Part shown: positions 1 to 64,000 of the stretch, one piece after another | Numbering within the stretch: the stretch's first letter is position 1 | How the letters are laid out: each line of letters starts with the position of its first letter | Virus record (IMG/VR): IMGVR_UViG_3300042904_000107 | Span: 33,145-97,144 of that record | Length of the DNA stretch: 64,000 bases | Strand: one strand, 5' to 3' | From: a virus | Translations under genes and position numbers: made by a program | The notes under the pieces: model-generated | Database searches by the model: none | What the model saw: only the letters and a program-made list of their open reading frames with translations | What the model was told of the DNA's origin: nothing

Positions 1-81
1 ACCAGGGAGATCTCTTGATCCCTTCAGCTTATCTTTCAAGGACAGCCAGTAGCGAACGGTCTCAACAACAGTCTTTTCCAT
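1..81 (-). CDS. 5' part of an unknown gene cut by the window edge
   Basis: An ATG at 79-81 opens a frame that runs leftward off the window; 27 codons are visible, beginning MEKTVVETVRYWLSLKDK. A purine-rich GGAAGAG lies about 9 nt before the ATG. The visible part is charged and probably helical, with no motif I recognise. From 82 to 272 I see no gene. Confidence 0.5.
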   Translation of the reverse strand, partial: MEKTVVETVRYWLSLKDKLKGSRDLPG

Positions 82-272
82 TTATAAACTCTTCCATGGG
101 GGGTACCGAGTCCCGATTGTCCACGGTACCCTCACCTCTCCCGGAACTGACGGACTTTACTTCCGGTTATATCCCGCCAGCGTTCAAAAAGGTGCGTGCT
201 AATTTATTGATCGTCTTCCTACACCACGCCAAGATTTACTACTCCGAGTCGGTAGGGCACTTACCGACTGAA

Positions 273-347
273 TGGTACTCCCGCAAGGAGTTGAACCCTG
301 ATCCACGGCTTAGAAGGCCGGTGCCCTGTCCATTGGACGACGGGAGC
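273..347 (-). tRNA. tRNA-Arg (anticodon TCT)
   Basis: Reads on the minus strand as a full cloverleaf. The acceptor stem is GCTCCCG with CGGGAGT, followed by discriminator A and an encoded CCA. The T-loop is TTCAACT and the anticodon loop is CTTCTAA, giving TCT. It would read AGA codons. The CCA end is encoded in the DNA. Confidence 0.93.
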
Positions 348-355
348 GTGACTGG

Positions 356-568
356 TTAGAGGTTGTCGCCTAGGTCGCGGGCGTCTTCGGCTTCCGAGAT
401 CAGTTGGCGAGCCGTGTCGAAATCACCATCGTCGATGGCGTCCTTTGCGGCCTCTCCGAGAGCCTCGACCAGATTGTTGATGGCGCTCTGGACCTCTTGT
501 TTGGCGTCCTCGACCGGATTCGAATACGAAGCCGCTGAAGGGAACTGGGTATTTCTGTCGTAACACAT
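356..568 (-). CDS. small acidic protein of unknown function
   Basis: 70 residues if started at the ATG at 566-568, which has GGAGG 11 nt upstream; a TTG further upstream would add nine residues. The C-terminal two thirds is rich in Asp, Glu and Ala with regular hydrophobic spacing, so probably an amphipathic helical bundle. It sits between two tRNA genes on the same strand. No family recognised. Confidence 0.6.
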   Translation of the reverse strand: MCYDRNTQFPSAASYSNPVEDAKQEVQSAINNLVEALGEAAKDAIDDGDFDTARQLISEAEDARDLGDNL

Positions 569-671
569 GATGTAATTAGCCTCCAGCACCGCCAATAGCG
601 GTGCGCTTGTGGACCCGCAACCTGTGACCCGTGCGGTGGTCTTCTACGCTTCTACAGCGCATCCACAAGAA

Positions 672-765
672 TGGCGGAGAGGCGGGGTCTTGAACCCCGA
701 CGCCCGTTTAGGGCTCACTGTTTTCAAGACAGTAGCCGCTAGGCCGAAACTCGGCTTACCTCCCC
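672..765 (-). tRNA. tRNA-Ser (anticodon TGA)
   Basis: About 94 nt with the long variable arm of a type II tRNA. The acceptor stem GGGGAGG pairs with CCTCTCC, then discriminator G and CCA. The anticodon stem ACTGT/ACAGT encloses loop CTTGAAA (anticodon TGA). Discriminator G fits the serine identity set. Confidence 0.93.
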
Positions 766-770
766 GAACT

Positions 771-983
771 TTATTCCTGAATGTCAAAGATGTGGTCCGC
801 TAGGTGCCTACCAGAACTGAGGTCGATTCGTGCTTTTCGACCGCTATTGTAGGTTCCCGAAACCACGGGTGCTGCAAATCCGGACAAAGAGCTTGGCTCG
901 ATAGCTTCAATCGTTAAAACCAGCCCTTCACGAACAACGATTTTGTCACCAACGGCTAACTCAATCGCTTTTTTCTGTATCAT
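771..983 (-). CDS. small unknown protein, near-leaderless
   Basis: 70 residues beginning MIQKKAIELAVGDKIVV. Alternating hydrophobic residues suggest a small beta-rich fold, but no family is recognised. A strong promoter lies at 996-1024, and the ATG starts only 12 nt after its -10, so the mRNA leader would be about 5 nt with no room for a Shine-Dalgarno. Confidence 0.65.
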   Translation of the reverse strand: MIQKKAIELAVGDKIVVREGLVLTIEAIEPSSLSGFAAPVVSGTYNSGRKARIDLSSGRHLADHIFDIQE

Positions 984-995
984 TTCAGTAAACCC

Positions 996-1024
996 ATTCT
1001 AACACAACAGTTTTGGCCTGTCAA
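996..1024 (-). promoter_or_regulatory. sigma70-type promoter (TTGACA-17-TAGAAT)
   Basis: On the minus strand, -35 TTGACA (1019-1024) and -10 TAGAAT (996-1001) are separated by 17 nt. GGCC directly follows the -35 and GGTCTAGC directly precedes it; this GGCC/CTAG signature recurs at other promoters of the window. It serves the gene at 771-983. Confidence 0.8.
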
Positions 1025-1025
1025 G

Positions 1026-1271
1026 CTAGACCACTTTCTCTTCTTCCATTACCGCTAAAACCGACGAATTTCTTTCTTTGGCCATTTGAACTATAAATTC
1101 TGCCATCGGTTTTGCGAGGCGCTCCTCTGCACGGAGCGCCTCCACCTGTTCTTCTTCTGGCAGAAATTGCAAAGCGTTAAGACGTCCGTAACGGCATGTA
1201 TTGGTATCTTGATTATGCTTGTTCTTACTGTTTCCAGTGGCGCAAGCTTTGCAGATCTCTTGTTCTGTCAT
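1026..1271 (-). CDS. unknown 81-residue protein
   Basis: Begins MTEQEICKACATGNSKNK. An N-terminal C-x2-C followed by a later Cys hints at a metal site, but the ligand set is incomplete. The C-terminal half is helical and acidic. It ends just before the promoter of the next gene and starts right beside the tRNA-Ser gene. No family recognised. Confidence 0.5.
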   Translation of the reverse strand: MTEQEICKACATGNSKNKHNQDTNTCRYGRLNALQFLPEEEQVEALRAEERLAKPMAEFIVQMAKERNSSVLAVMEEEKVV

Positions 1272-1281
1272 TTGTATTTAT

Positions 1282-1369
1282 GGCGGAAGATGGAGGGATT
1301 GAACCTCCGCGTCCCGTTAGGATGGCCTCAGTTTAGCAAACTGGCACATTACCACTCTGTCAATCTTCC
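1282..1369 (-). tRNA. tRNA-Ser (anticodon GCT)
   Basis: Type II tRNA with a long variable arm. Acceptor GGAAGAT pairs with ATCTTCC, then discriminator G and CCA. Anticodon loop TTGCTAA gives GCT, for AGC/AGT codons. The first anticodon-stem pair is a C-A mismatch, and the other four pairs are intact. Confidence 0.9.
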
Positions 1370-1377
1370 GATCCTAT

Positions 1378-1644
1378 TTAGATGCGAAAAAATGCGCGCG
1401 CTTCCGGAGTGAGTGTAGATTCCGGAACAACGAGAGAACGATCCGGTCTCTGAAGGGTAACACGATGCGTCCAATGCGAACTGGGACGGTAAATCGACAA
1501 GGTTAATGAATGTTGTGGTTGATTAGTCCAACCAACAAGCCTGCTGGTGACCTTCGTTACACGCCCGATCTTCATACCTCGCGTGGATGCATATGCAACG
1601 AACGCACCCAACGTAATCTCTCTTCCTTGTGAATCCTTAAACAT
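1378..1644 (-). CDS. unknown 88-residue protein
   Basis: Starts at the ATG at 1642-1644 (MFKDSQGREITLG), which has AAGGAA about 9 nt upstream; an in-frame TTG two codons earlier is less likely. The sequence looks like a small beta-barrel of the KOW/SH3 kind (GAFVAYAS, MKIGRVTKV), but this is only an impression. Confidence 0.6.
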   Translation of the reverse strand: MFKDSQGREITLGAFVAYASTRGMKIGRVTKVTSRLVGWTNQPQHSLTLSIYRPSSHWTHRVTLQRPDRSLVVPESTLTPEARAFFRI

Positions 1645-1661
1645 AACCAAATTTCCTTAAG

Positions 1662-2003
1662 TTAGATTCGAACTTCCTTGAGTTCTACGGGAACGACTTT
1701 CTTTTTCTTCCACTCGTCCTTCTCGTCTTCCTCCATCACAACAAGACCACGATCCCAAATGTACCGAGCTAAACCTTTCATATCATGCTTGTCGGACATG
1801 TACTTGTTCGTGTTCAGTAGTCGCGAAAGTGTGTTATAGTCGATATCTTCTTGAATTACCAGAATGACACGACCAGTATTGTCTTTAATCTTCCCGATGT
1901 ATTTTCCGGGTTTATCAGAGACTTCATACGTCCATTTTCTGATATTTCCAACAGTCTGCTCTTTCTTTTTATCCAGAAGAGCCTTAATCTTCTTACGAGC
2001 CAT
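1662..2003 (-). CDS. unknown lysine-rich 113-residue protein
   Basis: The likely start is the ATG at 2001-2003 (MARKKIKALLDKKKEQT), 4 nt after the stop of the upstream small gene, which suggests translational coupling. The first 20 residues and the tail are very rich in Lys and Glu. No known domain recognised. Confidence 0.6.
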   Translation of the reverse strand: MARKKIKALLDKKKEQTVGNIRKWTYEVSDKPGKYIGKIKDNTGRVILVIQEDIDYNTLSRLLNTNKYMSDKHDMKGLARYIWDRGLVVMEEDEKDEWKKKKVVPVELKEVRI

Positions 2004-2007
2004 GTTA

Positions 2008-2187
2008 TTATCTATTGCAATACCATCGAACACCGTCAATGGCTTTCTGGTCCCAATTCAACATCGCCTTTTCCCATTGTTCGCGGGTTAGGTCTTCTTG
2101 GCCGGCGCGGTTGCGTATGTGATTTATACGAATGACGATATCGTCAGTAAGCCATGAAAGGTCCGGCTTCAGCCGTTTCTTTGACAT
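2008..2187 (-). CDS. 59-residue unknown protein
   Basis: Starts MSKKRLKPDLSWLTDDIVIR and ends at TAA 2008-2010. It contains a helical segment TREQWEKAMLNW. It is followed after 4 nt by the next ATG. Supported by codon-like composition, coupling to its neighbour and lack of a competing frame; no family recognised. Confidence 0.55.
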   Translation of the reverse strand: MSKKRLKPDLSWLTDDIVIRINHIRNRAGQEDLTREQWEKAMLNWDQKAIDGVRWYCNR

Positions 2188-2230
2188 GATATTTTATTAG
2201 TTACTCCAAAGGGCCGAAGCCCTTAGATGG

Positions 2231-3208
2231 TCACTTCTTTTTCTTACCTTCAAGGTAATCGATGGACACGGCCTTGAGAATCAACCGACCGTGCAGGCGG
2301 TCACTGAAGCGCTCGATTACCGGCTTGATGACGACACCTTCTCGGATATGCGCTGCGCCAGGTAACGTGCTTTCCCCGTTCATCAATTTCTCAACCACTT
2401 CGTGACTGTACGGGCCACGATATAGGACAGGCACCAGAAAATCAGACTTGGCACCACCAAGGGCGTCGTCGTAGTTAAGGAAACGACCGTCAGCATAAAC
2501 ATCAAAGGCCCTAAAGCCATAAGGAACCTTCTGGTTGAGTCCGTAGTTATATCCTTTTTGAACAGCACCGAAAATCTCCCCATATAGAATCACATTCGGA
2601 TTGAGTTGGCAGAACACTTTGATCCACGGCACCAGATCGAGAATGCGCCAGAAAACGTTGTCGCCTTCTTTGACCCAGTGATTACGGCTACCGGCGTACA
2701 TCTTTCCGTCTTGATAGGTGAAGCGGCTGTTCATTCCGTGAATCTTCTCGGTAATGACGACCTCTTCTCCTTCTTGAAATACGTTGCGGTATTTCTGCCA
2801 GGACTCGATATCGTAAATCACGCCGCGCATTGGAGGCGGTGACTCGTGATTACCCATTGCGGCATTCACCACACTGGACAGTTCAGGCTCGTAGTGTACG
2901 ATACCGAGTTTCTCGGCTACATCATCACCGATCTCAGCGCCTTCTGGTGCCGGAACCAGCATACCGTAACTCTCAATACCGCGGAGCCTCTTCGCCTTGA
3001 TTTTGACCTTACCTTCTAAGAAGGCGAACTGTTCGGTGTCGGGAACGACCGAGTCAGGCGGAATGTATGCTCCTCGATCTTTGCCTTCCCAATCAGCGGT
3101 ACGGACGCAAACGGTGTAACCATCAAACACCTTAACAACCGAAAGGCTGTCAGCATTGGGATGCTTCTCCAGGCTCACTGGGACCACTTCTACTCTGAAT
3201 GTTGCCAT
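2231..3208 (-). CDS. RNA ligase with N-terminal OB-like domain (DraRnl/Rnl5-like)
   Basis: 325 residues. The start at 3206-3208 is set by GGAGGAAT just upstream. This is an ATP-dependent polynucleotide ligase that adenylates itself on lysine and seals RNA ends. The nucleotidyl lysine motif EKIHG is at 154-158 (Lys155). Motif III-like EIFG is at 211-214, FRAFDV at 232-237, motif IV EGVVIKP at 290-296 and motif V LILKAV at 309-314 (Lys312). Residues 1-110 look like the extra N-terminal domain of the Deinococcus RNA ligase type rather than T4 Rnl1 or Rnl2. In phages such ligases repair tRNAs cut by host anticodon nucleases, and the nearby tRNA genes fit that role, which is inferred. Confidence 0.88.
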   Translation of the reverse strand: MATFRVEVVPVSLEKHPNADSLSVVKVFDGYTVCVRTADWEGKDRGAYIPPDSVVPDTEQFAFLEGKVKIKAKRLRGIESYGMLVPAPEGAEIGDDVAEKLGIVHYEPELSSVVNAAMGNHESPPPMRGVIYDIESWQKYRNVFQEGEEVVITEKIHGMNSRFTYQDGKMYAGSRNHWVKEGDNVFWRILDLVPWIKVFCQLNPNVILYGEIFGAVQKGYNYGLNQKVPYGFRAFDVYADGRFLNYDDALGGAKSDFLVPVLYRGPYSHEVVEKLMNGESTLPGAAHIREGVVIKPVIERFSDRLHGRLILKAVSIDYLEGKKKK

Positions 3209-3345
3209 TGGTATTCCTCCAGTCCAGATAAGCGCATTCGCACTTATTGGAACAAAATACAGGTTCTGAAGGAAGACCGCACCAAGCACAGAGTCCGGTG
3301 AACCGGGTCACTTCAAGTATTAAACTCATCCTTAGGCTCGGAGCC

Positions 3346-3510
3346 TTATTGGATTCCGAGAACCCATTCGAGGACGCTAATTTTGGTTTTCAGTTCCAAT
3401 ATATGGTCTCGGTCGGCCAAATAGTTACTGTGTGCATACAGCCTCTTTGCTAGTTCCAAGTCAAATCGACAGGTTTCGAGGCGGCGTTGAATTCTCTCTT
3501 CTGTTTTCAT
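3346..3510 (-). CDS. 54-residue helical protein
   Basis: Starts MKTEERIQRRLETCRFDLEL and ends in EWVLGIQ. Heptad-like Leu/Ile/Tyr spacing suggests one long helix or short coiled coil, of the kind that counts sequence length between LEWVLG-ending small phage proteins. AAGGA lies about 8 nt before the ATG, and a strong promoter lies 85 nt upstream. Confidence 0.6.
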   Translation of the reverse strand: MKTEERIQRRLETCRFDLELAKRLYAHSNYLADRDHILELKTKISVLEWVLGIQ

Positions 3511-3593
3511 TCCTCTGTCCTTACGACAAGCTCAAAATCGGTGACGTCCTCGGCTTGGTTGCTTTAAATTCACTTGCAATGGGCTACACAGTT

Positions 3594-3622
3594 ATGATAG
3601 CAAATGTCAAGTGGTTTGTCAA
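3594..3622 (-). promoter_or_regulatory. sigma70-type promoter (TTGACA-17-TATCAT)
   Basis: -35 TTGACA at 3617-3622 and -10 TATCAT at 3594-3599, spacer 17 nt, preceded by GGCCTAGA. A second TTGACA lies inside the spacer. It serves the 54-residue gene at 3346-3510. Confidence 0.75.
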
Positions 3623-3800
3623 TCTAGGCCACAATTTTCTTGTGCCAAATTTTGAGGATATCAAATCATATACAGCCAAAAGATTATTTGCTCACTTTTT
3701 GATGTGGATATTAGAGTTTAAGCACTCACACCCCTACTATTAACTAGAGAATGTGGCCTAGTGTCTGGGATCGTCAGGGTTGAGCACTCTACAAATGACA

Positions 3801-3852
3801 ACGCCCCACCTTTTGACGGGTGGGGCGTAAATCCGCAGATGCGATCTGCGGA
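3801..3852. terminator. two adjacent hairpins downstream of the 3877 gene
   Basis: Stem 1 pairs 3801-3810 with 3819-3828 (ACGCCCCACC/GGTGGGGCGT). Stem 2 pairs 3832-3840 with 3844-3852 (TCCGCAGAT/ATCTGCGGA). They lie 25-75 nt past the stop of the minus-strand gene at 3877-4116. Neither has a clear U-tract, so termination or RNA protection is inferred. The rest of 3623-3876 holds no gene I can support, only two more GGCC-type motifs near 3750 and 3865. Confidence 0.5.
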
Positions 3853-3876
3853 GATGAAATTATATTGTGGCCTAAA

Positions 3877-4116
3877 TTACTCGTTTGGATCGCCGGTTGT
3901 GGCGTTCCAATCTAACATGTTTTGGGCTGTGAAGTTAGCATTAGGGAAAGTACCCCCGTCTGTCCAAACTCCTTGGTCCGCCAGGAAGATCTTATCGTTT
4001 GCTTGATTAACGACAACGAACCCATCGGGTGCGCCGGTCTCGGCACCAAGTGTTCGATCTTTGTTGACGACCCGGTAGCCCGTTCCGTGAATGATATCAA
4101 GTGGCATAACAGCCAC
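3877..4116 (-). CDS. unknown 79-residue protein
   Basis: Begins MAVMPLDIIHGTGYRVVN. The internal ATG at residue 4 is an equally possible start. Mixed beta-rich composition, no family recognised. GATAAATA lies about 13 nt before the ATG, close to the TATAAATA late-promoter consensus, so late expression is possible. Confidence 0.55.
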   Translation of the reverse strand: MAVMPLDIIHGTGYRVVNKDRTLGAETGAPDGFVVVNQANDKIFLADQGVWTDGGTFPNANFTAQNMLDWNATTGDPNE

Positions 4117-4122
4117 TATTTA

Positions 4123-4377
4123 TCACTTTACGGAGATCGTAACGTCCACGACACGATAACCGTATATCTGGTCGATGTCGCCCCAATAGTTGTCCAATTT
4201 TGTGAAGGAGGGTAGTTCGATGATCTCGTCGTCGCCCTTGATATACAGCTTCGACTTACCTTTCTGGGTGGGAGATCCGACGAAGAAGACACCGCAAGGA
4301 ATATCATGGGTTCGAAACGATTCGACCGGAACCTGAGTCAAGTCAACGGTCACTTTGGAGGAATTCTTTGTTGCCAT
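4123..4377 (-). CDS. unknown 84-residue protein
   Basis: Start chosen at 4375-4377 (MATKNSSKVTVDLTQ), preceded by AAAGAGA; a longer frame would add six residues. The protein is mainly beta-forming, with a Gly-Asp-Asp turn. It lies in the same direction as the NAD genes upstream. No family recognised. Confidence 0.55.
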   Translation of the reverse strand: MATKNSSKVTVDLTQVPVESFRTHDIPCGVFFVGSPTQKGKSKLYIKGDDEIIELPSFTKLDNYWGDIDQIYGYRVVDVTISVK

Positions 4378-4436
4378 AATGTATCTCTTTCTCACGTTTG
4401 AATTGTACTACTCCGAGCGCCCGAAGGCGCTGTATT

Positions 4437-4592
4437 CTACTTTTTATCCGGTAAGAATGTTGACCGAAACCGCAAACCTTCAACTGCGACGTCGGCGTTG
4501 GACTTTGCGTTCCAGTCATCGGAGCCGGCTCGTATAGTGGTAACGAAGACCAGCTTCCAAAACTCTTTCTCTTCCTCGTTGTTGAATTTCAT
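4437..4592 (-). CDS. 51-residue unknown protein coupled to nadV
   Basis: Starts MKFNNEEEKEFWKLVFVTTI; its ATG overlaps the TGA stop of the upstream NAMPT gene in an ATGA junction, so the two are probably co-translated. Ends in FLPDKK. No family recognised. AGAGACGT precedes the ATG. Confidence 0.6.
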   Translation of the reverse strand: MKFNNEEEKEFWKLVFVTTIRAGSDDWNAKSNADVAVEGLRFRSTFLPDKK

Positions 4593-6103
4593 ACGTCTCT
4601 AGACCATGAGGCGCCGACCACTCGCTTTCCGTAATCGGTTGTCCCAACTCTTTCTCGGATGTAAGTCAGACTGTACTCGTTGGTCAACACCCCGTCCAGG
4701 AAAACAGTGACGAGGTGGTCGCCAAAATGATTGATGAACGGATCGATGAGCGACGACACAGTGTGGAACTTCTTGTCATTGCCGTTCTGAAAAACGACTT
4801 TGTGGACACCGCGCTTACTGCCCTTACCCTTATCACCGACTGGGTCTTTGTACACATCGTACCAGACGCCGTTGATTCGGATCGCGGAGCACTTGAAGGC
4901 GAACTTCAACGTGTCGCGGTCGACGCCTTGCAGCAACTTACCACCCATCCCGAAACAAGCCATGTTGTCGATTGACCAACCAGCATCAGTGATTGCCCGA
5001 CACAGAGCGCGGATGGTGTGAATGTTCATACCATCACCCTGAAGGAGCCGAACGAACTGCGGTAGCACTTTGTAGCCCTTGCGGTTCGTCTCATAGCCGA
5101 AGCGATCACCGAGGATTTCAAGCAACTTCAAGATGGTTGGGATGATTTCACCGGAGTCGGGGCGAACGACAACCGTACCATTTCGCGATGCGACTTCCGC
5201 TTTCAATTCGCGTCCGAAGATTTCGCTACAGGCATTGAAAATGTCGTAGCTGTCCGAGACAATCGAAACGATGCCCGTCGGATAGCTTTGGAGCATGTTC
5301 GCGTAGGCTTGTGCCTCTCTGTCGCGACCCCATGAGGTGATTGTCGAGTGCTCGGCTGCCGGCACACTGAAACCAGGCATCGAATCGGGACGGTAATACT
5401 TCAGAGCGAGAGACAATCCGACCATTGTGTCGGTACCTCTGAAATTTACCATATGTGCTGCGGCACCGATTGCGGCAGATTCACGAGACGTTGAGCCGCG
5501 TGAACCGAAGTCTTGAAGCATGAAGACCAGTTTGCCTTCGAGAGTTTCGGGATCTCCGCTAAGTTCGAGGTACTCGCGAATGATATCCTTGATCTCAGCG
5601 CTCAATGACGCCACGGTGATTGGATACCACAAGCGCATAAGCATAGTCTCAACATAGTTGACTAGCCAGTAGCACTTCGGATCCGTATTCACTACCGTGA
5701 CCAATGCATTGTGTGTTCCGATTCGCGTGCCTTCCGGAATCGCCTTGATGAGCAACGGAAGGTGCCCACCGTGATGGTCGACAATGTAGCGCCAGCCTTC
5801 TTCGTTGAAGTTTCGCGGATCTCCGCCCATGTGCTCCACGATCATGAGTTTTGCCACGTCGATCATTTCGTGGGTCACGACCGGTCCGGTCAGATACTTC
5901 TTGATGATGTACTGGAGTCCAAACATCACCGTCTTATCGAACTGACCGCCGCGCGATTCGAGGTAGCTGTAGACGTATTCGGTGTCCGGAGGATATTGCA
6001 TCCAGTGGCTCGTTTTGTACGAGTCGCTGTCCAGGATCACGTTGAATAGGAGATCGTCTGGAAGATTCTCTAATTGTTGAAGACTTGTTAATGGGAGCGT
6101 CAT
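4589..6103 (-). CDS. nadV: nicotinamide phosphoribosyltransferase (NAMPT/NadV)
   Basis: 504 residues, the usual NAMPT length. It transfers phosphoribosyl from PRPP to nicotinamide, giving NMN. Family signatures: DSDSYKTSHWMQYPP near 25-39, DFGSRG near 198, the VPAAEHST segment near 248-255, SDSYDIF, VVRPDSGE and the GDGMN/FGMGGKLLQ stretch in the C-terminal half. The gene overlaps the NMN adenylyltransferase gene by 4 nt, so the pair makes a two-step salvage route from nicotinamide to NAD. Such phage pairs are known to restore NAD depleted by host defence systems. Confidence 0.95.
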   Translation of the reverse strand: MTLPLTSLQQLENLPDDLLFNVILDSDSYKTSHWMQYPPDTEYVYSYLESRGGQFDKTVMFGLQYIIKKYLTGPVVTHEMIDVAKLMIVEHMGGDPRNFNEEGWRYIVDHHGGHLPLLIKAIPEGTRIGTHNALVTVVNTDPKCYWLVNYVETMLMRLWYPITVASLSAEIKDIIREYLELSGDPETLEGKLVFMLQDFGSRGSTSRESAAIGAAAHMVNFRGTDTMVGLSLALKYYRPDSMPGFSVPAAEHSTITSWGRDREAQAYANMLQSYPTGIVSIVSDSYDIFNACSEIFGRELKAEVASRNGTVVVRPDSGEIIPTILKLLEILGDRFGYETNRKGYKVLPQFVRLLQGDGMNIHTIRALCRAITDAGWSIDNMACFGMGGKLLQGVDRDTLKFAFKCSAIRINGVWYDVYKDPVGDKGKGSKRGVHKVVFQNGNDKKFHTVSSLIDPFINHFGDHLVTVFLDGVLTNEYSLTYIRERVGTTDYGKRVVGASWSRDV

Positions 6104-7188
6104 AATTTATCCGACCAGGTCCCTTTATCCAGTCCTTCTAGGGACATTTTTGTGTCTGACCAGTTTACGTTTTCAGCCGGAACAGGTCCCGCATAGACCT
6201 TCTTTCCGTCTACATGGTTGAAAGAGAACTTACGGACATCGGTGTACTCGGAAGTCACTTCACCGTGATTCTCATCGCCGCGAAGGCTGTACTTACGGAG
6301 TAATGCGTCAAGCAGCACGTGATGCTCCTTCACGATCATTGCTTCCTCAAGCAGCACCATATCGAACCACTTGACTTCATCCACGTCGTCGCCGGCTCTG
6401 ACGGGTCCGCTCAGATAGTGACCAACATAGAAGATGGTGTAAGCCCCGTCTTTTGTGCCGTTATATCGCCAGTCATCGATGGGAGTGTCATCAACATACT
6501 CCATTTCACCGATGGTGCAACCGGCTTCTTCGGTCACTTCACGCACACCGGCGTGCTTCGCTTTCTCTCCAGGGTTCACGTGTCCCCCGAAAAAGCGCCA
6601 CTGACCTTCGGGATCTTCTTTCTTTCGGCCGAGTAGAACTCGCGCGGCTTTTCTGAAATCGACGACCGCGACGTCCACGCAGAGAGCATGTGATGGATAT
6701 TTGTTTGCCGTGGCATAGATGACACCTCGACGGAAATCTTCCGATGGCCGTACGGTGTGATATGCCTGTTTGCGCGCCAAAGTGGCGTTGATTCCGTGAA
6801 TCTCGTCCAATTCGGCGGTCTGAAACCGACCTGTGTAGTGTGTGATGAAGGAATCGCGGCTGCCGTAGAGCACCACTTTTTCGTGTGGATGTAACAAACG
6901 AATCATTCGGTCGAGATTGTGGGACCAAAGATCGTCGCTCCGAACGTCATTGATTGCCAACACTTCAACACCAGGGTAGGTGTCTTGTAACATCCGATAG
7001 CGCGTGGCGAAATCAAGCGGATTCTTGACAGTCGGAACAACATTCGCAACACCGAGCACGATGGCGAACTTGTTATGTCTTGCCGCGACCGAATCAATCA
7101 ATTCGCGGTGTCCTTCTGTCAGATAGGGTGTCTGGAATCTGGCAACAATAACACCTAAGTCGCCCTCCGGGCCTCTCAAATTGAGCAT
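6100..7188 (-). CDS. nadM: bifunctional NMN adenylyltransferase / Nudix hydrolase (NadM-type)
   Basis: 362 residues in two domains. The N-terminal nucleotidyltransferase domain (about 1-170) has GVIVARFQTPYLTEGH with the HxxH-like site near residues 12-30 and joins NMN to AMP from ATP. The Nudix domain (about 175-310) has the box GGHVNPGEKAKHAGVREVTE plus EAG, near 206-230, which usually hydrolyses ADP-ribose-type compounds. A C-terminal extension of about 50 residues is unassigned. AAGGATT precedes the ATG. It is coupled to nadV by an ATGA-type overlap. Confidence 0.93.
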   Translation of the reverse strand: MLNLRGPEGDLGVIVARFQTPYLTEGHRELIDSVAARHNKFAIVLGVANVVPTVKNPLDFATRYRMLQDTYPGVEVLAINDVRSDDLWSHNLDRMIRLLHPHEKVVLYGSRDSFITHYTGRFQTAELDEIHGINATLARKQAYHTVRPSEDFRRGVIYATANKYPSHALCVDVAVVDFRKAARVLLGRKKEDPEGQWRFFGGHVNPGEKAKHAGVREVTEEAGCTIGEMEYVDDTPIDDWRYNGTKDGAYTIFYVGHYLSGPVRAGDDVDEVKWFDMVLLEEAMIVKEHHVLLDALLRKYSLRGDENHGEVTSEYTDVRKFSFNHVDGKKVYAGPVPAENVNWSDTKMSLEGLDKGTWSDKL

Positions 7189-7196
7189 AATAATCC

Positions 7197-7322
7197 TTAG
7201 AAAGATTCAACTGTTGGCGCACCGTTAAAGGTGACTACCAAACCTGTATGAAGCAGGTAGGTATTGTACGCAGCCAATAAAAGCGTTGTAATCACCAAGA
7301 CGAACAAAACCTTTTGAGTCAT
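7197..7322 (-). CDS. 41-residue single-pass membrane peptide
   Basis: Begins MTQKVLFVLVITTLLLAAYN: two charged or polar residues and then a hydrophobic run of about 15 residues, consistent with one membrane helix or an uncleaved signal. GAGGATCGA precedes the ATG. It lies between the NAD genes and a coiled-coil gene in the same direction. Function unknown. Confidence 0.55.
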   Translation of the reverse strand: MTQKVLFVLVITTLLLAAYNTYLLHTGLVVTFNGAPTVESF

Positions 7323-7329
7323 TCGATCC

Positions 7330-7533
7330 TCAGAATAAGGCATTTTCGACAGTGAGCACCACCGTCTCTAACTCCTCGTCAACCTCTTCAATCGCTGGTG
7401 TACCCAACGACAATGCGCCGTCCAAGTACTCAATGCGGATCCTGTGTAATTCCGACTTTACAACTCGGAGCGTCTCGCGGAGATTCTCGTTCTCCTGCTC
7501 TAGCTCCAGAACATCTGTCAACTGCCTTGCCAT
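7330..7533 (-). CDS. 67-residue coiled-coil protein
   Basis: Begins MARQLTDVLELEQENENL. Residues 8-40 carry a leucine heptad pattern typical of a short coiled coil, and the tail is acidic. A strong promoter at 7554-7582 lies 20 nt upstream of the ATG, leaving a leader of about 13 nt without a Shine-Dalgarno. Function unknown. Confidence 0.6.
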   Translation of the reverse strand: MARQLTDVLELEQENENLRETLRVVKSELHRIRIEYLDGALSLGTPAIEEVDEELETVVLTVENALF

Positions 7534-7553
7534 GTAATATCTAGTGAAATTCT

Positions 7554-7582
7554 AATGTAACATATGCGGCCTAGAAAGTCAA
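7554..7582 (-). promoter_or_regulatory. sigma70-type promoter (TTGACT-17-TACATT)
   Basis: -35 TTGACT (7577-7582), -10 TACATT (7554-7559), 17-nt spacer holding CTAGGCC; GTGGCCTAAC precedes the -35. It likely drives the 7533-7197 gene pair and perhaps the NAD genes beyond. Confidence 0.78.
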
Positions 7583-7583
7583 G

Positions 7584-7766
7584 TTAGGCCACAACTTTTT
7601 CTTGGTGCGCTCTGGCAACAAACACAATCACTCCAGAGGTCGTTTCGATAACATGACATGGGTGATTCCATTTTGCCAAAGACCTCGCCTCGTGTAGTGC
7701 CTTCGGAAGGTCAGTGGGATCGCCCTTCTTTTCACCGGTAAGAGTAAAAAAGACTTGATATGTCAT
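7584..7766 (-). CDS. unknown 60-residue protein
   Basis: Start taken at the ATG overlapping the stop of the upstream gene (ATGA, 7763-7766); an upstream in-frame ATG at 7776-7778 would add four residues. Begins MTYQVFFTLTGEKKGDPTDL. Alternating strands and one helix, so a small alpha-beta fold; no family recognised. Confidence 0.6.
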   Translation of the reverse strand: MTYQVFFTLTGEKKGDPTDLPKALHEARSLAKWNHPCHVIETTSGVIVFVARAHQEKVVA

Positions 7767-8413
7767 GCTGTTTTCCATTTATGTGCAGGAATGTAGGTAC
7801 CACTCAGACGTGAAAGCATGTTTTTATTGGTACCGTAAAGATGAAATTCCGGACTACGGGTTAGACGAACAATTTCTTTGTGGCTAAGTTCACGCCGGCG
7901 CTCTTTCGTCTCGGTGTGGTATCGTACCTCACCGACGGGCTCAAACTTACCAGTCTCTTTGTTCCGTTCATGTTGTCGATCACCGACTTGCTTCGTTTCA
8001 ATCCAGTGTTCGTACCAGTCACCGTGTTCGTCTTTGACAAACCAATGTCCGTCTTCAGTGGACACGTAGTTGATCTCGCGCTCCCACGGGCGAGGTTGGT
8101 ACCAACCGCCGTAGCGGGTCGAGTCCTTCTGATATTGGAGAATTCCGTTGGTCGGGTGTACGTAGAGTCCACGCACAGGGTAATCCGCAGCACGACGATA
8201 GGAACGTACTTGGTAGACCTTTCCGTCCTCACCGATATAGCATTCCTTCTCTACGGTCCAATCAATGCGTCTCCGCAATTCGTATCCGTCTTTAGACCGC
8301 AAATCGGCCATGGAACAGAGTTCACTATAAACCTTGTCCCATGGCCGACCGACTTGAGATTCGAGATACCGGCTAAGAGTTGCGCCCCTCAGAAGATCTC
8401 GGATGTTTTTCAT
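7763..8413 (-). CDS. uncharacterised protein with GRPWDKVYSE motif
   Basis: 216 residues. The segment YLESQVGRPWDKVYSELC near 16-33 and VHPTNGILQ near 86-94 resemble an uncharacterised family found in bacteria and phages; its role is unknown. Many Trp, Tyr, His and charged residues, no membrane segment. The ATG overlaps the stop of the upstream small gene (ATGA), indicating coupling. Confidence 0.65.
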   Translation of the reverse strand: MKNIRDLLRGATLSRYLESQVGRPWDKVYSELCSMADLRSKDGYELRRRIDWTVEKECYIGEDGKVYQVRSYRRAADYPVRGLYVHPTNGILQYQKDSTRYGGWYQPRPWEREINYVSTEDGHWFVKDEHGDWYEHWIETKQVGDRQHERNKETGKFEPVGEVRYHTETKERRRELSHKEIVRLTRSPEFHLYGTNKNMLSRLSGTYIPAHKWKTA

Positions 8414-8586
8414 TGTGCTCCGTGGAAATACCGAAGTGTGTTTCGGAGTGATTTTAAATCGTCTTTGGTTTCCGCTTTTCTTGACCGAGCGGCTGTTCTC
8501 AAAACGTTACGCGCGGCAATATGTAATGCGTTGCCGAATTCTAGGCGCGTAGTTTGAAAAATCTTTATTGCTGCTTGAAGGTTCAT
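8410..8586 (-). CDS. 58-residue helical, basic protein
   Basis: Begins MNLQAAIKIFQTTRLEFGN and ends LRYFHGAQ. It is rich in Ala, Arg and Lys, likely one or two helices. Its stop overlaps the next ATG. The assignment is weakened because the -10 of the promoter at 8585-8613 overlaps the ATG, so a transcript from that promoter could not carry this start codon. Confidence 0.4.
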   Translation of the reverse strand: MNLQAAIKIFQTTRLEFGNALHIAARNVLRTAARSRKAETKDDLKSLRNTLRYFHGAQ

Positions 8587-8613
8587 TCTATCTCGGATTT
8601 ATTAAATTGTCAA
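8585..8613 (-). promoter_or_regulatory. sigma70-type promoter (TTGACA-17-TAGAAT) overlapping a start codon
   Basis: -35 TTGACA (8608-8613) and -10 TAGAAT (8585-8590), spacer 17 nt, with CTAGGCC immediately upstream of the -35. The -10 shares bases with the ATG of the 58-residue frame, so it more naturally serves the 216-residue gene at 7763-8413. Confidence 0.7.
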
Positions 8614-8616
8614 GGC

Positions 8617-8808
8617 CTAGATTTTACGCCAACCGGCCTTCGTCACTTCATAAATGGTATCGGACATTTCAATTCGAGCACCGATTCTAGTATCTCGCGT
8701 TTGCAGGAACTCTTGTTCGCGGCGTATCTTAGGATTTTTGAACTTTTCCCAAGGCTTTACATCATTGAGTTCTACTGTTCCTTCAATGGTACTATTTTCT
8801 TCATGCAT
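8617..8808 (-). CDS. unknown 63-residue protein after regA
   Basis: Start taken at the ATG at 8806-8808 (MHEENSTIEGTVELND), 4 nt after the regA stop; a TTG start overlapping regA would be 11 codons longer. Charged, probably partly extended. It ends next to the promoter at 8585-8613. No family recognised. Confidence 0.55.
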   Translation of the reverse strand: MHEENSTIEGTVELNDVKPWEKFKNPKIRREQEFLQTRDTRIGARIEMSDTIYEVTKAGWRKI

Positions 8809-8812
8809 AATG

Positions 8813-9229
8813 TTAAACGGTATCCCTGTGGGGTTTTCCAATATTGTATTTGGGGATCAACTCCCATTCACCCTTCTCTTTGAATGGTAGGATTTTAATT
8901 TGGTTTATAGGTGCGGTTGGGTATGTGGCCGCTGAGTGCGGGACATTCGCGAGTGTTACTAAACCCCATTCCGCTAGAAGATTTGCAATCGTATTTCGGC
9001 GGGCTCTATCGTCATCTGAAAAGTTAGCCGGCTTACCATCTAAAAGGAACAATTCCTTAAAGTGTACGATATAATATTTCGCCTGCTTATGCAGGATGTG
9101 GCACGACTGGTAAAGCTTCTTTTCTTTTCTTGAGGCAATTCCAATTCTTGTCAGTGTTTCGCGGACTTTCAAAAAGTCATCGTCCGCAGCCAGACGCACC
9201 TCAATCAAATCATTAATGGACAAACTCAT
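8813..9229 (-). CDS. regA: RegA translational repressor
   Basis: 138 residues, close to T4 RegA (122). RegA binds early mRNAs near their start codons and represses translation. The match is direct over residues 15-60: DFLKVRETLTRIGIA, KEKKLYQSCHILHKQ and YYIVHFKELF all occur almost unchanged in T4 RegA, and WELIPKYNIGKP near the end matches too. It follows the clamp-loader small subunit, as in T4 (45-44-62-regA). DNA polymerase gene 43, next in T4, is not found downstream here. Confidence 0.96.
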   Translation of the reverse strand: MSLSINDLIEVRLAADDDFLKVRETLTRIGIASRKEKKLYQSCHILHKQAKYYIVHFKELFLLDGKPANFSDDDRARRNTIANLLAEWGLVTLANVPHSAATYPTAPINQIKILPFKEKGEWELIPKYNIGKPHRDTV

Positions 9230-9231
9230 TA

Positions 9232-9654
9232 TCAGGTCTCCTTGTTTTTCTTCTTGGCAAGACCACCTTTACGAAGGCGAGCCTTGATGTATTCTACGTC
9301 TTCAGGAGAAAGTATTTCGAGGGCCGTACGGGCTTTCTTATTCGAATAACCGTAATATTCCTTCACAATCTCCAGGTGCTCAGGATTCTCAGTTTTGATT
9401 CCCTTTCCAAAACGCGACTTCTTCGGTACACCGTGCAAGTAGAATTCATATTGCGGTCTGCCATCAAGCGACGACCGCATATTCATCTCCTGTGCGTAAA
9501 AAACGGTGTCAGGAAAATAACTAAGCACTCTGTTGATTATGTATGTTAGTTTCTTGTAGTCTTTTTCGGACTGCTCCGGATCTATGTCCGGAGACTTCAT
9601 CAGGTTGTTTTTGTTTCGGTTGATGGAATTGAGAAATTCACCAAGTTCCGGCAT
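9232..9654 (-). CDS. 62: clamp-loader small subunit (gp62-like)
   Basis: 140 residues, starting at 9652-9654 with GAGG 10 nt upstream; T4 gp62 has 187. It would form the loader with gp44 that places the sliding clamp on primer-template DNA. The central stretch DYKKLTYIINRVLSYFPD, a following MN, and VPKKSRFGK line up with T4 gp62. Gene order after 44 and before regA supports the call. The frame of the upstream gene overlaps its first 55 bases. Confidence 0.85.
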   Translation of the reverse strand: MPELGEFLNSINRNKNNLMKSPDIDPEQSEKDYKKLTYIINRVLSYFPDTVFYAQEMNMRSSLDGRPQYEFYLHGVPKKSRFGKGIKTENPEHLEIVKEYYGYSNKKARTALEILSPEDVEYIKARLRKGGLAKKKNKET

Positions 9655-9815
9655 AATGTATGCGCCTCTCGCGCTTCGTTTCTCACTCGTACTAGTCCGC
9701 AGGTGCAACAGTCGGTATAGTACTGGTCGCAATCTTGCAGATGGGTACGGTACATGTCCAAGGAGTTTGCTGCATTTAAGAGGCGGACCACCGCCTCTCT
9801 TTCTTCAGAGGTCAT
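9600..9815 (-). CDS. 71-residue Cys-containing protein overlapping gene 62
   Basis: Starts MTSEEREAVVRLLNAANSLD at an ATGA junction with the upstream gene. It contains a C-x6-C and CCTC pattern (DCDQYYTDCCTCG) that might bind a metal. Its last 55 bases overlap the start of gene 62 in another frame, which is unusual for two real genes, although both frames look coding. Confidence 0.5.
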   Translation of the reverse strand: MTSEEREAVVRLLNAANSLDMYRTHLQDCDQYYTDCCTCGLVRVRNEAREAHTLCRNLVNFSIPSTETKTT

Positions 9816-10107
9816 AAATTTCCCGTATAACTTCACGGTTGATTTCCCGTTGAAGTTCCTCAAAGAATATCTCACCGATCTCCTGAGCACTTCGCATCTT
9901 TTCTGGATCGAAAACTTCTATGGAACTTGCCCAAACTGTTTTACCATCTATAGTAACATATCTGTGACCAGCTTGCGGTGGTTTAGTCAGGAAACCTTCA
10001 ATGGAGTAAATTGTGGATCCAATTCCAAGTGTCTCAACAACCGTGACTGATACCTTAATATGTTTTTCAAACCACTCTTGAACTTCTTGGAAGTTGTCAA
10101 AGGTCAT
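9805..10107 (-). CDS. unknown 100-residue protein in the clamp-loader operon
   Basis: Begins MTFDNFQEVQEWFEKHIKV. The ATG overlaps the stop of gene 44 and the stop overlaps the next gene, so it is part of one polycistronic unit. An N-terminal helix is followed by beta segments and a C-terminal Glu-rich helix. T4 has no gene between 44 and 62. Confidence 0.65.
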   Translation of the reverse strand: MTFDNFQEVQEWFEKHIKVSVTVVETLGIGSTIYSIEGFLTKPPQAGHRYVTIDGKTVWASSIEVFDPEKMRSAQEIGEIFFEELQREINREVIREIYDL

Positions 10108-11051
10108 TTTACCTTAAAATCCTCTTCCGACATTACCTGTGTGAGAAATGCCAGTAATGTGATTTCCTGGTCGAGAGAACGAGAAGCGCGATCCAAGTAG
10201 TCACCGAGAATCAACACGAATTGTGGAATGAACCCGGAGTCGAAATGATCGTACATAACATCAAACAACTGCCGATAGATGCGCGTCGGTTCGTTATCCG
10301 AGTTATTCGCGACCCATTTTCGAACCTCACCGAAGTTTTTGGTCTTCATCGCTTCAAGGAGCGCTTTGATTGGGATTTCATCTAAACTGGATAGAATACC
10401 AGCATCAATCTGACCAACTTGTGCGTACTTCTGAAGATGGTTAAGAATCGCTCGAAAATCAGGAAAGTACTTCGCTACCAACTTCGCAATTACCTTCTCA
10501 TCAAACGGAATTTTCTCCGCCTTTAGGATCGAAACGATACGCTTATGGAAGGTCATTGCCATCGGCTTCTTGTCTTCCTTCGTCGGTTTAAATTCGACAG
10601 TAGGACAACGAGATTCGCGAATAGCCTCGATGATTTGATTAGGATAGTTGCAAGTCAGGATAAACGAACAATTCCCCGCAAATTCTTCAATAAATGGACG
10701 GAGAGCTTGCTGAGTGAGTTTCGTAAGTCCGTCAGCTTCGTCCAAAATAACAACTTTGCGTCCGCCAGTAATGGAGATAGTAGATGCAAAGCCACGAATA
10801 TCTGTACGGAGAGTATCAATATTACCATTTTCAGAGGCATTGATTACCAAGAAGTCTGCGTCCAACTCTTCGCAGAGTGCCTTTGCAATTGTGGTCTTAC
10901 CGATACCTGGCCCACCGGCCAGCGTCATGTTGGGGATAAAACCTTTGTCTCTGTAGGATTCGAAAATCGACTTGAGTTCTGTTGGAAGGATGCAATCTTC
11001 GATCTTGTGCGGGCGGTACTTTTCCACCCAAAGGATGTGTTCACGAACCAT
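10104..11051 (-). CDS. 44: clamp-loader large subunit, AAA+ ATPase (gp44)
   Basis: 315 residues, matching T4 gp44 (319). It uses ATP to open and load the sliding clamp. Walker A GGPGIGKTT at 46-54, Walker B ILDEAD at 102-107, and the SRC motif ESRCP at 146-150 that senses the neighbouring subunit. The N-terminal WVEKYRPHKIED is typical of clamp loaders. It lies downstream of clamp gene 45 with tRNA genes between. Confidence 0.97.
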   Translation of the reverse strand: MVREHILWVEKYRPHKIEDCILPTELKSIFESYRDKGFIPNMTLAGGPGIGKTTIAKALCEELDADFLVINASENGNIDTLRTDIRGFASTISITGGRKVVILDEADGLTKLTQQALRPFIEEFAGNCSFILTCNYPNQIIEAIRESRCPTVEFKPTKEDKKPMAMTFHKRIVSILKAEKIPFDEKVIAKLVAKYFPDFRAILNHLQKYAQVGQIDAGILSSLDEIPIKALLEAMKTKNFGEVRKWVANNSDNEPTRIYRQLFDVMYDHFDSGFIPQFVLILGDYLDRASRSLDQEITLLAFLTQVMSEEDFKVK

Positions 11052-11084
11052 TAATCACCTATTATATCACGAAAGAGGATGGTA

Positions 11085-11366
11085 CTATTGAGAAACTACG
11101 TCTAGGCGGGTGCCGTGGTTTTGACCTTGATAGTATGTCTTACCGAAGCAGACGCTACAAACGCCGCAATAAAAGCGTGGCATTCGAATCATCTGTTTTC
11201 CGCCAATAAGATCTAAGAAGCGCTTGACATTGAAGGGTAGCACAACTGGCTTACCATCTTCAGCTTGCGTTTCGGTGTCGATTGCCAGGAACTGAACCAT
11301 TGTACGCGGTTTCGCGCAATGCTGGCAATGCAACTTGGTATTCTTACGTTTATTGGATGTGGGCAT
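11085..11366 (-). CDS. small zinc-ribbon-like protein
   Basis: 93 residues beginning MPTSNKRKNTKLHCQHC. C-x2-C at 14-17 and C-x2-C near 69-72 (YCGVCSVC) give a likely treble-clef or zinc-ribbon site. Function unknown; possibly nucleic-acid binding. It lies between gene 44 and the tRNA-Glu pair. Confidence 0.6.
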   Translation of the reverse strand: MPTSNKRKNTKLHCQHCAKPRTMVQFLAIDTETQAEDGKPVVLPFNVKRFLDLIGGKQMIRMPRFYCGVCSVCFGKTYYQGQNHGTRLDVVSQ

Positions 11367-11374
11367 GGAGGAGT

Positions 11375-11450
11375 TGGTAGCCCGTAACGGAGTCGAACCG
11401 ATATCTCGTGGCTGAGAACCACGCCGCCTAAACCATTAGCAGAACGGGCC
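11375..11450 (-). tRNA. tRNA-Glu (anticodon CTC)
   Basis: 76 nt. Acceptor GGCCCGT pairs with ACGGGCT (first pair G-T), then A and encoded CCA. Anticodon stem CGTGG/CCACG with loop TTCTCAG gives CTC. T-loop TTCGACT is standard. Confidence 0.9.
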
Positions 11451-11459
11451 TAAAATATG

Positions 11460-11537
11460 TGGTAGGGATGGCGGGGATCGAACCCGCATTTCGGGATTGA
11501 AAGTCCCGCTGCCTGACCAATTAGCGATGACATCCCC
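11460..11537 (-). tRNA. tRNA-Glu (anticodon TTC)
   Basis: Acceptor GGGGATG pairs with CATCCCT, then A and CCA. Anticodon stem CGGGA/TCCCG with loop CTTTCAA gives TTC. It lies 9 nt from the second tRNA-Glu, so both glutamate codons are covered by phage tRNAs. Confidence 0.92.
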
Positions 11538-11543
11538 ACGAGG

Positions 11544-11765
11544 TTAGTCTAACTGTAGCTGGTATGCCTTTTCGAGCGCTTCCTTGTTATCGGCATACTG
11601 ATTCTTCAACACCGACAACTCAGCCGTGCCGTCTGCAAGTTCTTCCTGAAGCCGCTTATTTTCACTGTGGCGCTTAATCGCCACACCACGAAGCCGAAGC
11701 ATTTCGAACATACGCTTGGCAATCTCATCAGCACCAAAGAAAAGGGTGAAAAGCCACTGTCTCAT
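11544..11765 (-). CDS. 73-residue coiled-coil protein
   Basis: Begins MRQWLFTLFFGADEIAKRMF: a hydrophobic N-terminal patch followed from about residue 30 by a Leu-rich heptad pattern up to the end. The size and form (short membrane-prone segment plus coiled coil) resemble spanin-type or anchor peptides but no motif proves it. Downstream of the clamp gene. Confidence 0.55.
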   Translation of the reverse strand: MRQWLFTLFFGADEIAKRMFEMLRLRGVAIKRHSENKRLQEELADGTAELSVLKNQYADNKEALEKAYQLQLD

Positions 11766-11818
11766 TATATAGTATCCTTTATTTGAGTTAAATACTCCGG
11801 AGGGATTACTCCCTCATT

Positions 11819-12511
11819 TTAGCCGTCGTAGCGCGAACTGTTCGCCTCAAGCAGGACGTGATATGTCAATGGCATATCCTTGTGCTTAAATCGGCTCAAT
11901 CCTTCTTTGCTCACCGCAACGTCATATGTGCCGGCGATAAGCTTCAGGTATTCAATTTTCCAAACGAACGAGAATGTCGCCTCAGGTGCCTCACCGATTG
12001 CGAGACTGGTCGTATTTGTGCTGGAGTTCTTTGTGTCCAGTGTGACAAGGCTCAAAGTCTCACCGTCACTCTCAAGCGCCAACTCAGGTGTTCCAAGAGT
12101 GCGCGCCATGTTAGTGATTGCCTTGAAATTCGCCTCAGTCAGAACAAATTCCACTTCTGTGCTCGGAAGCTCAATCTTACGCTTCGGATCCGGTGTGTAC
12201 GCCAATGAATCATCGCCGTAATGATACTTCACTGCCAATCCACCGGATTCATCGGATAGCTTCACATAAGCATCATCCTCTTCGAAGTTCAGGGTTGGTT
12301 TATCGAATTGCGTCACCACAGCTAGAAACTGGTTCAAGTCGTAGATGGTGAAATTTCGCGGGAACTTCTCCGATACTTCCACATCTGCGTATGTATGCTT
12401 CTTTACGCTTCTGGTAACGAGTGTCTTTCCTCTAGGGAACAATAATGTTTGATTGATGCTGGCGAGATTCTTGAGAACCTCCAGCGTTGCTGGCGTCAGT
12501 AGTAGACTCAT
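11819..12511 (-). CDS. 45: sliding clamp (gp45)
   Basis: 230 residues, T4 gp45 has 228. It forms a trimeric ring that tethers the polymerase and, in T4, activates late transcription with gp55 and gp33. The start at 12509-12511 follows AAGGAAAAGA. LTPATLEVLKNLASINQTLL near 4-23, TYADVEV near 40-46 and IYDLNQFL near 57-64 align with T4 gp45. It overlaps the 3' end of the upstream gene by 80 nt. Confidence 0.92.
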   Translation of the reverse strand: MSLLLTPATLEVLKNLASINQTLLFPRGKTLVTRSVKKHTYADVEVSEKFPRNFTIYDLNQFLAVVTQFDKPTLNFEEDDAYVKLSDESGGLAVKYHYGDDSLAYTPDPKRKIELPSTEVEFVLTEANFKAITNMARTLGTPELALESDGETLSLVTLDTKNSSTNTTSLAIGEAPEATFSFVWKIEYLKLIAGTYDVAVSKEGLSRFKHKDMPLTYHVLLEANSSRYDG

Positions 12512-12869
12512 TCTTTTCCTTTTCAAGTTTCACGAAATAACGAAGCTGGAGCGAAGTGTTCAGGGCAGCGTTATAGACTTCGATCAATGCACGTAAAATT
12601 GACTCGATTTCATGCGTCAGAACGCGCTGGCCGCTTCTCTCTTCGATCAATTGACGCACATTGACTAGAACATCTAACGAACCCTTATAAGCTGATTCTA
12701 GCGCATTTGGCTCAAGTTCTCCATTATTACGCAGATGGATATCTGCAATTAAAAACGTTTTAACCTGGGACCTAACCGAATCAGGAAACTGGATCTTTTC
12801 TAGATCTTCTAGAACCAGTTGCCATCCATTCTTTGTTTTCGGTTGGTCACCAATGTCGAACATACCCAT
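12432..12869 (-). CDS. unknown protein in the position of rpbA
   Basis: 145 residues beginning MGMFDIGDQPKTKNGWQLVL. In T4 the gene directly upstream of 45 is rpbA, an RNA polymerase-binding protein of similar size; the position fits but I cannot confirm homology from memory. Mainly helical with an acidic and Ser/Asn-rich tail that overlaps the clamp gene start by 80 nt. Confidence 0.6.
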   Translation of the reverse strand: MGMFDIGDQPKTKNGWQLVLEDLEKIQFPDSVRSQVKTFLIADIHLRNNGELEPNALESAYKGSLDVLVNVRQLIEERSGQRVLTHEIESILRALIEVYNAALNTSLQLRYFVKLEKEKNESTTDASNAGGSQESRQHQSNIIVP

Positions 12870-12925
12870 TGGTGCTGCCTCAATTTTTGTGGGGATTGGT
12901 ACTACAGAATTTGTACTATGCTTCT

Positions 12926-12954
12926 AGTATATCACGGCCACCGCGGTATGTCAA
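12926..12954 (-). promoter_or_regulatory. sigma70-type promoter (TTGACA-17-TATACT)
   Basis: -35 TTGACA (12949-12954), -10 TATACT (12926-12931), 17-nt spacer containing GGCC; GGTCTAGC precedes the -35 exactly as at 996-1024 and 53535. It heads the clamp, clamp-loader and RegA operon. Confidence 0.82.
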
Positions 12955-13184
12955 GCTAGACCAAAATAGATTTTGGCTTTCACACGACTGGTATGGCCAA
13001 CGTGCCAGAACCCGCAGAACGGACAAGGATACACATCAAAAGCCTCACCAGGTTTATCCTGCTCTAGTGAGTATGCGGATCTTGTTGCCAGTTTTGGGAC
13101 TGGGTATTGGATCTTACCCACACAAGACTTTTCAAATCCTGAGCGAGTGGCCCAATCCCAGTCCTCATCCCAGTTAATTACCAC
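12951..13184 (-). CDS. 77-residue protein with CPFCGFWH zinc-knuckle
   Basis: Probably a GTG start at 13182-13184 overlapping the end of the upstream ATPase gene. The segment CPFCGFWHVGH near 54-64 is a small Cys/His metal-binding motif seen in many phage peptides that handle text of form YxCPxCGxWHxGH. Function unknown. Confidence 0.6.
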   Translation of the reverse strand: MVINWDEDWDWATRSGFEKSCVGKIQYPVPKLATRSAYSLEQDKPGEAFDVYPCPFCGFWHVGHTSRVKAKIYFGLA

Positions 13185-14461
13185 GGACGAAGTGTTTTTC
13201 CGGAAGCAGTAGCGTGGTGAGGTAGAGTAGGTTTATCCTCATTATCCGGTCCATCTTTTGCGGTCGCGTCAATCTTGGTGTACATTTCCAAGAAGGCGGA
13301 CTGTGTGTTTTCATCGAATCGGGCAATTGCCAGCTTGAGGGCTTTCAAGCGATTACGTCCGAAGATGCTGTAGCCCTTGATAATGTGGATCAAACGGCCG
13401 GTGGTGATAGTCTCATCGACACCGCCGTCCTTATGAGTCAGGCGAATGTTTTCTGCCCACTGGCAGAGCGGCTCGGCGAATTCCGAATCGGCGATCCCAA
13501 ACTGCTTGAGGTTATTGTTGAGGATTCTCACCTCGATGCGCTTTTCAGGATAACTATGTTCGAATGTTGCACCGGTCAGACGCTCTAAAAGAGCGTCATT
13601 CATGACGTTTGTTCCGATGTACTTCCCGTCTTCACTGCCGCGACCCTTGGTGTTCGCTGTGGCAGCAATGTTGAAGCCAGGTCTCGGGTATACCCACCGA
13701 TTCAGCTTCTTAATGAAGATTCCGTTTCCTTCATAGACGGGCTGAAGGCACATGATCTTGTTCGATCCTAGGTCGATTTCATCCAACATAAGAAGGCCGC
13801 CTTCGGGATCTTCCATCGCTTTGATAACCGGACCGTCTTCCCAGACAGTCTCACCGTTGATGAGACGGAAACCACCGATGAGGTCGGATTCGTCAGTCTC
13901 GATGGTGATGTTGACGCGATAGAGATTCCGCTTCAGTTCAGCGCACGCCTGGAGAATACTCTCCGTCTTACCCGACCGGGTCGGTCCCGTTGAAAGAAAC
14001 GGAAAGAACAGGCGGGACTTGATGATATCGTAAATGTCCTCGTAAGAGCCGAACGGAACGAAAGTCGGATTCGGCTTCGGGACCAGCCCGCTATCAGCCG
14101 GAACAATCGTGGGAGTAGTGTTCAGTTGTGGTTTTGCCGGCATCTGAATGACCTTAACGTCGGTATCTTCGTCATCTTCCTCGGTGAAATCGTCTGGGTC
14201 TTCCTCGGGAGCGCCAGGAATCGGCGTTGACAGATCAACGCTCATTTCGGGATAAGGTAGCTTGTACTTACCGCGACCAAAATGGAATTCAGGGTCTTTA
14301 ACCCAGGATTGACGTCCGAGTTTGTACTTCGCTCGGATCGCAAGCATCTCCTGGCGAGTGAAAAATGTTCGGTCGACTCCGTACTCCCTCTTTACCAGTT
14401 CAGTGAAGTGTTTCTGCTTGGCTTCGAGTTTGGAATTAACCTTAAGGGATGCAGTGGCCAT
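13178..14461 (-). CDS. MoxR/CobS-type AAA+ ATPase
   Basis: 427 residues; start at 14459-14461 set by GGAGGAG. Walker A GPTRSGKTES at 159-168, Walker B LLMLDEID at 223-230, then an AATANTKGRG sensor-like stretch. An N-terminal CobS-like region (about 10-75) and an acidic linker (87-102) precede the ATPase core. CobS-like ATPases pair with VWA proteins as in cobaltochelatase CobS/CobT, but phage copies rarely come with other cobalamin genes, so metal insertion into a corrin is doubtful. The VWA partner is two genes upstream at 14985-17354. Confidence 0.85.
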   Translation of the reverse strand: MATASLKVNSKLEAKQKHFTELVKREYGVDRTFFTRQEMLAIRAKYKLGRQSWVKDPEFHFGRGKYKLPYPEMSVDLSTPIPGAPEEDPDDFTEEDDEDTDVKVIQMPAKPQLNTTPTIVPADSGLVPKPNPTFVPFGSYEDIYDIIKSRLFFPFLSTGPTRSGKTESILQACAELKRNLYRVNITIETDESDLIGGFRLINGETVWEDGPVIKAMEDPEGGLLMLDEIDLGSNKIMCLQPVYEGNGIFIKKLNRWVYPRPGFNIAATANTKGRGSEDGKYIGTNVMNDALLERLTGATFEHSYPEKRIEVRILNNNLKQFGIADSEFAEPLCQWAENIRLTHKDGGVDETITTGRLIHIIKGYSIFGRNRLKALKLAIARFDENTQSAFLEMYTKIDATAKDGPDNEDKPTLPHHATASGKTLRPW

Positions 14462-14499
14462 AAAACTCCTCCAGGAGCCTATGGCCCCTGAGAGTGGCG

Positions 14500-14901
14500 T
14501 TAGTCGCCACTCTCCACACTCCCAACCGTCTCGGCGGTCGGCTCCGGATCTTTCTTCGGCTTGGGAGACTTTTTCTTCGGCGTCTTCGGGACAGTCTTCG
14601 TCTTCGGTGCCTCTTCGGGTTCCTGTTCCGTCGGCCGCACCGGTGCGGCATCTTCCTGGACGAGCGGGAGCTTCGCGAGGACACTCAAATCGTACATACC
14701 GCGCGTCGTCCTGACGGACATATTGCGAGTGATCCACCGAGGCGCCGCCAATGTGCCCAGGAGTTCTCGTGCGGCCTTCTTCAGTTCCGCGCGTTTGACA
14801 TTGTTGTGCGAATCCCCGAACCGCTCGATCAACTGGGTCAGGAAACGCTTCATTTTCGGAGTGAGCGCAGTCGGCTGGTGGGCCGGGTTGCCTTTTTTCA
14901 T
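14500..14901 (-). CDS. unknown protein with Lys/Pro/Glu-rich tail
   Basis: 133 residues. The first 80 are basic and helical (MKRFLTQLIERFGDSHNN); from about 85 the chain is low complexity, Pro, Lys, Glu and Thr. AAAGGGG precedes the ATG at good distance. It lies between the VWA protein and the AAA+ ATPase and may be part of that system, an inference from position only. Confidence 0.6.
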   Translation of the reverse strand: MKKGNPAHQPTALTPKMKRFLTQLIERFGDSHNNVKRAELKKAARELLGTLAAPRWITRNMSVRTTRGMYDLSVLAKLPLVQEDAAPVRPTEQEPEEAPKTKTVPKTPKKKSPKPKKDPEPTAETVGSVESGD

Positions 14902-14936
14902 TTTAAAACCCCTTTCAATTACTGCTTACAGATACA

Positions 14937-14965
14937 AGGGTACTAAATTGTGGCCCGAAAGTCAA
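14937..14965 (-). promoter_or_regulatory. sigma70-type promoter (TTGACT-17-TACCCT)
   Basis: -35 TTGACT (14960-14965), -10 TACCCT (14937-14942), 17-nt spacer with GGGCC; AGGCCTAAAAT lies upstream. It serves the 133-residue gene and the AAA+ ATPase, with a leader long enough for a Shine-Dalgarno. Confidence 0.72.
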
Positions 14966-14984
14966 GCGATTTTAGGCCTTTTTA

Positions 14985-17354
14985 TTAGGAAATTAGCTTG
15001 ATGAACCTGGTCAATAACACCCGCTGTTTACGCTGCCTAAGTCCATGGTTGCTCATTGCGGTGACCAGTTGCGCGTTTGTTACAAGTCCGTTAAGGACTG
15101 AGCCTGAGCCTGCCTGAGTGATACGGAGCTTATTTCCACTAGGAAGGATATAAAATTCATCATACCCCGTTGTGGTAGAAACAACGAAATACTTGGTATC
15201 TAGTTCACTCTTCAACTTATCCTTCTGTGTTTGCAGCACAATATCCTTTGCAGGAAAGAAATTGCTGAAGGATTCCTCTGGATTTTTACCACTAATGAAG
15301 AATCCAACAACTTTCGCTTTCGTCTGTGCTCTCAGGATACGGAGAAACTGGTTAGTAGTTTCGATGTTATTCGAGGTCAACTCATAATCCTCTCGGTTTA
15401 CATCATCCCGGAGGTAGATTTTCTCCGAATCGTAACGCATCATACTTGTACCACCGAATGCGGTCGAACAGTAATGATTGTTAGTAGTCGCCTCTCCGTC
15501 GGTAAGGAACGTAACATTCACGTTCTGAATGCGTTTTCGCATTTCATTTACCAAAGGGATCGCGCATACAATTGCCTCATTCAACGGTGTGCCTCCAAGC
15601 AGGTCTGTGCTGGGCAATTGATATCTCCCTGAGGCCCCCGATGCCATTAAAAGGAGGTTCACACATGCATCGTTGAATTCCTTGACGGTCATCGCACTAG
15701 ACAGAATCTCACGCAAAGTAAATCCTGCGTAGAATGCATAGCTATCCTTCTCATGCTCAAAAGCCGTCATATTACCACTAAAACCCCGATATCTATCATC
15801 AGGTAATTGCGCTCCGAATGTAAATACTCGGAATGCAATCTGAGCCTTTCGTTGAAACATAGCTAGATTGATTAGCTGGTGGATTGTTCCAACGAGGTGC
15901 TCGCTCATCGATCCACTCCAATCGATGAACGTGATATTTCCGTGATTCTTACCACCAGGAACAATAGCGTTCCGGCGCATGATGTCGTCCGTGTAACGGA
16001 ACTCATGCAAACGCTTCAAATCCAGATCTCCGCTACGGGCATAGGTGGTGCGGGCGTACTGGTCGGCGGCCTTGTGCATTTCGAATTCTTTTAGCAGCCA
16101 ATCCACAACTGGTTTGTTTTCGTGTTTGAATGTGTCAAACTCCACTGTATGTTGAGCCACAAGTGTCGTTTTGTTTTCCTTGTCGTACTTCTCGTAAAAG
16201 TCGCGGATCTCTTGATTAACTTGCTTATAACCGACGATGATTTCTGCCAATTTCGGCTTCGGTATCCCAAGATAGCGAATCGGTAGCGCGTCTTTGTCGC
16301 GGAGTTCTTCTTGTTGCTGAGTCCAGGTCTGATCGGTAGTAGACTCTATGGGGCTGTCGTCCGGTTCATCTTGAGTTCCATCACCATCTTCTGAATTTGT
16401 TCCAGTATCAGGCGCTTCATCTTCCCCATCCGGTTCATCTTCGCTTTCTTCGTCACCGGCAGAGCCAGGCTCACCTTCAGAATCTTCAGCGTCCTCGGCT
16501 TCGTCACCGTCACCGGCGGCATCTTTCTCATCACCGGAGTCTTCAGCGTCTTCACCGTCTACTTCAGGAGTACTGTCTCCGTCATCGTCATCTGGCATAC
16601 CTTCAGGCTCAACGTCGGGATCAACTTCCTCATTCTCTTCGTCAGTATCCTCGACTTTCGACGCCACCTTACGGGCACCCTTCTTGTCGTTCTCTCCCTG
16701 CTTCTCGTCCGGATCTTTGTCACCCTCTAGGTCGTCCTGCGCTTGCTGCTCCTGTTTTTTCTTCTCGGCGCGCTCTTTCTTGGCATAGGCGTAAAGGTCA
16801 ACGCAAATATTGACCACCTCATTGAAGGTCATCACCTCATCGATTGCCTTGACGAATTTCATTTCCTCATCAGAGAATTGAACTCCGGCGTCGTGACCGA
16901 CTTTAAAATGGATATTCAATCTATCCACAATACCGAAGTCATTGATATTCTTGCCATGGGTACCGAAGAAGTTTCGTGCCACGAGTTCTTTGTATCCGCG
17001 GACGAACGAAGCCCTGGAACCCGGATAACGTTTCTTTTGCAACTTCTCAATCCTGGCGTCCTCGACAACGTTAATAAACGTCTTCGCAGCGCCAGGATGT
17101 TTAGCGTCAATTTTATTGCAGGCGTCGATGAGCGGCTTGGAGCCTTTGGGAGTGTTTAAAGCGTGCCCTGTTTCGTGGATTACGAGGAGATCGTAAATGT
17201 CGCCCGACATATCTTTCCAGATCGGCAGCGTGAGAATGCGCCGATTCGGATCGAAGGTGGCGGTACGAGTACCGGCGTGAACGACCGTAATGTTCTCTGT
17301 TGCCAGCAACTTGGCTAACTGTTTCTTCGCTTGTACGTTTACGGTTTCGGGCAT
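14985..17354 (-). CDS. CobT-like protein with zincin motif and VWA domain
   Basis: 789 residues. HETGH at 60-64 (in LLVIHETGHAL) is a zinc-metalloprotease motif, followed by VVEDARIEKL near 97-106 as in peptidase-like CobT proteins. Residues about 205-340 are a very acidic spacer. The MIDAS motif DWSGS at 479-483 in ITFIDWSGSMSEHL starts the VWA domain. CobT/VWA proteins work with MoxR-type AAA+ ATPases such as the one at 13178-14461 to remodel or mature a target protein. Its ATG lies 8 nt after the -10 of the promoter, so the mRNA is essentially leaderless. Confidence 0.85.
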   Translation of the reverse strand: MPETVNVQAKKQLAKLLATENITVVHAGTRTATFDPNRRILTLPIWKDMSGDIYDLLVIHETGHALNTPKGSKPLIDACNKIDAKHPGAAKTFINVVEDARIEKLQKKRYPGSRASFVRGYKELVARNFFGTHGKNINDFGIVDRLNIHFKVGHDAGVQFSDEEMKFVKAIDEVMTFNEVVNICVDLYAYAKKERAEKKKQEQQAQDDLEGDKDPDEKQGENDKKGARKVASKVEDTDEENEEVDPDVEPEGMPDDDDGDSTPEVDGEDAEDSGDEKDAAGDGDEAEDAEDSEGEPGSAGDEESEDEPDGEDEAPDTGTNSEDGDGTQDEPDDSPIESTTDQTWTQQQEELRDKDALPIRYLGIPKPKLAEIIVGYKQVNQEIRDFYEKYDKENKTTLVAQHTVEFDTFKHENKPVVDWLLKEFEMHKAADQYARTTYARSGDLDLKRLHEFRYTDDIMRRNAIVPGGKNHGNITFIDWSGSMSEHLVGTIHQLINLAMFQRKAQIAFRVFTFGAQLPDDRYRGFSGNMTAFEHEKDSYAFYAGFTLREILSSAMTVKEFNDACVNLLLMASGASGRYQLPSTDLLGGTPLNEAIVCAIPLVNEMRKRIQNVNVTFLTDGEATTNNHYCSTAFGGTSMMRYDSEKIYLRDDVNREDYELTSNNIETTNQFLRILRAQTKAKVVGFFISGKNPEESFSNFFPAKDIVLQTQKDKLKSELDTKYFVVSTTTGYDEFYILPSGNKLRITQAGSGSVLNGLVTNAQLVTAMSNHGLRQRKQRVLLTRFIKLIS

Positions 17355-17362
17355 GAAACTAC

Positions 17363-17391
17363 ATCATATCATGTTTAGGCCGAATTGTCAA
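17363..17391 (-). promoter_or_regulatory. sigma70-type promoter for a leaderless mRNA (TTGACA-17-TATGAT)
   Basis: -35 TTGACA (17386-17391), -10 TATGAT (17363-17368), 17-nt spacer with GGCC; GGGCC also lies upstream. The ATG of the CobT-like gene begins 8 nt after the -10, leaving a leader of 1-2 nt. Confidence 0.8.
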
Positions 17392-17417
17392 ATTTTTGGC
17401 CCTTTATATTGTGTGTA

Positions 17418-18434
17418 TCAGATCGCTCCGTGTGGGAGACTCTCTTGATATCCGTTGGTTGTTATCTGGACAAATTCAGAATTCTCTCGCAGTTCTCGGA
17501 GATTCATAGCTCCACAATAGGAGAATCCAGATTTGACACCTTCTACCAACTGTCGGATGATTGGTTCGGCATGTCCCTTATATCGGACAAGGGTTTCTTC
17601 TCCCTCAACATAGCGGGCATGTCCAACTGCGTCGTATTTCTGACCGTATGAGGCAGATCCTCTGTAGATCTTGTATAGGTTGCCATTGGACTTGATTACG
17701 TTACCTGGAGCTTCAGCCGTTCCTGCAAGAATACTTCCGAGCATTACAGCATCGGCACCTGCGGCCAGAGCCTTCACTATATCACCAGAATTCTTGATAC
17801 CACCATCGGCAATTAAAGTAACATCAGGAATAACTTTACGGATTTGGAAAATACTTTCAAGGGTAGGTAGGCCGCAACCTGTAACAATTCTCGTGGTGCA
17901 TTGACTGCCGCTACCAACACCCACTTTGAATGCTAGATTGTCGTCTCCACCACCTAAAATGTGTAGTAGTCTCCAAATACCTTCAGCCGTAGCATAGTTC
18001 CCAATAATTAGAGGAACAAGACCGAATGTTTTACGAATCTCAACCACAGTATCAATGACCGTTGGTGAATCGGCATGCGCCACATCAATACAGTAACCAG
18101 CTATACAGAACTTAATCTCCTGCAATTCTCGAATACGGTCAATGCCTAATTTTGAGCCTTCAATCGATACCCAGACGGACTCAAATGGGTGTTTGGAGAT
18201 AATCTCTTTCTGCTCCTCAACATCCATCATACGGTGAAGGATACCAAACCCTCCCACCGCACGCATGGACTCCAACATCCTGCTTTCTGTCACTGTTGAC
18301 ATATTGGCAGAAATGAATGGAAGCTTATATTCTTTACCTGAAATTGTGGTAGAGAGATCCACTTCGTCTCTGCTACCACCATAGGTCTGCTGCGGAATCA
18401 AAAGAACATCATCGAATGATAATGCCAAATTCAT
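17418..18434 (-). CDS. guaB: IMP dehydrogenase-like enzyme without CBS domains
   Basis: 338 residues. Catalytic loop GVGSGSQCTTRIVTGCG with active Cys179, preceded by substrate-binding motifs, DGGIKNSGDI at 210-219 and YRGSAS at 258-263. HARYVEG at 272-278 keeps an Arg-Tyr pair typical of the IMPDH flap, and the end ITTNGYQESLPH is IMPDH-like; this favours IMP dehydrogenase over GMP reductase. IMPDH oxidises IMP to XMP with NAD, feeding GTP synthesis. The CBS pair seen in cellular enzymes is missing, which would remove nucleotide feedback. Its ATG overlaps the stop of the small gene upstream. Confidence 0.88.
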   Translation of the reverse strand: MNLALSFDDVLLIPQQTYGGSRDEVDLSTTISGKEYKLPFISANMSTVTESRMLESMRAVGGFGILHRMMDVEEQKEIISKHPFESVWVSIEGSKLGIDRIRELQEIKFCIAGYCIDVAHADSPTVIDTVVEIRKTFGLVPLIIGNYATAEGIWRLLHILGGGDDNLAFKVGVGSGSQCTTRIVTGCGLPTLESIFQIRKVIPDVTLIADGGIKNSGDIVKALAAGADAVMLGSILAGTAEAPGNVIKSNGNLYKIYRGSASYGQKYDAVGHARYVEGEETLVRYKGHAEPIIRQLVEGVKSGFSYCGAMNLRELRENSEFVQITTNGYQESLPHGAI

Positions 18435-18604
18435 TAATAAATTGCCTTTTCTAGATCTTGGAGTGCCTGTTCTACGGCTTCAGTATGTTCCTTTGGCAAC
18501 TCGTCGTCTTCATCGAGCCCCATGGTTTCTTCACCGGTGTATTGTAATGTGTTCAGGCAATCACCAATACTGTAGATCAAATCGTAAAGTTGGTTGCGTG
18601 TCAT
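18434..18604 (-). CDS. 56-residue acidic helical protein
   Basis: Starts MTRNQLYDLIYSIGDCLNTL and ends LEKAIY. Its start overlaps the stop of the upstream gene and its stop overlaps the IMPDH start (TAATG at both ends), so it is tightly embedded in the operon. Acidic with a central DEDDE. No family recognised. Confidence 0.6.
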   Translation of the reverse strand: MTRNQLYDLIYSIGDCLNTLQYTGEETMGLDEDDELPKEHTEAVEQALQDLEKAIY

Positions 18605-18990
18605 TAGTTTATGGAAACATCTCCTTCAATTTCCAAGTAACCATTGGTCTCAGTATTTACAATCTCAACCACAGGTACAACAGAACTATCGTAGCCATAC
18701 CCTGTTGTTAGTGTGGTGAATTCAATTTCCAAGTTTAGCTCTTTTGCAATCTCTCTGGATCTGCGGAGCCATTCATCATACCGCTCTTGAGTACTCATCA
18801 AAATTACCTCAAATTGTCTACTTTGTTGGAAGCAACTATAATGCATGACAAATCCCACCCACTCATCCCATGAGTTTTTGTGGTATTTCATGACCAACTC
18901 TTCGTCTTCCTCTGTAATGTCACGCTCACACCAGGAGCAATAATCATCACAGAGGTGCTTGACGATGAGTTGTGTTACGTGGACGCTCAT
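18604..18990 (-). CDS. unknown 128-residue protein with CxxC near N-terminus
   Basis: Begins MSVHVTQLIVKHLCDDYCSW. Cysteines at 14, 18 and 21 and a later HYSC may form a metal site (DYCSWCERDI). The middle is helical, the end is acidic beta-rich. Coupled by overlap to the methyltransferase upstream and the 56-residue gene downstream. Confidence 0.6.
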   Translation of the reverse strand: MSVHVTQLIVKHLCDDYCSWCERDITEEDEELVMKYHKNSWDEWVGFVMHYSCFQQSRQFEVILMSTQERYDEWLRRSREIAKELNLEIEFTTLTTGYGYDSSVVPVVEIVNTETNGYLEIEGDVSIN

Positions 18991-20696
18991 TTCTTTTTGG
19001 TCTTCTTTGTTGCTGGCTTCTTAAAGACGAAGATAAGTTCAGTCTTGTGCCACTTCCCGTTCACTTTGCAGAAGTTCTTACAAGTTGGTTTACCATCTTC
19101 ACCAACGCGATTAGCACCAGGCATATTTGCTAGAACCATCTTTTCAACACCAACATACTCAGCACCTAGAGACTCTAGAATAGCCCTGCTATCCTGTTCT
19201 AGTGGGTAGTACTGGTCACCGACCTTAATGTCTGCAATGTTCCACAGTAGATAGCGGTCAGGTTTCAGATTATTATACGCATTTTCCAGAGTTGGTCTAA
19301 GGAATCCATCACGCCACTGGTCATAGAAAGGAAACTTCTTAAGGGACTGGGTATCATCTTCGGAATATCCCTCACGATTAAAATACGGAGGACTAGTGAA
19401 TACGAGGTCCAGTTTGTTTTTGTATTGCTGGAAATCAGGGTGCTCACCAATGACCTCGGAACCTTGAGTGAAAACGTGATAGGTATGAGGATCATAGCCA
19501 AACCGCTTAAGTGACTTATTAACAAAGTCAGCCAGATACTCATAGCGAGTACGGCCCAATTCCTCAATAAAATTATCTGTATTTGGATCCGTCCCGATGT
19601 AATGGACATGCCTGTCATCCATGACTGTCATTGCACCGGCAATTCGTCCACCCCATCCGGATGACGGGTCATAAATGTTGATTACGTCTTGGCTCTTGCA
19701 ATGATCCGTGTATTTTTCGTACAGGTACTTAGCAATCATTGGTGGGAAGTTCACCGCTACTTGAATGTAACCGATCTTGAACGCGGTGAAGCCAATCGGG
19801 AAAATACGAGTGTCTTTCTTGAAAAGACGAATATGGTACTGTTCACTGTCGTTTAGGTCTTTGTTCAGAGCACCTTGCCACTCAACGTCAGTTCTTTCAG
19901 GATCAACACCAACCAGATTGGCAGTGTTTTCGGGAGTGATGATTCCTTGCTTTGCGAGATCGAGTATCTCCGCTTTGCTGAGCCACATGAACTTCGATGC
20001 GTCAACCGAAGTATATCCCGTTCCTACTTCACCATCTTCAGGTGGTTCAACGCGACTGAGCCAGAAACCGTAATCCTTAAAGATCGTGGTGCGGTACGTA
20101 TTGAATGCGTCTACCCACTGTCTACCAGTCTCGGCGCTTTCAACCACCGCTAGTTTACTGCGTTCGGGTAATGACCAAGAGTAACGATAGAACGAATCGC
20201 GTTTAAAGTGGCGTCTACAACCTTTGACCATTCGGTTGCGGAACCGTTCGTTAGCAAATAGATCATAAACAGCATATCCATTAAATGTCCCCTCGTCGTC
20301 TACTTTCGTCTGGTAATTTATCTTCGCCTTCATCATGGTCGGGAAGAATTGATTAACACATGCTCCCAGATAACCATTATTGATGATAACGTTCGCCTTG
20401 CCATCCATCTCATCGACGTACGGTTTGGTACCGCCAGATTTTGCTTTGTAGAGTGAGATTGTCTTTCCTGGAGTACCACTCATTTCACGGAACTCCTCAT
20501 TCATCTCGCGTTCATCCATACCAGCGAGGGGAGGAATCCCGTGTATGTCCCAAACTTCTAATACACGGGATCGCATATGGTCGACCCACTTCTCAAACTC
20601 CGCATCGGTCATTACCAATAATTCGGAAAATTTTGCGTTTACGGAAGGGTCATCAATGATTTGGTCGTTGCGCGACCAGTAGAATTTTTCTGACAT
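18987..20696 (-). CDS. DNA methyltransferase (amino-methylating, TSPPY type)
   Basis: 569 residues. The SAM-binding motif I is DPSSGWGGRI at 343-352 and the catalytic motif IV is TSPPYFN at 434-440; TSPPY points to N4-cytosine or N6-adenine methylation. The SAM-binding motif precedes the catalytic motif. Residues 1-330 are an extra region of unknown role, perhaps target recognition. A Lys-rich tail ends the protein. It stands between a HAD nucleotidase gene and IMPDH in one operon, so it may protect phage DNA or take part in a larger base modification. Confidence 0.87.
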   Translation of the reverse strand: MSEKFYWSRNDQIIDDPSVNAKFSELLVMTDAEFEKWVDHMRSRVLEVWDIHGIPPLAGMDEREMNEEFREMSGTPGKTISLYKAKSGGTKPYVDEMDGKANVIINNGYLGACVNQFFPTMMKAKINYQTKVDDEGTFNGYAVYDLFANERFRNRMVKGCRRHFKRDSFYRYSWSLPERSKLAVVESAETGRQWVDAFNTYRTTIFKDYGFWLSRVEPPEDGEVGTGYTSVDASKFMWLSKAEILDLAKQGIITPENTANLVGVDPERTDVEWQGALNKDLNDSEQYHIRLFKKDTRIFPIGFTAFKIGYIQVAVNFPPMIAKYLYEKYTDHCKSQDVINIYDPSSGWGGRIAGAMTVMDDRHVHYIGTDPNTDNFIEELGRTRYEYLADFVNKSLKRFGYDPHTYHVFTQGSEVIGEHPDFQQYKNKLDLVFTSPPYFNREGYSEDDTQSLKKFPFYDQWRDGFLRPTLENAYNNLKPDRYLLWNIADIKVGDQYYPLEQDSRAILESLGAEYVGVEKMVLANMPGANRVGEDGKPTCKNFCKVNGKWHKTELIFVFKKPATKKTKKK

Positions 20697-20700
20697 GCTG

Positions 20701-21240
20701 CTAATATGTAGGAAATTTTAATTGCTTGTCTTCGAAGAGAATTTCTTCTAGGATCTTTCTAGTATCTCTGAAGTTGGTAAACAAGATCGAATAGCCACCA
20801 GCTTCATTCCACTGAAGGCAATTCTGAGCATTATCATCAATGAGAATGTTACTTTGTCCATTGGTGACCGCCCAATGCTTCTTGTGCGACTTGCGCGTAA
20901 CCACGGTAACTTCGTCTTTATCGATATAAAGATTCCGTTCACACCATTCGTACTTCTGTGGTAAACTCTCAACGACCTTGTCGCTCATCGCCGTGAGGAC
21001 TTCCACCTTCTGACCCTTCATCATATGGTCATAGCGAAGATAGTTCCATAACCACTGACCATCCTGAAGCCAAGGTAACGTCGCATAGAACCTAGGCGTC
21101 CTTTTGGTCAAATCCATTTTCTGCTTTTGTGTGAGTTCCTTATACCCACCTTGGAAATCCCAATGTTTTTTGGCTAGGCGATATACTTCACCTTCCCAGT
21201 CAACTAGGACACCATCCATATCAACGTAAATTATACTCAT
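20701..21240 (-). CDS. HAD-family 5'(3')-deoxyribonucleotidase-like phosphatase
   Basis: 179 residues. DMDGVLVDW at 7-15 is HAD motif I with nucleophile Asp7 and acid/base Asp9; LTAMSD near 83-88 carries the motif II Thr/Ser; NILIDDNAQN near 131-140 is motif III/IV. Length and sequence fit the 5'(3')-deoxyribonucleotidase group, which dephosphorylates nucleoside monophosphates. In this cluster it could adjust dNMP pools or handle a modified nucleotide; inferred. Confidence 0.82.
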   Translation of the reverse strand: MSIIYVDMDGVLVDWEGEVYRLAKKHWDFQGGYKELTQKQKMDLTKRTPRFYATLPWLQDGQWLWNYLRYDHMMKGQKVEVLTAMSDKVVESLPQKYEWCERNLYIDKDEVTVVTRKSHKKHWAVTNGQSNILIDDNAQNCLQWNEAGGYSILFTNFRDTRKILEEILFEDKQLKFPTY

Positions 21241-21249
21241 CCAGTGGGC

Positions 21250-21435
21250 TTAAGAGCCCACGTTCCAGAAAAGGAATTTCTTTTTGGGAGTTTCCGGCCG
21301 AATTAATCTAGGAAGCGTCAATGCATCTACTTCCCATCCTTCCCATTTGACAACGACAAACGGAAGATCAATCGAAATAATTGATCCTCTTGCATAGTCT
21401 GTCATCACACGTTGGCCAATTTTAAGCTCCAACAT
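21250..21435 (-). CDS. 61-residue SH3-like protein with shared C-terminal tail
   Basis: Begins MLELKIGQRVMTDYARGSII; residues 5-40 look like a small KOW/SH3 barrel. The ATG lies inside the last codons of the PLP-enzyme gene. The C-terminus PKKKFLFWNVGS matches the C-terminus PKKKVLFWNVGA of that upstream gene, with different codons. Function unknown. Confidence 0.65.
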   Translation of the reverse strand: MLELKIGQRVMTDYARGSIISIDLPFVVVKWEGWEVDALTLPRLIRPETPKKKFLFWNVGS

Positions 21436-22225
21436 TCCAAAATAGGACTTTCTTTTTGGGTTTTGCTCCGATTAGGACGTGTTCCCAGGCTTTTGCGTCG
21501 TAATTGGGAGACGAAGGGAAAGGCGGGCGCTTATCTTTCTTGCATTCTTCCGCAAACTTCTGCGAATGGCGAATAATTGTGGCTCTACCTTGCTCTGCGG
21601 GTGAGAGAACGTGCCCTATACTTACAGCATAACACTTTGCGTCAGGAAAAGCAAGTTGCAAACCACGGTTAAGGACACCCGATCCCGCAACTGACCAAAT
21701 TTCGTCAGGTTCGAAATCTAGAGTCCGCGCAACCTTTACAACAGATCCAATAACTGCCGGATCTCCGCTGAACTCCACGAGTCTTCTGTGTTGAGGGTCT
21801 TCGGCGACATATTTTCTGGCTCTTCCTTGCGTTACAGTCAACATTCCCATATTGACTTCGTGTATGTCAACACCTAATTGTTTAGCCTTCTCAGAGCTAG
21901 GATGCAGTTCCTTACCCTTGGCAATGAAGACTGTGGCCTTCTTACCATACTTCTTACAGACGGCACCAAGGCCTATCTGACCGTAGCCCCATCGAGAACC
22001 ACCGCCATAAACCCACTCCTGTACGGGTTCTTTCTGCACCATGTAATCGTAGATGCGCTCTTTGGTTCCTCCAGTTAGGAGGTCATCGCGCACAACATAG
22101 ATGCCTTCGTGCTTCTCCACAACAGGTGGTGGGTTTGGGTCGGTCCAGTCTTTTACCTTACTCAGATACCACTCAGGAGATCCTGGCTCGCCTTCGTCTA
22201 CTTCAAAGAAATCTTTCCAACTCAT
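21422..22225 (-). CDS. PLP-dependent enzyme, fold type II (tryptophan synthase beta / ACC deaminase-like)
   Basis: 267 residues, shorter than cellular members (about 330). RDDLLTGGTKER at 46-57 places the probable PLP-binding lysine at Lys55; GGGSRWGYGQIGLGAV near 74-89 resembles the phosphate and substrate loop; VAGSGVLNRG near 179-188 resembles the glycine loop near the cofactor. Family enzymes do beta-elimination, beta-replacement or deamination of amino acids. In this cluster it might supply or modify an amino-acid-like group. Ends with the PKKKVLFWNVGA tail shared with its neighbour. Confidence 0.78.
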   Translation of the reverse strand: MSWKDFFEVDEGEPGSPEWYLSKVKDWTDPNPPPVVEKHEGIYVVRDDLLTGGTKERIYDYMVQKEPVQEWVYGGGSRWGYGQIGLGAVCKKYGKKATVFIAKGKELHPSSEKAKQLGVDIHEVNMGMLTVTQGRARKYVAEDPQHRRLVEFSGDPAVIGSVVKVARTLDFEPDEIWSVAGSGVLNRGLQLAFPDAKCYAVSIGHVLSPAEQGRATIIRHSQKFAEECKKDKRPPFPSSPNYDAKAWEHVLIGAKPKKKVLFWNVGA

Positions 22226-22455
22226 CGGATATCCCTTACAATCTGAGCAATCGTTTCTTCAGGAGCTTCCAAATCACCTTCTTCTAGGAAGAAAGTGTAG
22301 AAGCGTCCTTCATGATTGATCTGGAGCGCTAATTGCTCAGACCATCCTTCATCGTCACTACCATATCGGCAGAACGTAATCGCATGATGGCATTTGGGCG
22401 CTGGAGGCATTTCCTCTTCTAACCGCTTCAGGAAATTGAGGAGTTGTTCTCTCAT
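22222..22455 (-). CDS. 77-residue unknown protein
   Basis: Start taken at MREQLLNFLKRLEEEMPP (22453-22455), which overlaps the GNAT stop in an ATGA junction and has GAGG upstream. Its stop overlaps the PLP-enzyme start. An N-terminal helix is followed by beta strands, possibly an adaptor. No family recognised. Confidence 0.6.
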   Translation of the reverse strand: MREQLLNFLKRLEEEMPPAPKCHHAITFCRYGSDDEGWSEQLALQINHEGRFYTFFLEEGDLEAPEETIAQIVRDIR

Positions 22456-22928
22456 TTCATGAACCTCTCTACCGTGTCGGCACAATCATAGACGAAGATC
22501 GTCCCTGGGATTGTTCCGTTTGACCAAACAATCTTACCTGCATCCTGAAACCCAACTGCTTTATGCCACTTGATGGACTGCTCGTTGCTGTCATGTACGC
22601 AACCGAACACGCGACCAGGTTTCACATATTCCTCAACAAACTGTCGGAAGAACAGGAACGGTCCAAGCGTATTCTTCTTATTGGTGCTTAGAATCTGGTG
22701 AATATTCCACTCACCGCGCGAGTACTGATACTCACCGACACGACCACCGCGCTTCATCTGTTGAATTACCGCAATGGTATCGTTGCCCATGAATACTTGT
22801 CCCGCTTCGATACTGCGTACCAAGTAATCTTTACGGACATACAAGAACTTTCCTTCTTTCTTGTACAACTTAAAGCCGTCCTGAATCGCTTTCAGGTCGT
22901 CCTGCGTTGCTACGTGTAACTTAGACAA
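22452..22928 (-). CDS. GNAT-fold acyltransferase
   Basis: 158 residues. VHDSNEQSIKWHKAVGFQDAG near 112-132 is the typical C-terminal helix and strand of a GNAT fold, with the N-x3-S-x3-(Y/W/H) pattern and GF turn. GNAT enzymes move acyl groups from CoA or from an acyl carrier protein; the ACP encoded two genes upstream is a plausible donor. Phage Mu Mom is a GNAT-like enzyme that modifies DNA, a precedent but not proof. Overlaps both neighbours. Confidence 0.78.
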   Translation of the reverse strand: MSKLHVATQDDLKAIQDGFKLYKKEGKFLYVRKDYLVRSIEAGQVFMGNDTIAVIQQMKRGGRVGEYQYSRGEWNIHQILSTNKKNTLGPFLFFRQFVEEYVKPGRVFGCVHDSNEQSIKWHKAVGFQDAGKIVWSNGTIPGTIFVYDCADTVERFMK

Positions 22929-23943
22929 ATTTCACCTCGTGATATAGTTTAGGACATAGCTTCTCAAATTCTACATCATCAAGGAAACTATCGGGCGTCA
23001 ATCCTGTCAAGAACGTAACAAACGATCCGTTCTTTTCCGTTTTCTGGTAATTGAAATGGAGTGTCCGTGTAAACTTGAAAAGTTCCTGTAAAATTGCGTA
23101 TTCAACCCGGCGGCTAAAGGCTCTGCAACTCAAGCAGAAATGGTGCAAAGACATGTAGTTGTGGAGAGTGGTATTGAACATGTGTTCTCCAGTAATTACC
23201 GCAATGACACCCAAAGGACCGAAGCGATCCTCGTAACTAACCACATAACCAAAGTTATGACCGATCGAAAGCAGATATTCCAGTCGGTTCTTCTCTGTAA
23301 TCCATCCATTCAGATTGAACTGGTTGGTTTTCTTGATTAGTTCCACTGCTCTATCAATGTTGTTTTCATTGATAGCTGAGAAGGTAAGCTTGGCATTCAA
23401 GCTCTGGTAGAATTCCTCAGGATCTTTTGTGCTCAACTCGGAATTGAACCGCACATTCGAGCGAATGCTTTGCATCCGAAGCTTGTCTTCCTGGGTCGCT
23501 TCGCGCTTCGGGAAGAAATAGCGGACGGACTTCACAAAATTCGGGAAATCTTCCTCATTTTTAGGGAATTTGAGAACTTTGATACCTGGATGCGAATCGA
23601 AGACTTCTGCCAATTCAAAATCGGAGTCATCGATAAACAGCACGTCATCCGCAGAAATATTCCATGTTTTCAGAATGCGTGCCACAGATTCCGACTTTGG
23701 ACCCCAATTTGCCTCGACTGGAAAGAAATGATCTAGTCCTATCTTAGGTTTTAGGATTTCAAACGGAACCTTAACGTCTTCATTCTTACTGGCAATAGCA
23801 AGAAGAATTCCTTCAGTTTCCAATTTTAGTAGGAGTGTCTGATACTGTGCGTACATTCCTTGAACTGTTAAGTCCTCTTCCTCGGATTCTAACCAGATTC
23901 CACCCCAAAGTGTTTTGTCTAAATCGGTAATAATACCTTTCAT
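22921..23943 (-). CDS. FkbH-like HAD protein (glyceryl-ACP forming type)
   Basis: 340 residues. HAD motif I DLDKTLWGGI at 7-16 (Asp7, Asp9), LLAIASKNE near 47-55, LFIDDSDFE near 106-114. The second half has the FkbH-family signature ELIKKTNQFNLNG near 208-220 and LSCRAFSRRVEYAIL near 280-294, a GNAT-like domain. FkbH proteins take 1,3-bisphosphoglycerate, dephosphorylate it and load a glyceryl group on the thiol arm of an ACP. The ACP gene lies directly upstream with a 4-nt overlap, a context strongly supporting this reaction. FkbH proteins belong to polyketide pathways; finding one in a phage is unusual. Confidence 0.86.
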   Translation of the reverse strand: MKGIITDLDKTLWGGIWLESEEEDLTVQGMYAQYQTLLLKLETEGILLAIASKNEDVKVPFEILKPKIGLDHFFPVEANWGPKSESVARILKTWNISADDVLFIDDSDFELAEVFDSHPGIKVLKFPKNEEDFPNFVKSVRYFFPKREATQEDKLRMQSIRSNVRFNSELSTKDPEEFYQSLNAKLTFSAINENNIDRAVELIKKTNQFNLNGWITEKNRLEYLLSIGHNFGYVVSYEDRFGPLGVIAVITGEHMFNTTLHNYMSLHHFCLSCRAFSRRVEYAILQELFKFTRTLHFNYQKTEKNGSFVTFLTGLTPDSFLDDVEFEKLCPKLYHEVKFV

Positions 23944-24173
23944 GCTGCCTCCACTGCTTCAAGGAAGGCATCGAAGGATGTTAGCTCGGCGATCTTCTCT
24001 AGATTGAGTACATTACCGAATTCATTCTCAATGGCTACTACCAATTCAACAACGCGCACAGAATCCCAGTCTCCAAGCGTGTCTTCACTCGCAGAAAGTA
24101 CCGTTTTGTCTGTCAGATTGGGGAATACCTGTTTGAAGCAGGTAATAAGACGTGATTTTGTCGATTTCTTCAT
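23940..24173 (-). CDS. acyl carrier protein
   Basis: 77 residues, typical ACP length. The four-helix pattern is visible and GDWDSVRVVELVVAIENEFG at 34-53 is the phosphopantetheine attachment region, with Ser38 in the DS motif. It needs a host phosphopantetheinyl transferase. It overlaps the FkbH-like gene by 4 nt, so it is probably the carrier for the glyceryl unit. Not the host fatty-acid ACP type by sequence, closer to stand-alone ACPs of secondary metabolism. Confidence 0.88.
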   Translation of the reverse strand: MKKSTKSRLITCFKQVFPNLTDKTVLSASEDTLGDWDSVRVVELVVAIENEFGNVLNLEKIAELTSFDAFLEAVEAA

Positions 24174-24194
24174 ATTCCAAACATATTCCCGCGC

Positions 24195-24240
24195 TTAAGT
24201 TATTATTTTAGCACAACTTAGCGCGGGAAAGCAACTGTCA
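24195..24240 (-). promoter_or_regulatory. possible promoter of the ACP operon
   Basis: TTGCTT (24219-24224) and TAAAAT (24195-24200) are separated by 18 nt, with a perfect TTGACA and GGCCTAA just upstream (24229-24250). The exact -35 is unclear, hence the low score. The ACP ATG is at 24171-24173. Confidence 0.4.
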
Positions 24241-24247
24241 ATACTAC

Positions 24248-24406
24248 TTAGGCCTCGTTATATTCCCAGGTTCCGTCGGCGCGAAGAGTCAAAAGACCAT
24301 TGAAAAGTTCCAAGTCAAGCCGCAATTGTTCATCCGATTGGGTCAATCTGAAATCCCAACCCTCGGAGACCATAACATTCACAATATTATTAAGTTCTTC
24401 CGGCAT
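24248..24406 (-). CDS. 52-residue unknown protein
   Basis: Starts MPEELNNIVNVMVSEGWDFR and ends TWEYNEA. It follows the Acb2-like gene after 1 nt. Small alpha-beta composition. No family recognised. Confidence 0.5.
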   Translation of the reverse strand: MPEELNNIVNVMVSEGWDFRLTQSDEQLRLDLELFNGLLTLRADGTWEYNEA

Positions 24407-24407
24407 T

Positions 24408-24650
24408 TTAGAAAATTCCTCGTCCTTTCAACGCGATTGAAGCATTTGCAATGTGCAAAGCGCTCCGAACTCTAAGAATAGCCTCGTTCCTGTCAGCACT
24501 TGGTGGGCAGGTAACCAAAATTACTTGCGCGAAGTACTTGGCAGCTTCACGAAGCGACTGGTAATTCGCAATTTCTTCAGGTGTTGGAGCATGGTATCTA
24601 AAAACATGATCTAGATCCATCTCTTGTTGTACGGTCAGGTCGTTAATCAT
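24408..24650 (-). CDS. acb2: Acb2-like anti-CBASS cyclic-nucleotide sponge
   Basis: 80 residues from the ATG at 24648-24650. The pattern YHAPTPEE at 19-26, Tyr30, REAAK at 34-38, CPPSADR at 48-54 and ANASIAL at 68-74 matches the Acb2/T4 Vs.4 family, small helical-hairpin proteins that form hexamers and sequester cyclic di- and trinucleotides made by CBASS defence. N-terminal 14 residues are extra. It overlaps the stop of the upstream gene. Confidence rests on motif spacing remembered for the family. Confidence 0.82.
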   Translation of the reverse strand: MINDLTVQQEMDLDHVFRYHAPTPEEIANYQSLREAAKYFAQVILVTCPPSADRNEAILRVRSALHIANASIALKGRGIF

Positions 24651-25011
24651 AACTAACGGATTCAATATCCTCTTCGGTGAATTTCTTTCGATCTCGGGTA
24701 AAATTTTGAAAAGTTTCTAAAAGGATCTTCTTACCGTCTTTTCTACGCAAATAAAACGGTTGAAAATTCTCGGTAAATCCTCGCTCAACAAATCCTAAAT
24801 CGGAAAGAGCGCATTTTGGATCAGTCTTTCGATATTCACTCAGTACTTGGTAAGCAGAATCCATTGCTCTCCAAACGGCTCGCAAATCATTGAGATCAAT
24901 TTCAACAGTCCCGGATAATTTCCGAGTCTCTAACTTTGGCTCAACAAGTTTGGCAACATACTCCAAACTTTCAATTGACTGAATTGTTCTATTCCACGTA
25001 TATGGCATCAT
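24643..25011 (-). CDS. unknown 122-residue protein after gene 46
   Basis: Begins MMPYTWNRTIQSIESLEYVA; mostly helical with a Lys/Arg-rich C-terminal half. It overlaps the stop of gene 46 and the start of the Acb2-like gene, so these three are expressed together. No family recognised. Confidence 0.6.
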   Translation of the reverse strand: MMPYTWNRTIQSIESLEYVAKLVEPKLETRKLSGTVEIDLNDLRAVWRAMDSAYQVLSEYRKTDPKCALSDLGFVERGFTENFQPFYLRRKDGKKILLETFQNFTRDRKKFTEEDIESVSYD

Positions 25012-26723
25012 TGCTCCATAATTGAGAAGCCGCGCTCCTCAACAAATTTGATCGTGTTTTGGAACTTGTCGGTGAATACATCACCCTTCGGTGAAATTAC
25101 AAACATGTTCACGTCTTTGGCAAGCGCATTAATCAGCTTCAGGAAGTCATCGATACCATTATCGTCAAGAGCCGACTCAAAGATTTCATCCATGAGTAGC
25201 AGATTGGTGTTGGCACTATTTCTCAACTTCGCAATTTCTCGCCATGTAAACATCACCGCAAGGTCAATACGAAGCTTCTGTCCTTCTGAAAGTTGGTAGT
25301 AGATGCGCTCTTTGCTACCGCGAATGTGGATTGTCTCTTTGAAGTTCTCGTCCAACGTGAAATTCGCAAAGAAGTCCATTGCGGCAAGGTACTTGTTGAC
25401 GTACTTATTGATAATTGGAAGGTATTGCTTGATAATCTTCGTCTTAATGCCTGTGTCCTTCAGCATTACCGCGACAATATCCAAATAGTGTTTGCGGGAC
25501 GTTAGATCGTCGCGCGTCTTAACCATCTCTCGGAGAGAATCTTCAAGTTTTACCAACTTGCTTTCATGCTCCGCTGAGTCTCCACCGCTGTCTCGGAGAT
25601 CATCAATCTCCCTTTGGACAGTCTTGATATACTTTTCAATTGCGTGGATTGAAGACTTAATCTTGTGGATCTTCTGATTCCGTTCGTCTACAGCTTTAAG
25701 AACGGTATTAATCTCTTCAAGTCTCGATTCCGACGATTTTAGGTCTTCTTGAAGTTTACTGAGAGCAGTTTCGATCTCCACAACCAATTCCTGTTTGCGC
25801 GTAAGCATATCATTCTTAAAGTCTTCTGCAATGCTCTGCTTACACGTAGGACACTCGCTTGTCTCCTCAAAAAAGTGGAGTTCTTTGTTTGCCTTCGATT
25901 TGTTACTCTCTAGCTTATCAGATGCTTGTTCCAGACCTTTTATGCGCTTTTTCACCTTGGCCAGGTCTTTAATGCGATCCTCTAGATCTTGAATTTCATT
26001 TTGGAGATCTAGAATCTCAGCGTCGTATGTGGATCTCTGACCTTCATTGTCTGCGATTGTATCCTTCTTCAACTTGATTGCTGCCGCATTATCCGCTTTC
26101 AGCTTTTTCAGGTAAGCGGTGACAAGCGCAACCTTCTCTTGTTGGAGTTCGATTTGATTCGAAAGTTGGAGATACTCTTCTTTCATCTCCTGAACGCGAG
26201 TCTTGAGAACTTGGTTCATCGAAGAGAAGATTTGGATATCGAGTAAATCCTCAATAATGGTCCGTCGGTCGGCCGGTGGTAGTTGCATGAAGGGCACGAA
26301 CGATGCACTGCCAAGTACAACAATCTGGACAATCGTCTTCTTATTACACTTGAGGATATTTTGTTCCAGATACTTTTGGTAATCGCGGGCGTTCGCATCC
26401 TGGTTGATGATGGAATTATTCTTGAAGATCTCGAAAGTACGCGGGCGCATACCACGGCGAATTTTGTAATTTGTGCGCCCGATTTGAAATTCCACTTCGA
26501 CCATCATCCCTTTATCGTTCGTATCATTAATTAACTGAGGAACAGTTATATTACGGAATGGTTCACCAAAAAGAACATATACCAGCGCATCAAGTAGTGT
26601 TGATTTGCCGGAACCATTTTTCCCCATTATCAAAGTTGTTGGGGATTGATCTAGTTGAATTTCTGTCCACATATCACCGGTCATTAAAAAATTCTGCCAG
26701 CGTATGCGTTTAAAAACAATCAT
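25008..26723 (-). CDS. 46: recombination endonuclease subunit, Rad50/SbcC-like (gp46)
   Basis: 571 residues, T4 gp46 has 560. Walker A MGKNGSGKS at 33-41, long coiled coil with zinc-hook CPTC at 291-294, ABC signature LSEGQKLRID near 488-497, Walker B LLLMDEIFESALD near 520. With gp47 it resects DNA ends for recombination-dependent replication and degrades host DNA. Genes 47 and 46 are here separated by six small genes including an HNH endonuclease. Confidence 0.96.
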   Translation of the reverse strand: MIVFKRIRWQNFLMTGDMWTEIQLDQSPTTLIMGKNGSGKSTLLDALVYVLFGEPFRNITVPQLINDTNDKGMMVEVEFQIGRTNYKIRRGMRPRTFEIFKNNSIINQDANARDYQKYLEQNILKCNKKTIVQIVVLGSASFVPFMQLPPADRRTIIEDLLDIQIFSSMNQVLKTRVQEMKEEYLQLSNQIELQQEKVALVTAYLKKLKADNAAAIKLKKDTIADNEGQRSTYDAEILDLQNEIQDLEDRIKDLAKVKKRIKGLEQASDKLESNKSKANKELHFFEETSECPTCKQSIAEDFKNDMLTRKQELVVEIETALSKLQEDLKSSESRLEEINTVLKAVDERNQKIHKIKSSIHAIEKYIKTVQREIDDLRDSGGDSAEHESKLVKLEDSLREMVKTRDDLTSRKHYLDIVAVMLKDTGIKTKIIKQYLPIINKYVNKYLAAMDFFANFTLDENFKETIHIRGSKERIYYQLSEGQKLRIDLAVMFTWREIAKLRNSANTNLLLMDEIFESALDDNGIDDFLKLINALAKDVNMFVISPKGDVFTDKFQNTIKFVEERGFSIMEQ

Positions 26724-26730
26724 TTTTACC

Positions 26731-27189
26731 TCAATCCACCCACGTTCGATTATGAACTATAGACCAGATAGTATGTTGCGAAACTTTGTATATTCTAGAT
26801 AATCCTCGTTGCGTGTTTCCCTTAGCGTACATATTTCGAATATCCATAATATCTCGCTCCGTTAATTTCGAATTACCTGCTCGCTCCCGCCGCAAGTGGG
26901 CTTGTCTTCCTTTACTATTTCGGTCAGCAATGTTATCAGCATCCGAACCTAAAAAGAAATGAAAAGGATTAACACAGGAAGGAGTATCACATTTATGGCA
27001 CACCCTTAAATTATTTGGAATTTTACCAAAATGGATTTCCCAAGAAACTCTATGAGCCCGCTGAGATCTTCCTTCAAACCAGAACATCCCGTAACCTTCT
27101 TTACTATCTTTAGCACCGGTCCAAATCCAACATGAATCTGTCTTATCTACTTTGGAAAAGAACCGTTCGAGTAACGGTTCTTTTTTCAT
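26731..27189 (-). CDS. HNH homing endonuclease
   Basis: 152 residues. WIWTGAKDSKEGYGMF near 22-37, AHRVSWEIHFG near 45-55, CHKCDTPSCVNPFHFFLGSD near 64-83 give the HNH core with Cys ligands and the N-P-H-H part; the last 45 residues (KLTERDIMDIRNMY and a helix-turn-helix) form the DNA-binding tail typical of HNH homing enzymes. A stand-alone mobile gene lying upstream of gene 46. Confidence 0.92.
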   Translation of the reverse strand: MKKEPLLERFFSKVDKTDSCWIWTGAKDSKEGYGMFWFEGRSQRAHRVSWEIHFGKIPNNLRVCHKCDTPSCVNPFHFFLGSDADNIADRNSKGRQAHLRRERAGNSKLTERDIMDIRNMYAKGNTQRGLSRIYKVSQHTIWSIVHNRTWVD

Positions 27190-27557
27190 TGGCTCTTTTT
27201 CGCGGTGTATCTTTCGATTTCTTCGTTGTTGGAAAGCATAATGGTTTCATCAGGAAACACAATGCTTAGGCGCATCTGCTTACACTTCTTCAATAGCTCC
27301 GATGCTAATTCCAATGCTCCCATTTCAATGTTAACAGGATGCGACGGGAATCTAGGATAATTGATAAACCCGACTATAATTCCAGGTTCTCTACCGCCTC
27401 GATAGATGTACTCTGTCCTTGTGACAGATACACACTGGCTAACTCTATCGACCCAGTCTTGGATAAACGATTCAACTTCCTCAAAAGGCATTACCTCGTC
27501 AGTATAGCCCCGTTTCAATCCGCAGTAGATTGTGGCAGTATAAGTTTCTGCTTTCAT
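27186..27557 (-). CDS. unknown 123-residue protein
   Basis: Begins MKAETYTATIYCGLKRGYTD. Alternating strands and helices resembling a ferredoxin-like alpha-beta fold (phage MCP-like and Tub-like nothing certain). Overlaps both its neighbours by 4 nt. No family recognised. Confidence 0.6.
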   Translation of the reverse strand: MKAETYTATIYCGLKRGYTDEVMPFEEVESFIQDWVDRVSQCVSVTRTEYIYRGGREPGIIVGFINYPRFPSHPVNIEMGALELASELLKKCKQMRLSIVFPDETIMLSNNEEIERYTAKKSQ

Positions 27558-28156
27558 TTGCCGTTACCAAATTGCATCGACAGCATATCCGCCATATGTA
27601 GGATATTTGCTTCAACTGTTTGTGGTTCTACAGGACTACCCCACTCTAAACGTCCGTGGTGAGAAAGTAGGCAGTGTTCAATGTTTAGTACTTTGTTTTC
27701 AAATTCACCGTTATCTACAGGAAGAGTTTCGGTGAATTTAGCTAGGTTCTTGATGAATTCTGCATGGCTACCAGCAACGTGCCGCACTAAATTGCGATAA
27801 GGTGTTTTACCAAACTTTACAGGGACACCGTTACTATAAACACCAATTCCCTGAACCTCAGGAAGATACTCCTTGATCTTCATGTAATCGTGGTAGATTG
27901 CGGCAACTGTCAAGACTTCTCGATCGGCTGCCCTATAGATGTTAGACAGATGAAACGATGTTTCCAACACTTCTGCTGTGTGGACTATCAGTCCACCTTC
28001 ATAAGCATGGTGCTGCCCCGCAGATCCGTAGGTGGTCAAAAATCGCGGATCGTCAAGCACTTTCAGACATAATTGGTAAAACGGTGAACTAAGTTCTTTT
28101 GCCGTTTCTCTCATCCAAGTTAGATGAGCCTTGATTGTAAATGGTGGTAGGATCAT
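27554..28156 (-). CDS. HD-domain phosphohydrolase (YhaM-like)
   Basis: 200 residues. HHAYEGGLIVHTAEV near 48-62, AAIYHDYMKI near 85-94 (the HD pair) and HCLLSHHGRLEWGSPVEP near 161-178 form the metal-binding HD core. The last motif with EANILHMADML matches the HD domain of YhaM-type 3'-5' exonucleases and relatives. Substrate unknown: nucleotide or RNA end. It follows a MazG-like gene, suggesting nucleotide clearing. Confidence 0.83.
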   Translation of the reverse strand: MILPPFTIKAHLTWMRETAKELSSPFYQLCLKVLDDPRFLTTYGSAGQHHAYEGGLIVHTAEVLETSFHLSNIYRAADREVLTVAAIYHDYMKIKEYLPEVQGIGVYSNGVPVKFGKTPYRNLVRHVAGSHAEFIKNLAKFTETLPVDNGEFENKVLNIEHCLLSHHGRLEWGSPVEPQTVEANILHMADMLSMQFGNGK

Positions 28157-28407
28157 TCTTCACAAATATCATGGATGAATCTAAGAGCCATAGCAGCAAT
28201 CTGGACGCACTCCTCGCGCATCTCCGCTTTATTACGCTTGGAACTCTTGAGTCTCACATGCTCCCACAGTTCGTCTACTTCCTCGTAAAGTACTGCCCAA
28301 CCCTCGTGTGCCGAGTTGAATTTACCGTGCTTCTTTGTGGCGCTTATAAATTCATGCTCCACATCGGTGAACGCGGTTTCCATCACTTCTTTGTTGATAT
28401 CTGCCAT
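28153..28407 (-). CDS. MazG-like NTP pyrophosphohydrolase
   Basis: 84 residues from the ATG at 28405-28407, which overlaps the upstream stop (TAATG). Helical with metal-binding acidic motif EGWAVLYEEVDELWEHV near 35-51 and REECVQIAAMALRFIHD near 64-80, as in all-alpha nucleotide pyrophosphohydrolases that cleave NTPs or alarmone-like nucleotides to monophosphates. Overlaps the HD-domain gene by 4 nt. Confidence 0.8.
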   Translation of the reverse strand: MADINKEVMETAFTDVEHEFISATKKHGKFNSAHEGWAVLYEEVDELWEHVRLKSSKRNKAEMREECVQIAAMALRFIHDICEE

Positions 28408-28622
28408 TATTTTTCTTTTTCCCAAGACTTTAAGCCATCTTCGAAAGTTTTAAATGGACCTAACTTCTTGAAGCCTTCAGTTCCTTTAGTCGTACCGTAC
28501 TCTGAACCCAACACAGCCATTCGAACAAAATACCAACCGGTACTATACGCAGATGCATACCAGCTACCATTTCTACGAACACCCGTTTTCAACATTTCCC
28601 ATGTTGCTTTCTTCTTTGGCAT
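28407..28622 (-). CDS. unknown 71-residue protein
   Basis: Begins MPKKKATWEMLKTGVRRNGS. Rich in Trp, Tyr, Lys and Gly, perhaps a small nucleic-acid-binding beta protein. Overlaps gene 47 and the MazG-like gene by one base or more. No family recognised. Confidence 0.6.
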   Translation of the reverse strand: MPKKKATWEMLKTGVRRNGSWYASAYSTGWYFVRMAVLGSEYGTTKGTEGFKKLGPFKTFEDGLKSWEKEK

Positions 28623-29707
28623 TATCGATCCATATGGCTTGCCTCTACGTACAACAAGCGTAATTCCTCTTTGATTTTCGCTTTGTCCGAGTCAATTTCA
28701 AGACCATCCACATACTTGTTCAGGATCGTTAGTGTATCTTCTGCCATGTCTACCACAACCTCTGTGTCGCTTTCATTAAGACTGAGATCCTCTTCAATCT
28801 TTACATCGGCGGGGTTTAGAGAGAATAGCTTTTCCAGATACTTCTCAAAATAGTATGGGTTGGTCCGGTTTGCAACAATGACTTTGACATATGTACCTGA
28901 ATACTTTTCTGTCAATCGCTTTAGTAGTGTTCCTAGTTCTTTATTCTTATCATCATAAAACAACTTATGGAACATTCTATATGGGTTCTGGATGAACTCG
29001 ACGTTATCTTTACCAGGTTCCCAGACATGAAACCCGCGTGGGTCGTTCACGTCGGCAAAAGTCATCTCATATGGTGCACCAAGATAATGGATGTTACCTT
29101 CGTCTGACTTGTGGTGATAATGTCCTGAACAGACTAGATTGAACTTATTGAATATTTCTGGATCTAGACCATGTTCGGCTTTTTGACCACGCTGCATGAT
29201 GAAGCCTTTTAGCTCCAAGTGACCCATTAAGATTTTGGCGTCAGTATTTTTGATTGCAGCGAGAGATTGCTCCATATTGGCAGTATTCATCCACGGCATC
29301 AGGAGAACTTTGGTTTCATCAAACAAAACCTCTTCAGGTTCTGTTAATACCATAATGTTTTCCATATCAGAGAATAACTCCTGCATGGAGTTTACTTCAT
29401 TGGTATTCTTAAAGAATGTGTCGTGGTTTCCCACTGTGACAATTACTAGTATACCCAACTCCTTCAATCGTGCCATAATTCTAGTGCGGACGATGTTCAG
29501 AGTGTAAAAATTAATATACTTTCGGCGGTCGGTAAAATCTCCAAGATGGATTAGAATTTTGACGTTGTTCTCAATGAGCCAAGGAAACAAAACTTGCTCA
29601 AAGAACCGCAGGAAGTAGTCATGGAATACCATGCTATCGGAGCGAGCACCTAAATGGGTATCTGTGATAATTGCCACTTTACCGTTATTAGTGGTAAAGG
29701 TCCTCAT
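28622..29707 (-). CDS. 47: recombination nuclease, Mre11/SbcD-like (gp47)
   Basis: 361 residues, T4 gp47 has 339. Metallophosphoesterase motifs: DTHLG at 16-20, HLGDFTD at 54-60, GNHD at 93-96, GHLELKG near 168-174, SGHYHHK near 200-206. Partner of gp46 in DNA end processing. The gene overlaps the upstream gene 55 by 4 nt. Confidence 0.96.
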   Translation of the reverse strand: MRTFTTNNGKVAIITDTHLGARSDSMVFHDYFLRFFEQVLFPWLIENNVKILIHLGDFTDRRKYINFYTLNIVRTRIMARLKELGILVIVTVGNHDTFFKNTNEVNSMQELFSDMENIMVLTEPEEVLFDETKVLLMPWMNTANMEQSLAAIKNTDAKILMGHLELKGFIMQRGQKAEHGLDPEIFNKFNLVCSGHYHHKSDEGNIHYLGAPYEMTFADVNDPRGFHVWEPGKDNVEFIQNPYRMFHKLFYDDKNKELGTLLKRLTEKYSGTYVKVIVANRTNPYYFEKYLEKLFSLNPADVKIEEDLSLNESDTEVVVDMAEDTLTILNKYVDGLEIDSDKAKIKEELRLLYVEASHMDR

Positions 29708-30351
29708 AGTTCGATTGGTAGGGGATCAACAGGCACCATGAATTTTTCAATGCCTGGATCTTCAATTCTTTTTCGCGTGCGTGTGGACTCTTTCTTTTTG
29801 GCTCTCTTCTTCTCTTCAAAATTCTTGACGATATCACTCTTATTTTCTCGGATGAAGTCGATATATGTGTTCTTATATCCACCATCATCTCCGGTTTGAG
29901 TGGAGAAGAATTCCATGGCGCCTTCCAAAGACTTTTGCCTGATATAGGAGTGCTCTTCCTCTTTCGCAATACGGCGGAGGAAAGCATAACCCATTAGCTG
30001 TGTGAAATATGCAAATGGATTATTGGACTTTTCAGGATCAAAGTTCTCCAAGTACTTAATGGCATTTTCAATCGCATCACCGACCATTTCCTCTCGGAAT
30101 GTGTAGTTGATGAAATTGGGTTTATAGGAAAGATGCTCCGCGATCTTTAGCAGGCATTCTCCAATAAACTCGTAATCTGAAGTACGAGGACGTTCGAACT
30201 TAGGTAGGTCTTCTTTCTTAACCCCTTTGGCAAGAAGCTTTTTACATTCTTTCAGCCATTTTGCTTTGATGGGTAATGCAACTGGAAGGTAGCATTTGAA
30301 AGCCTCTAAGAAAGCTTTGTTGTCCACGTAATGATTGGCTTTACGTGACAT
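29704..30351 (-). CDS. 55: late-transcription sigma factor (gp55)
   Basis: 215 residues, T4 gp55 has 185. FINYTFREEMVGDAIENAIK near 82-101 and LENFDPEKSNNPFAYFTQ near 103-120 match the sigma region 2-like core of T4 gp55, which directs host RNA polymerase to TATAAATA late promoters in contact with the clamp. Such sequences exist here upstream of genes 23 and 18. The basic C-terminal region and short hydrophobic end may contact the clamp. AAGGAGAGC precedes the ATG. Confidence 0.93.
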   Translation of the reverse strand: MSRKANHYVDNKAFLEAFKCYLPVALPIKAKWLKECKKLLAKGVKKEDLPKFERPRTSDYEFIGECLLKIAEHLSYKPNFINYTFREEMVGDAIENAIKYLENFDPEKSNNPFAYFTQLMGYAFLRRIAKEEEHSYIRQKSLEGAMEFFSTQTGDDGGYKNTYIDFIRENKSDIVKNFEEKKRAKKKESTRTRKRIEDPGIEKFMVPVDPLPIEL

Positions 30352-30388
30352 GCTCTCCTTGAGTACTAAACACTTTTCACATGATTAA

Positions 30389-30417
30389 ATTATAACACAT
30401 TTGGTGTACCAATGCAA
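30389..30417 (-). promoter_or_regulatory. sigma70-type promoter (TTGCAT-17-TATAAT) for 55-47-46
   Basis: -35 TTGCAT (30412-30417), perfect -10 TATAAT (30389-30394), spacer 17 nt. The ATG of gene 55 is 38 nt downstream with a good Shine-Dalgarno. It probably heads the operon through to gene 46 and Acb2. Confidence 0.75.
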
Positions 30418-30503
30418 GTTGGTAAATAAAGAGGAAATTTCATCATTCATTGACTTATTTTCTCTTTATTTTCAATGAGATATAAGATTTTTGGTTTACC
30501 CTA

Positions 30504-30532
30504 TTGACAAGGGCCTTGACAAGTGTTATACT
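30504..30532 (+). promoter_or_regulatory. sigma70-type promoter on the plus strand (TTGACA-17-TATACT)
   Basis: -35 TTGACA (30504-30509), -10 TATACT (30527-30532), spacer 17 nt with GGGCC. It is divergent from the gene 55 promoter and serves only the small membrane gene at 30589-30771. Confidence 0.8.
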
Positions 30533-30588
30533 GACTGTGTAGCCCTTTGAAGTTGGGTTATTAAAGGTACTAAGACCTTAGAGGACCT

Positions 30589-30771
30589 ATGGGCGGCTTA
30601 TTAGCAATAGTGATTATCGCATACATTCTGTTCCGAACCAGAGGCCATTGGGGCGAATTGTTCGCCATTGGCGGAGCCGTCATAGTGGGATGGTGGATCA
30701 TCAAGCTCACCCTGGGTATCATTCTTGCTATCTTTGGGTTAGGGCTATTGGCCTACCTATTCACGCTTTAA
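30589..30771 (+). CDS. 60-residue two-helix membrane protein
   Basis: Begins MGGLLAIVIIAYILFRTRGH; two hydrophobic segments at about 3-16 and 23-58 (the latter perhaps two passes), separated by a charged RTRGHWGE. GAGGACCT precedes the ATG. It is the only plus-strand gene in over 50 kb of minus-strand genes and has its own promoter. Candidates: holin-like, superinfection exclusion, or membrane effector; not decidable here. Confidence 0.75.
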   Translation: MGGLLAIVIIAYILFRTRGHWGELFAIGGAVIVGWWIIKLTLGIILAIFGLGLLAYLFTL

Positions 30772-30818
30772 TAAGCATGGGGCGATTCAAAGGAGGGTCG
30801 CCCTATGTTCTATAATGT

Positions 30819-31286
30819 TCAATTAAGCTGGGAGCGTTTCTTAGAAGCGATTTCAGTGTCCATCCACTCAGGCCATACAAATTCCTTGGCACCAGCCGGG
30901 ATCGAAGATTCATTCTCCTCAATCATCTGCTTCACCACACTCGTTTTAAAAAATGCCATCATATCCGGTGTCACCTTGGAGTAGGAAACAATAGATGACA
31001 TTTGGACCACAGCAGTCTCTTCAGCCGAAAATGTATGCCATTTTAGCAGGACAATCATTGCCGTTCCATCTTCTTGAGGAAGACGCAAAATCTTGCAAGG
31101 TCTCCTAACAACCATAACGGTTGGATTAATGGCCTCTATGATTGTAAGAATGTCTTCTCCATTCGATAGCTTAATGGCTCGAATGTTATGGATTTCACTG
31201 TCAGAAAATAGTGGTTCCGGACCGTAGACTACTTCTGGTTCGGTCTCGACCACCGCCTGTTCAACCGTCGGTTCGTTCTGATCCAT
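30819..31286 (-). CDS. possible LSm-like phage protein
   Basis: 155 residues. NIRAIKLSNGEDILTIIEAI near 34-53 and VVRRPCKILRLPQED near 60-73 resemble the small Sm-like barrel proteins common in marine T4-like phages (the pattern K-L-x-x-G-E-D/E followed by a PCxL strand). The tail is basic and ends in an Arg/Ser/Gln segment. The fold call is tentative. Confidence 0.55.
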   Translation of the reverse strand: MDQNEPTVEQAVVETEPEVVYGPEPLFSDSEIHNIRAIKLSNGEDILTIIEAINPTVMVVRRPCKILRLPQEDGTAMIVLLKWHTFSAEETAVVQMSSIVSYSKVTPDMMAFFKTSVVKQMIEENESSIPAGAKEFVWPEWMDTEIASKKRSQLN

Positions 31287-31488
31287 TCTCTAATCGTTCC
31301 CTTTTATAACAGCGTCTACAATATCGGAAATTAGGTTCGGTTACCCATTCGTGGGGTTGTGGGTCTACATGAAAATCTGGATGCCAAGACAACGTTGAGC
31401 CGCAATCTTCACAAACATCACAAGATTGTGGAGACATACCGCTTTCATAGGCCTCCGATTTACCGCATTTACAACGATGATAGATCAT
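31261..31488 (-). CDS. zinc-ribbon protein
   Basis: 75 residues from MIYHRCKCGKSEAYESG (31486-31488), whose ATG overlaps the end of the upstream gene. C-x-C, C-x2-C (CDVCEDCG) and a terminal C-x2-C (YCRRCYKRE) give two zinc sites. It overlaps the next gene by 26 nt. Function unknown. Confidence 0.65.
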   Translation of the reverse strand: MIYHRCKCGKSEAYESGMSPQSCDVCEDCGSTLSWHPDFHVDPQPHEWVTEPNFRYCRRCYKRERLENGSERTDG

Positions 31489-31727
31489 TTCGGTAGTATT
31501 GTTCCGCAATGTGGACAAGTATTGACTTTATACCAATCATCTTCTTCGTAAGAGTCACATTGTTCCGGATCAGGGTCGCCCGTGACTGAAATTCCTAGAC
31601 GTAAAGGATTGGGCCCTACATTCGGATGACTGCATGTATGGTATACTGTTACACCTACACATGTGTTTAGAGGATAGGTTTCTTTACCAAAGTATTTGCA
31701 GCCAGTACATTGATTGTGGTCGCTCAT
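31485..31727 (-). CDS. zinc-ribbon protein
   Basis: 80 residues. C-x2-C at 7-10 (CTGCKYFG) and a C-terminal TCPHCGTILPK with C-x2-C near 71-74, plus cysteines between. Coupled to uvsW by a 4-nt overlap. Two adjacent zinc-ribbon genes suggest related small nucleic-acid-binding peptides. Confidence 0.65.
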   Translation of the reverse strand: MSDHNQCTGCKYFGKETYPLNTCVGVTVYHTCSHPNVGPNPLRLGISVTGDPDPEQCDSYEEDDWYKVNTCPHCGTILPK

Positions 31728-33247
31728 ATTTTTAATTGGACTTTGAAAATCTTGTAATCGAACTTCTCCGAATTGTAGATCTCCACTCTACCAATGAAAT
31801 GTTTCAATGTGTGGTTTCTGTGGCTCTTATATTGGAGAACATCTGATATGTCATAAAGATTTAGTAGGTCTTTTAATTCACTTTTTCGCAACCCTCTACC
31901 AAGCGATTGAAGGATTCTAATTCGGGATTTTGATGGAGAAGCAAAAATAATATTAGGGAGATTGCGAATATTAATACCTGTAGAGAATGTACCATAAGAC
32001 GCAACAATAATGGCATCTTTTTCGGTTTCAGCAATCTTTCTAATGTGTTCTCTATCCTCTGTAGCTGTTTTTCCAGAGACAAAAAACACTTTGCGCCCTG
32101 GCGCCGCATGGTTTTTAATATCTTCATAAAGTGGTTCACCGTGACGTTTGACTAGCTGAAATAGTATCAGCGTGTTCCCTTTTAATGAAAGTGCAAGGTT
32201 TCTAATGAATCGGTTGCGTTTTTCACAGGATACCAAGAAGTCGATTTCGTCTTGGTATGTGGCACCTTTCATTTTCTTACAGATTTCTTCAGGATAGTGC
32301 AGCATGAGGCAATTAATCTTCATGTCTGCCACGGCGCCGTCGTCCATCAACTTCTTCGTTGTTGTGACAGTGTAGACTTTACCAAAAAGGCCTTCCAAGA
32401 CAAGCTTGTGGGTTTTCGTGCCATCTAGTGTACCAGTTGTCCCGAAACGATAGGGAGCACCGGTGCACTTCTTCATGATAGAGGTTAACGAATTGGCTTT
32501 GAAAGAATGAGCTTCATCACCAACTACCATATCAAACTGGTCAAAATAGTGCTGTCCTAGTTTGTAAATGCTCTGCCAAGTGGAAATAATGATCTGTTTC
32601 TCTGAACCCTTGTCTTGTCCTTCGTATACCATGTGGGCTTCATCGCGCACATCCCATTTGTCAGCATATGAATATTCACCAAAATCAGTGTACATCTGTG
32701 CTACCAGAGAGGTTGTAGGAACAACAATAAGGATTTTCTTGTCCGTAAATTGCTGGTAGTATCTTAGTAACAGGTAGATTATGAGTGACTTACCACTTGC
32801 CGTAGGAGAGAGCAGCATACATCTCTTAGATTGGACTGCATGCCGGAATGCCGCAATCTGGTAGTCATGCGGTGTAATTGGTTTGAATTCTCCTTCATGT
32901 TTTGCGTGGAGATTGAGGGACGCTGCAAAGTCCTGAGCTTCAATGACCGAAAACTCCTCTTCAACGTCGAGGGGTTGGTCAAGCCATTCAATGTCGTACT
33001 CATTTAATTTGGCGTACTCCTTGATATGTGGTAGAAGTCCAGCGTATATTTCATTCGTACGGCGGTCGAAAAGACGGATTTTACCATCCCACAGCTTCAT
33101 TCGGTACTTCGGATTGAACTTGAACCCAGGCACGTAGAAGCTGAAGAAATCCACTAAGGATGAGATGATAGAGTCCACGGCATAAACATTCAGGAATGTT
33201 TCATTCTTTTTGCCAATGTAAAGCGTCTTTTCTTCAAGCCGTGCCAT
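31724..33247 (-). CDS. uvsW: recombination DNA-RNA helicase UvsW
   Basis: 507 residues, T4 UvsW has 502. Superfamily 2 motifs: SPTASGKS at 147-154, GDEAH at 243-247, TTGTLDG near 268-274, and helicase C-terminal SLGRGLRKS near 448-456. The N-terminal region (about 1-90) with FNPKYRMKLWDGKIRLFD is the UvsW-specific double-stranded DNA-binding domain. UvsW unwinds R-loops and branched DNA, switching replication from origin to recombination mode. Next to uvsY as in T4. Confidence 0.96.
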   Translation of the reverse strand: MARLEEKTLYIGKKNETFLNVYAVDSIISSLVDFFSFYVPGFKFNPKYRMKLWDGKIRLFDRRTNEIYAGLLPHIKEYAKLNEYDIEWLDQPLDVEEEFSVIEAQDFAASLNLHAKHEGEFKPITPHDYQIAAFRHAVQSKRCMLLSPTASGKSLIIYLLLRYYQQFTDKKILIVVPTTSLVAQMYTDFGEYSYADKWDVRDEAHMVYEGQDKGSEKQIIISTWQSIYKLGQHYFDQFDMVVGDEAHSFKANSLTSIMKKCTGAPYRFGTTGTLDGTKTHKLVLEGLFGKVYTVTTTKKLMDDGAVADMKINCLMLHYPEEICKKMKGATYQDEIDFLVSCEKRNRFIRNLALSLKGNTLILFQLVKRHGEPLYEDIKNHAAPGRKVFFVSGKTATEDREHIRKIAETEKDAIIVASYGTFSTGINIRNLPNIIFASPSKSRIRILQSLGRGLRKSELKDLLNLYDISDVLQYKSHRNHTLKHFIGRVEIYNSEKFDYKIFKVQLKI

Positions 33248-33249
33248 TA

Positions 33250-33690
33250 TTAGTCGTCCTTAGGAGCACCACCATTTACGAATTTGTAGTATTCGATGGC
33301 GTTGCGTATTAACCACGTGCGTTGTGCCACTTGTTCCAATGTTCGCTTAAGGAAGTCAATAATCTCTTCCTTAGATTCGATTTTGGCACGTAATTCCTGT
33401 AAATCAGGATCGGCAGCTAAGTACAACTTAACATCCGCATCCATGATTTTCTTTAATAGTGGTTTCTTTTCGTATACTTCTGGATCCGCTTTCTTGCGGT
33501 AATATTCCCACTGTTGCAAGTACAGTACATCCCACTCGCGCTCTAACCTCTTTAAGGCGTCGCGTTCTCTGCGGAGCATACAACTGTAGGTGTGGTGTAT
33601 TTCTGGAGTGATAACTGCATCATGATTTAATTGGTCGCCATTGAGTTTCAGGTCACGTTTTACCTGATCTTGCAATTCTGTTAAAGTCAC
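33250..33690 (-). CDS. uvsY: recombination mediator UvsY
   Basis: 146 residues (T4 UvsY 137). LTELQDQVKRDLKLNGDQLN at 2-21, LYLAADPDLQELRAKIE near 91-107, followed by FLKRTLEQVAQRTWLIRNAI near 113-132, follow the T4 UvsY pattern. UvsY loads UvsX recombinase on gp32-covered single-stranded DNA. Adjacent to uvsW. Confidence 0.9.
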   Translation of the reverse strand: MTLTELQDQVKRDLKLNGDQLNHDAVITPEIHHTYSCMLRRERDALKRLEREWDVLYLQQWEYYRKKADPEVYEKKPLLKKIMDADVKLYLAADPDLQELRAKIESKEEIIDFLKRTLEQVAQRTWLIRNAIEYYKFVNGGAPKDD

Positions 33691-33698
33691 ACCATTAC

Positions 33699-34280
33699 TT
33701 ATGGTGTTTGTTCTTTCGAGTATTCCGGCTCATCAACACTCATCAAATCGTACCACGTGTATGCAAATTGTGCGATTGCTACACGTTGGTCGGGATTGTC
33801 TGTATTATTGGTGAATCGGATTTCGCTGAGTGAAATTGGGAACGCATCCCGGAAGAAACAGACAATATTTGGAATAGATTCATTGGTTAAAATCACAAGC
33901 ACGGCATCTGACACGAGGCCACGATTTGGGTCGGAACCAATACCGTTCGCTTTCAAATCACTGTAACCACTGCTATTAACTGGCATAGCCAATTTTCGCA
34001 TCCAATTCACAAGTTCAACGTAGTTGTTTAAATCCTCATCCACAATGAACTCTATTTCCTGAGGTTGATATTCGATATTCAAACCACTGTGAGGAATTGG
34101 ATTCAGATTGGTTTTCTGCCAAGCTACGGGTAATGATGTGGCAGGTATGTTAGCTGAACGACACTTGAAAGACACTTCCGGAAGTTTACGGATTGCAAAG
34201 GTAAATTTGTTCTCTAATAGCTCGTTGACGTTTTTCGGCTGTCTATTATAGACACCAATGTCCTTATAGTCTTCGCTCAT
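33699..34280 (-). CDS. tail-tube-fold structural protein
   Basis: 193 residues. FTFAIRKLPEVSFKCRSANI near 26-45, NIEYQPQEIEFIVDEDLNNY near 69-88 and VNWMRKL near 91-97 follow the pattern of T4-type tail tube/baseplate tube proteins (gp19, gp54 group). Two genes of this fold are in the window; the other one (45564-46145) sits next to the sheath gene and is the better tube candidate, so this may be a baseplate or tail-completion protein. Confidence 0.7.
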   Translation of the reverse strand: MSEDYKDIGVYNRQPKNVNELLENKFTFAIRKLPEVSFKCRSANIPATSLPVAWQKTNLNPIPHSGLNIEYQPQEIEFIVDEDLNNYVELVNWMRKLAMPVNSSGYSDLKANGIGSDPNRGLVSDAVLVILTNESIPNIVCFFRDAFPISLSEIRFTNNTDNPDQRVAIAQFAYTWYDLMSVDEPEYSKEQTP

Positions 34281-34281
34281 C

Positions 34282-34479
34282 TTACATCCTTATAGAAGTT
34301 TTCTTTGCGCCACCTTGTGCCTTCACCCAAGCACCTAGGATAGGCCCCGGAAGTCCGTCTTCAATAATCGCTACAAATACCGCATTATGGTGATTGCAGA
34401 GATTTGCCCACCGTTCACCTGTTTTAGAAAACTGAGGGTGTTTGGCGATAGCATCACATTCTACCCAAGTACAATTCAT
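34282..34479 (-). CDS. unknown 65-residue Cys/His protein
   Basis: Begins MNCTWVECDAIAKHPQFSKT; C-x4-C near the start and CNHHN near 28-32 may bind zinc, as in small phage peptides of the form CxxxxCxxxA...WxxLCxxH. CATAAATA about 12 nt upstream of the ATG resembles the late promoter. Confidence 0.6.
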   Translation of the reverse strand: MNCTWVECDAIAKHPQFSKTGERWANLCNHHNAVFVAIIEDGLPGPILGAWVKAQGGAKKTSIRM

Positions 34480-34527
34480 CGGAAGTATTTATGGTCAAAT
34501 AAGGGGTGGCTTAACCACCCCAATTGG

Positions 34528-37077
34528 TTATTTAAATTCTATTCCGGAAACACCCAAACCACTAAATGCAGAAGGTTTACCGATATTTAAAGTAAATTCC
34601 TTAGTATCAGAGGATCCAACGGAATTAGTAACTTGTACCGTAAAAATAAACTGACCACTGGTGGTAGGAGTTCCAGATAAAACTCCCGGTGACGATAGTG
34701 TAATACCCGTGGGTAAAGTTCCGACTGTTACAGTCCACGTAAGCGTCCCGGTCCCAGAGGCAAGCAATATTTTGTTGTATGGAAGCCCCGTCGTACCTGG
34801 ATGCACCGTGGTAGTCGTAATGCTTGGGGGTTCGACCGGTTCGGAGTCATCATACGGAGTAAAGGCGTAGACTAAATCACCGGTTGAGTTTTGTGCTGAG
34901 TATACAGCGCCGGCATGGGCATGAAGCCAGTCCCACGCTTCCTGACCGATCAAATCACCGTCATTTATTCCAGGTAAAAATACAGCACCAGCAATAGCTC
35001 TCGCCACATACCCAACAGGAGTGGTACTGGTAAGTGCGGTTTTATCTGAATCTGATATGAGCGATTTCATCTCACTCCATGTCTGGATAAACGGATTACC
35101 CGTTGCGGTAGTCTTTACCGCAGTATGAAACACGTCAACCAGATACGGGTTATAGTCCGGATCGCGTAATTGGTGCAATAGGTTCTTGATTACGGTCGTA
35201 CGCAATGGTGTAATGCTAGTGAACCCTAGCTTCTCCAACCACCCAAATACGAAGTGGTTATAATTCCACATCCAAGGAGAGCCTACCGTGTAAGCTCCAG
35301 GCTCTAGACCAGCCAAAGATGCGATTACACCGTTGTCTAGAAACTGCAAAGGGTTGGTGGCGTTTGCGCCAATGTAGTACTGCCCCCAACAGTGCTTAGA
35401 GGTTTCTGTGGCCGCGTTGAATGGAGATGACGTACAAGGTTCATAGAAGTTACCATCGAGAATCTTGTGCCGGCCTTCCCGAATCGCGATGTTATTGGCA
35501 AGCTTCTGACCGTAGTAATATTTTTCTGGGTCTGTCTCCGGAGAAACCAGCGATGCCATACCAATTGCCAGCATAGACCATGCCTCACCACGGATCTCTT
35601 CTCCAGATGGCATAAAGCCCCAATCTAAATGCCGCGCGTTGGTGATACCGGAATTCGTCGGAGGTTGCCCTCTAGTAAGACACCACGAAGCCCAGAAATA
35701 CATCTCTTCCAACCAATAGTAATCACCACTCGTGAGGTAGGCAATGTACGTCATCGGGTATAGATGCGCTGTATCTGGATTCCATCCACCCATGGTGCGC
35801 GTGCCAACTGGTGTAACTTTGTCAGCCGCCAACACTGCCCCTTGGTTACGGTTAATTTCCCGTACGGTGGGCCGCGCGTCAATAGAGATAGGTCGTCCGA
35901 AGGCATCGGCGGTATGTAAGCCAGCAGTTACACACTGTTCCGACAATGCACAGAAGGTTCTCCCTGTGAGGCTCTCTCGGTAGTGGATAGGCACATAACC
36001 GCTTACATCTGCGTTCTTACGCCGTAAATCCTCCATACGCGGATCGAACGTGTACAGGTAGCCAGCATCCCAACGCTGTATAGGCGCTTCGGGGTTCATG
36101 CCAGCGAAGCCTTTGAACCAGTCCCCACCATACGACGGGTCAGTTCCCATAATGTCCCCAAGGAAATCATCATGGTTGGCGAAGGAGTTAAGACTAGCGA
36201 GGATATGGGTCTCAGTGAATGTACGTGATGTGTCAAATGGTGGAACCGAGCCGGTCTTTATCATGTAAGGTAAGTTGTAATCGATCTTTACCTCTCCTGG
36301 TTCGGTGCCGTCCCAAAATGTTTTACGCCATCTAGCAAGAGCATGATGGGTAAACGTACTCTTGGTATATACAGGAGAACCAGCCGATGTGTTCAAAGCC
36401 ACGGAATAAGACATATTCTGAAGCTTAGTTGTCCAGCAGTTCTCCAGAATATAATCCATCTTTACTCCTGGCCATCCTGCGTGGAAGGTTGCGATAAACA
36501 TCGGATGAAGAGTCTCATATGCATCCCATCCAAGATCATAGGCTAATGACGATGTACGATCCTCGATAATCACTTGATTTAGGTAAGGACCTTGAATCCA
36601 ATATCGCCACGCACCGGCTGCCATCATCGTACGGGCATCAGCCGTTAGTGTTGTACCGTTAGTAATATTGATACTTGCTTCCCAGGTACCCCCATTATGA
36701 TCCAACATCTGAGTTTGTGTCAAAGATGCCAAATTACACAGAGTTGTATTTGCCAAGTGGCATGGACTGGTATCACTAACGAACGAAACAATATTTGTGG
36801 TGTTTGCTAAAAGAGTGGCCGGAAAACTGATAATTGTATGGGCTGCTGAACCGTCTGGCCACGAAGTTTTGCGGTTTATCTGATAGATTGAGGGTGCAGC
36901 CCCTTGAAAGATCGGCTTGGGAAACAACATAATCTCTCCTTGTTTGAAAACGCGAGAGATTATTATAGGCCTGTCAACCTGATCCGATCCTGTGGTCTCG
37001 GTGATATGCACTTCGCTGGTAACGGCGCCAAATGACGCCGTTGCCAGTAGTAGAATTAGTAACAAAAGTCGTTTCAT
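34528..37077 (-). CDS. large secreted-type protein with Ig-like (He_PIG) domain, possible polysaccharide-active
   Basis: 849 residues. The N-terminus MKRLLLLILLLATASFG is a signal peptide. Residues about 30-110 (RPIIISRVFKQGEI and KTSWPDGSAAHTIISFPATL) resemble the start of exo-rhamnogalacturonan lyase-like or related proteins; the middle is all-alpha and Trp-rich, as in alpha-toroid sugar-active enzymes. Residues about 750-838 (TGLPYNKILLASGTGTLTW, LPTGITLSSPGVLSGTPTTS) form a He_PIG Ig-like domain. Downstream of the capsid gene, in late direction. Could be a host-surface depolymerase; activity not shown. Confidence 0.65.
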   Translation of the reverse strand: MKRLLLLILLLATASFGAVTSEVHITETTGSDQVDRPIIISRVFKQGEIMLFPKPIFQGAAPSIYQINRKTSWPDGSAAHTIISFPATLLANTTNIVSFVSDTSPCHLANTTLCNLASLTQTQMLDHNGGTWEASINITNGTTLTADARTMMAAGAWRYWIQGPYLNQVIIEDRTSSLAYDLGWDAYETLHPMFIATFHAGWPGVKMDYILENCWTTKLQNMSYSVALNTSAGSPVYTKSTFTHHALARWRKTFWDGTEPGEVKIDYNLPYMIKTGSVPPFDTSRTFTETHILASLNSFANHDDFLGDIMGTDPSYGGDWFKGFAGMNPEAPIQRWDAGYLYTFDPRMEDLRRKNADVSGYVPIHYRESLTGRTFCALSEQCVTAGLHTADAFGRPISIDARPTVREINRNQGAVLAADKVTPVGTRTMGGWNPDTAHLYPMTYIAYLTSGDYYWLEEMYFWASWCLTRGQPPTNSGITNARHLDWGFMPSGEEIRGEAWSMLAIGMASLVSPETDPEKYYYGQKLANNIAIREGRHKILDGNFYEPCTSSPFNAATETSKHCWGQYYIGANATNPLQFLDNGVIASLAGLEPGAYTVGSPWMWNYNHFVFGWLEKLGFTSITPLRTTVIKNLLHQLRDPDYNPYLVDVFHTAVKTTATGNPFIQTWSEMKSLISDSDKTALTSTTPVGYVARAIAGAVFLPGINDGDLIGQEAWDWLHAHAGAVYSAQNSTGDLVYAFTPYDDSEPVEPPSITTTTVHPGTTGLPYNKILLASGTGTLTWTVTVGTLPTGITLSSPGVLSGTPTTSGQFIFTVQVTNSVGSSDTKEFTLNIGKPSAFSGLGVSGIEFK

Positions 37078-37968
37078 TTATTGACCTGCTCCCCATCCAT
37101 TGATAGACCCGCCTGTACGAACACCAATTCCTGCAGATCCGGTAGCCGTAACGTCACTGTTTGTTGCGCTAATTTTAACGTCACCGTTCACCGATAATTG
37201 AATACTGCTTCCGACACATGACAGGCGTATCACGTCACCGGCACTCAGAGTCCAAGTAAAGGTGCCGATAGTCGAGGCTCCACCGGTAAGATATCGGCGA
37301 ATCCACAACTGAGTGGCTGTATGGTTGTATCCTCCAAAATAACCATTTACGAGACTGGTTGTACCGGTTCCCCTACAGATTACTTGTACAGACTTATCTG
37401 TCGTGGTTGTAGTTAATTCCACATAGTAATCCGCGCTTGGTGGAGCGTAACTGGAGAAATACACAGCCCCTGTTGTTCCCAGTTCGTTGCTTGCTACGGC
37501 GTTACCCGAACCGTCTAGAGCGATAACCGAGTTCGCTCCCTTGGCAGTCCATGTATGTCCCGAATCGCTGGTGTGTGACGTTAGATTCGTACCGTTTGAT
37601 CCGGTAAATGTATCAGTCGGAGGCAACACCACAGTATATGCGGCACTACCTACAGCGGAATCGGGGTATCCAGGACAACCTATTACTTTAGCCTTAATTG
37701 TTCTCGATGAGGTGACATTGTTTACAGTACTGTTTGTGTCACCGGCATCTGGTGTCGACCCGTCAATCGTGTAGTAGATATATGGATCGCAACCAGATGT
37801 AGCTGTTGAAATGGTTACATTTGTACCGGAAGATACTGTACCGGCGACCGGTGAAAATGTTGGGGTTGACGCCGGTCCGGTGGCTACATTAGTTGTAAAA
37901 AATATTGACGGTGGATTCTGTCCGAAAGCCAAAACCGCAAATATAAAACCTAGTAAAAGGAGTCTCAT
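37078..37968 (-). CDS. secreted-type beta-rich protein with chitobiase/FN3-like and LamG-like parts
   Basis: 296 residues. Signal peptide MRLLLLGFIFAVLAFG followed by Gln. Residues 35-115 with DPYIYYTIDGSTPDAGD and RTIKAKVIG match the CHB_HEX_C_1 domain common in bacterial surface proteins; the rest looks like a concanavalin-type jelly roll (DTFTGSNGTNLTSHTSD, WIRRYLTGG). Its start coincides with the end of the gene upstream and its end with the start of the next, so the three are one unit. Confidence 0.7.
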   Translation of the reverse strand: MRLLLLGFIFAVLAFGQNPPSIFFTTNVATGPASTPTFSPVAGTVSSGTNVTISTATSGCDPYIYYTIDGSTPDAGDTNSTVNNVTSSRTIKAKVIGCPGYPDSAVGSAAYTVVLPPTDTFTGSNGTNLTSHTSDSGHTWTAKGANSVIALDGSGNAVASNELGTTGAVYFSSYAPPSADYYVELTTTTTDKSVQVICRGTGTTSLVNGYFGGYNHTATQLWIRRYLTGGASTIGTFTWTLSAGDVIRLSCVGSSIQLSVNGDVKISATNSDVTATGSAGIGVRTGGSINGWGAGQ

Positions 37969-39131
37969 TAGTCAAAATTTCCTCTATAATTCGAAAGGCA
38001 ATACGTCCCCTCATAAAGAATAGCGAGGACATCAACAGATCCGGCAGCCGCCGTGGGGGTCACTGCTCCCGCTCCACCACCACCGACCTTAAAATCGCTG
38101 TTTTGGGTGCAGGCATTAGAAGAAGACGTAGATCCTGTTCCTAATGTTAGTGTGTGCGATCCGCCCGCGCCCTGTGTAACAATCACCGCGTAAAATCCGC
38201 CGGATGACATATTACTAATTGTGAGAACACAACTACCGGTTAAAGTGAGACGACCGATATATTTTCCGGAAGTAATTGCCCAATTTTGCGTTCCATTGCA
38301 ATTTGTGGAAATAGTTTCAGGAGATGAAACGGGCGCCCCGGCCGGTCCGGTAGGACCCGTAGAGTTCAGCGAAACATATCCAGTAGGTGTGTACTTAACG
38401 TAATGTTCATTGGAACCACCACCAACTGTGCTGTCCGCTGCGTCGGTACCATCATTGATTTGAAGTACCTGACCTTGCACCGGAGTACAATAATCAACCG
38501 GCCACGTAGGGTTTAACGCCAGGAGCGCAGCACAACCTGCATTACCAGGAAGTTCATTGATAGTGGTACTATTGACAGTGATTTTCGTTGGTTGTCCGAC
38601 GCCAATGGCAACTTCTCCAAGAACATTGAGTCCATTGTTGTTGTTAGAGCTAACCCCTGGGAAACTATCGTTAGTTTGGGTAACCCAATCATCCGCGACG
38701 GAGCATCCATCACCATTAGCGCAAATATATGTCTGATTGGAAGAAGAAATACAAAATGCTCGATGTGGTCCGGTGGTGTCACCAGGTGAACCCACACACG
38801 GGAATGTGGGACCCTTAAAACCATTTGTTGGGTCAAATTCCATATTACCGATGTTTACTTTACCATCAGCACCAGCATTGATTCGGAGACCGTACACGTT
38901 GGTATCCAAACAGTCATACCATTGATTGGTATCCGTTTTTAAAAACGCTATACCTTTCGAAGAATCACAGGTTGACGGGATAGTTTCTCCCGACGTGAAC
39001 TTTACGGTAGAATTGAAATTTTGATTTATTTTGCTCGGAAGGTCCTTAATCTTTACATTATCTGGAATTGTAACAACTTGACCATATAATGAAAAACAAA
39101 GGATAAGAATAAGAGAAATTTTAGAAAGCAT
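37968..39131 (-). CDS. secreted-type fibre-like protein
   Basis: 387 residues from the ATG at 39129-39131 with GGGAG upstream. Signal peptide MLSKISLILILCFSLYG. Ser, Thr, Gly and Asn rich, with a short collagen-like TGPTGPAGAP near 267-276 and a C-terminal beta-rich domain with GSCVLTISNMSSGGFYAVIV. This is how tail fibres and bacterial surface filaments look; a virion role is plausible but the signal peptide is odd for one. TATAAATA at 39183-39190 lies 52 nt upstream. Confidence 0.65.
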   Translation of the reverse strand: MLSKISLILILCFSLYGQVVTIPDNVKIKDLPSKINQNFNSTVKFTSGETIPSTCDSSKGIAFLKTDTNQWYDCLDTNVYGLRINAGADGKVNIGNMEFDPTNGFKGPTFPCVGSPGDTTGPHRAFCISSSNQTYICANGDGCSVADDWVTQTNDSFPGVSSNNNNGLNVLGEVAIGVGQPTKITVNSTTINELPGNAGCAALLALNPTWPVDYCTPVQGQVLQINDGTDAADSTVGGGSNEHYVKYTPTGYVSLNSTGPTGPAGAPVSSPETISTNCNGTQNWAITSGKYIGRLTLTGSCVLTISNMSSGGFYAVIVTQGAGGSHTLTLGTGSTSSSNACTQNSDFKVGGGGAGAVTPTAAAGSVDVLAILYEGTYCLSNYRGNFD

Positions 39132-39480
39132 CTGCACTCCCAGTAATGATGTTTGCGGTAAGTTCGGTCCGATCTACTGTCATATTTATAGTCCTATACA
39201 ATAGCCAATTATTTTCAAATAATAGTCCCACAGTTTCTCCTATTTGGAGATTTTGAGCATTTGCCCTATCAAGTGTTAACCAAGCAGATTCCATACTCGA
39301 TCCTGTATTTGAATCATTTCCGGAAATTGGGTTAACAAAATACGTAAAACTAGGAGGTGTTTTCCAAGTCAAACTAAAAGTATTAGGAAGTTGAGCGGTA
39401 ATGGATAGCCAAATGTCCTGTGGTACCAGATATCCTTCTAAAGTATTTAAATTTAAAATAATGAATCCAGCATTAGGCAT
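39121..39480 (-). CDS. 119-residue protein resembling the start of a beta-helix protein
   Basis: Begins MPNAGFIILNLNTLEGYLVP. Residues 45-80 (FVNPISGNDSNTGSSMESAW and LTLDRAN) look like the N-terminal cap of right-handed beta-helix tailspikes or pectate lyases, but the helix itself is absent, so it may be a remnant or a small adaptor. It overlaps the next gene by 11 nt. Confidence 0.55.
   Translation of the reverse strand: MPNAGFIILNLNTLEGYLVPQDIWLSITAQLPNTFSLTWKTPPSFTYFVNPISGNDSNTGSSMESAWLTLDRANAQNLQIGETVGLLFENNWLLYRTINMTVDRTELTANIITGSADAF
39183..39190 (-). promoter_or_regulatory. late promoter (TATAAATA)
   Basis: Exact T4-type late -10 box TATAAATA on the minus strand, 52 nt upstream of the start at 39131, inside the end of the preceding gene. 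It would drive the three secreted-type genes. Confidence 0.6.
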
Positions 39481-39530
39481 ACTTATGACTTCCTTCGTAA
39501 AGTATTTATTTGGTTAATCTTGTGACCAAA

Positions 39531-39558
39531 TAAAAAAAGGGTAGCCGAAGCTACCCTT
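39531..39558 (-). terminator. rho-independent terminator after gene 23
   Basis: Minus-strand stem AAGGGTAGC/GCTACCCTT (39550-39558 with 39537-39545), loop TTCG, followed by a run of seven T. Typical intrinsic terminator about 50 nt past the major capsid gene. Confidence 0.88.
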
Positions 39559-39608
39559 AGTTAATCGCCGCTTCTCAAGCGGTCAGTTTAATTTGTATTC
39601 CGCTCAGA

Positions 39609-40916
39609 TTACAGAAGGTTTGTGACCTTAATCATGCGGTAGTATGGATTGCTGTTTGCGCGCAAGGATGCGTTGCTGTCGCTCCAGAATGGGTTCGGTG
39701 CCACGGCGTAACGTGTCTTGAACGCAATCTTTGGCTGGAACGTGTCAGGATCCTGTGCTCTGAAGAGTTGCAATGGCACATATGGGCAATAGAAGAAACC
39801 AGCATCATATGCGTTGGTTCCCTTATAGCCGACTAGCAAGAACTCTTCGTTTGCGCCAGCATTACCGAAGTAAGGATCAATGTAGACGCGGTAGCGACCG
39901 TTCAGAACTCCAGCAAACGTGTTGCCAGTGTCATCAACTGTCAAGTCTGTGCTTAGGGCAGGTGTGTAGTCAAGCTTACCGGCCATGACGAGAGCCGAAG
40001 CCACGTCGCTGGAGCAGATGATTACGTTACCCTTACCGCGTCTGGTTGCCTTCGCGATTGCGTTAGCATCGCGCTCTACACCAAACAGAAGACCCTTGAA
40101 CTTTTCAACGCTCCAACGACCGTTTGCGTCCACATCAAGGTCGAACACACCAGGAGTTGTTGCATACTGGGCGCCAGGTACTGCCAAGAAGTAGATTGTG
40201 CGGATGATTTCGCGGTTGATTTCGGTCAAAATTTCTGCCGACAGAATGTTTGCCAACTCTGTTTCAGCGTCTAGACCGTGGATTGCCTTTAGGTCCTGTG
40301 CAACTTCAACACTGTACTCGGCCTTCAGAGCGCGGCTCTTTGCCTCGACTGAAATCTTTTCGATGCTGAATGCCATTTGCTGGAAGTCAGGTCCAACACC
40401 ATCACCGAGCGCTTCGCTCTGTGCTGTGCTGAATGGACGACCAGTTGTATAACCGGTTGCTGTTGGCGGGAAGCCAGTTGCTACCGGATCAGTACCAGCA
40501 TGTGCTGTGCCGCTGAAACCGGCTGCTGTTGCACCAGAGAAAGCGGTGTCAGCTTCGTTGAATAGCGCTTCCGTTCCCGTCTTGCTTGTGTAACGTGACT
40601 TCATGGCGAAGATTAGGCCCGTAGGTCCAACCATCGGCTGCACACCGCACACGTCATAAGCAATAAGGTTTGGCATCGCCCGACGAACTAGTGAAATCAG
40701 AATAGGATCAAAATTCGCAATACCGGTGCCTGTGCTCAATGTTGGAGCGGCCTCGGCAAGAATCTGACCGGTCTTCTTGAACTCTTCCTTCTGATTCTCC
40801 ATAACCGTCGCAAGGACGCGGCGCTTATGGCGATTCGTCAGTTTACCAAAACTATCGTCATCGAGAACTTCAGCCCATTTTTCAACTAGCTGGTCTGTAG
40901 TTACTTGTGGATTCAT
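39609..40916 (-). CDS. 23: major capsid protein (gp23)
   Basis: 435 residues. The N-terminal propeptide ends at about residue 55: GQILAEAAP at 50-58 fits the gp21 protease site (hydrophobic-x-Glu), with cleavage after Glu55. NFDPILISLVRRAMPNLIAY near 67-86 and GPTGLIFAMKSRYTS near 98-112 are characteristic of T4-like capsids; the end DTFQPKIAFKTRYAVAPNPF is also typical. It forms the hexamers of the head. Preceded by a TATAAATA late promoter and followed by a terminator. Confidence 0.97.
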   Translation of the reverse strand: MNPQVTTDQLVEKWAEVLDDDSFGKLTNRHKRRVLATVMENQKEEFKKTGQILAEAAPTLSTGTGIANFDPILISLVRRAMPNLIAYDVCGVQPMVGPTGLIFAMKSRYTSKTGTEALFNEADTAFSGATAAGFSGTAHAGTDPVATGFPPTATGYTTGRPFSTAQSEALGDGVGPDFQQMAFSIEKISVEAKSRALKAEYSVEVAQDLKAIHGLDAETELANILSAEILTEINREIIRTIYFLAVPGAQYATTPGVFDLDVDANGRWSVEKFKGLLFGVERDANAIAKATRRGKGNVIICSSDVASALVMAGKLDYTPALSTDLTVDDTGNTFAGVLNGRYRVYIDPYFGNAGANEEFLLVGYKGTNAYDAGFFYCPYVPLQLFRAQDPDTFQPKIAFKTRYAVAPNPFWSDSNASLRANSNPYYRMIKVTNLL

Positions 40917-40972
40917 TTACTGATTCTCCTTGAAACTCTCAGATTCTTTTAAATAACTTTATGTTTCAGAGT

Positions 40973-40980
40973 TATTTATA
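40973..40980 (-). promoter_or_regulatory. late promoter (TATAAATA) of gene 23
   Basis: TATAAATA on the minus strand 57 nt upstream of the gene 23 ATG, which itself has AAGGAGA. This matches the T4 late consensus recognised by gp55. Confidence 0.82.
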
Positions 40981-40986
40981 AAATCC

Positions 40987-42291
40987 TTACTTTTTAGCCA
41001 TTCGAGCTAGAACATCCTTCACTGCGCCCATCTCTTTCGAGGCTGTGGCTGCATTCGGATTCTGCTCTAAAGTCTGTTCTGCTAACGTCTTGCCTGACTT
41101 CTGTGTCTTCTGAGTGGCAGGTGCAGTGGTTGCAGTTTCTTTCAGCGTGGTTAACGCTTTCTCGTACTGTTCTGCGGTCTGATACTCAACACCTTCTGCC
41201 ATGTCACGTAGTTTCTCCGCTTGTGTCGCAATCATACCTTTTGACACTCTGGTGAAGATTTCGGTCTTTTCAGCTAGGCGAACTTTGTTCTGTAGCTGGA
41301 CATTAGCTTCGATTTGCTCATTAAGCTTTCCTTCTAGTTCGGTAACTTTGTTTGTCATTTCGACAACAACGTCTACCTTCGTTTCCGGAATCTCAATGTA
41401 GTGTTCCTCGAACAACGACTTCAAGCCACCAATGAATTCTTCCACTAGCTGTGCTCGGATGGCGCTTTCGAGAGCCACTTCATGGGTCTTAACCCAATTC
41501 TCAACAACGAGATCTAGGTGACCGTCTACCTTATGAGATAGCTCCTCGCGGATCTCTTCCACACGCTCGTTCAACTGCTTTGTTAGACGTGTTTTTAGTT
41601 TACCACGATACTCTTTGATGCGGTTAGATAGCGTTTCCTCGAAAATTTGGGAAGTCTTAACTTTCAACGCTTCAGAAATTGTTTCACCGGCAAACAACGC
41701 TTTGGTTGCTTCCTCAACAGCTTTCTTATCGTCTTCGTCGTCTTCCTTCTCTTCGGTCGCTACTGAAGTTGAACTCTTTTCGCCTTCTTCATTGTCGGCT
41801 TCTTCGTTGAACTTCTCCGCTGGTTTTTCACCGGCATGTAAACGGCTATTACCACTCTTACCGTCTTCATCGGATTTAGAATCCGGAAGCGACTGGCCTT
41901 CCTCATCTAACTTTTTCTCGTCCTCATCAGATTCTTTCTTCTTCAAGAAAGGAGGAGTCTTGCCTTCGTCTACCGTCTCATCTTCATCGTCGGTTTCTTC
42001 ACCTAGACCGTAGCCAGGTTTTCCACCGTTCGGAAGATCAGAGTTTGTAGGAAGAGCAGGACCTGTAGGACCAGGATTCGTTTTCAGTGTCTTATCGAGA
42101 CCGGTTGGAATAGGACCTGTGGCGTCGACCTTGACAGTGTTACCAGTGATATCACCATGTGTGACTTCCTGCCCATGTTCTGGATGAACGCGGGTTGGGC
42201 TGTCGGCTTGGTCTTCTGTCAAGACTCCACCGCCTGTCATGCCTTCCTTCGCCAAGATCTTATTCAGCTTTTCCTGAAAAGATTTGCTCAT
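40987..42291 (-). CDS. 22: prohead core scaffolding protein (gp22-like)
   Basis: 434 residues, larger than T4 gp22 (269). The position between protease 21 and capsid 23 plus composition support the call: N-terminal FQEKLNKILAKEG, a long acidic insert (about 95-215), and a helical core (about 200-385) like gp22. It assembles inside the prohead and is digested by gp21. The extra acidic block explains the size. TAATAAATA upstream (about 42317) is a near-match to the late promoter. Confidence 0.85.
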   Translation of the reverse strand: MSKSFQEKLNKILAKEGMTGGGVLTEDQADSPTRVHPEHGQEVTHGDITGNTVKVDATGPIPTGLDKTLKTNPGPTGPALPTNSDLPNGGKPGYGLGEETDDEDETVDEGKTPPFLKKKESDEDEKKLDEEGQSLPDSKSDEDGKSGNSRLHAGEKPAEKFNEEADNEEGEKSSTSVATEEKEDDEDDKKAVEEATKALFAGETISEALKVKTSQIFEETLSNRIKEYRGKLKTRLTKQLNERVEEIREELSHKVDGHLDLVVENWVKTHEVALESAIRAQLVEEFIGGLKSLFEEHYIEIPETKVDVVVEMTNKVTELEGKLNEQIEANVQLQNKVRLAEKTEIFTRVSKGMIATQAEKLRDMAEGVEYQTAEQYEKALTTLKETATTAPATQKTQKSGKTLAEQTLEQNPNAATASKEMGAVKDVLARMAKK

Positions 42292-42332
42292 GAATCTCTC
42301 CTTGTAAAATGGATCGGAACTATTTATTATCC

Positions 42333-43016
42333 TTAGAATTTGAACTTGTTGTCCAAATCTCTCAGGAATTCACCGTAAGTTCTTAGTTCCGTTTCATGTA
42401 AACTCTTTCTGGACGCAGATTTAATGGCATTTTTCCATGCTTCAATCTTGGACTCCAGAATCAAACCATCGGCAAAGATGTACTCTTTACTCTCCATGAT
42501 ACCGCGGACGAAGGCGTCCGGAGCAGATGGATCCATAACGATATCGGCAGCCGTTGCCAGAATGAAATCTGGCTGTACGTAGTCAACACCACCACGACGC
42601 TGTAGCGAACCAACACCACGTGAAGAAACACCGAACTTAACGTCCTCATCGAGGAACGTTCTTACGATCTTTCCAAACGGAGTGTTTAGAATTTTTGCTT
42701 TGCCTAGATAATTGTTGCCATCACGGGTTATCGCCGTGATTTTGTGCGATACTCTTTCCGGATTAATTGTAGGTCCATCCGGATGACCCAGTTCACCGAC
42801 GGCACGCTTTGTTTCGACCATCTCGCGCACGTAACGGTTTACTTCATTTTCCATAACATCTAACGGATAGACGCGACCATTACGATTTTTTACTTGAGAT
42901 TGTAGGAAGACGCCTTCAACGAATTTGTATTCCTTACCGCCGACCGTCTCAGTTAGAAAGCGGTAATCCAAACACTCTTCGATGAGCGGCTGTACTTCGA
43001 TGCCGTTTACGATCAT
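42333..43016 (-). CDS. 21: prohead maturation protease (gp21)
   Basis: 227 residues, T4 gp21 has 212. Serine protease with catalytic His78 in GELGHPD and catalytic Ser131 or 132 in GVSSRGVGSL. LQSQVKNRNGRVYPLDVMEN near 38-57 is typical of phage prohead proteases. It cleaves capsid and scaffold proteins after a Glu. Gene order 67-21-22-23 is as in T4. Confidence 0.95.
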   Translation of the reverse strand: MIVNGIEVQPLIEECLDYRFLTETVGGKEYKFVEGVFLQSQVKNRNGRVYPLDVMENEVNRYVREMVETKRAVGELGHPDGPTINPERVSHKITAITRDGNNYLGKAKILNTPFGKIVRTFLDEDVKFGVSSRGVGSLQRRGGVDYVQPDFILATAADIVMDPSAPDAFVRGIMESKEYIFADGLILESKIEAWKNAIKSASRKSLHETELRTYGEFLRDLDNKFKF

Positions 43017-43020
43017 GGTT

Positions 43021-43251
43021 TTACTTCACTTTCTTAAGCTTGCCTTTTTCGTCCTTCTTTGCCTTCTTTTTAGAGGCATCGAAAATGGCTTTCTCTTTTC
43101 CCTGTTTCTTTTTATTGAATGTCTTGGCGACTATCTGCTTACGCTTTTCCGTTAAAATTTCGGCAGCCTTTTCGCTCAAGGATTCGTTTAGGGCATCTTG
43201 TGCATCCACAAGTTTACCACTTTCAATTAGCTTAACGATTTCCTTTGACAT
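43021..43251 (-). CDS. 67: prohead core protein (gp67-like) with basic tail
   Basis: 76 residues. VKLIESGKLVDAQDALNESL at 6-25 followed by KAAEILTEKRKQIVAKTF at 28-45 matches the amphipathic N-terminal helix of T4 gp67. In T4 the tail is extremely acidic; here residues 46-76 are Lys-rich. Position upstream of protease gene 21 supports the family. Confidence 0.75.
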   Translation of the reverse strand: MSKEIVKLIESGKLVDAQDALNESLSEKAAEILTEKRKQIVAKTFNKKKQGKEKAIFDASKKKAKKDEKGKLKKVK

Positions 43252-43260
43252 ATGGCTCCT

Positions 43261-43803
43261 TTATTTAGCGGCTTGTGAACACCAAGAGACCATTTTGATG
43301 AATCCGCAACGGCTTTCCGTTAGTGTCTCCAGCATTGTTACTTGGTTTTCTTCGTTGAGGTTATCAAACACACTCTTAAGCGCGTTTGCCTGGCTCTCAG
43401 AAATTGAAACGGTCATGTCGCCGTTGTCAAATGCAACCCTACGCATTTCCACAATGGCATTCAGAACATCTACCGCCGTTGCTTCATAGCGCACACGCTT
43501 GCTTACATCCTCATCACCCATAGCTTCGGCATTTTTCAGCTTCTTAGCTCCGGTTTCTTTAGTGCTATCGACAACGATAGTATCCTCAGAAACTTGGTCA
43601 TCAGGGTGTGTCACTTCCTCTTCTACATCCTCTGTAACATCGTAGTCCTCAATCAAAGAGGCACCAATTACCTTCTTACGTGTTTCTACGTGGTTTGTTA
43701 CCTTCTCAGCTAGTGCGAGGTTAACGGATGCTACCAAAGTCTCAGCGTTTTCCGTTTCACATGCCAAAACGATTTTACTTGCTTGGTTCGGTTGGTTCGG
43801 CAT
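43261..43803 (-). CDS. unknown prohead-region protein (possible gp68 counterpart)
   Basis: 180 residues from the ATG at 43801-43803, which has GGGAGGG upstream. Helical with an acidic linker (DVTEDVEEEVTHPDDQ near 54-69). It stands where gp67/gp68 lie in T4, between portal and protease, but sequence similarity to gp68 is not evident to me. Overlaps the preceding 50-residue gene by 29 nt. Confidence 0.6.
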   Translation of the reverse strand: MPNQPNQASKIVLACETENAETLVASVNLALAEKVTNHVETRKKVIGASLIEDYDVTEDVEEEVTHPDDQVSEDTIVVDSTKETGAKKLKNAEAMGDEDVSKRVRYEATAVDVLNAIVEMRRVAFDNGDMTVSISESQANALKSVFDNLNEENQVTMLETLTESRCGFIKMVSWCSQAAK

Positions 43804-43927
43804 CAACGCCCTCCCAAATGATTTTGATAGAGTTAGGTTCTGGTGTGTTAGTTTCGACCTCGATTACTTTCTTAGCAACCGTAGGCCCAATGTACACCTG
43901 ACCATTAGCTCCGTATCTCTTACTCAC
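43775..43927 (-). CDS. 50-residue unknown protein with GTG start
   Basis: GTG at 43925-43927, overlapping the portal stop, with a strong AAGGAGG 5 nt upstream. Reads MSKRYGANGQVYIGPTVAKK to EPTEPSK. It looks like a small beta-rich peptide. Expressed between portal and the prohead-core genes. Confidence 0.6.
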   Translation of the reverse strand: MSKRYGANGQVYIGPTVAKKVIEVETNTPEPNSIKIIWEGVDAEPTEPSK

Positions 43928-45500
43928 CTTTGCCTCCTTGGTCGAAGAATGCGCCAGTCTCCAACTCTGCTGCGTCTTGCCGCTCTTTTTCGATTGTCGG
44001 AGCTTCTTTATCCATCTCTTTTTGCATTACCTCAATCTGTTCATCGTTAAATTTAAGAATATTCTGTTTCACCCACTGGCGAGAAACGTATGTACCGACG
44101 ATAGGTGTTTCCGGATCGACTTGCTGTAAGAGTGTGAACCGTGAAGTCCACATCTCCTGGTCTTTCATTTCTTGAAATACTGAATCTTTTTGGTAATCGA
44201 AATGAATGTCTTGGCGGAAAATCTCCCATTCATTTAGGAGAATTACACCTTTCAGTAGCAATTGGACACGAATTAACTCTTTGAATAGGTGCTCGAAACG
44301 TTTGCGGAGTTTAGTGATAAAACGACCAAACTTGACCTCATCGCGGGAGATCTCCGCAGTACGGTTCATACCGATACCACCGCCACCCATGTCTTCCATA
44401 CGAGAAATCGGTACATGTAGTGACTTGTACAGCTTCTTTTGGAAGAACTCAATATCTTCGATTTGTCCAAGGTTCTGGCCGGCCGGTAGGGTTGTAACTT
44501 CAGTACCCTTCCCACCCTCTTTACGGGGTAGGAAGAAGTCTTCCTGCATTGAAAGGAATTTCTTGTCGTCGCGGACTTCACCCGTTGCAGAATCGTATAC
44601 CAGCTTGTTGCGGAAGTCCCGCATAATATTCTGGACGTACTGCTCGGCGCGCTGTGTTGGCATGTTACCAACGTCAATATAAAAAACCCTACGTTCTGCC
44701 GCGCGGCTCATGCGGTAGATTACGTGTGCATCTTCCATCGCACGCAACTGGTTAAGTGGTTTGATAGCTTTGTGGAGGTAGCTTACTACGATATTTCGCG
44801 TGCTATCTACTTCACCAGAATGGACATAACAGATCGCATCAGGGGCGATCTTGATACCGACAGTGGTATTATTATCCACATTGACGATACCACGTTCGTT
44901 ATAGATGTAATACTCCAGGATTGCATCCACAATTTCAACGCCAGCATTCTCAGTAGACATTTTCTTCTTGATTTCGCGAATCTTGCGGACTCTGCGCGGA
45001 TCAAGATAACGTACTTCCTGAATACCATCCATAGTATTCTCAGGATCGATAATCAAATGGTAATAAAGACGACCATCAACATACCATCTCTTGAAAATCT
45101 GAGCACCATCTTCATTGAAGTTCAATAAACGGAGAACTTCATCATATGCATCCCGGATTTCATTCTTAATAGAGTCTGGTTGTTCTAATTTGTCAAGATT
45201 AATTTGGACGGCTGGCTCGTTGTCTTCTTGGACAATCGCATCTGTGATAATATCCTCAACGGCTAACTCACACTCCGGTTGCATCGCCATATCACGATAG
45301 CGTGTAATTAATTCGGCTTCGTTCTTGGCAGTACCTTCGAGATCAACGTAGGTACCGTAAATTCCACCGGCAGTAATAGTAGACGCGCCATCCGTGTTTT
45401 GTGGGATAGCAAACGATTTATATTCCTGCTCCGGTGTATCGTTTCCAATTTTGAAGCCAAGTAGTCGGAGAGCTTCGCTCAAAAAATTTGGTTTAGCCAT
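43920..45500 (-). CDS. 20: portal vertex protein (gp20)
   Basis: 526 residues, T4 gp20 has 524. ITRYRDMAMQPECELAVEDI near 65-84, YVDGRLYYHLIIDP near 142-155, YLDPRRVRKIREIKK near 165-179, RMSRAAERRVFYIDVGNMP near 264-282 and GGGIGMNRTAEISRDEVKFG near 370-389 are characteristic of T4-like portals. It forms the dodecamer through which DNA enters. Late direction. Confidence 0.96.
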   Translation of the reverse strand: MAKPNFLSEALRLLGFKIGNDTPEQEYKSFAIPQNTDGASTITAGGIYGTYVDLEGTAKNEAELITRYRDMAMQPECELAVEDIITDAIVQEDNEPAVQINLDKLEQPDSIKNEIRDAYDEVLRLLNFNEDGAQIFKRWYVDGRLYYHLIIDPENTMDGIQEVRYLDPRRVRKIREIKKKMSTENAGVEIVDAILEYYIYNERGIVNVDNNTTVGIKIAPDAICYVHSGEVDSTRNIVVSYLHKAIKPLNQLRAMEDAHVIYRMSRAAERRVFYIDVGNMPTQRAEQYVQNIMRDFRNKLVYDSATGEVRDDKKFLSMQEDFFLPRKEGGKGTEVTTLPAGQNLGQIEDIEFFQKKLYKSLHVPISRMEDMGGGGIGMNRTAEISRDEVKFGRFITKLRKRFEHLFKELIRVQLLLKGVILLNEWEIFRQDIHFDYQKDSVFQEMKDQEMWTSRFTLLQQVDPETPIVGTYVSRQWVKQNILKFNDEQIEVMQKEMDKEAPTIEKERQDAAELETGAFFDQGGKGE

Positions 45501-45563
45501 TGTATTCCAATCGAGAAAAGGGGACCAAGAGATTGGCCCCCATGTCTGTAATACTTATGCTGA

Positions 45564-46145
45564 TTAACCAACCAGCGGGATACCCGGACCGTCAGTCGTG
45601 GAACCTTCAGGTCCAACTGATTCCCACCACTGGTAACGTAGAGTGACTTGGAACTTAGCAATCGTGTTATTGGTTCCCCAATCTGTCTCGATTGCACCAA
45701 CCTCAGTTGGGAAAGCTCCTGCCATTCTGTAAATTTTGATCGGAGGAAGATCCAGCTTAGATAGTTGCTGGATTTCCGGATCTGCCGTGTAACCCGGAGG
45801 TGTAGCAGCGGCAAAATCGCGTGTGTTTCCGATATGCTGGTTGAGAGAACTCATCCAGCGTTCGAAAGTATCACGGATTTTGAAGTTCTCATCACACATG
45901 ATGGTTAGAGTCCAAGGATCGAACTCACGATCACCAGGGTAATAGGACTTACGTCCCATATACGGAACTTCAATCTCGCCAAGCTTATCTGCTGGTAAAC
46001 TTGCCGATTCAGCCTGGAAGCTAACAAGTTCACTTGCCTCGCCTCCGCCACCCGCCAGGAGAGGAAATCTCATGACCACACGGAATAAGTTGGGACGAAC
46101 TCCGCTGCCATAAAATTTACCACGAAAGTCTACAATGCTTCTCAT
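45564..46145 (-). CDS. 19: tail tube protein (gp19)
   Basis: 193 residues, T4 gp19 has 163. Location directly downstream of sheath gene 18 and upstream of portal 20 as in T4. VVMRFPLLAG near 23-32, EVPYMGRKSYYPGDREFDPW near 59-78 and LTIMCDENFKIRDTFERWM near 79-97 follow the tail tube fold. Forms the inner tube for DNA passage. Confidence 0.9.
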   Translation of the reverse strand: MRSIVDFRGKFYGSGVRPNLFRVVMRFPLLAGGGGEASELVSFQAESASLPADKLGEIEVPYMGRKSYYPGDREFDPWTLTIMCDENFKIRDTFERWMSSLNQHIGNTRDFAAATPPGYTADPEIQQLSKLDLPPIKIYRMAGAFPTEVGAIETDWGTNNTIAKFQVTLRYQWWESVGPEGSTTDGPGIPLVG

Positions 46146-46157
46146 TCTTGGCTCCTA

Positions 46158-48317
46158 TTAGAATTTACCAACGATTTCTTCAAAGCTTACGCCTGTTCTT
46201 GTGGCGATAAAGTTCAGCTTAATGAAGTTGATGCTACGTGCCGGTTGCACATAAACGTCACCATTGAAACCGTTTGTGTCGATTACTTGCGGCGTGTTAT
46301 TTGAGGCATCGCAGACTACCTTGTAAGCGTAGATACCACGACGTCCCTGAATGTCACGCAGGAATGGATCAACAAGTGAACGGAACTGGGAACGTGTCAC
46401 TTCATCATTGAACTCGAATAGGATATACTTCGCTGCGCGCGAAATAGCCTTACGAAGTACAATGAACAAGCGACGAACGTTGATTCGGTCAAATGCGCTA
46501 GGCTTGGACTGGAGAGTTTTGTCTCCGAAGAGAACAGCACCCTGGCCAGGGAACGACACGATTGGGTTAACTCCCGCTTGATACAGCACATCGCGGTAAG
46601 CTTCCTTCGGGTTCCATGCAAGCTGGCGAACACCCTTGATCTGTCCACGATTCAAACCCGCAGGTGAGAACCACGGATCGCGTGTTTCGTCAGTACGCAC
46701 CATCAAACCAGCCACGTCTCCGTTTGCCGGGATCCAGCGGTACGTATCGTTGTACTTGTCGTATTTCTTGATCCAGTTACCGTCCATGAATGCGTAACTT
46801 GAGTTGGCATTCAATGTGACGTTGCGATAGGTCAAAATATCGGTATGTTCGCTGCCTGGGTTGCTAACAACCGCAGCCTTCGGAGGCGACAGCAAAACAA
46901 CACAATCTTGGCGGGATTCTGCAATGTTGTCAATGCAGTAGCTCACCACTGTTGAACTATGACCGGCTGTGATGATAAGGTTGAAGTCAAACTCTTCAAC
47001 GTTGAAGAGATCGTAACCAGCTTCAATATTACCATCTGTTAATGTGTCGTTACCGTCCACACCGCCAAGAAGCGTATGTTCAACCGGATCTGCCAATGCA
47101 TCAAATGCTACACCAGCAGCTTCGCTTCCCCAATTTGTTCCATCGCTTGTGTGATCCATCCACCAAACGAAGGCAGACTTACGATTGATTACTTCGGCGT
47201 AATAATTTGATTCACCTTGGGCGGTCTTTGCGTCAGATGCCTTCGAAACGAAAGCAAAACGCTCTAGAACATCGCCAGCAGTTCCGGACCAACGACCGGT
47301 TGTGTCAACCACAACCACATGAAGTTCGTCGTCAGATCCACCAAATGCTGTGGCGTAGTCAGACGTACCAGGTGCAGAATCAAATAGTGCTTTGTAATCC
47401 CATGCGGCAAACGAATCAACGTCGGCCATTGAAACTTTCAGTCCGTTACCTAGATCGCCTGCCCACTTGGCAGCCCACTCACCAACAGATGCCTGTCCGG
47501 CAGCGAAGCTGGTTTCATAGTGCGCCTCATTTTTGATTTGAACGCTAGGTGCGTATACCGTTAGAATTGCCGTCGTTGTCGGTGTATCACCACCTGTAGG
47601 TGTTACAGTAATTGTCGGTGCGCTTGTGAATCCTGTTCCACCAGCCGTAATTGTTACGCCGGTGATACCACCACCCACAATGGTTACTGCTCCAGCAGTT
47701 GCTCCGGTTCCACCAGTTCCACCCGTTAGTGTTGCTGTCGGTGCACTTGTGTATCCAGAACCTGGTGTATCAACAACGATTGATGTTACCTCGTCGCCTG
47801 TTAGAACAGCATGTGCTGTTGCACCAGTTCCTGCACCGCCCGAGAACACAACATTAGGTGCCACTGTATAGCCAGAACCGCCAGCGGATACTGCCACGGC
47901 CGTTACTTGACCACCAGTTACCGTTGCTGTTGCTGTTGCACCTGAACCACCGCCGCCTACAAATGCAAGCGTTGGAACATGTACGTATCCAGCACCAGGC
48001 AAAGTGATAGTGATTGTTCCGATTGCATCGCCATCTACGGATGCGTTGCGGGCAGCGCTTGACAGGCAGCGAACAACGTTTAGGTTGTTGCCATATGCCA
48101 AGAAGCTTGCGGCGCTGAAGAAAGTTTCTGCCGTATCATTATCCGGCTTATTGAATCTCTCTACCAACGTCAATTCACTATCAACTAGGGTGCGTTCATA
48201 GGCAGGGCCCCACTGGAAAGGACCAGCAATAACAGCGCCAGTAGTTGCTACACCGGTTACGACCGTGGATAGGTCGATTTCGGCGGATTTAACGCCTGGG
48301 CTCAGTTGAAATCCCAT
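46158..48317 (-). CDS. 18: tail sheath protein (gp18) with glycine-rich repeat insert
   Basis: 719 residues, T4 gp18 has 659. Begins FQLSPGVKSAEIDLSTVV as contractile sheaths do; core motifs include SAAKYILFEFNDE-like segments near 625-640 and a C-terminal VYVQPARSINFIKLNFIATR near 690-709. Residues about 98-255 contain four imperfect Gly-rich repeats of about 40 residues (SGYTxAPxxxxxGGxGTGATA), probably beta strands exposed on the sheath surface. TATAAATA lies upstream at 48377. Confidence 0.95.
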   Translation of the reverse strand: MGFQLSPGVKSAEIDLSTVVTGVATTGAVIAGPFQWGPAYERTLVDSELTLVERFNKPDNDTAETFFSAASFLAYGNNLNVVRCLSSAARNASVDGDAIGTITITLPGAGYVHVPTLAFVGGGGSGATATATVTGGQVTAVAVSAGGSGYTVAPNVVFSGGAGTGATAHAVLTGDEVTSIVVDTPGSGYTSAPTATLTGGTGGTGATAGAVTIVGGGITGVTITAGGTGFTSAPTITVTPTGGDTPTTTAILTVYAPSVQIKNEAHYETSFAAGQASVGEWAAKWAGDLGNGLKVSMADVDSFAAWDYKALFDSAPGTSDYATAFGGSDDELHVVVVDTTGRWSGTAGDVLERFAFVSKASDAKTAQGESNYYAEVINRKSAFVWWMDHTSDGTNWGSEAAGVAFDALADPVEHTLLGGVDGNDTLTDGNIEAGYDLFNVEEFDFNLIITAGHSSTVVSYCIDNIAESRQDCVVLLSPPKAAVVSNPGSEHTDILTYRNVTLNANSSYAFMDGNWIKKYDKYNDTYRWIPANGDVAGLMVRTDETRDPWFSPAGLNRGQIKGVRQLAWNPKEAYRDVLYQAGVNPIVSFPGQGAVLFGDKTLQSKPSAFDRINVRRLFIVLRKAISRAAKYILFEFNDEVTRSQFRSLVDPFLRDIQGRRGIYAYKVVCDASNNTPQVIDTNGFNGDVYVQPARSINFIKLNFIATRTGVSFEEIVGKF

Positions 48318-48376
48318 CTATGTATCTCCTTGTCTCTAAAAATCTTACCGAGAAGGTTTATTCTTTTCAACACAGA

Positions 48377-48384
48377 TATTTATA
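48377..48384 (-). promoter_or_regulatory. late promoter (TATAAATA) of gene 18
   Basis: TATAAATA on the minus strand 60 nt upstream of the sheath ATG, at the same distance as the copy before gene 23. Confidence 0.82.
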
Positions 48385-48396
48385 AAAATCCAGGTT

Positions 48397-50205
48397 TTAA
48401 TCCCAGCCATAATGACCATGAAGCCTTTTCAACGCTTCTCGGTCATAATTTCTGGCCGCTCTTTGGAGATCGTCTTCGTATCGTTTCCAGATGGTATCTC
48501 CGGTCCGATGCCAAAGGTCCTTCCCACCATCGATTTCTGGATCTTTTTCTGGTTTATCTTCCTCAATGCCACTTAGTAGATAACCATAAGGTGTTAAATC
48601 GTGCTCAAAATTCGGAGCATAATCAACCTGTAGAGATTGGCGGATTTTTGCTTCCATCAAATCTCGAAAATGTTTCTGTGTTGTCAACCATGAGAAAGTA
48701 ACCAACGTCATTACTAAATCATCGTGGTGACCATCCTCAGCCTCATACTTAGCTGCTGGACCAGTTGCCTCTCCTTTTAGTGAAAAGGTGCTCAACTCGT
48801 CCACAATATCCTTGTCTACAATTACCAGTTTATTAGTTTCAACCAAGACTTTCAAGTTTGTGCATCCTGTTCTACGAACAGGAGTGCTCATCTTGACACC
48901 ACGTTGAACATTTTTACCGGTATTACCAAATCCAGTTGAAAGAATCTGACCAGATCTACCTTTCGTTGCCACCAGCATGATATTTTCATATTCATGGATA
49001 TGGTGCAAATCGTCGGCAATTTGATACCCAGGTCCATCCATCTCGACAAGGATGTAAGCGTTGTTATAACGTTTGGCAATGGGTACAATCGTATCAGCGT
49101 AAACTGTGACTGGAATAGTATTACTTCTATATTTAGCCACAACCTTATACGGAGAATCCGTAACATCAATAACGGTTAGGGCTGAATAGTCTAGTTGCTT
49201 ACCGCGTGCAGTGTCCACACAAATGACGTATACATGAGGAGATCTAATACCGGATTCATCGTCTACGTCTACTTGTGGATCTTCCCACACATCAAAACCA
49301 TTCTGTGTGTGGAGAGTTGCTCGGCAACTCTTCATCATCAATTTAAGGAATTTACCTGAAATCAGTGTGGAGCTTGATCCGAGGAATTCACAACCAAACT
49401 CCTGGTTAAATCTCTCCTCACCCATGACTGCCAACATTTTGTCGGCCCATTCTGGTTTTTCACGGCCAGGAACTTCAGTGTAGTGAACTTCAACCGGTAT
49501 GAAGTAGTTGTATTTCGGATCTGTTAATGGTAGATTGGCGTCTCTCCATAACTCCCAAAAGAGGTTTAATCCTTTTGGTGTCGAAACGATAATCACCTTC
49601 GTAGATGTTCCCGCTGCGTCCGATGCGATTACAGGGAACGTAGAAGTCCAGAATTGGTCCGCCAGTTTATTTTCAATGTGGGCAAATTCATCAAGGAAGA
49701 CAATGTTGTATGTCTTACCACGAACAGATTTTGCGGATGTGGCACTCGCTTCCACAACACAACCATTTTCCAACTCGATGCGAGTTTTGTTCCAAACTTT
49801 CACACCTTGTTGTAACCACATAGGCAACAACTCAAAGGCGAGTTGTAGTCTTGACAATAACTCAATAGCGGTATCTCTTTTGTTAGCCAGGATACCAACC
49901 TTCTTATGCTTATTGAAAAGAATATAATGTAGGAAGTACGCAATCATTGTGGTAGATTTACCACTCTGTCGCGGCATCGTACAGATTGTAAATCGGTTCT
50001 TATGTACGGTATCAATAAGTTTTTGTTGGAAAGCCCACAGAACGAAGTCCGACACACCTTCAGCCAGCGTTACCACTTTAATGTAACGTGTGATAAAGAA
50101 TCCTGGATCATCTTTACATTTTTCCAGGAGTTCTAGTCTTTCTTTAGTCCATTGAATCTTTACGTTTGAATCTTTAAGATTAGGATTTCCAAGATATTGA
50201 GACAT
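48397..50205 (-). CDS. 17: large terminase (gp17)
   Basis: 602 residues, T4 gp17 has 610. Walker A MPRQSGKSTT at 77-86, Walker B NIVFLDEFAH at 167-176, coupling motif IVSTPKG near 206-212; nuclease domain with VICVDTARGKQLDYSA near 338-353, VEMDGPG near 396-402, and DDLVMT near 498-503. It packages DNA headful-wise and cuts it. It follows gene 16 and the fibre-like gene and precedes 18. Confidence 0.97.
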   Translation of the reverse strand: MSQYLGNPNLKDSNVKIQWTKERLELLEKCKDDPGFFITRYIKVVTLAEGVSDFVLWAFQQKLIDTVHKNRFTICTMPRQSGKSTTMIAYFLHYILFNKHKKVGILANKRDTAIELLSRLQLAFELLPMWLQQGVKVWNKTRIELENGCVVEASATSAKSVRGKTYNIVFLDEFAHIENKLADQFWTSTFPVIASDAAGTSTKVIIVSTPKGLNLFWELWRDANLPLTDPKYNYFIPVEVHYTEVPGREKPEWADKMLAVMGEERFNQEFGCEFLGSSSTLISGKFLKLMMKSCRATLHTQNGFDVWEDPQVDVDDESGIRSPHVYVICVDTARGKQLDYSALTVIDVTDSPYKVVAKYRSNTIPVTVYADTIVPIAKRYNNAYILVEMDGPGYQIADDLHHIHEYENIMLVATKGRSGQILSTGFGNTGKNVQRGVKMSTPVRRTGCTNLKVLVETNKLVIVDKDIVDELSTFSLKGEATGPAAKYEAEDGHHDDLVMTLVTFSWLTTQKHFRDLMEAKIRQSLQVDYAPNFEHDLTPYGYLLSGIEEDKPEKDPEIDGGKDLWHRTGDTIWKRYEDDLQRAARNYDREALKRLHGHYGWD

Positions 50206-50212
50206 TGTTTAA

Positions 50213-51613
50213 TTACGCACCAAGGGCGTGGAAGTACCAAGCATATGCTGTACCAGCAGTTAAAGCAGATCCGTTTGAGGTAATAACAAACGTTGTTGTG
50301 GTCGTTGATGAAACAAAAGGCTGCACTGTCACCGCAAGGCTGGCAGTTGCTTTATTCGCAGGAACTAAAAGAACCGTAGGCGCGCTACCAAATGCTGTGT
50401 TAAATGTTACTGTAGCAACGATGGCATCCGCCGCAGGTGTTGTACCGGGTGTTAAAGTAATCTTTCCGGCATTATCTAGTCCGGTAATCGCAATTGTAGG
50501 AGTTGTACCCGCACCTGTTCCTTCTAGAATTGTTGGAGCAGAACCACCAATCGTGGCGTGCTCCGGCCAGGTTTCGAGATCCGTTGCGGTATCCGCATTA
50601 CCAATTAGATCAGCAGTAATTTCGTTCGCAGTGAAGTCCCCGTTAGAGTCACGCTTAACGATTGTATCCACCACCAACGATTCTGTGGCTGCGACGGTAT
50701 CATTTACAGACGTGGCAATTGCTGCGGCTGTTTTACCGCCAACGGTTGCTACTGTTGGGTTTGGATACGAACTACCCGTTAAATCACCGCCGGCACTTCC
50801 ACCAGGTGTTCCGCCGTCCTTATTGACAGCAATTGTAGAAATCGCGGTAATACGTCCCTTTACATCTATTGTAATAACCGGAATATTGTCAGCATCACCG
50901 CTTTCACCAGCGGAAAGTCCTGAAAGAGTTGCAAGGACTGGATTTGGTAGGTCACCTGATAGATCTCCGCCAACACCACCGGTCGATGTAATTACCTTTG
51001 CTTTGAAATCGACGTAATCAGTGTCTCCGGAATTTCGAGCTTCGAGTCCTGCCACCACACCTTTAATTCGGTGTGCGCTATTGATTTGAAAGCTACCAGC
51101 ATTTGTCCCAGTATCAGTATTCTGGTCATGTGCTTTCGTTGCGGCGCTTGCTACAGATGCGGCGCTTGCTCCACCAACAGTCGATACAGTTGGATTCGGA
51201 TAAGTTCCACCAAGATCTCCAGCGGCAGATTGTGCTCCTTTAATAACGTTCCCAAGGCTTGCACCTAGAGCCGTTTCAATAGCCTTAATTTCTGCGGCTA
51301 TCTGATTTCTATGCCAGTCAAAAATGTAACCATATCCGGTTACACCTGAACTATGTGATGCCGCAGATCCAATGAACCCGCGTTCGCAATTCTCAATGGT
51401 ATTTCCACTTAAAGGTCCAAGCGCCTTCACTACTTCATTTTCGATGGCAATTAAACACGGAAGGTGGAAAACTGTGGCATCCACAAACGTAATATCTGTG
51501 ACAGATCCGTTTATAGCACCGTTCAAGTTGGAATAGGCATTATCCTTAACAACTAGTAAATCCGCATCTACGGCTACTGCGGTAGGAAATACCGCGGAAT
51601 TTGGATTAGGCAT
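50213..51613 (-). CDS. tail-fibre-like structural protein inserted between 16 and 17
   Basis: 466 residues. Contains repeats of the form GDLxGxYPNPTVxxVGG (near 139, 217 and 276) typical of phage fibre shafts; ends FVITSNGSALTAGTAYAWYF, typical of fibre tip domains. N-terminal 1-110 contains CERGFIGSAASHSSG and may be the attachment part. In T4 genes 16 and 17 are adjacent, so this is an insertion in the packaging module. Late direction. Confidence 0.78.
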   Translation of the reverse strand: MPNPNSAVFPTAVAVDADLLVVKDNAYSNLNGAINGSVTDITFVDATVFHLPCLIAIENEVVKALGPLSGNTIENCERGFIGSAASHSSGVTGYGYIFDWHRNQIAAEIKAIETALGASLGNVIKGAQSAAGDLGGTYPNPTVSTVGGASAASVASAATKAHDQNTDTGTNAGSFQINSAHRIKGVVAGLEARNSGDTDYVDFKAKVITSTGGVGGDLSGDLPNPVLATLSGLSAGESGDADNIPVITIDVKGRITAISTIAVNKDGGTPGGSAGGDLTGSSYPNPTVATVGGKTAAAIATSVNDTVAATESLVVDTIVKRDSNGDFTANEITADLIGNADTATDLETWPEHATIGGSAPTILEGTGAGTTPTIAITGLDNAGKITLTPGTTPAADAIVATVTFNTAFGSAPTVLLVPANKATASLAVTVQPFVSSTTTTTFVITSNGSALTAGTAYAWYFHALGA

Positions 51614-52144
51614 TTATTGTCCCTCTTGTTCTCGTTTCTTTTTTCTAGATGCCTCAATCGCCTCTAGGATTTCCATTGTGGTTCCTTCAAGAATGACATT
51701 GTTCACCTGGTCGGCATGTTCTATTGATACCGGCGTATTTTTATCACCATCAGAAGCTATCTTCTTTTGGAGAAGATTCATATCTTTCTGGAGTTGCATC
51801 AACTGACCAGTACCCTCAATTAAGACCTTCAAAACACCGCCGGCGACTTCATATGTTCGCGGCGATTCTCCTTCTTTGGCTAATTCGGTGATACCTTCAA
51901 GTACCTCGTTACCTTTCATTAGCAAATTGTGGAGATTAGTGCGGGCAAAGTCATAATCATCCTGTGCGTCTTGGGAAATGATTGGAGCAGGCGGCGCAAC
52001 AACAATGGGTGGTAAAACTTCCGGTACGAGAGCTTTTTGGATCTCAATCGGAAGTTTTGCGTCAATCTCTTGCTGTGCGGCACCGAGCGCATCCTCAATT
52101 CTTGTTGAAAGCGGTTGCTTCTTTGGTCTGCCTCTAGTAGCCAT
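51614..52144 (-). CDS. 16: small terminase (gp16)
   Basis: 176 residues, T4 gp16 has 164. DDYDFARTNLHNLLMKGNEV near 62-81 with SPRTYEVAGGVLKVLIEGTG near 94-113 and LQKDMNLLQKKIA near 118-130 match gp16, the DNA-recognising oligomer that regulates gp17. CATAAATA just upstream resembles a late promoter. Confidence 0.9.
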   Translation of the reverse strand: MATRGRPKKQPLSTRIEDALGAAQQEIDAKLPIEIQKALVPEVLPPIVVAPPAPIISQDAQDDYDFARTNLHNLLMKGNEVLEGITELAKEGESPRTYEVAGGVLKVLIEGTGQLMQLQKDMNLLQKKIASDGDKNTPVSIEHADQVNNVILEGTTMEILEAIEASRKKKREQEGQ

Positions 52145-52153
52145 AAACTATAT

Positions 52154-52885
52154 TTATGATTCCACAACCTCAAATGGGCCACTCTGAAGTGCATCAGAAG
52201 GATCAGGTTCAACGTGGATAAGTGTATCATCGACGTTAACGTCGATTTCTGTAATAACCTTTTTCGTTTTCACTGGTGGATAAAGTTCACCACGTCCTTC
52301 GAAATTAAATTCCCACTCAAGCGTGCGTTTGTCTAAGAAATTCCCTTCAAATGAATCCGATTGGCTATTACCAGTCAAACTGAACACAATATCTCTCCGC
52401 AAATTAATTTGCGGAATCGTCATGATTGGAACAGAAAAATCAGGCTGAAAAAACGGTAAAAACTGTTCTATAATCGCATAACCGTCTTCTAGAGTCCTGG
52501 TGGCAATATGTAGTGAAAAATCAAACAGGAACGGAACAGGGTTCAATTGGCGCTTCACTGTCGCATTCGTTGACTCTAATCCTACACGATATAGTATTGG
52601 AGATAGCTTACGTCTTGAATCGTATCGGAAACCATTCAACATGTATGCCATGCGCGGTAGAACAATTTGGACGTGCTTTTGTTCCGCTACGTTACCGGCA
52701 TTCGGATCACTGATATACCGCTGGGCCCATTTCTCTTTTGTGGATTGTTCGATCGGAACTTTGATCGTCTTCACCACATTTGTATTAGGGTCTTTGCGTT
52801 CGATTGAAATGTCCTGAAAGATCCAACCAAAAGTATTGGTGTACTTTTCAATCGTTTTGTAGTTATAAGGTGAATTACCTAGCAT
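52154..52885 (-). CDS. 15: tail sheath stabiliser / terminator (gp15)
   Basis: 243 residues, T4 gp15 has 272. VPIEQSTKEKWAQRYISDPN near 43-62, HVQIVLPRMAYMLNGFRYD near 71-89, EQFLPFFQPDFSVPIMTIPQ near 140-159 and EWEFNFEGRGELYPPVKTKK near 190-209 all match gp15, which caps the tail so it can join the head. Confidence 0.95.
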   Translation of the reverse strand: MLGNSPYNYKTIEKYTNTFGWIFQDISIERKDPNTNVVKTIKVPIEQSTKEKWAQRYISDPNAGNVAEQKHVQIVLPRMAYMLNGFRYDSRRKLSPILYRVGLESTNATVKRQLNPVPFLFDFSLHIATRTLEDGYAIIEQFLPFFQPDFSVPIMTIPQINLRRDIVFSLTGNSQSDSFEGNFLDKRTLEWEFNFEGRGELYPPVKTKKVITEIDVNVDDTLIHVEPDPSDALQSGPFEVVES

Positions 52886-52888
52886 CGT

Positions 52889-53500
52889 TTACTCCGTGAA
52901 TGGGTTTCTCTGGTTGGGGTCAAGGAATGTTTCAATGCGTGTCTTAATCTCTTCATTGTCTGCTAGAGGGTCGGGTGCATCCTCTAACTCTGATACAATC
53001 GAGTCGATGTCGGTATTACCAGTATCAACCTCTTCATGACTGTAACGGAACTTCTCACATGTGATTTTCCAGACGTAAATTTTACCAAGTTGATAAAAGA
53101 CCTCTTCGTGGTCCGCAAACGTTACTTCCAAAATGTCCTTCGTTATTGGGAGATATATCAAGTCTCCTTCTTGCGGTCGAGGTAGGTCGGGAATAGTTTC
53201 ATCGAAGCGTTTCTTGGAAACATTGAAAACCGCCTGCTTATCAATGTTAAGACCAAACTTATTCAGGAAGTTTTTATCGCCCAGGAATCCTTCGACATTT
53301 TCCATATAAGCTTCAATGGTAAAGGACTGTAGAAACGCTCGTTGTGCGTCCTCACCAAAGATCTTGTCAAAGTCTACCAATGTCTTGGGAACGTAGACGA
53401 TATCCATTCCGTAAATTTTAATAGCCTCAATAATAAGGCCTTCCAATGTATTCTGCTCATTTGTGGCAGTGAACTTGACGAAGTATGGATTCGTAGGCAT
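52889..53500 (-). CDS. 14: neck protein (gp14)
   Basis: 203 residues, T4 gp14 has 256. IEAIKIYGMDIVYVPKTLVD near 24-43, KIFGEDAQRAF near 46-56, VEGFLGDKNFLNKFGLNI near 69-86 and EGDLIYLPI near 112-120 match gp14. It joins the neck during head-tail assembly. The first gene of the visible late block; gene 13 is not present on its upstream side. Confidence 0.93.
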   Translation of the reverse strand: MPTNPYFVKFTATNEQNTLEGLIIEAIKIYGMDIVYVPKTLVDFDKIFGEDAQRAFLQSFTIEAYMENVEGFLGDKNFLNKFGLNIDKQAVFNVSKKRFDETIPDLPRPQEGDLIYLPITKDILEVTFADHEEVFYQLGKIYVWKITCEKFRYSHEEVDTGNTDIDSIVSELEDAPDPLADNEEIKTRIETFLDPNQRNPFTE

Positions 53501-53534
53501 AAATTTCTGTCCTATTTAGGGGAAATGGTCTAGC

Positions 53535-53563
53535 TTGACAAACCATTTTGGCCTTGATATAAT
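53535..53563 (+). promoter_or_regulatory. sigma70-type promoter (TTGACA-17-TATAAT)
   Basis: Perfect -35 TTGACA (53535-53540) and -10 TATAAT (53558-53563), spacer 17 nt with GGCC; GGTCTAGC precedes. First plus-strand promoter of the right-hand early region; the ATG follows 10 nt after the -10. Confidence 0.88.
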
Positions 53564-53573
53564 GGCCTAGAAA

Positions 53574-53726
53574 ATGAGCGAAGCGAAGAAAACGAAGAGT
53601 GCCGGTGGCACTAAGAAGCCGAAGAAGACAAAAACAGAAGATCTCGGCTACACTCGTATCGACATGAGCACCATGGAACCGGTCAGCGGTCGACCGATAG
53701 TCCTATTTCGAAGGATCCACGGATGA
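53574..53726 (+). CDS. 50-residue basic protein
   Basis: MSEAKKTKSAGGTKKPKKTK, then TEDLGYTRIDMSTMEPVSG and RPIVLFRRIHG. A Lys-rich N-terminal 22 residues suggests nucleic-acid binding. The near-leaderless start (10 nt after the -10) and an ATGA overlap with the next gene support it. No family recognised. Confidence 0.6.
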   Translation: MSEAKKTKSAGGTKKPKKTKTEDLGYTRIDMSTMEPVSGRPIVLFRRIHG

Positions 53727-54070
53727 GCAACGTACTAGAACACAAAGCCGAAATCATTCGAGATTACCGAGAAGGTGTTCTCAATTTCGAGACCATTCGG
53801 GCAAAGTATAACGCGCGCCGAGAAGATATGGTCGAAATGCTGCGGTCAGAGGATGTTCCTCTTCGGGGACCTCTGAAGCGTTCACCGACAAAGAGTGGCA
53901 CGAAAGTTGCTACCGTCGGGACGAAAATCCTTTACCTTTCCGATAACCTGACAGTCGGTACTATTTACGAGAGTCCGGACTACGGGAAAGGTGAAGTGCT
54001 CGAAAAGTATCCAATTGGCAAGTCAGTTTCAGAATATCGAATCAAATTTGGTGGTCAGTTAGTAAACTGA
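53723..54070 (+). CDS. unknown 115-residue protein
   Basis: Begins MSNVLEHKAEIIRDYREGVL. Residues 8-40 resemble a helix-turn-helix start (IIRDYREG...FETIRAKYNARREDM), so DNA binding is possible. The rest is beta-rich. Coupled to the 50-residue gene by an ATGA overlap. Early promoter upstream. Confidence 0.6.
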   Translation: MSNVLEHKAEIIRDYREGVLNFETIRAKYNARREDMVEMLRSEDVPLRGPLKRSPTKSGTKVATVGTKILYLSDNLTVGTIYESPDYGKGEVLEKYPIGKSVSEYRIKFGGQLVN

Positions 54071-54090
54071 CCACCATCGAGGGCCCTAGT

Positions 54091-54264
54091 ATGTACCTGG
54101 TATCCGTAACGCCAGAGCATTATTTAATGGCGACACATTTCAACTCAATTGACACGACAGCTAAAGAGGAGCAGGCTTTGAAAGTAGAGAAGGATGATGT
54201 AAAAAGTACGATTGCCGCTTTGCGTCGTCTAGGTTACGAACCTCTTCTTGTGAAAATCACCTAA
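54091..54264 (+). CDS. 57-residue unknown protein
   Basis: Starts MYLVSVTPEHYLMATHFNSI and ends PLLVKIT, with GAGGG just upstream. Beta-helix-beta pattern. No family recognised. Confidence 0.55.
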   Translation: MYLVSVTPEHYLMATHFNSIDTTAKEEQALKVEKDDVKSTIAALRRLGYEPLLVKIT

Positions 54265-54265
54265 T

Positions 54266-54577
54266 ATGAAATGGCCTTGGACAAAAGAACCTCCACCTCC
54301 ACCGAAACTTAAGCCTCCCCGACAACCACAAACCTTCGGGGAATACAAGGATCTGGTGAGACAATATCTCCTTGATTGGCATCGAGACACACAGATCGAG
54401 GAGTCAGGTGATCTGGATTGGATGATGCGTCCAGAAATCTGCGACCAATATCTTGCCGGTTGGTTCCATGACGGCTTCACACCAGCAGTGGCCGCCGATG
54501 CATGGTATGCCGAGTCCAACGACCCTTACGCCTTCGATCAGACACGCGACCCGATAGGGTTTACAAAATCCTCTTGA
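54266..54577 (+). CDS. unknown 103-residue protein with Pro-rich N-terminus
   Basis: Begins MKWPWTKEPPPPPKLKPPRQ; the rest is Trp- and Asp-rich and helical (DWMMRPEICDQYLAGWFHDG). Its ATG is 1 nt after the stop of the previous gene. No family recognised. Confidence 0.6.
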   Translation: MKWPWTKEPPPPPKLKPPRQPQTFGEYKDLVRQYLLDWHRDTQIEESGDLDWMMRPEICDQYLAGWFHDGFTPAVAADAWYAESNDPYAFDQTRDPIGFTKSS

Positions 54578-54607
54578 CATCCTCGACTTGCGCGAGTATG
54601 TTATAAT
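54574..54607 (+). promoter_or_regulatory. extended -10 promoter (TGTTATAAT)
   Basis: TATAAT at 54602-54607 with TG one base before (extended -10); a TTGACA at 54574-54579 lies 22 nt away, too far for a standard spacer, though TATGTT at 54597-54602 is 17 nt from it. The next ATG is 10 nt after TATAAT. Confidence 0.65.
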
Positions 54608-54617
54608 TGGGACCGAT

Positions 54618-54908
54618 ATGAAACACACGCTGGATGCCGATCAGGAGAAACAGAAACAGGCATTAATCCGCAGCGCCAAGCAGGCTTTCTCCGGAGATCC
54701 GAAATTACTTGACGAATACACCAACGAGGATTGGCGGTTGGCGCGTGTCGATGCGAACGTGAAGACTCTTATGGAAGGAGATATCACGATTGCGCGCAAG
54801 TCTGAACGCCCAGAGACTATCATTCCCAGGGTCTACGCCTATTGCTGGAGGACGAAGACCCAAATCACCCTTCATACCACAGATCCGATCGAATTCTTAG
54901 AAGATTAA
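54618..54908 (+). CDS. unknown 96-residue protein, near-leaderless
   Basis: Starts at MKHTLDADQEKQKQALIRSA, 10 nt after the -10; an earlier in-frame ATG would lie upstream of the transcription start. Helical N-terminal half, beta-rich C-terminal half with YCWRTKTQITLHTT. No family recognised. Confidence 0.62.
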   Translation: MKHTLDADQEKQKQALIRSAKQAFSGDPKLLDEYTNEDWRLARVDANVKTLMEGDITIARKSERPETIIPRVYAYCWRTKTQITLHTTDPIEFLED

Positions 54909-54918
54909 AACGCCATTT

Positions 54919-54947
54919 GACAATGGCCCGTTTTCGTGTTATCTTTT
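54919..54947 (+). promoter_or_regulatory. sigma70-type promoter (TTGACA-17-TATCTT)
   Basis: -35 TTGACA (54919-54924), -10 TATCTT (54942-54947), 17-nt spacer beginning ATGGCCC. It lies upstream of two strong hairpins with no gene between, hence a small RNA or a regulated leader. Confidence 0.75.
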
Positions 54948-54953
54948 AATTGT

Positions 54954-55078
54954 TGTTGCGATAGAGTAATCGGGAAACGTCTTCGTCTGTCTCGCTAACT
55001 AACCTTGCGTTTCCCGATCCTTCTTTCTCGCGTCTCGCTGCGGCGGGCTGGAATCTCTCATCAGCCCGCCGCTTTTCT
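54954..55078 (+). ncRNA. candidate structured small RNA or attenuator leader
   Basis: The transcript from the promoter at 54919 would begin near 54954. An 11-bp perfect stem pairs 54969-54979 with 55008-55018, with a 28-nt pyrimidine-rich loop. An 11-bp G+C-rich stem follows (55040-55050 with 55062-55072) with TTTTCT after it, an intrinsic terminator. No reading frame is evident. It could also be the attenuated leader of the gene at 55091. Confidence 0.55.
55040..55078 (+). terminator. rho-independent terminator
   Basis: GCGGCGGGCTG and CAGCCCGCCGC form an 11-bp stem around an 11-nt loop, followed by TTTTCT. The next ATG is 13 nt further, so read-through must occur or this gene needs another promoter. 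Confidence 0.82.
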
Positions 55079-55090
55079 CACCGAGACTGG

Positions 55091-55492
55091 ATGATTACAT
55101 TATCTTCTCAACTCATCGAACGCCTACTTCCTAATGCACCTTTTCGTGCCTTATTCCGTAGGGATCCGTCTCAAGGGTGGGTTGGTCTGGTGGAGTATTC
55201 GTTCAGCATGGACTGGAGTCCAGATCGAGCTTTGATCTTATGGTCTGGTAAATATTTTAGTAATATTGGAACAACCGGCGAGATTGATGCGGTAGAGGAC
55301 GGAAACCAAATATACCAGACATATCGCAAACAATACCCAAATGATTTGCTACTCCTTGTGGACCCGACAACACCGGATTGCCCTTTTGAGATCAACTGGG
55401 AAGCTTGGTTGAATGCCACAAATAAATTCAACAAGCGCAACGCTCCGTTTAAAGCTGTTGACCGGAACAACGCCGTTCCGATAAAAATATAG
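55091..55492 (+). CDS. unknown 133-residue protein
   Basis: Begins MITLSSQLIERLLPNAPFRA; ATG preceded by GAGACTGG. Contains WVGLVEYSFSMDWSPDRALI near 30-49 and DAVEDGNQIYQTYRKQYPND near 65-84; looks like a small globular alpha-beta protein. No family recognised. Confidence 0.65.
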   Translation: MITLSSQLIERLLPNAPFRALFRRDPSQGWVGLVEYSFSMDWSPDRALILWSGKYFSNIGTTGEIDAVEDGNQIYQTYRKQYPNDLLLLVDPTTPDCPFEINWEAWLNATNKFNKRNAPFKAVDRNNAVPIKI

Positions 55493-55502
55493 GCCAAATC
55501 TA

Positions 55503-55532
55503 TTGACTTCCTTGGTCTAGATGTAGTACCCT
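55503..55532 (+). promoter_or_regulatory. sigma70-type promoter (TTGACT-18-TACCCT)
   Basis: -35 TTGACT (55503-55508), -10 TACCCT (55527-55532), spacer 18 nt with GGTCTAG inside and AGGCCAAAT upstream. The next ATG is 8 nt after the -10, so the mRNA is essentially leaderless. Confidence 0.68.
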
Positions 55533-55540
55533 GTAATTGT

Positions 55541-55861
55541 ATGAAATACGCACTACTGACCTTCAATCTTTTTCCCGGCATCACCGGGACACTTGTGGTC
55601 GATGCCCTCAGCGCCGCTGAACTGATTGCCGATTCCGTCGTGAACGGAGAGACGGTGACTGTGACAGGTATCACCGTCCTTGAGGCCGCCGCATTGGCAC
55701 CGGAACTGTTTTCTGATCCGGTTTTTGTCCAAGACTGGGTGAACGCCACATGGACACAACTCAACAACTTCCTCGCAGCGGAAGCCGGCTACGAGAACCC
55801 GAACACCGAACTCGCCCAGGATTACGAGTACGGAGCCGCCGCACCAAATGGCCTCTGGTAA
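55541..55861 (+). CDS. unknown 106-residue acidic protein, leaderless
   Basis: Begins MKYALLTFNLFPGITGTLVV. Strands at the start, an Ala-rich helix in the middle (TVLEAAALAPELFSDPVFV) and an acidic tail. No family recognised. Followed by a strong terminator. Confidence 0.62.
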   Translation: MKYALLTFNLFPGITGTLVVDALSAAELIADSVVNGETVTVTGITVLEAAALAPELFSDPVFVQDWVNATWTQLNNFLAAEAGYENPNTELAQDYEYGAAAPNGLW

Positions 55862-55910
55862 CAAACACCTCCGAAGTACAAAAACGCAGTAGTGCCAACC
55901 CACCTCACCA

Positions 55911-55952
55911 ACGGGCCTATCGGTTACCCCAACCGATAGGCCCGTTCGTCTT
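55911..55952 (+). terminator. rho-independent terminator
   Basis: A 15-bp perfect stem pairs 55911-55925 (ACGGGCCTATCGGTT) with 55931-55945, loop of 5 nt, followed by TCGTCTTTCTCT. One of the strongest hairpins in the window. Confidence 0.85.
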
Positions 55953-55978
55953 TCTCTACAAATATTATTAGACCCCTG

Positions 55979-56010
55979 TTGACTTTCGTTAATAACCGTT
56001 GCATCATACT
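55979..56010 (+). promoter_or_regulatory. possible promoter upstream of the 56075 gene
   Basis: TTGACT at 55979-55984 with CATCAT at 17 nt or CATACT at 20 nt. Weak -10 in both cases, but the position between a terminator and a gene with a good Shine-Dalgarno fits. Confidence 0.4.
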
Positions 56011-56074
56011 CATATGAGGGGCGCGACAAACGCTTCCTCGATCCAAACATTAACTCTAGAGGAGAAGTACAACG

Positions 56075-56401
56075 ATGCAACCGCAGGGAAATATTCCCAC
56101 TTTCGAGATCGACCTCGGCAACACGTCGGACTCAAACTCACCGCGCGTCAAGTTGCTCAACTGGAACACGGTGAACTATGCCGACATTTACGCCGACCAA
56201 ACCGGAGAGAAATCGAAGATCACCAGAATCACTCTCCACTACAACAACGGCACCCAGCAGGAGCTCCAAGGCCACATCGCCTGCGAGAACTTCCTCTCGC
56301 AGTTCCAGTCCCAAATGGGCCAGTCCTTCCAGACGTTTCTGAGCACGGCCATTCCGACCGTCTCCAGCGCCGGCAGCGGAGGTCTGCGATCCCGCACCTA
56401 G
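56075..56401 (+). CDS. unknown 108-residue protein
   Basis: Begins MQPQGNIPTFEIDLGNTSDS with GAGGAG 12 nt upstream. Beta-rich first two thirds, polar Ser/Gln/Gly tail (SQFQSQMGQSFQTFLSTAIP). Codon third positions are more G+C-rich than in the late genes. No family recognised. Confidence 0.65.
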   Translation: MQPQGNIPTFEIDLGNTSDSNSPRVKLLNWNTVNYADIYADQTGEKSKITRITLHYNNGTQQELQGHIACENFLSQFQSQMGQSFQTFLSTAIPTVSSAGSGGLRSRT

Positions 56402-56442
56402 CGGCCACAAGTTCGCTCCGTTTGAGAGCGAAGTAGGGACAA

Positions 56443-56518
56443 GCCCACGGTGGTTCCCGCGAAGACTTTTCACGAAGTGGCCCCACCACTTCCGAAAAAG
56501 GAGCTTCCCACCGTGGGC
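56443..56518. other. nested inverted repeats between two genes
   Basis: The outer 11-bp arms GCCCACGGTGG (56443-56453) and CCACCGTGGGC (56508-56518) enclose an inner hairpin GAAGTGG/CCACTTC (56474-56480 with 56486-56492). No U-tract, so a structured leader or processing site for the receiver-domain mRNA is more likely than a terminator. Confidence 0.55.
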
Positions 56519-56561
56519 CCTACAATTTCCGTCCAATTCCCACAGAGACCAAGAGGACCAA

Positions 56562-56951
56562 ATGCGCGACAGTCAGATTATCCTTGTGGTCGAGGACGAA
56601 ATATCCATTCAAAAGCTCCTCAAAGCCACGCTACAGAGCCAAACAAAGAACTACGATCTCCTCATCGCCGACTCCGGAGAAGAAGGGCTCCGATTCTATC
56701 GCGAATTCCGCGCCCGCATTGCAGTGGCACTCATCGACTACTCACTCCCTGGCATGAAAGGCTCCACGCTGATTAGACGCCTCAAAGAAATCACACCGAA
56801 CGTGAAATGCATCCTGATGACCGGACATCGGACAGTAGACGACATTGACGAGGCGACCATACCGGTGCTCAATAAGCCGTTCACAATCCAGAATCTCATG
56901 AAAGTTCTAGGGGAAGCCATTCCAATAGAAAGTAAGCAAGAAAACAAATAA
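56562..56951 (+). CDS. stand-alone response-regulator receiver domain
   Basis: 129 residues, just one CheY-like domain. The acidic pair is Glu11-Asp12 in LVVEDE, the phosphoacceptor Asp59 in ALIDYSLPGMKG, the switch Thr87 in LMTGHR and the conserved Lys105 in VLNKPF. No output domain is attached. Such a protein could mimic or compete with host two-component receivers or act as a phosphate sink. AAGAGGACCAA precedes the ATG; a terminator follows. Confidence 0.9.
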   Translation: MRDSQIILVVEDEISIQKLLKATLQSQTKNYDLLIADSGEEGLRFYREFRARIAVALIDYSLPGMKGSTLIRRLKEITPNVKCILMTGHRTVDDIDEATIPVLNKPFTIQNLMKVLGEAIPIESKQENK

Positions 56952-56973
56952 CCTTCATTTCCTTTTCCCCTTT

Positions 56974-57007
56974 GGGTCGGCCGGTTCGGGGCCGACCCTT
57001 CTTTTTT
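56974..57007 (+). terminator. rho-independent terminator
   Basis: Stem GGGTCGGC (56974-56981) with GCCGACCC (56991-56998), followed by TTCTTTTTT. Ends the receiver-domain transcript. Confidence 0.88.
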
Positions 57008-57043
57008 GTCAGCCCTCGACTTGGCAGAATTCAGTGGATACCA

Positions 57044-57131
57044 GCGAAAATTTTTTTGGATAGAAAATCCTAGAAACAATTTTTATGGCCGTTCTGGTGG
57101 CTGGGTCTACGGTGCCCGCGAAAATTTTTTT
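57044..57131. repeat. direct repeat GCGAAAATTTTTTT (two copies)
   Basis: Copies at 57044-57057 and 57118-57131, 74 nt apart, both preceded by C-rich bases. They lie in a 300-nt stretch (57008-57310) with no gene I can support, between a plus-strand terminator and a minus-strand terminator. Confidence 0.6.
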
Positions 57132-57263
57132 ATTTCAAAAATCTTGCGTCCGCATACAAACTTCTTGCCTCTTGAAGTTTCAGATTGTAGCTAGACACTC
57201 TCTGGAGAGCGTATTTCAGATAAAAAGATCTTAAATCACTTTGAGATACAAAGTAGTAAGTCA

Positions 57264-57310
57264 CAAAAAAGCGCGACTAACAGCGTTACGTATTCGCTAT
57301 CAGTCGCGCT
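57264..57310 (-). terminator. rho-independent terminator (minus strand) inside the GG/CC-free island
   Basis: On the minus strand AGCGCGACT (57310-57302) pairs with AGTCGCGCT (57278-57270), with an inner AGCG/CGCT pairing, followed by TTTTTT. The stem is built only from GC/CG/AT steps, without GG or CC. It ends the two-gene unit. Confidence 0.8.
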
Positions 57311-57319
57311 AACTCTCAC

Positions 57320-57550
57320 TTACATGCTGTCGTCTGTCTCAACTGCAAGAGCGTATGTGTGAAACTGCTCGTGATTCGCGTCGAATGTCAAACGCGCGAC
57401 ATCAAATTCTGTTACTTCGACTTTCTCTGTTGCTTCTGTGTTCTCGAAGAAGACAAACTGTGTAGCGAAGTAAGCTAACACAGTGTCATCTAAGCGAGTG
57501 TCAGTGTCTTCAATCGAGTTGAGTTGTTCTTTCAGTTGTCTATACGTCAT
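57320..57550 (-). CDS. 76-residue Gly-, Pro- and Trp-free protein
   Basis: Begins MTYRQLKEQLNSIEDTDTRL. LDDTVLAYFATQ near 20-31 resembles a widespread small phage/bacterial family (MTYxELLxxLxxLP..LDxxVTVY...), which normally ends with a Pro/Gly-rich segment; here all Gly and Pro are missing. Start context ACGAAAGAGAGAACAATG is identical to that of the neighbouring gene. Function unknown. Confidence 0.7.
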   Translation of the reverse strand: MTYRQLKEQLNSIEDTDTRLDDTVLAYFATQFVFFENTEATEKVEVTEFDVARLTFDANHEQFHTYALAVETDDSM

Positions 57551-57605
57551 TGTTCTCTCTTTCGTTGTTGTGCGCGCTAGTCACGTTCTAGCGCGCTCGT
57601 GTCTG

Positions 57606-58193
57606 CTAACTAAGTAACTGAAGCGCTTGCTCGTTCTGTGCTTCAGTCAATTGCTGTTCGTCGCGTTTCGCGTTCTGAGCGTCGATAGCGCGATCTGTTG
57701 CGCTCTGCTTCGCTTCGCGCTTCGCTTTCGTTTCGCGCTTCGCTTTCGTCGCTTCGTTCGTCGCTTTCGTCACAAGCGCTTTGCTGTCGCTTTGCTTCGC
57801 GTCGCTCGTTGCGCTTGCAAGCTTGCAACGCTTCAGATCGTACAGATGTGATGCTGTCTGAAGCGCTTTGTTCTTCGTCACGTAGTACACAGCGCAGCGT
57901 CGCTCACTATCGACGCTCACAGATGCGTGATAGATCTCAGAGCGCTTATACATGCGCTTTGCATAGCGCTGTTTCGCGTCGTCGCTCACGTTGAGTGCTT
58001 CGTCTTCTTTGATGTCGCGCACAGCGCAATAGCGCTTGAGAGCGTCTTTATCGACGTTGCGCGCAACGAGCGCATCGAAAAACGCGATGATGAGTTGAAT
58101 CATCGCGAATTGCTTCGCGTTGAACTTCGTAAGCGTGATGAGCACGCTATACGCTTCGTTCGTTTCTTTGTTAATCGCTTTTTGAATCGACAT
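57606..58193 (-). CDS. 195-residue Gly-, Pro- and Trp-free protein, paralogue of 62487-62963
   Basis: Begins MSIQKAINKETNEAYSVLIT. Residues about 70-135 align with the protein at 62487-62963: VSDDAKQRYAKRMYKRSE against VTQEEHDRYAKGLLRRVE, CAVYYVTKN against CPYFITKN, and LYDLKR against LYNLQK. The C-terminal third is Lys/Ala/Glu/Gln-rich, as is the paralogue's. Not one Gly, Pro or Trp in 195 residues. The Shine-Dalgarno is GAGAGA. Function unknown; possibly DNA binding. Confidence 0.75.
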   Translation of the reverse strand: MSIQKAINKETNEAYSVLITLTKFNAKQFAMIQLIIAFFDALVARNVDKDALKRYCAVRDIKEDEALNVSDDAKQRYAKRMYKRSEIYHASVSVDSERRCAVYYVTKNKALQTASHLYDLKRCKLASATSDAKQSDSKALVTKATNEATKAKRETKAKREAKQSATDRAIDAQNAKRDEQQLTEAQNEQALQLLS

Positions 58194-58429
58194 TGTTCTC
58201 TCTTTCGTCTCGCAAGTTAGTTTGTGTTGTGCGTCTAGCGTGCTATGAAATCAGCATGTACTAGCGCGTTTAGTGCGTTTCAGTTGTCAAAGAGCAAGTT
58301 ACTAACACTACATTCAGTTGTTGCACTCGCGAAACATACGTGAGCTTGTCTAGCAAGCTTTAGACTCGAATCTAACAGACATGAGCACGAGCGCTGTTAG
58401 CGTTTCGCTTACTTCGTTCTGACATAATC

Positions 58430-58458
58430 AGAATAGCAGAAGCGAAAATGGGGAGCAA
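58430..58458 (-). promoter_or_regulatory. possible promoter of the GG/CC-free genes (TTGCTC-17-TATTCT)
   Basis: -35 TTGCTC (58453-58458), -10 TATTCT (58430-58435), spacer 17 nt. The only G run of the area, GGGG at 58450-58453, lies in it. The leader to 58193 would be about 235 nt. From 58459 to 58794 there is no gene I can support; TTGACA at 58657 with CTAGGCC in the following bases lacks a good -10. Confidence 0.4.
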
Positions 58459-58794
58459 GTCGCGCAACTTCAATCATTGCTATAGTTTACAGACGTGTGC
58501 AACAAAAGTGTTTAATATCTGAATATCTGAAATAGCTGTATGTGTATGATTCGATTGACTTTATATGACAAAGCAGTGGTGCTCGAAACGACCGCAGCTT
58601 AAATTAGTAGAATCGCAAAAATAATCATTAAAAAACCTTAATCATTTAATTCTTGACAAACACACTCTAGGCCATTTGTCAAGGCGCGCCAGAATTAAAA
58701 AAATTTAATCTCACTTTGCGCCACAAAGTGTTGCATAAGCGAAGCTTCCTCATGCAAACTAGAGCCAGCTCGAAAGAGCGAAGCGAGACAGAAC

Positions 58795-59163
58795 ATGCCA
58801 TACGTGAACTACCGACGACTGACGACGATAACACTCGACCAAGTCTCCCACATGCTGGCGACGGATGACGACTGGCTGGAGCGTGCGATTGTGAAGCTCC
58901 ACGACCGCCAGACTGATTTAGAGCGCCAAGCACGCGAGACACTTGCCATCAAGAATGAAATCGGCCTCCAGCGCGCCGATGCGCTCCTGTTTAGCAAGTA
59001 TGCCGAGCAACTGAAACGGGGGACCCACCTCTCCGACGCCCAGAAGCGCACCGCGCGTCGCCCGTGGAATCGCCCCAAGACCCCGATCCCGACCATTTGC
59101 AAGTATCGCCGGCAAGTGCTCGAAATGATCGAAAACGCCGCACGGAGACAGAGGGGGCTCTAG
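58795..59163 (+). CDS. 122-residue protein, paralogue of 61330-61692
   Basis: Begins MPYVNYRRLTTITLDQVSHM. About 70 percent identical by eye to the protein at 61330-61692; the core LATDDxWLERAIV, RQARETLAIKNEIGLQRAD and RPWNRPKTPIPTICKYR is shared. Charged, helical, no known family. AAGCGAGACAGAAC precedes the ATG in both. The copies face opposite directions. Confidence 0.75.
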   Translation: MPYVNYRRLTTITLDQVSHMLATDDDWLERAIVKLHDRQTDLERQARETLAIKNEIGLQRADALLFSKYAEQLKRGTHLSDAQKRTARRPWNRPKTPIPTICKYRRQVLEMIENAARRQRGL

Positions 59164-59186
59164 CCCCCCTCTCCAAGGAGAACGAC

Positions 59187-59312
59187 ATGCCCGAATTCAC
59201 GGAGACTCTGACCTCGATTCGCGACCTGGCGACCAACCTAGTCGCGATACCCTTCATTGCCTGCCTCTGTCTGGCAGTGTACGGTCTGCTCCTTCGCCGC
59301 TCAGCCCGCTAA
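59187..59312 (+). CDS. 41-residue single-pass membrane peptide
   Basis: MPEFTETLTSIRDLATNLVA and then IPFIACLCLAVYGLLLRRSAR: a polar N-terminus, one hydrophobic helix and a basic C-terminus. AAGGAGAACGAC precedes the ATG. Followed by a terminator. Confidence 0.65.
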   Translation: MPEFTETLTSIRDLATNLVAIPFIACLCLAVYGLLLRRSAR

Positions 59313-59318
59313 CCGACG

Positions 59319-59346
59319 AGCCCCACCCCGCCAAGGTGGGGCTTTG
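59319..59346 (+). terminator. rho-independent terminator
   Basis: Stem AGCCCCACC (59319-59327) with GGTGGGGCT (59335-59343), followed by TTTG. Short U-tract, but well placed after the membrane peptide gene. Confidence 0.7.
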
Positions 59347-59365
59347 CCAGGTCTCCACTGACCTT

Positions 59366-59396
59366 GGAAGGTCCGCTTACCATAAGTGGTCTATCC
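59366..59396 (+). repeat. degenerate copy of the GGAAGG...CCTTCC element
   Basis: GGAAGGTCCGCTTACCATAAG and a weak right arm; same layout as the family at 60588-63498 (GGAAGG arm, GCTTA...TAAG centre). Another partial copy (GCTTATAATAAAC) is near 59466. Confidence 0.5.
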
Positions 59397-59610
59397 ACAC
59401 CACTTCTCCATATGGAGCTATCCACACCGCTCTCCATACGGAGACATCCACACCTGTCTCCGTACGCTTATAATAAACAGAATATCCACATCTCCATACT
59501 CCATAACTGCCATATCTCCACGTCCATTCTCCTCCTTCCAGCGGAGGGTGGTGGAGGGGTACTTGGGGGAGAAGCGCCCTTGCTTCCAGGCGGCTATGGT
59601 GCTATCCACA
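59391..59610. other. candidate replication origin: DnaA-box-like iterons
   Basis: TATCCACA (8 of 9 bases of the DnaA box TTATCCACA) at 59392-59399, 59419-59426, 59483-59490 and 59603-59610, with CATCCACA at 59445-59452. The first three are in direct repeats of 26-27 nt that also contain TCTCCATAxGGAG. One more lies inverted at 59860-59867. No gene fits 59347-59624. The AT-rich GCTTATAATAAACAGAATA at 59466-59484 could be an unwinding site. Confidence 0.65.
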
Positions 59611-59624
59611 ACCTCCGGTTGGAG

Positions 59625-59813
59625 CTAGTAGTAATATCCGTCGCGGCTCGTCACATACTGGATAGCCATGCGGCAAGCGGCGGTCAGTTCGTCGCCGTAC
59701 ACGTTGCTGTCAATGAGGAGACTGAACAATGTCTTGGCCTCCGGATTCGGGTCGGAGATGAGCAACGCCTGTAAGTTGGAGATATCCGACGCTTTCACTT
59801 GAATATCGGGCAT
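59625..59813 (-). CDS. 62-residue unknown protein, leaderless
   Basis: Begins MPDIQVKASDISNLQALLIS and ends TSRDGYYY. Its ATG lies exactly 6 nt after the -10, so the A of ATG should be the first transcribed base. Helical. No family recognised. Confidence 0.62.
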   Translation of the reverse strand: MPDIQVKASDISNLQALLISDPNPEAKTLFSLLIDSNVYGDELTAACRMAIQYVTSRDGYYY

Positions 59814-59819
59814 GGACCA

Positions 59820-59848
59820 AGCCTAACACAGGAGAAACCCTAAAACAA
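59820..59848 (-). promoter_or_regulatory. promoter of a leaderless gene (TTGTTT-17-TAGGCT)
   Basis: -35 TTGTTT (59843-59848), -10 TAGGCT (59820-59825), spacer ending CTCCTGTGT as at 60879-60908. ATTTTCC precedes the -35. ATG begins 6 nt after the -10. Confidence 0.65.
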
Positions 59849-59961
59849 GCGGAAAATGGTGTGGATATTGGGTTAGGCCGTCTGTAACCATCAACCATGA
59901 ATGGCCGATTGAATGGTGAAGATGCCAATAGGGTAGGATAGTATATTGGTAAGACGGTCTA

Positions 59962-59992
59962 TTAGCACCTTAGATCCTGGGAAGGTGCTAAT
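59962..59992. repeat. inverted repeat ATTAGCACC
   Basis: ATTAGCACCTT (59962-59972 approximately) and AAGGTGCTAAT (59982-59992) form a stem; TATTAGCACCTAAT occurs again near 60017-60030. The stretch 59814-60029 holds no gene I can support. Confidence 0.5.
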
Positions 59993-60029
59993 TAGAGTAA
60001 GTGGACCATCCGGACTATTAGCACCTAAT

Positions 60030-60056
60030 AAAAAAAGGGGAGCCCGAAGGCTCCCC
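60030..60056 (-). terminator. rho-independent terminator (minus strand)
   Basis: Minus-strand stem GGGGAGCC/GGCTCCCC (60056-60049 with 60044-60037), tetraloop TTCG, followed by seven T. It ends the unit with the 28- and 70-residue genes. Confidence 0.9.
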
Positions 60057-60100
60057 GAAGGTTTGGTGCTTGCGAGAGAGAACAACTTCACGGACAAAAC

Positions 60101-60187
60101 TTAGAACGGTGCCGTGTCCATTGACGCCCAGAGGACGATTACAAGGATGACGAACAGCACCGTGAGGATGTTGCCGATGAGCCGCAT
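60101..60187 (-). CDS. 28-residue membrane micropeptide
   Basis: MRLIGNILTVLFVILVIVLW followed by ASMDTAPF: a single hydrophobic helix. GAGG lies 12 nt upstream, across the stop of the preceding gene 3 nt away, so coupled translation is likely. Function unknown. Confidence 0.55.
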   Translation of the reverse strand: MRLIGNILTVLFVILVIVLWASMDTAPF

Positions 60188-60190
60188 GGG

Positions 60191-60403
60191 TTACGCCGGC
60201 ACCTCCTCGGTCTTCTTGGTGCGCGGCTTGCGGACGGCCTTGGGCTTCTCGGCGGTCGCTTCCTTCTTGGCGCGCGGCTTGCGCGCCGTCTTCATCGGCG
60301 CCGGCTCGGCGACCCGAATCACGTGTCCAAACTTGAATTCTTTATTGGCGCTGATTCGCTGGTTGCATCCGCAACCGCACAGCTTGCTACCGTTCACGTT
60401 CAT
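60191..60403 (-). CDS. 70-residue protein with Cys cluster and histone H1-like tail
   Basis: MNVNGSKLCGCGCNQRISAN then KEFKFGHVIRV: the CGCGC...FxxGH pattern is seen in small phage zinc-binding peptides. Residues 35-70 are Lys/Arg/Pro/Ala-rich (KTARKPRAKKEATAEKPK), suited to DNA binding. AAGGAGCT precedes the ATG. Confidence 0.68.
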   Translation of the reverse strand: MNVNGSKLCGCGCNQRISANKEFKFGHVIRVAEPAPMKTARKPRAKKEATAEKPKAVRKPRTKKTEEVPA

Positions 60404-60506
60404 TGTCTAGCTCCTTGGTGCGAGCCCCTGTCATCCGTTGACTATGATCCACCGGCACGGTTCCGACCGGTCAGCGGCCCGCGTTTCATATCTCAGCTAC
60501 AACTAC

Positions 60507-60536
60507 AGTGTAACATCGGAGGGGTATAGAACGCAA
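60507..60536 (-). promoter_or_regulatory. promoter (TTGCGT-18-TACACT)
   Basis: -35 TTGCGT (60531-60536), -10 TACACT (60507-60512), with GGCCAGATTCCTA before the -35 as at 62363. Leader of about 100 nt with a hairpin-forming stretch before the 70-residue gene. Confidence 0.6.
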
Positions 60537-60587
60537 TAGGAATCTGGCCGGAGGTTTAACTGCGGGTAGTAGGTCGAATGGAGACCG

Positions 60588-60620
60588 CGGAAGGCCCGCT
60601 TAGAGTAAACGGGCCTTCCG
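60588..60620 (-). repeat. gene-end inverted repeat, copy C
   Basis: An 11-bp perfect stem CGGAAGGCCCG/CGGGCCTTCCG around CTTAGAGTAAA. Lies directly after the stop of the 60627-60872 gene on the minus strand. Member of the repeat family at 60927, 61755, 62047, 62387, 63124 and 63466. Confidence 0.85.
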
Positions 60621-60626
60621 AGGCGG

Positions 60627-60872
60627 TTAAACCGCCTTCACTCCCGAGCGCCAGAAGCGCGGCACCGCTTCACAAAGGAAGTCACCGTTGGTGCACACGA
60701 GATTGGAGAGCCACACGGGCTGTCCGATTTCCAAAGCCACCTCGGCGATAAACGTGGTGAAGTACGATTGGGCGTGGTGTTGGCTTTGAAAGCCCTTCGC
60801 CTTCATCTCCTTCACCACGGCGTTGTCGAAGGTGCGGAAGGTCGCGGTCGTAACCGTATCTTCGTATCTCAT
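60627..60872 (-). CDS. 81-residue unknown protein, leaderless
   Basis: Begins MRYEDTVTTATFRTFDNAVV. Helix KGFQSQHHAQSYFTTFIAEV in the middle. Its ATG is 6 nt after the -10. No family recognised. Confidence 0.65.
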   Translation of the reverse strand: MRYEDTVTTATFRTFDNAVVKEMKAKGFQSQHHAQSYFTTFIAEVALEIGQPVWLSNLVCTNGDFLCEAVPRFWRSGVKAV

Positions 60873-60878
60873 GGTCCA

Positions 60879-60908
60879 ATCCTAACACAGGAGGTCTGTA
60901 GGGTACAA
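60879..60908 (-). promoter_or_regulatory. promoter of a leaderless gene (TTGTAC-18-TAGGAT)
   Basis: -35 TTGTAC (60903-60908), -10 TAGGAT (60879-60884), spacer ending CTCCTGTGT; AACTCCTC precedes the -35. Six nt (TGGACC) separate the -10 from ATG. Confidence 0.68.
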
Positions 60909-60926
60909 GAGGAGTTTTGGTCGCCA

Positions 60927-60959
60927 CGGAAGGCGCGCTTATAATAAACGGGCCTTCCC
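60927..60959 (-). repeat. gene-end inverted repeat, copy D
   Basis: CGGAAGGCGCGCTTATAATA on the plus strand continuing to GGGCCTTCCC. Lies between the stop of the 39-residue gene and the promoter of the 81-residue gene. Confidence 0.85.
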
Positions 60960-60991
60960 GTGGAAGGCCGCCACCTGGCGGCCTCGGCGGA

Positions 60992-61111
60992 CTACTTGCC
61001 GGTGCGCAGGTGGCGCATGGCGTGGAGGAGAATCTCCATGCCCTTGGCAGATGTTGCAATCGAGTAGCACTTGTGGAGAATGGTGAATGTCGCTTCGTTG
61101 TTGTCTCTCAT
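60992..61111 (-). CDS. 39-residue unknown protein, leaderless
   Basis: MRDNNEATFTILHKCYSIAT then SAKGMEILLHAMRHLRTGK. Helical and basic. ATG exactly 6 nt after the -10 of a good promoter, which is the main support for this short gene. Confidence 0.6.
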   Translation of the reverse strand: MRDNNEATFTILHKCYSIATSAKGMEILLHAMRHLRTGK

Positions 61112-61117
61112 GGTGAT

Positions 61118-61147
61118 AGTATGAATCAGGATATTACCGGAAGTCAA
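61118..61147 (-). promoter_or_regulatory. promoter of a leaderless gene (TTGACT-18-CATACT)
   Basis: -35 TTGACT (61142-61147), -10 CATACT (61118-61123), preceded by GGCCAGATTCCTG, the same 13 bases as at 62363-62368. ATG follows after ATCACC. Confidence 0.7.
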
Positions 61148-61218
61148 CAGGAATCTGGCCGGCCGGTCGGGTTAAACCCAGGGTAGTATGTCGAATGGAG
61201 ACCCGTAGAATGCGTTTT

Positions 61219-61275
61219 AAGCTACGGAAGATTGTCTAGACGTGTCTGAGTACGTGTAAATGATCTTCCGTAGCT
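61219..61275. repeat. 14-bp inverted repeat after the 61330 gene
   Basis: AAGCTACGGAAGAT (61219-61232) and ATCTTCCGTAGCTT (61262-61275), loop 29 nt. A second hairpin, GAGACGTGCTC/GAGCACGTCTC at 61319-61344, overlaps the stop of the 61330 gene. Both differ in sequence from the other gene-end repeats but share GGAAG. Confidence 0.75.
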
Positions 61276-61329
61276 TAGAAAGCGTTTAATGCGCGGGGTG
61301 AGCACGTGTACAGCGTGGAGAGACGTGCT

Positions 61330-61692
61330 CTACTGAGCACGTCTCGCTTTCGCTTCGATGATGTCCAGAATCTGCTTGCGATACTTGCAGATCGTTGGAA
61401 TGGGAGTCTTGGGCCGATTCCACGGACGACGCGCTTGCCGCTTCTCTGTCTCGCTCAGATGTTTGCCGCTCTTGATCTTTTCCGCAAGCTTGCTGAAGAG
61501 GAGCGAATCAGCGCGTTGGAGGCCGATCTCGTTCTTGATTGCCAGCGTCTCTCTCGCTTGACGTTCAAGTTCCGTTTGCCGATCGTGCAGCGCTACGATT
61601 GCACGTTCCAACCACGTGTCGTCCGTGGCAAGCATGAATGCAATCTGTTCCGTGGTGAATGTTGTCTTTCGCTTGTAGTTGACGTATGGCAT
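61330..61692 (-). CDS. 120-residue protein, paralogue of 58795-59163
   Basis: Begins MPYVNYKRKTTFTTEQIAFM. Near-identical core with the plus-strand copy (LHDRQTELERQARETLAIKN, RPWNRPKTPIPTICKYR). Charged, helical; no known family. The promoter at 61713-61742 gives a leader of about 14 nt with GCGAG before the ATG. Confidence 0.78.
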   Translation of the reverse strand: MPYVNYKRKTTFTTEQIAFMLATDDTWLERAIVALHDRQTELERQARETLAIKNEIGLQRADSLLFSKLAEKIKSGKHLSETEKRQARRPWNRPKTPIPTICKYRKQILDIIEAKARRAQ

Positions 61693-61712
61693 AAGTGTCT
61701 CGCTCTATTCTT

Positions 61713-61742
61713 AGTATACGTCAGGAAGGACCAGTTATTCAA
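61713..61742 (-). promoter_or_regulatory. promoter (TTGAAT-18-TATACT)
   Basis: -35 TTGAAT (61737-61742), -10 TATACT (61713-61718), AAATTCCAC before the -35. The paralogous gene at 58795 has a similar upstream CTTCCT...ACTA arrangement with a weaker -10. Confidence 0.7.
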
Positions 61743-61754
61743 GTGGAATTTGGC

Positions 61755-61787
61755 CGGAACATTTGCTTGTAATAAGCTGACCTTCCG
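61755..61787 (-). repeat. gene-end inverted repeat, copy F
   Basis: CGGAACATTTGCTTGTAATA on the plus strand continuing to GACCTTCCG. The left arm is partly degenerate. Lies between the 61799 gene end and the promoter of the 61692 gene. Confidence 0.7.
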
Positions 61788-61798
61788 AGGGAAACTCC

Positions 61799-61993
61799 TT
61801 ACTGGAGTTTCCCTCTCTTGAAAACTTCTGTGATTTCGCCCTGCGGCCCCGGAAGGCCAAGGAAGTATCGCAACGATCCACTTCCCTTCGACACTGTAAC
61901 GGAGGCGTGGACAAGTGTGCGAATCATCTCCGCCTTCTTGTAAGACTTTCCGAGATACATCGGAACTTCGTTGAAGTAAACGTATCGTTTCAT
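61799..61993 (-). CDS. 64-residue unknown protein, leaderless
   Basis: Begins MKRYVYFNEVPMYLGKSYKK. Start chosen at 61991-61993 because it lies 6 nt after a good -10; a longer frame would start upstream of the transcript. Basic alpha-beta. No family recognised. Confidence 0.62.
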   Translation of the reverse strand: MKRYVYFNEVPMYLGKSYKKAEMIRTLVHASVTVSKGSGSLRYFLGLPGPQGEITEVFKRGKLQ

Positions 61994-61999
61994 ATGTTT

Positions 62000-62029
62000 A
62001 GTGTAACGCTGGAGTGGATTGGAGATCAA
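62000..62029 (-). promoter_or_regulatory. promoter of a leaderless gene (TTGATC-18-TACACT)
   Basis: -35 TTGATC (62024-62029), -10 TACACT (62000-62005), AAATTCCTC before the -35. ATG follows after AAACAT, 6 nt. Confidence 0.68.
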
Positions 62030-62046
62030 GAGGAATTTAATAACCA

Positions 62047-62079
62047 CGGAAGGCGCGCTTATAATAAGCTGGCCTTCCG
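62047..62079 (-). repeat. gene-end inverted repeat, copy G
   Basis: Minus strand: CGGAAGGCCAGCTTATTATA continuing to AGCGCGCCTTCCG, an 8-bp outer and 5-bp inner stem with a TTA loop. A further small hairpin GGAGGGC/GCCCTCC lies between it and the stop of the 62090 gene. Confidence 0.85.
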
Positions 62080-62089
62080 AAAGGAGGGC

Positions 62090-62332
62090 TTATGCCCTCC
62101 GCTCCCACGGCCTCTTGCCGTTCACCATGTATGTGCGGACGGGAGGCGGTGCCGTCACACGGAGTGTGGGACGCTCGTCGCGGACAATGATGTGCATGCC
62201 GGTCGCCGGAGCATCGCTGTAGAACTCGCGGCAACCCATGATCTGCCGTTCTTGAAGGTCTTGGATGTGCATCTCATCCACACCGTGAATGAGGTCATCC
62301 GTGATCGTCTCTCGCAGGAGTACGTTGTTCAT
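62090..62332 (-). CDS. 80-residue unknown protein, leaderless
   Basis: Begins MNNVLLRETITDDLIHGVDE. ATG exactly 6 nt after a consensus -10. Arg/Pro-rich end (TAPPPVRTYMVNGKRPWERR). No family recognised. Confidence 0.65.
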   Translation of the reverse strand: MNNVLLRETITDDLIHGVDEMHIQDLQERQIMGCREFYSDAPATGMHIIVRDERPTLRVTAPPPVRTYMVNGKRPWERRA

Positions 62333-62338
62333 GGTCCT

Positions 62339-62368
62339 AGTATAGAGCCGGAGCGGCTAGGAAGTCAA
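62339..62368 (-). promoter_or_regulatory. promoter of a leaderless gene (TTGACT-18-TATACT)
   Basis: -35 TTGACT (62363-62368), -10 TATACT (62339-62344), GGCCAGATTCCTG before the -35. AGGACC then ATG, so the A of ATG would be +1. Confidence 0.78.
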
Positions 62369-62386
62369 CAGGAATCTGGCCCACCA

Positions 62387-62419
62387 CGGAACAGTCGCTT
62401 ATAATAAGCAGGCCTTCCG
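62387..62419 (-). repeat. gene-end inverted repeat, copy H
   Basis: Minus strand: CGGAAGGCCTGCTTATTATA continuing to AGCGACTGTTCCG. The inner GCTTA/TAAGC is kept; the right arm differs. Lies just after the 62487 gene and before the next promoter. Confidence 0.8.
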
Positions 62420-62486
62420 CAGGAAAGCCGCCGTTGCGGGTCGGCGGCTTTCCGTTGGTGAAGGGGAGGGGCTTGTGCCCCTCCGC

Positions 62487-62963
62487 TTACTCGATGGCGG
62501 CGGCCGGTTCGGCGACCGTCTCGTTCATCGTCTCGCCGGCGGCGACGGGCTCGGCGGGCGTCTTCTTCCCCTTCTTCGGCTTGGCGGCTTCCTTCTTCGG
62601 AGCGGCGCCCTTCTTGGCTTTCGCCGCTTTCTTCTTGGGCGCCGGCGTCTCCGTCGCATCGTCGGCCGCCGGCGGGTGCTTCGCCGCGTGATCGATGAAC
62701 TTCTGGAGGTTGTACAGCGAGGAGCCTTCCTTCTTGCTCGCCTTCGCCATCGTGTTCTTGGTGATGAAGTACGGGCAGGAGGTGTGGTTGCGGAGCTTCT
62801 CGTGCGCCTCGCGCAACTCGACGCGGCGGAGAAGGCCCTTCGCGTAGCGGTCGTGCTCCTCCTGGGTGACGCCATTCTCGCCGATCGGCTTGGCGGTGAA
62901 GTACTTGATGATCTCCGAGCACAGGGCGACCTGCGTGGCGGAGAGTGCGATGCGGTTAATCAT
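62487..62963 (-). CDS. 158-residue protein with histone H1-like tail, paralogue of the GG/CC-free gene
   Basis: Begins MINRIALSATQVALCSEIIK. Residues 34-95 align with the 195-residue protein at 57606-58193 (RYAKGLLRRVE, CPYFITKN, SLYNLQK). The last 60 residues are Ala/Lys/Pro-rich (PKKKAAKAKKGAAPKKEAAK), like H1-type DNA-binding tails. The pre-ATG sequence CGAAAGCGAGAACA also resembles that of the paralogue (CGAAAGAGAGAACA). Function unknown. Confidence 0.75.
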   Translation of the reverse strand: MINRIALSATQVALCSEIIKYFTAKPIGENGVTQEEHDRYAKGLLRRVELREAHEKLRNHTSCPYFITKNTMAKASKKEGSSLYNLQKFIDHAAKHPPAADDATETPAPKKKAAKAKKGAAPKKEAAKPKKGKKTPAEPVAAGETMNETVAEPAAAIE

Positions 62964-63008
62964 TTGTCTGTTCTCGCTTTCGGGAGCGGGTTGCGCTCTA
63001 ACAATTAC

Positions 63009-63037
63009 AGAATAACATAGGAGACCACGAGGTTCAA
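63009..63037 (-). promoter_or_regulatory. promoter (TTGAAC-17-TATTCT)
   Basis: -35 TTGAAC (63032-63037), -10 TATTCT (63009-63014), spacer ending CTCCTATGT, GAATCCAT before the -35. Leader of about 40 nt. Confidence 0.65.
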
Positions 63038-63123
63038 ATGGATTCGGGATGGAGAATCATTAAAATTCATTAATGAGGTTGATGGAGGGAACGGACTATT
63101 AGAACCTCCGGAGGAGACGAACC

Positions 63124-63159
63124 ACGGAAGGCGGTCTTACAATAAGCACAATCCGCCTT
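63124..63159. repeat. degenerate gene-end inverted repeat, copy I
   Basis: AAGGCGG (63128-63134) and CCGCCTT (63153-63159) flank TCTTACAATAAGC. It overlaps the -35 of the plus-strand promoter at 63158. Confidence 0.65.
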
Positions 63160-63186
63160 GACTTCCATTCACACCTCTTTTATGAT
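63158..63186 (+). promoter_or_regulatory. sigma70-type promoter (TTGACT-17-TATGAT)
   Basis: -35 TTGACT (63158-63163), -10 TATGAT (63181-63186). After 6 nt (CGTAGT) comes an ATG that opens only a five-codon frame (63193-63210), then the gene at 63207. Confidence 0.75.
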
Positions 63187-63192
63187 CGTAGT

Positions 63193-63210
63193 ATGAGCGA
63201 GACAGTATGA
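63193..63210 (+). CDS. five-codon leaderless upstream ORF (MSETV)
   Basis: ATGAGCGAGACAGTATGA: the A is the expected first transcribed base, and the TGA overlaps the ATG of the next gene. It may deliver ribosomes to the next start by termination-reinitiation. No protein role implied. Confidence 0.4.
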   Translation: MSETV

Positions 63211-63455
63211 CCACAACGGAACTTGCACAATCAATCGGAAAGCCAGTGCTCCACGTCTCCGGCAACCTGAAGTTCATGTGTGTAGTGGCAGACGCGCGCA
63301 TCTCCTTCGGTAAGCCCCAGTTCCTCATCCGGCCCATTGCGGGCTACGGTGAACGTTGGGTGGAGTTCTCCTCCATCGAACCGTATCAGGACATGGCACA
63401 CCTCAAGCGGGCCGCCTCCTCCGTGAACCAGTTGGTGTTGAGGATGGGGCCATAG
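63207..63455 (+). CDS. 82-residue unknown protein
   Basis: Begins MTTTELAQSIGKPVLHVSGN. Beta-rich (KFMCVVADARISFGKPQFLI) with a helical end. Has its own promoter. A minus-strand frame over the same bases has no promoter and an unlikely composition, so this strand is preferred. Confidence 0.65.
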   Translation: MTTTELAQSIGKPVLHVSGNLKFMCVVADARISFGKPQFLIRPIAGYGERWVEFSSIEPYQDMAHLKRAASSVNQLVLRMGP

Positions 63456-63465
63456 GGCCCAGCCT

Positions 63466-63498
63466 CGGAAGGCCAGCTTATTATAAGCGTGCCTTCCC
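63466..63498 (+). repeat. gene-end inverted repeat, copy J
   Basis: CGGAAGGCCAGCTTATTATA continuing to AGCGTGCCTTCCC on the plus strand. It is inverted relative to copies D, G and H, just as the gene it follows (63207-63455) is inverted, so the element keeps its orientation with respect to the upstream gene. Confidence 0.85.
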
Positions 63499-63514
63499 CG
63501 CCGAAGCGGGGCTC

Positions 63515-63826
63515 CTAGTAGAGGATCACGTTTTGGGACATACCACACCGCTCACAATGACCGCTCATGGTGCCGCTGTCCGGTCCGGCCGTGGAGGTAT
63601 CCACCCAATAGGGGCCGTGGGAGCAGCCACGGAGTCGCCAGAAGGCCCGCCGGATGTCAGCAAACAATTCCGCCATGTAGAAGAAGTTCTCGTCCATGGG
63701 ACGCCCGTATTCTCCCTCAGGCCCCCCGTTCCGGGTGATCTTTACCCAGCCGGCCTCTTGAGCCGCCGACTCCATGCGCCGGCGGTTGTCAGCCACCAAC
63801 GTCTTCAGAATCCGAATCAGCTTCAT
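63515..63826 (-). CDS. 103-residue unknown protein with CSHG...CERCG motif
   Basis: Starts at MKLIRILKTLVADNRRRMES (63824-63826), overlapping the upstream stop in an ATGA junction. RGCSHGPYWVD near 65-75 and GHCERCGMSQNV near 88-99 give a C-H...C-x2-C zinc site. No family recognised. Confidence 0.68.
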   Translation of the reverse strand: MKLIRILKTLVADNRRRMESAAQEAGWVKITRNGGPEGEYGRPMDENFFYMAELFADIRRAFWRLRGCSHGPYWVDTSTAGPDSGTMSGHCERCGMSQNVILY

Positions 63827-64000
63827 TTCTTTCCCCATTTCGCCATCAGGCCGTCCAACTTGACGGGTTTCGGTTGCGGTTTGGCCGGCACCGCCGCCGG
63901 CAGATCATGTGTGTACTTCGGAAGGTTCTTCAGAGTCACCGGGTCGATGCCATCGGCCTCATATGCCTTCCAGTTGTCCAGTCTCTCTTGGAGATCCGCG
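63823..64000 (-). CDS. 3' part of an unknown gene cut by the window edge
   Basis: The open frame enters from the right edge and ends at TGA 63823-63825. Readable end includes DLQERLDNWKAYEADGIDPV, THDLPAAVPAKPQPKP and VKLDGLMAKWGKK. A helical part followed by a Pro/Lys-rich linker. Function unknown. Confidence 0.65.
   Translation of the reverse strand, partial: ADLQERLDNWKAYEADGIDPVTLKNLPKYTHDLPAAVPAKPQPKPVKLDGLMAKWGKK

Follow-up and report, generated by a model that had tools for sequence, protein, structure and literature searches.

A 1244-nt island in the genome of a T4-like phage contains no GG and no CC dinucleotide at all, and a second island of this kind, with unrelated sequence, occupies the same gene-block junction in a related phage. 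The absence is complete and symmetric with respect to the strands, and it acts on the level of the nucleic acid. Hence, the island represents a position-specific avoidance of GG on both strands and is neither an inherited element nor an effect of the encoded proteins. As an explanation, we propose with a probability of roughly 0.45 that the DNA at one fixed junction in a small T4-like lineage is strongly selected against GG on either strand.

The GG/CC-free island

The window analyzed here is a stretch of 64,000 nucleotides that corresponds to bases 33145-97144 of the 97144-bp IMG/VR virus record IMGVR_UViG_3300042904_000107 (contig G000). By direct count, zero GG and zero CC are found at window positions 57206-58449—exactly the extent given in the preliminary description of this DNA. 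The island is composed of A261, C299, G292, and T392 (GC 47.5%), for which composition alone predicts 71.8 CC and 68.5 GG (about 140 together, where the preliminary description had roughly estimated 130). The clean run is flanked by GG at 57204-57205 and by GGGG at 58450-58453. The latter is the sole exception within the depleted stretch, as had been described before: Clean DNA resumes at 58454-58577, and the next GG follows at 58578. Beyond 58577, GG/CC stay at 0.44-0.66 of the expectation to about 58949, and the edges of the island are unequal, one being sharp and the other soft. Elsewhere in the 64-kb window, the next longest GG/CC-free runs measure 65 nt, and 200 shuffles of the window gave no run longer than 147 nt. 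A sliding-window check reveals no comparable island in the window; the remainder of the contig is ordinary with a median GG/CC observed/expected of 0.96.

Of all dinucleotide classes, GG/CC show by far the most extreme depletion at this locus (z -9.2, and z -8.2 in the related phage G002 described below). With GG/CC forbidden, CG and GC are expected 113.8 times each and occur 126 and 121 times, so that the displaced G and C are taken up by CG and GC steps. The other 14 dinucleotides fit quasi-independence under the ban with modest deviations, for example, 73 AA versus 46. An avoidance of stable duplexes or of G+C in general was rejected as an explanation, since GC and CG steps are abundant. 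The same holds for the avoidance of G-quadruplexes, to which an isolated GG would be harmless. The avoidance of G-runs in RNA put forward in the preliminary description would, by itself, not require the loss of every isolated GG.

The contig covers 97 kb of a phage genome. Profile matches to T4-like myophage markers (major capsid protein, portal, terminase, and tail sheath; phrog_138, phrog_213, phrog_2, and phrog_23) identify the phage carrying the island as a T4-like myophage. Its major capsid protein is 61% identical to that of Methylophilales phage Melnitz, and its terminase 46% identical to that of Synechococcus phage ACG-2014d. Five tRNA genes (Arg, two Ser, and two Glu) lie on the minus strand at window 273-1369 and 11375-11537. 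Two contigs from two other IMG/VR samples, L009 and L237, match the phage at 99.95-99.99% (window 48929-56209 and 31662-47221), and, hence, the species recurs. These matches stop at window 56209; the island of this species is thus present in one assembly only. An assembly artefact is unlikely, as a different phage, assembled from a different sample, has the second, non-homologous island at this very place. Scans of genome contigs with the terminase and capsid alignments returned no relatives, so we name no host.

Genes and signals within the island

The ban extends over two genes with their leaders, over a hairpin terminator, and over DNA that is not translated. Both genes lie on the minus strand, and both encode proteins without Gly, Pro, and Trp. 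ORF1 (57606-58193, 195 aa) belongs to a family of small early phage proteins that occurs in multiple copies, and bears a Lys/Ala-rich tail, while ORF2 (57320-57550, 76 aa) displays a weak N-terminal match to phrog_1057 (E 0.0028). The start region of ORF1 (58188-58208, minus strand; ACGAAAGAGAGAACAATG) features a ribosome-binding site without GG, and a repeat search found the same leader motif ACGAAAGAGAGAACAATG in the start region of ORF2 (57545-57565, minus strand). An inverted-repeat search combined with folding identified an intrinsic terminator at 57262-57310 (minus strand), which consists of a 16-bp hairpin without GG/CC followed by a T-run; a 91-nt stretch folds here with -37.3 kcal/mol (z -5.1). 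No tRNA or Rfam RNA was found in the island. Beside it, a single-domain response regulator (PF00072, E 3.6e-16), possibly derived from a host, is encoded at window 56562-56951 on the plus strand.

The absence of Gly, Pro, and Trp does not account for the ban. When the same protein sequences were encoded with the codon usage of the phage in 5000 simulations, 34 GG/CC were expected for ORF1 (simulation minimum 18) and 14 for ORF2 (simulation minimum 4), whereas 0 are observed in either gene. Hence, codon choice and codon junctions obey the ban as well. The codons of the island favor G/C endings—GCG in 20 of 38 Ala codons, AAC in 11 of 12 Asn codons, GAC in 15 of 22, and also CGC—showing that there is no loss of C and G as such.

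Members of the ORF1 family sit in the accessory regions of this phage and of three relatives (G001, G002, and G009). In G000, this is an ordinary, GG/CC-containing paralogue at 62487-62963 on the minus strand. Residues 1-128 of ORF1 score 23.7 bits against a family HMM that was built without ORF1, the best of 2000 shuffles reaching 12.5. The family motifs PYFI-KN and G-YNLS read AVYYVTKN and SHLYDLKR in ORF1; conserved Pro and Gly are thereby replaced. Judged by this profile comparison, ORF1 is a gene of this phage lineage's own family and not a foreign one. The preliminary description had suggested looking for homologues of the two Gly/Pro/Trp-free proteins: Neither ORF1 nor ORF2 has a significant match among phages and plasmids, and the family of ORF1 is made up of Gly/Pro-bearing phage relatives. 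For ORF1, a helical core without a structural match is predicted; the predicted model of ORF2 is too poor for structure comparison.

The same junction in related phages

Relatives were gathered via the terminase, and the analysis covered five near-complete genomes. G002 (IMGVR_UViG_3300028800_000060, 175698 bp), whose terminase is 66% identical to that of G000, carries a 728-nt GG/CC-free run within about 1.4 kb of DNA with five exceptions (G002:152129-153509). This island sits at the same junction between the accessory and the structural gene blocks, and gene order and orientation around both islands agree. It bears two genes that differ from those of G000, and their proteins again lack Gly, Pro, and Trp. 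One of these proteins is zinc-ribbon-like (CANCDE...CIECSY), with Pro/Gly positions replaced relative to the usual pattern of this fold. The two islands have no sequence in common beyond chance k-mers and share no internal motif. That unrelated genes obey the same ban in G002 places the constraint, together with the codon-conditional test, on the nucleic acid rather than on protein, and the preliminary description was right on this point.

In each of the four genomes G000, G002, G009, and G001, the lowest GG/CC 300-nt window of the genome falls at this junction. The lows of G009 and G001 (observed/expected 0.33 and 0.48 per 300 nt) are weak and at most suggestive, as similar ones occur in other phages; the depletion in G009 reaches gene-free DNA. 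About 120 further viral loci, retrieved by a short flank-motif pattern and mostly chance matches, contain no island, with only G009 being relevant among them, and neither do 79 loci around a neck gene, mostly of distant T4-like phages. A comparison of the gene content of G000/G002 with that of G001/G009 revealed no obvious cognate agent. A nicotinamide phosphoribosyltransferase gene (PF18127/PF04095) adjoins a NUDIX-domain gene at window 4589-7188 (minus strand). This pair, which likely serves NAD salvage in the manner of pairs that counteract NAD-depleting defenses, is also present in G002 and G009 and absent from G001.

All five exceptions in the island of G002 are GGA/TCC (L069 12376, 12441, 12618, 12694, and 12782), compared with 36% GGA in the surrounding region—a result with a chance of about 0.006. 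The sole exception in G000, GGGG, also ends in GGA. Should further islands show GGA/TCC exceptions, a third base may be part of what the agent behind the ban recognizes.

Just outside the sharp edge of the island, a motif (AGCTACAATC..GAAACTTCAA; 57172-57192, minus strand) is conserved in all four related phages. Written as AGMTACWATC...AAACTTCAA, followed at distance by CCAAAAAATTTT, it has one match per genome in these four phages, its second half being a variant in G000. In G002, a 71-nt repeat that itself contains inverted repeats lies exactly at the sharp edge in three tandem copies (L069 13499-13711). An MPYVNY-family gene (phrog_21015, function unassigned; 58795-59163, plus strand) lies next to the island side in G000, G002, and G009. 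In G000, it has a 76% identical paralogue on the opposite strand at 61330-61692 (minus).

Two other depletions were rejected as islands. In phage C48C1 (OQ984149.1), GG/CC drop to 0.10 of expectation per 300 nt at 141011-151054 and 154814-3884, which correspond to tail-fibre and neighboring large structural genes. The depletion persists when the proteins and the usage of codons are taken into account (z -12 and -8); there is no long free run, and we read these lows as protein and codon bias. A GC-free run of 650 nt in G002 is trivially explained by a collagen-like repeat gene.

A possible GG-reading agent and rival readings

In the proposed mechanism, an agent would read GG in DNA on both strands and would act at this junction—laid out as accessory/early block, island, and structural block—far more than elsewhere in the genome. 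Genes occupying the junction would have been rewritten to fit, even where this sacrificed conserved Gly, Pro, and Trp. The likeliest agent would be a GG-dependent nuclease or a PAM-dependent surveillance of the type I-F or NGG PAM kind, which might meet the locus at a vulnerable moment, for example, as an early-expressed or end-exposed region. We infer herein selection rather than mutation, DNA rather than RNA as the target, and the identity of the agent. We see even odds that an undescribed GG-reading agent, be it host defense or phage machinery, acts at this place only and that the island is its footprint. Escape from a GG/CC-dependent defense based on a PAM or a nuclease is a possible form of this. 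A PAM-reading defense is the leading, though unproven, candidate, and a cis-acting DNA function is the main alternative. GG/CC is the PAM of type I-F systems and of NGG-type Cas9, and the missing motif agrees with it, though in motif only. The whole-genome depletion that goes with PAM avoidance is absent, as GG/CC are normal elsewhere (median 0.96). It would hence have to be explained why CRISPR or restriction pressure is confined to this junction. T4-like phage genomes are as a rule circularly permuted, and the assembly of G009 is a circle whose break lies elsewhere, so that the data do not support a fixed DNA end at the island.

The ban might also lie in RNA, with transcripts having to survive an endoribonuclease or RNA-binding factor that recognizes GG and CC, for example, in mRNA decay. 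In its favor, the fully clean runs match transcribed gene pairs, transcribed units make up most of both islands, and the last CC of G002 is found within the spacer of the sole consensus promoter before the genes; sequence-specific mRNA interferases with exempt transcripts offer an analogy. However, this reading has to explain why GG and CC are both excluded, why the depletion runs upstream of the promoters (58454-58577, and about 650 nt in G002), and why it enters gene-free DNA in G009; we know of no RNase with a two-base GG/CC specificity and regard an RNA-level ban as unlikely. Under erosion by mutation, a locus that is often single-stranded would have been cleared by a cytidine deaminase with a preference for CC or by damage specific to GG, which would suit the complete absence, the soft edge on one side, and the rapid divergence of the islands. 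Yet a background of 56% GC that merely lost its GG/CC is calculated to end at roughly 42% GC, below the 47.5% of the island. Furthermore, G/C-ending codons are preferred, TC/CT/AG/GA show no clear product excess, and a single C-to-T step does not yield exchanges like Pro to Ala or Gly to Thr. The island thus displays neither the loss of C/G nor the excess of T/A products of a deaminase scar. Erosion appears quite improbable, and the escape from a CC-specific deaminase considered in the preliminary description is disfavored by the high GC and the codon endings. With a deaminase disfavored, and an RNA-only ban having to account for GG, CC, and clean upstream DNA alike, selection on the level of DNA is the best reading.

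Import—as a mobile element or from a replicon with a global GG/CC ban—was another suggestion of the preliminary description, and imperfect inverted repeats of 24 nt (83%) near both island edges in G000 (left arm 57212-57235, right arm 58511-58534) would be in line with it. These repeats have no counterpart in the island of G002, though, and a pattern scan of IMG/VR for them gave three loci, all ordinary DNA; a scan for the shared leader pattern gave four, all by chance. The island encodes ORF1 and ORF2 only, without a transposase or recombinase, and shows no obvious target duplication. No relative is found in IMG/VR, phage, or plasmid collections, ORF1 belongs to the lineage's own gene family, and G002 has different content at the same locus: The relatives share the place and not the sequence. 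Import is thus very unlikely. Of the earlier interpretation, the nucleic-acid-level constraint is supported, import is not supported, and a CC deaminase is disfavored. A cis-acting site for origin function, packaging, or segregation, whose protein machinery cannot cope with GG/CC (a zone devoid of primase or protein-binding sites, for example), would explain the fixed position and the strand symmetry. The motif conserved next to the sharp edge of all four phages and the tandem repeats at the edge in G002 also speak for it. Against it, island length ranges from about 0.3 to 1.4 kb, no internal motif is shared, and neither G002 nor G009 shows a GC-skew switch at the island, so that we hold a site of this type to be improbable.

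Comparison with known systems

Phage motif avoidance is normally weak and genome-wide, whereas the island is absolute, local, and strand-symmetric. Its ban prevails over the conservation of proteins and is found again, on unrelated sequence, at the same locus. In the literature searched (open-licence papers only), no description of GG/CC-free islands or GpG/CpC bans in phages was found, which does not by itself prove the island to be new. It implies a strong agent that reads two bases only and acts at one place. Such an agent would be a new defense, a new phage DNA-handling step, or a known PAM-reading system put to a new use. The GG-free ORF1 and its ordinary paralogue (62487-62963) form a natural pair that makes this testable.

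For MazF/MqsR-type mRNA interferases, particular transcripts are exempt, as they lack the recognition sequence. The island resembles these transcripts in that particular genes are devoid of a short recognition sequence. To our knowledge, however, the recognition sequences of such enzymes comprise at least 3 bases on one strand, in contrast to a two-base ban that applies to both strands and includes spacers. APOBEC3G-type hypermutation targets the CC/GG dinucleotide and shares its target with the island. Unlike APOBEC3G scars, the island shows no C-to-T excess, keeps its GC, and retains intact ORFs with adapted amino acids.

As summarized in PMC6546361, type II-A spacer acquisition prefers first-injected free DNA ends. 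This preference would give rise to position-specific pressure against GG-containing PAMs, but it needs a defined end, and T4-like phages are usually permuted. Finally, in phages of CRISPR-bearing hosts, PAM depletion, an avoidance of short motifs, has been ascribed to selection by defense (Kupczok and Bollback 2014, PMC4246573). The island is similar to these phages in that a short motif is avoided in phage DNA. There, however, depletion is statistical, spans the whole genome, and concerns other PAMs, whereas the ban in the island is absolute, is limited to about 1.3 kb, and holds for both strands.
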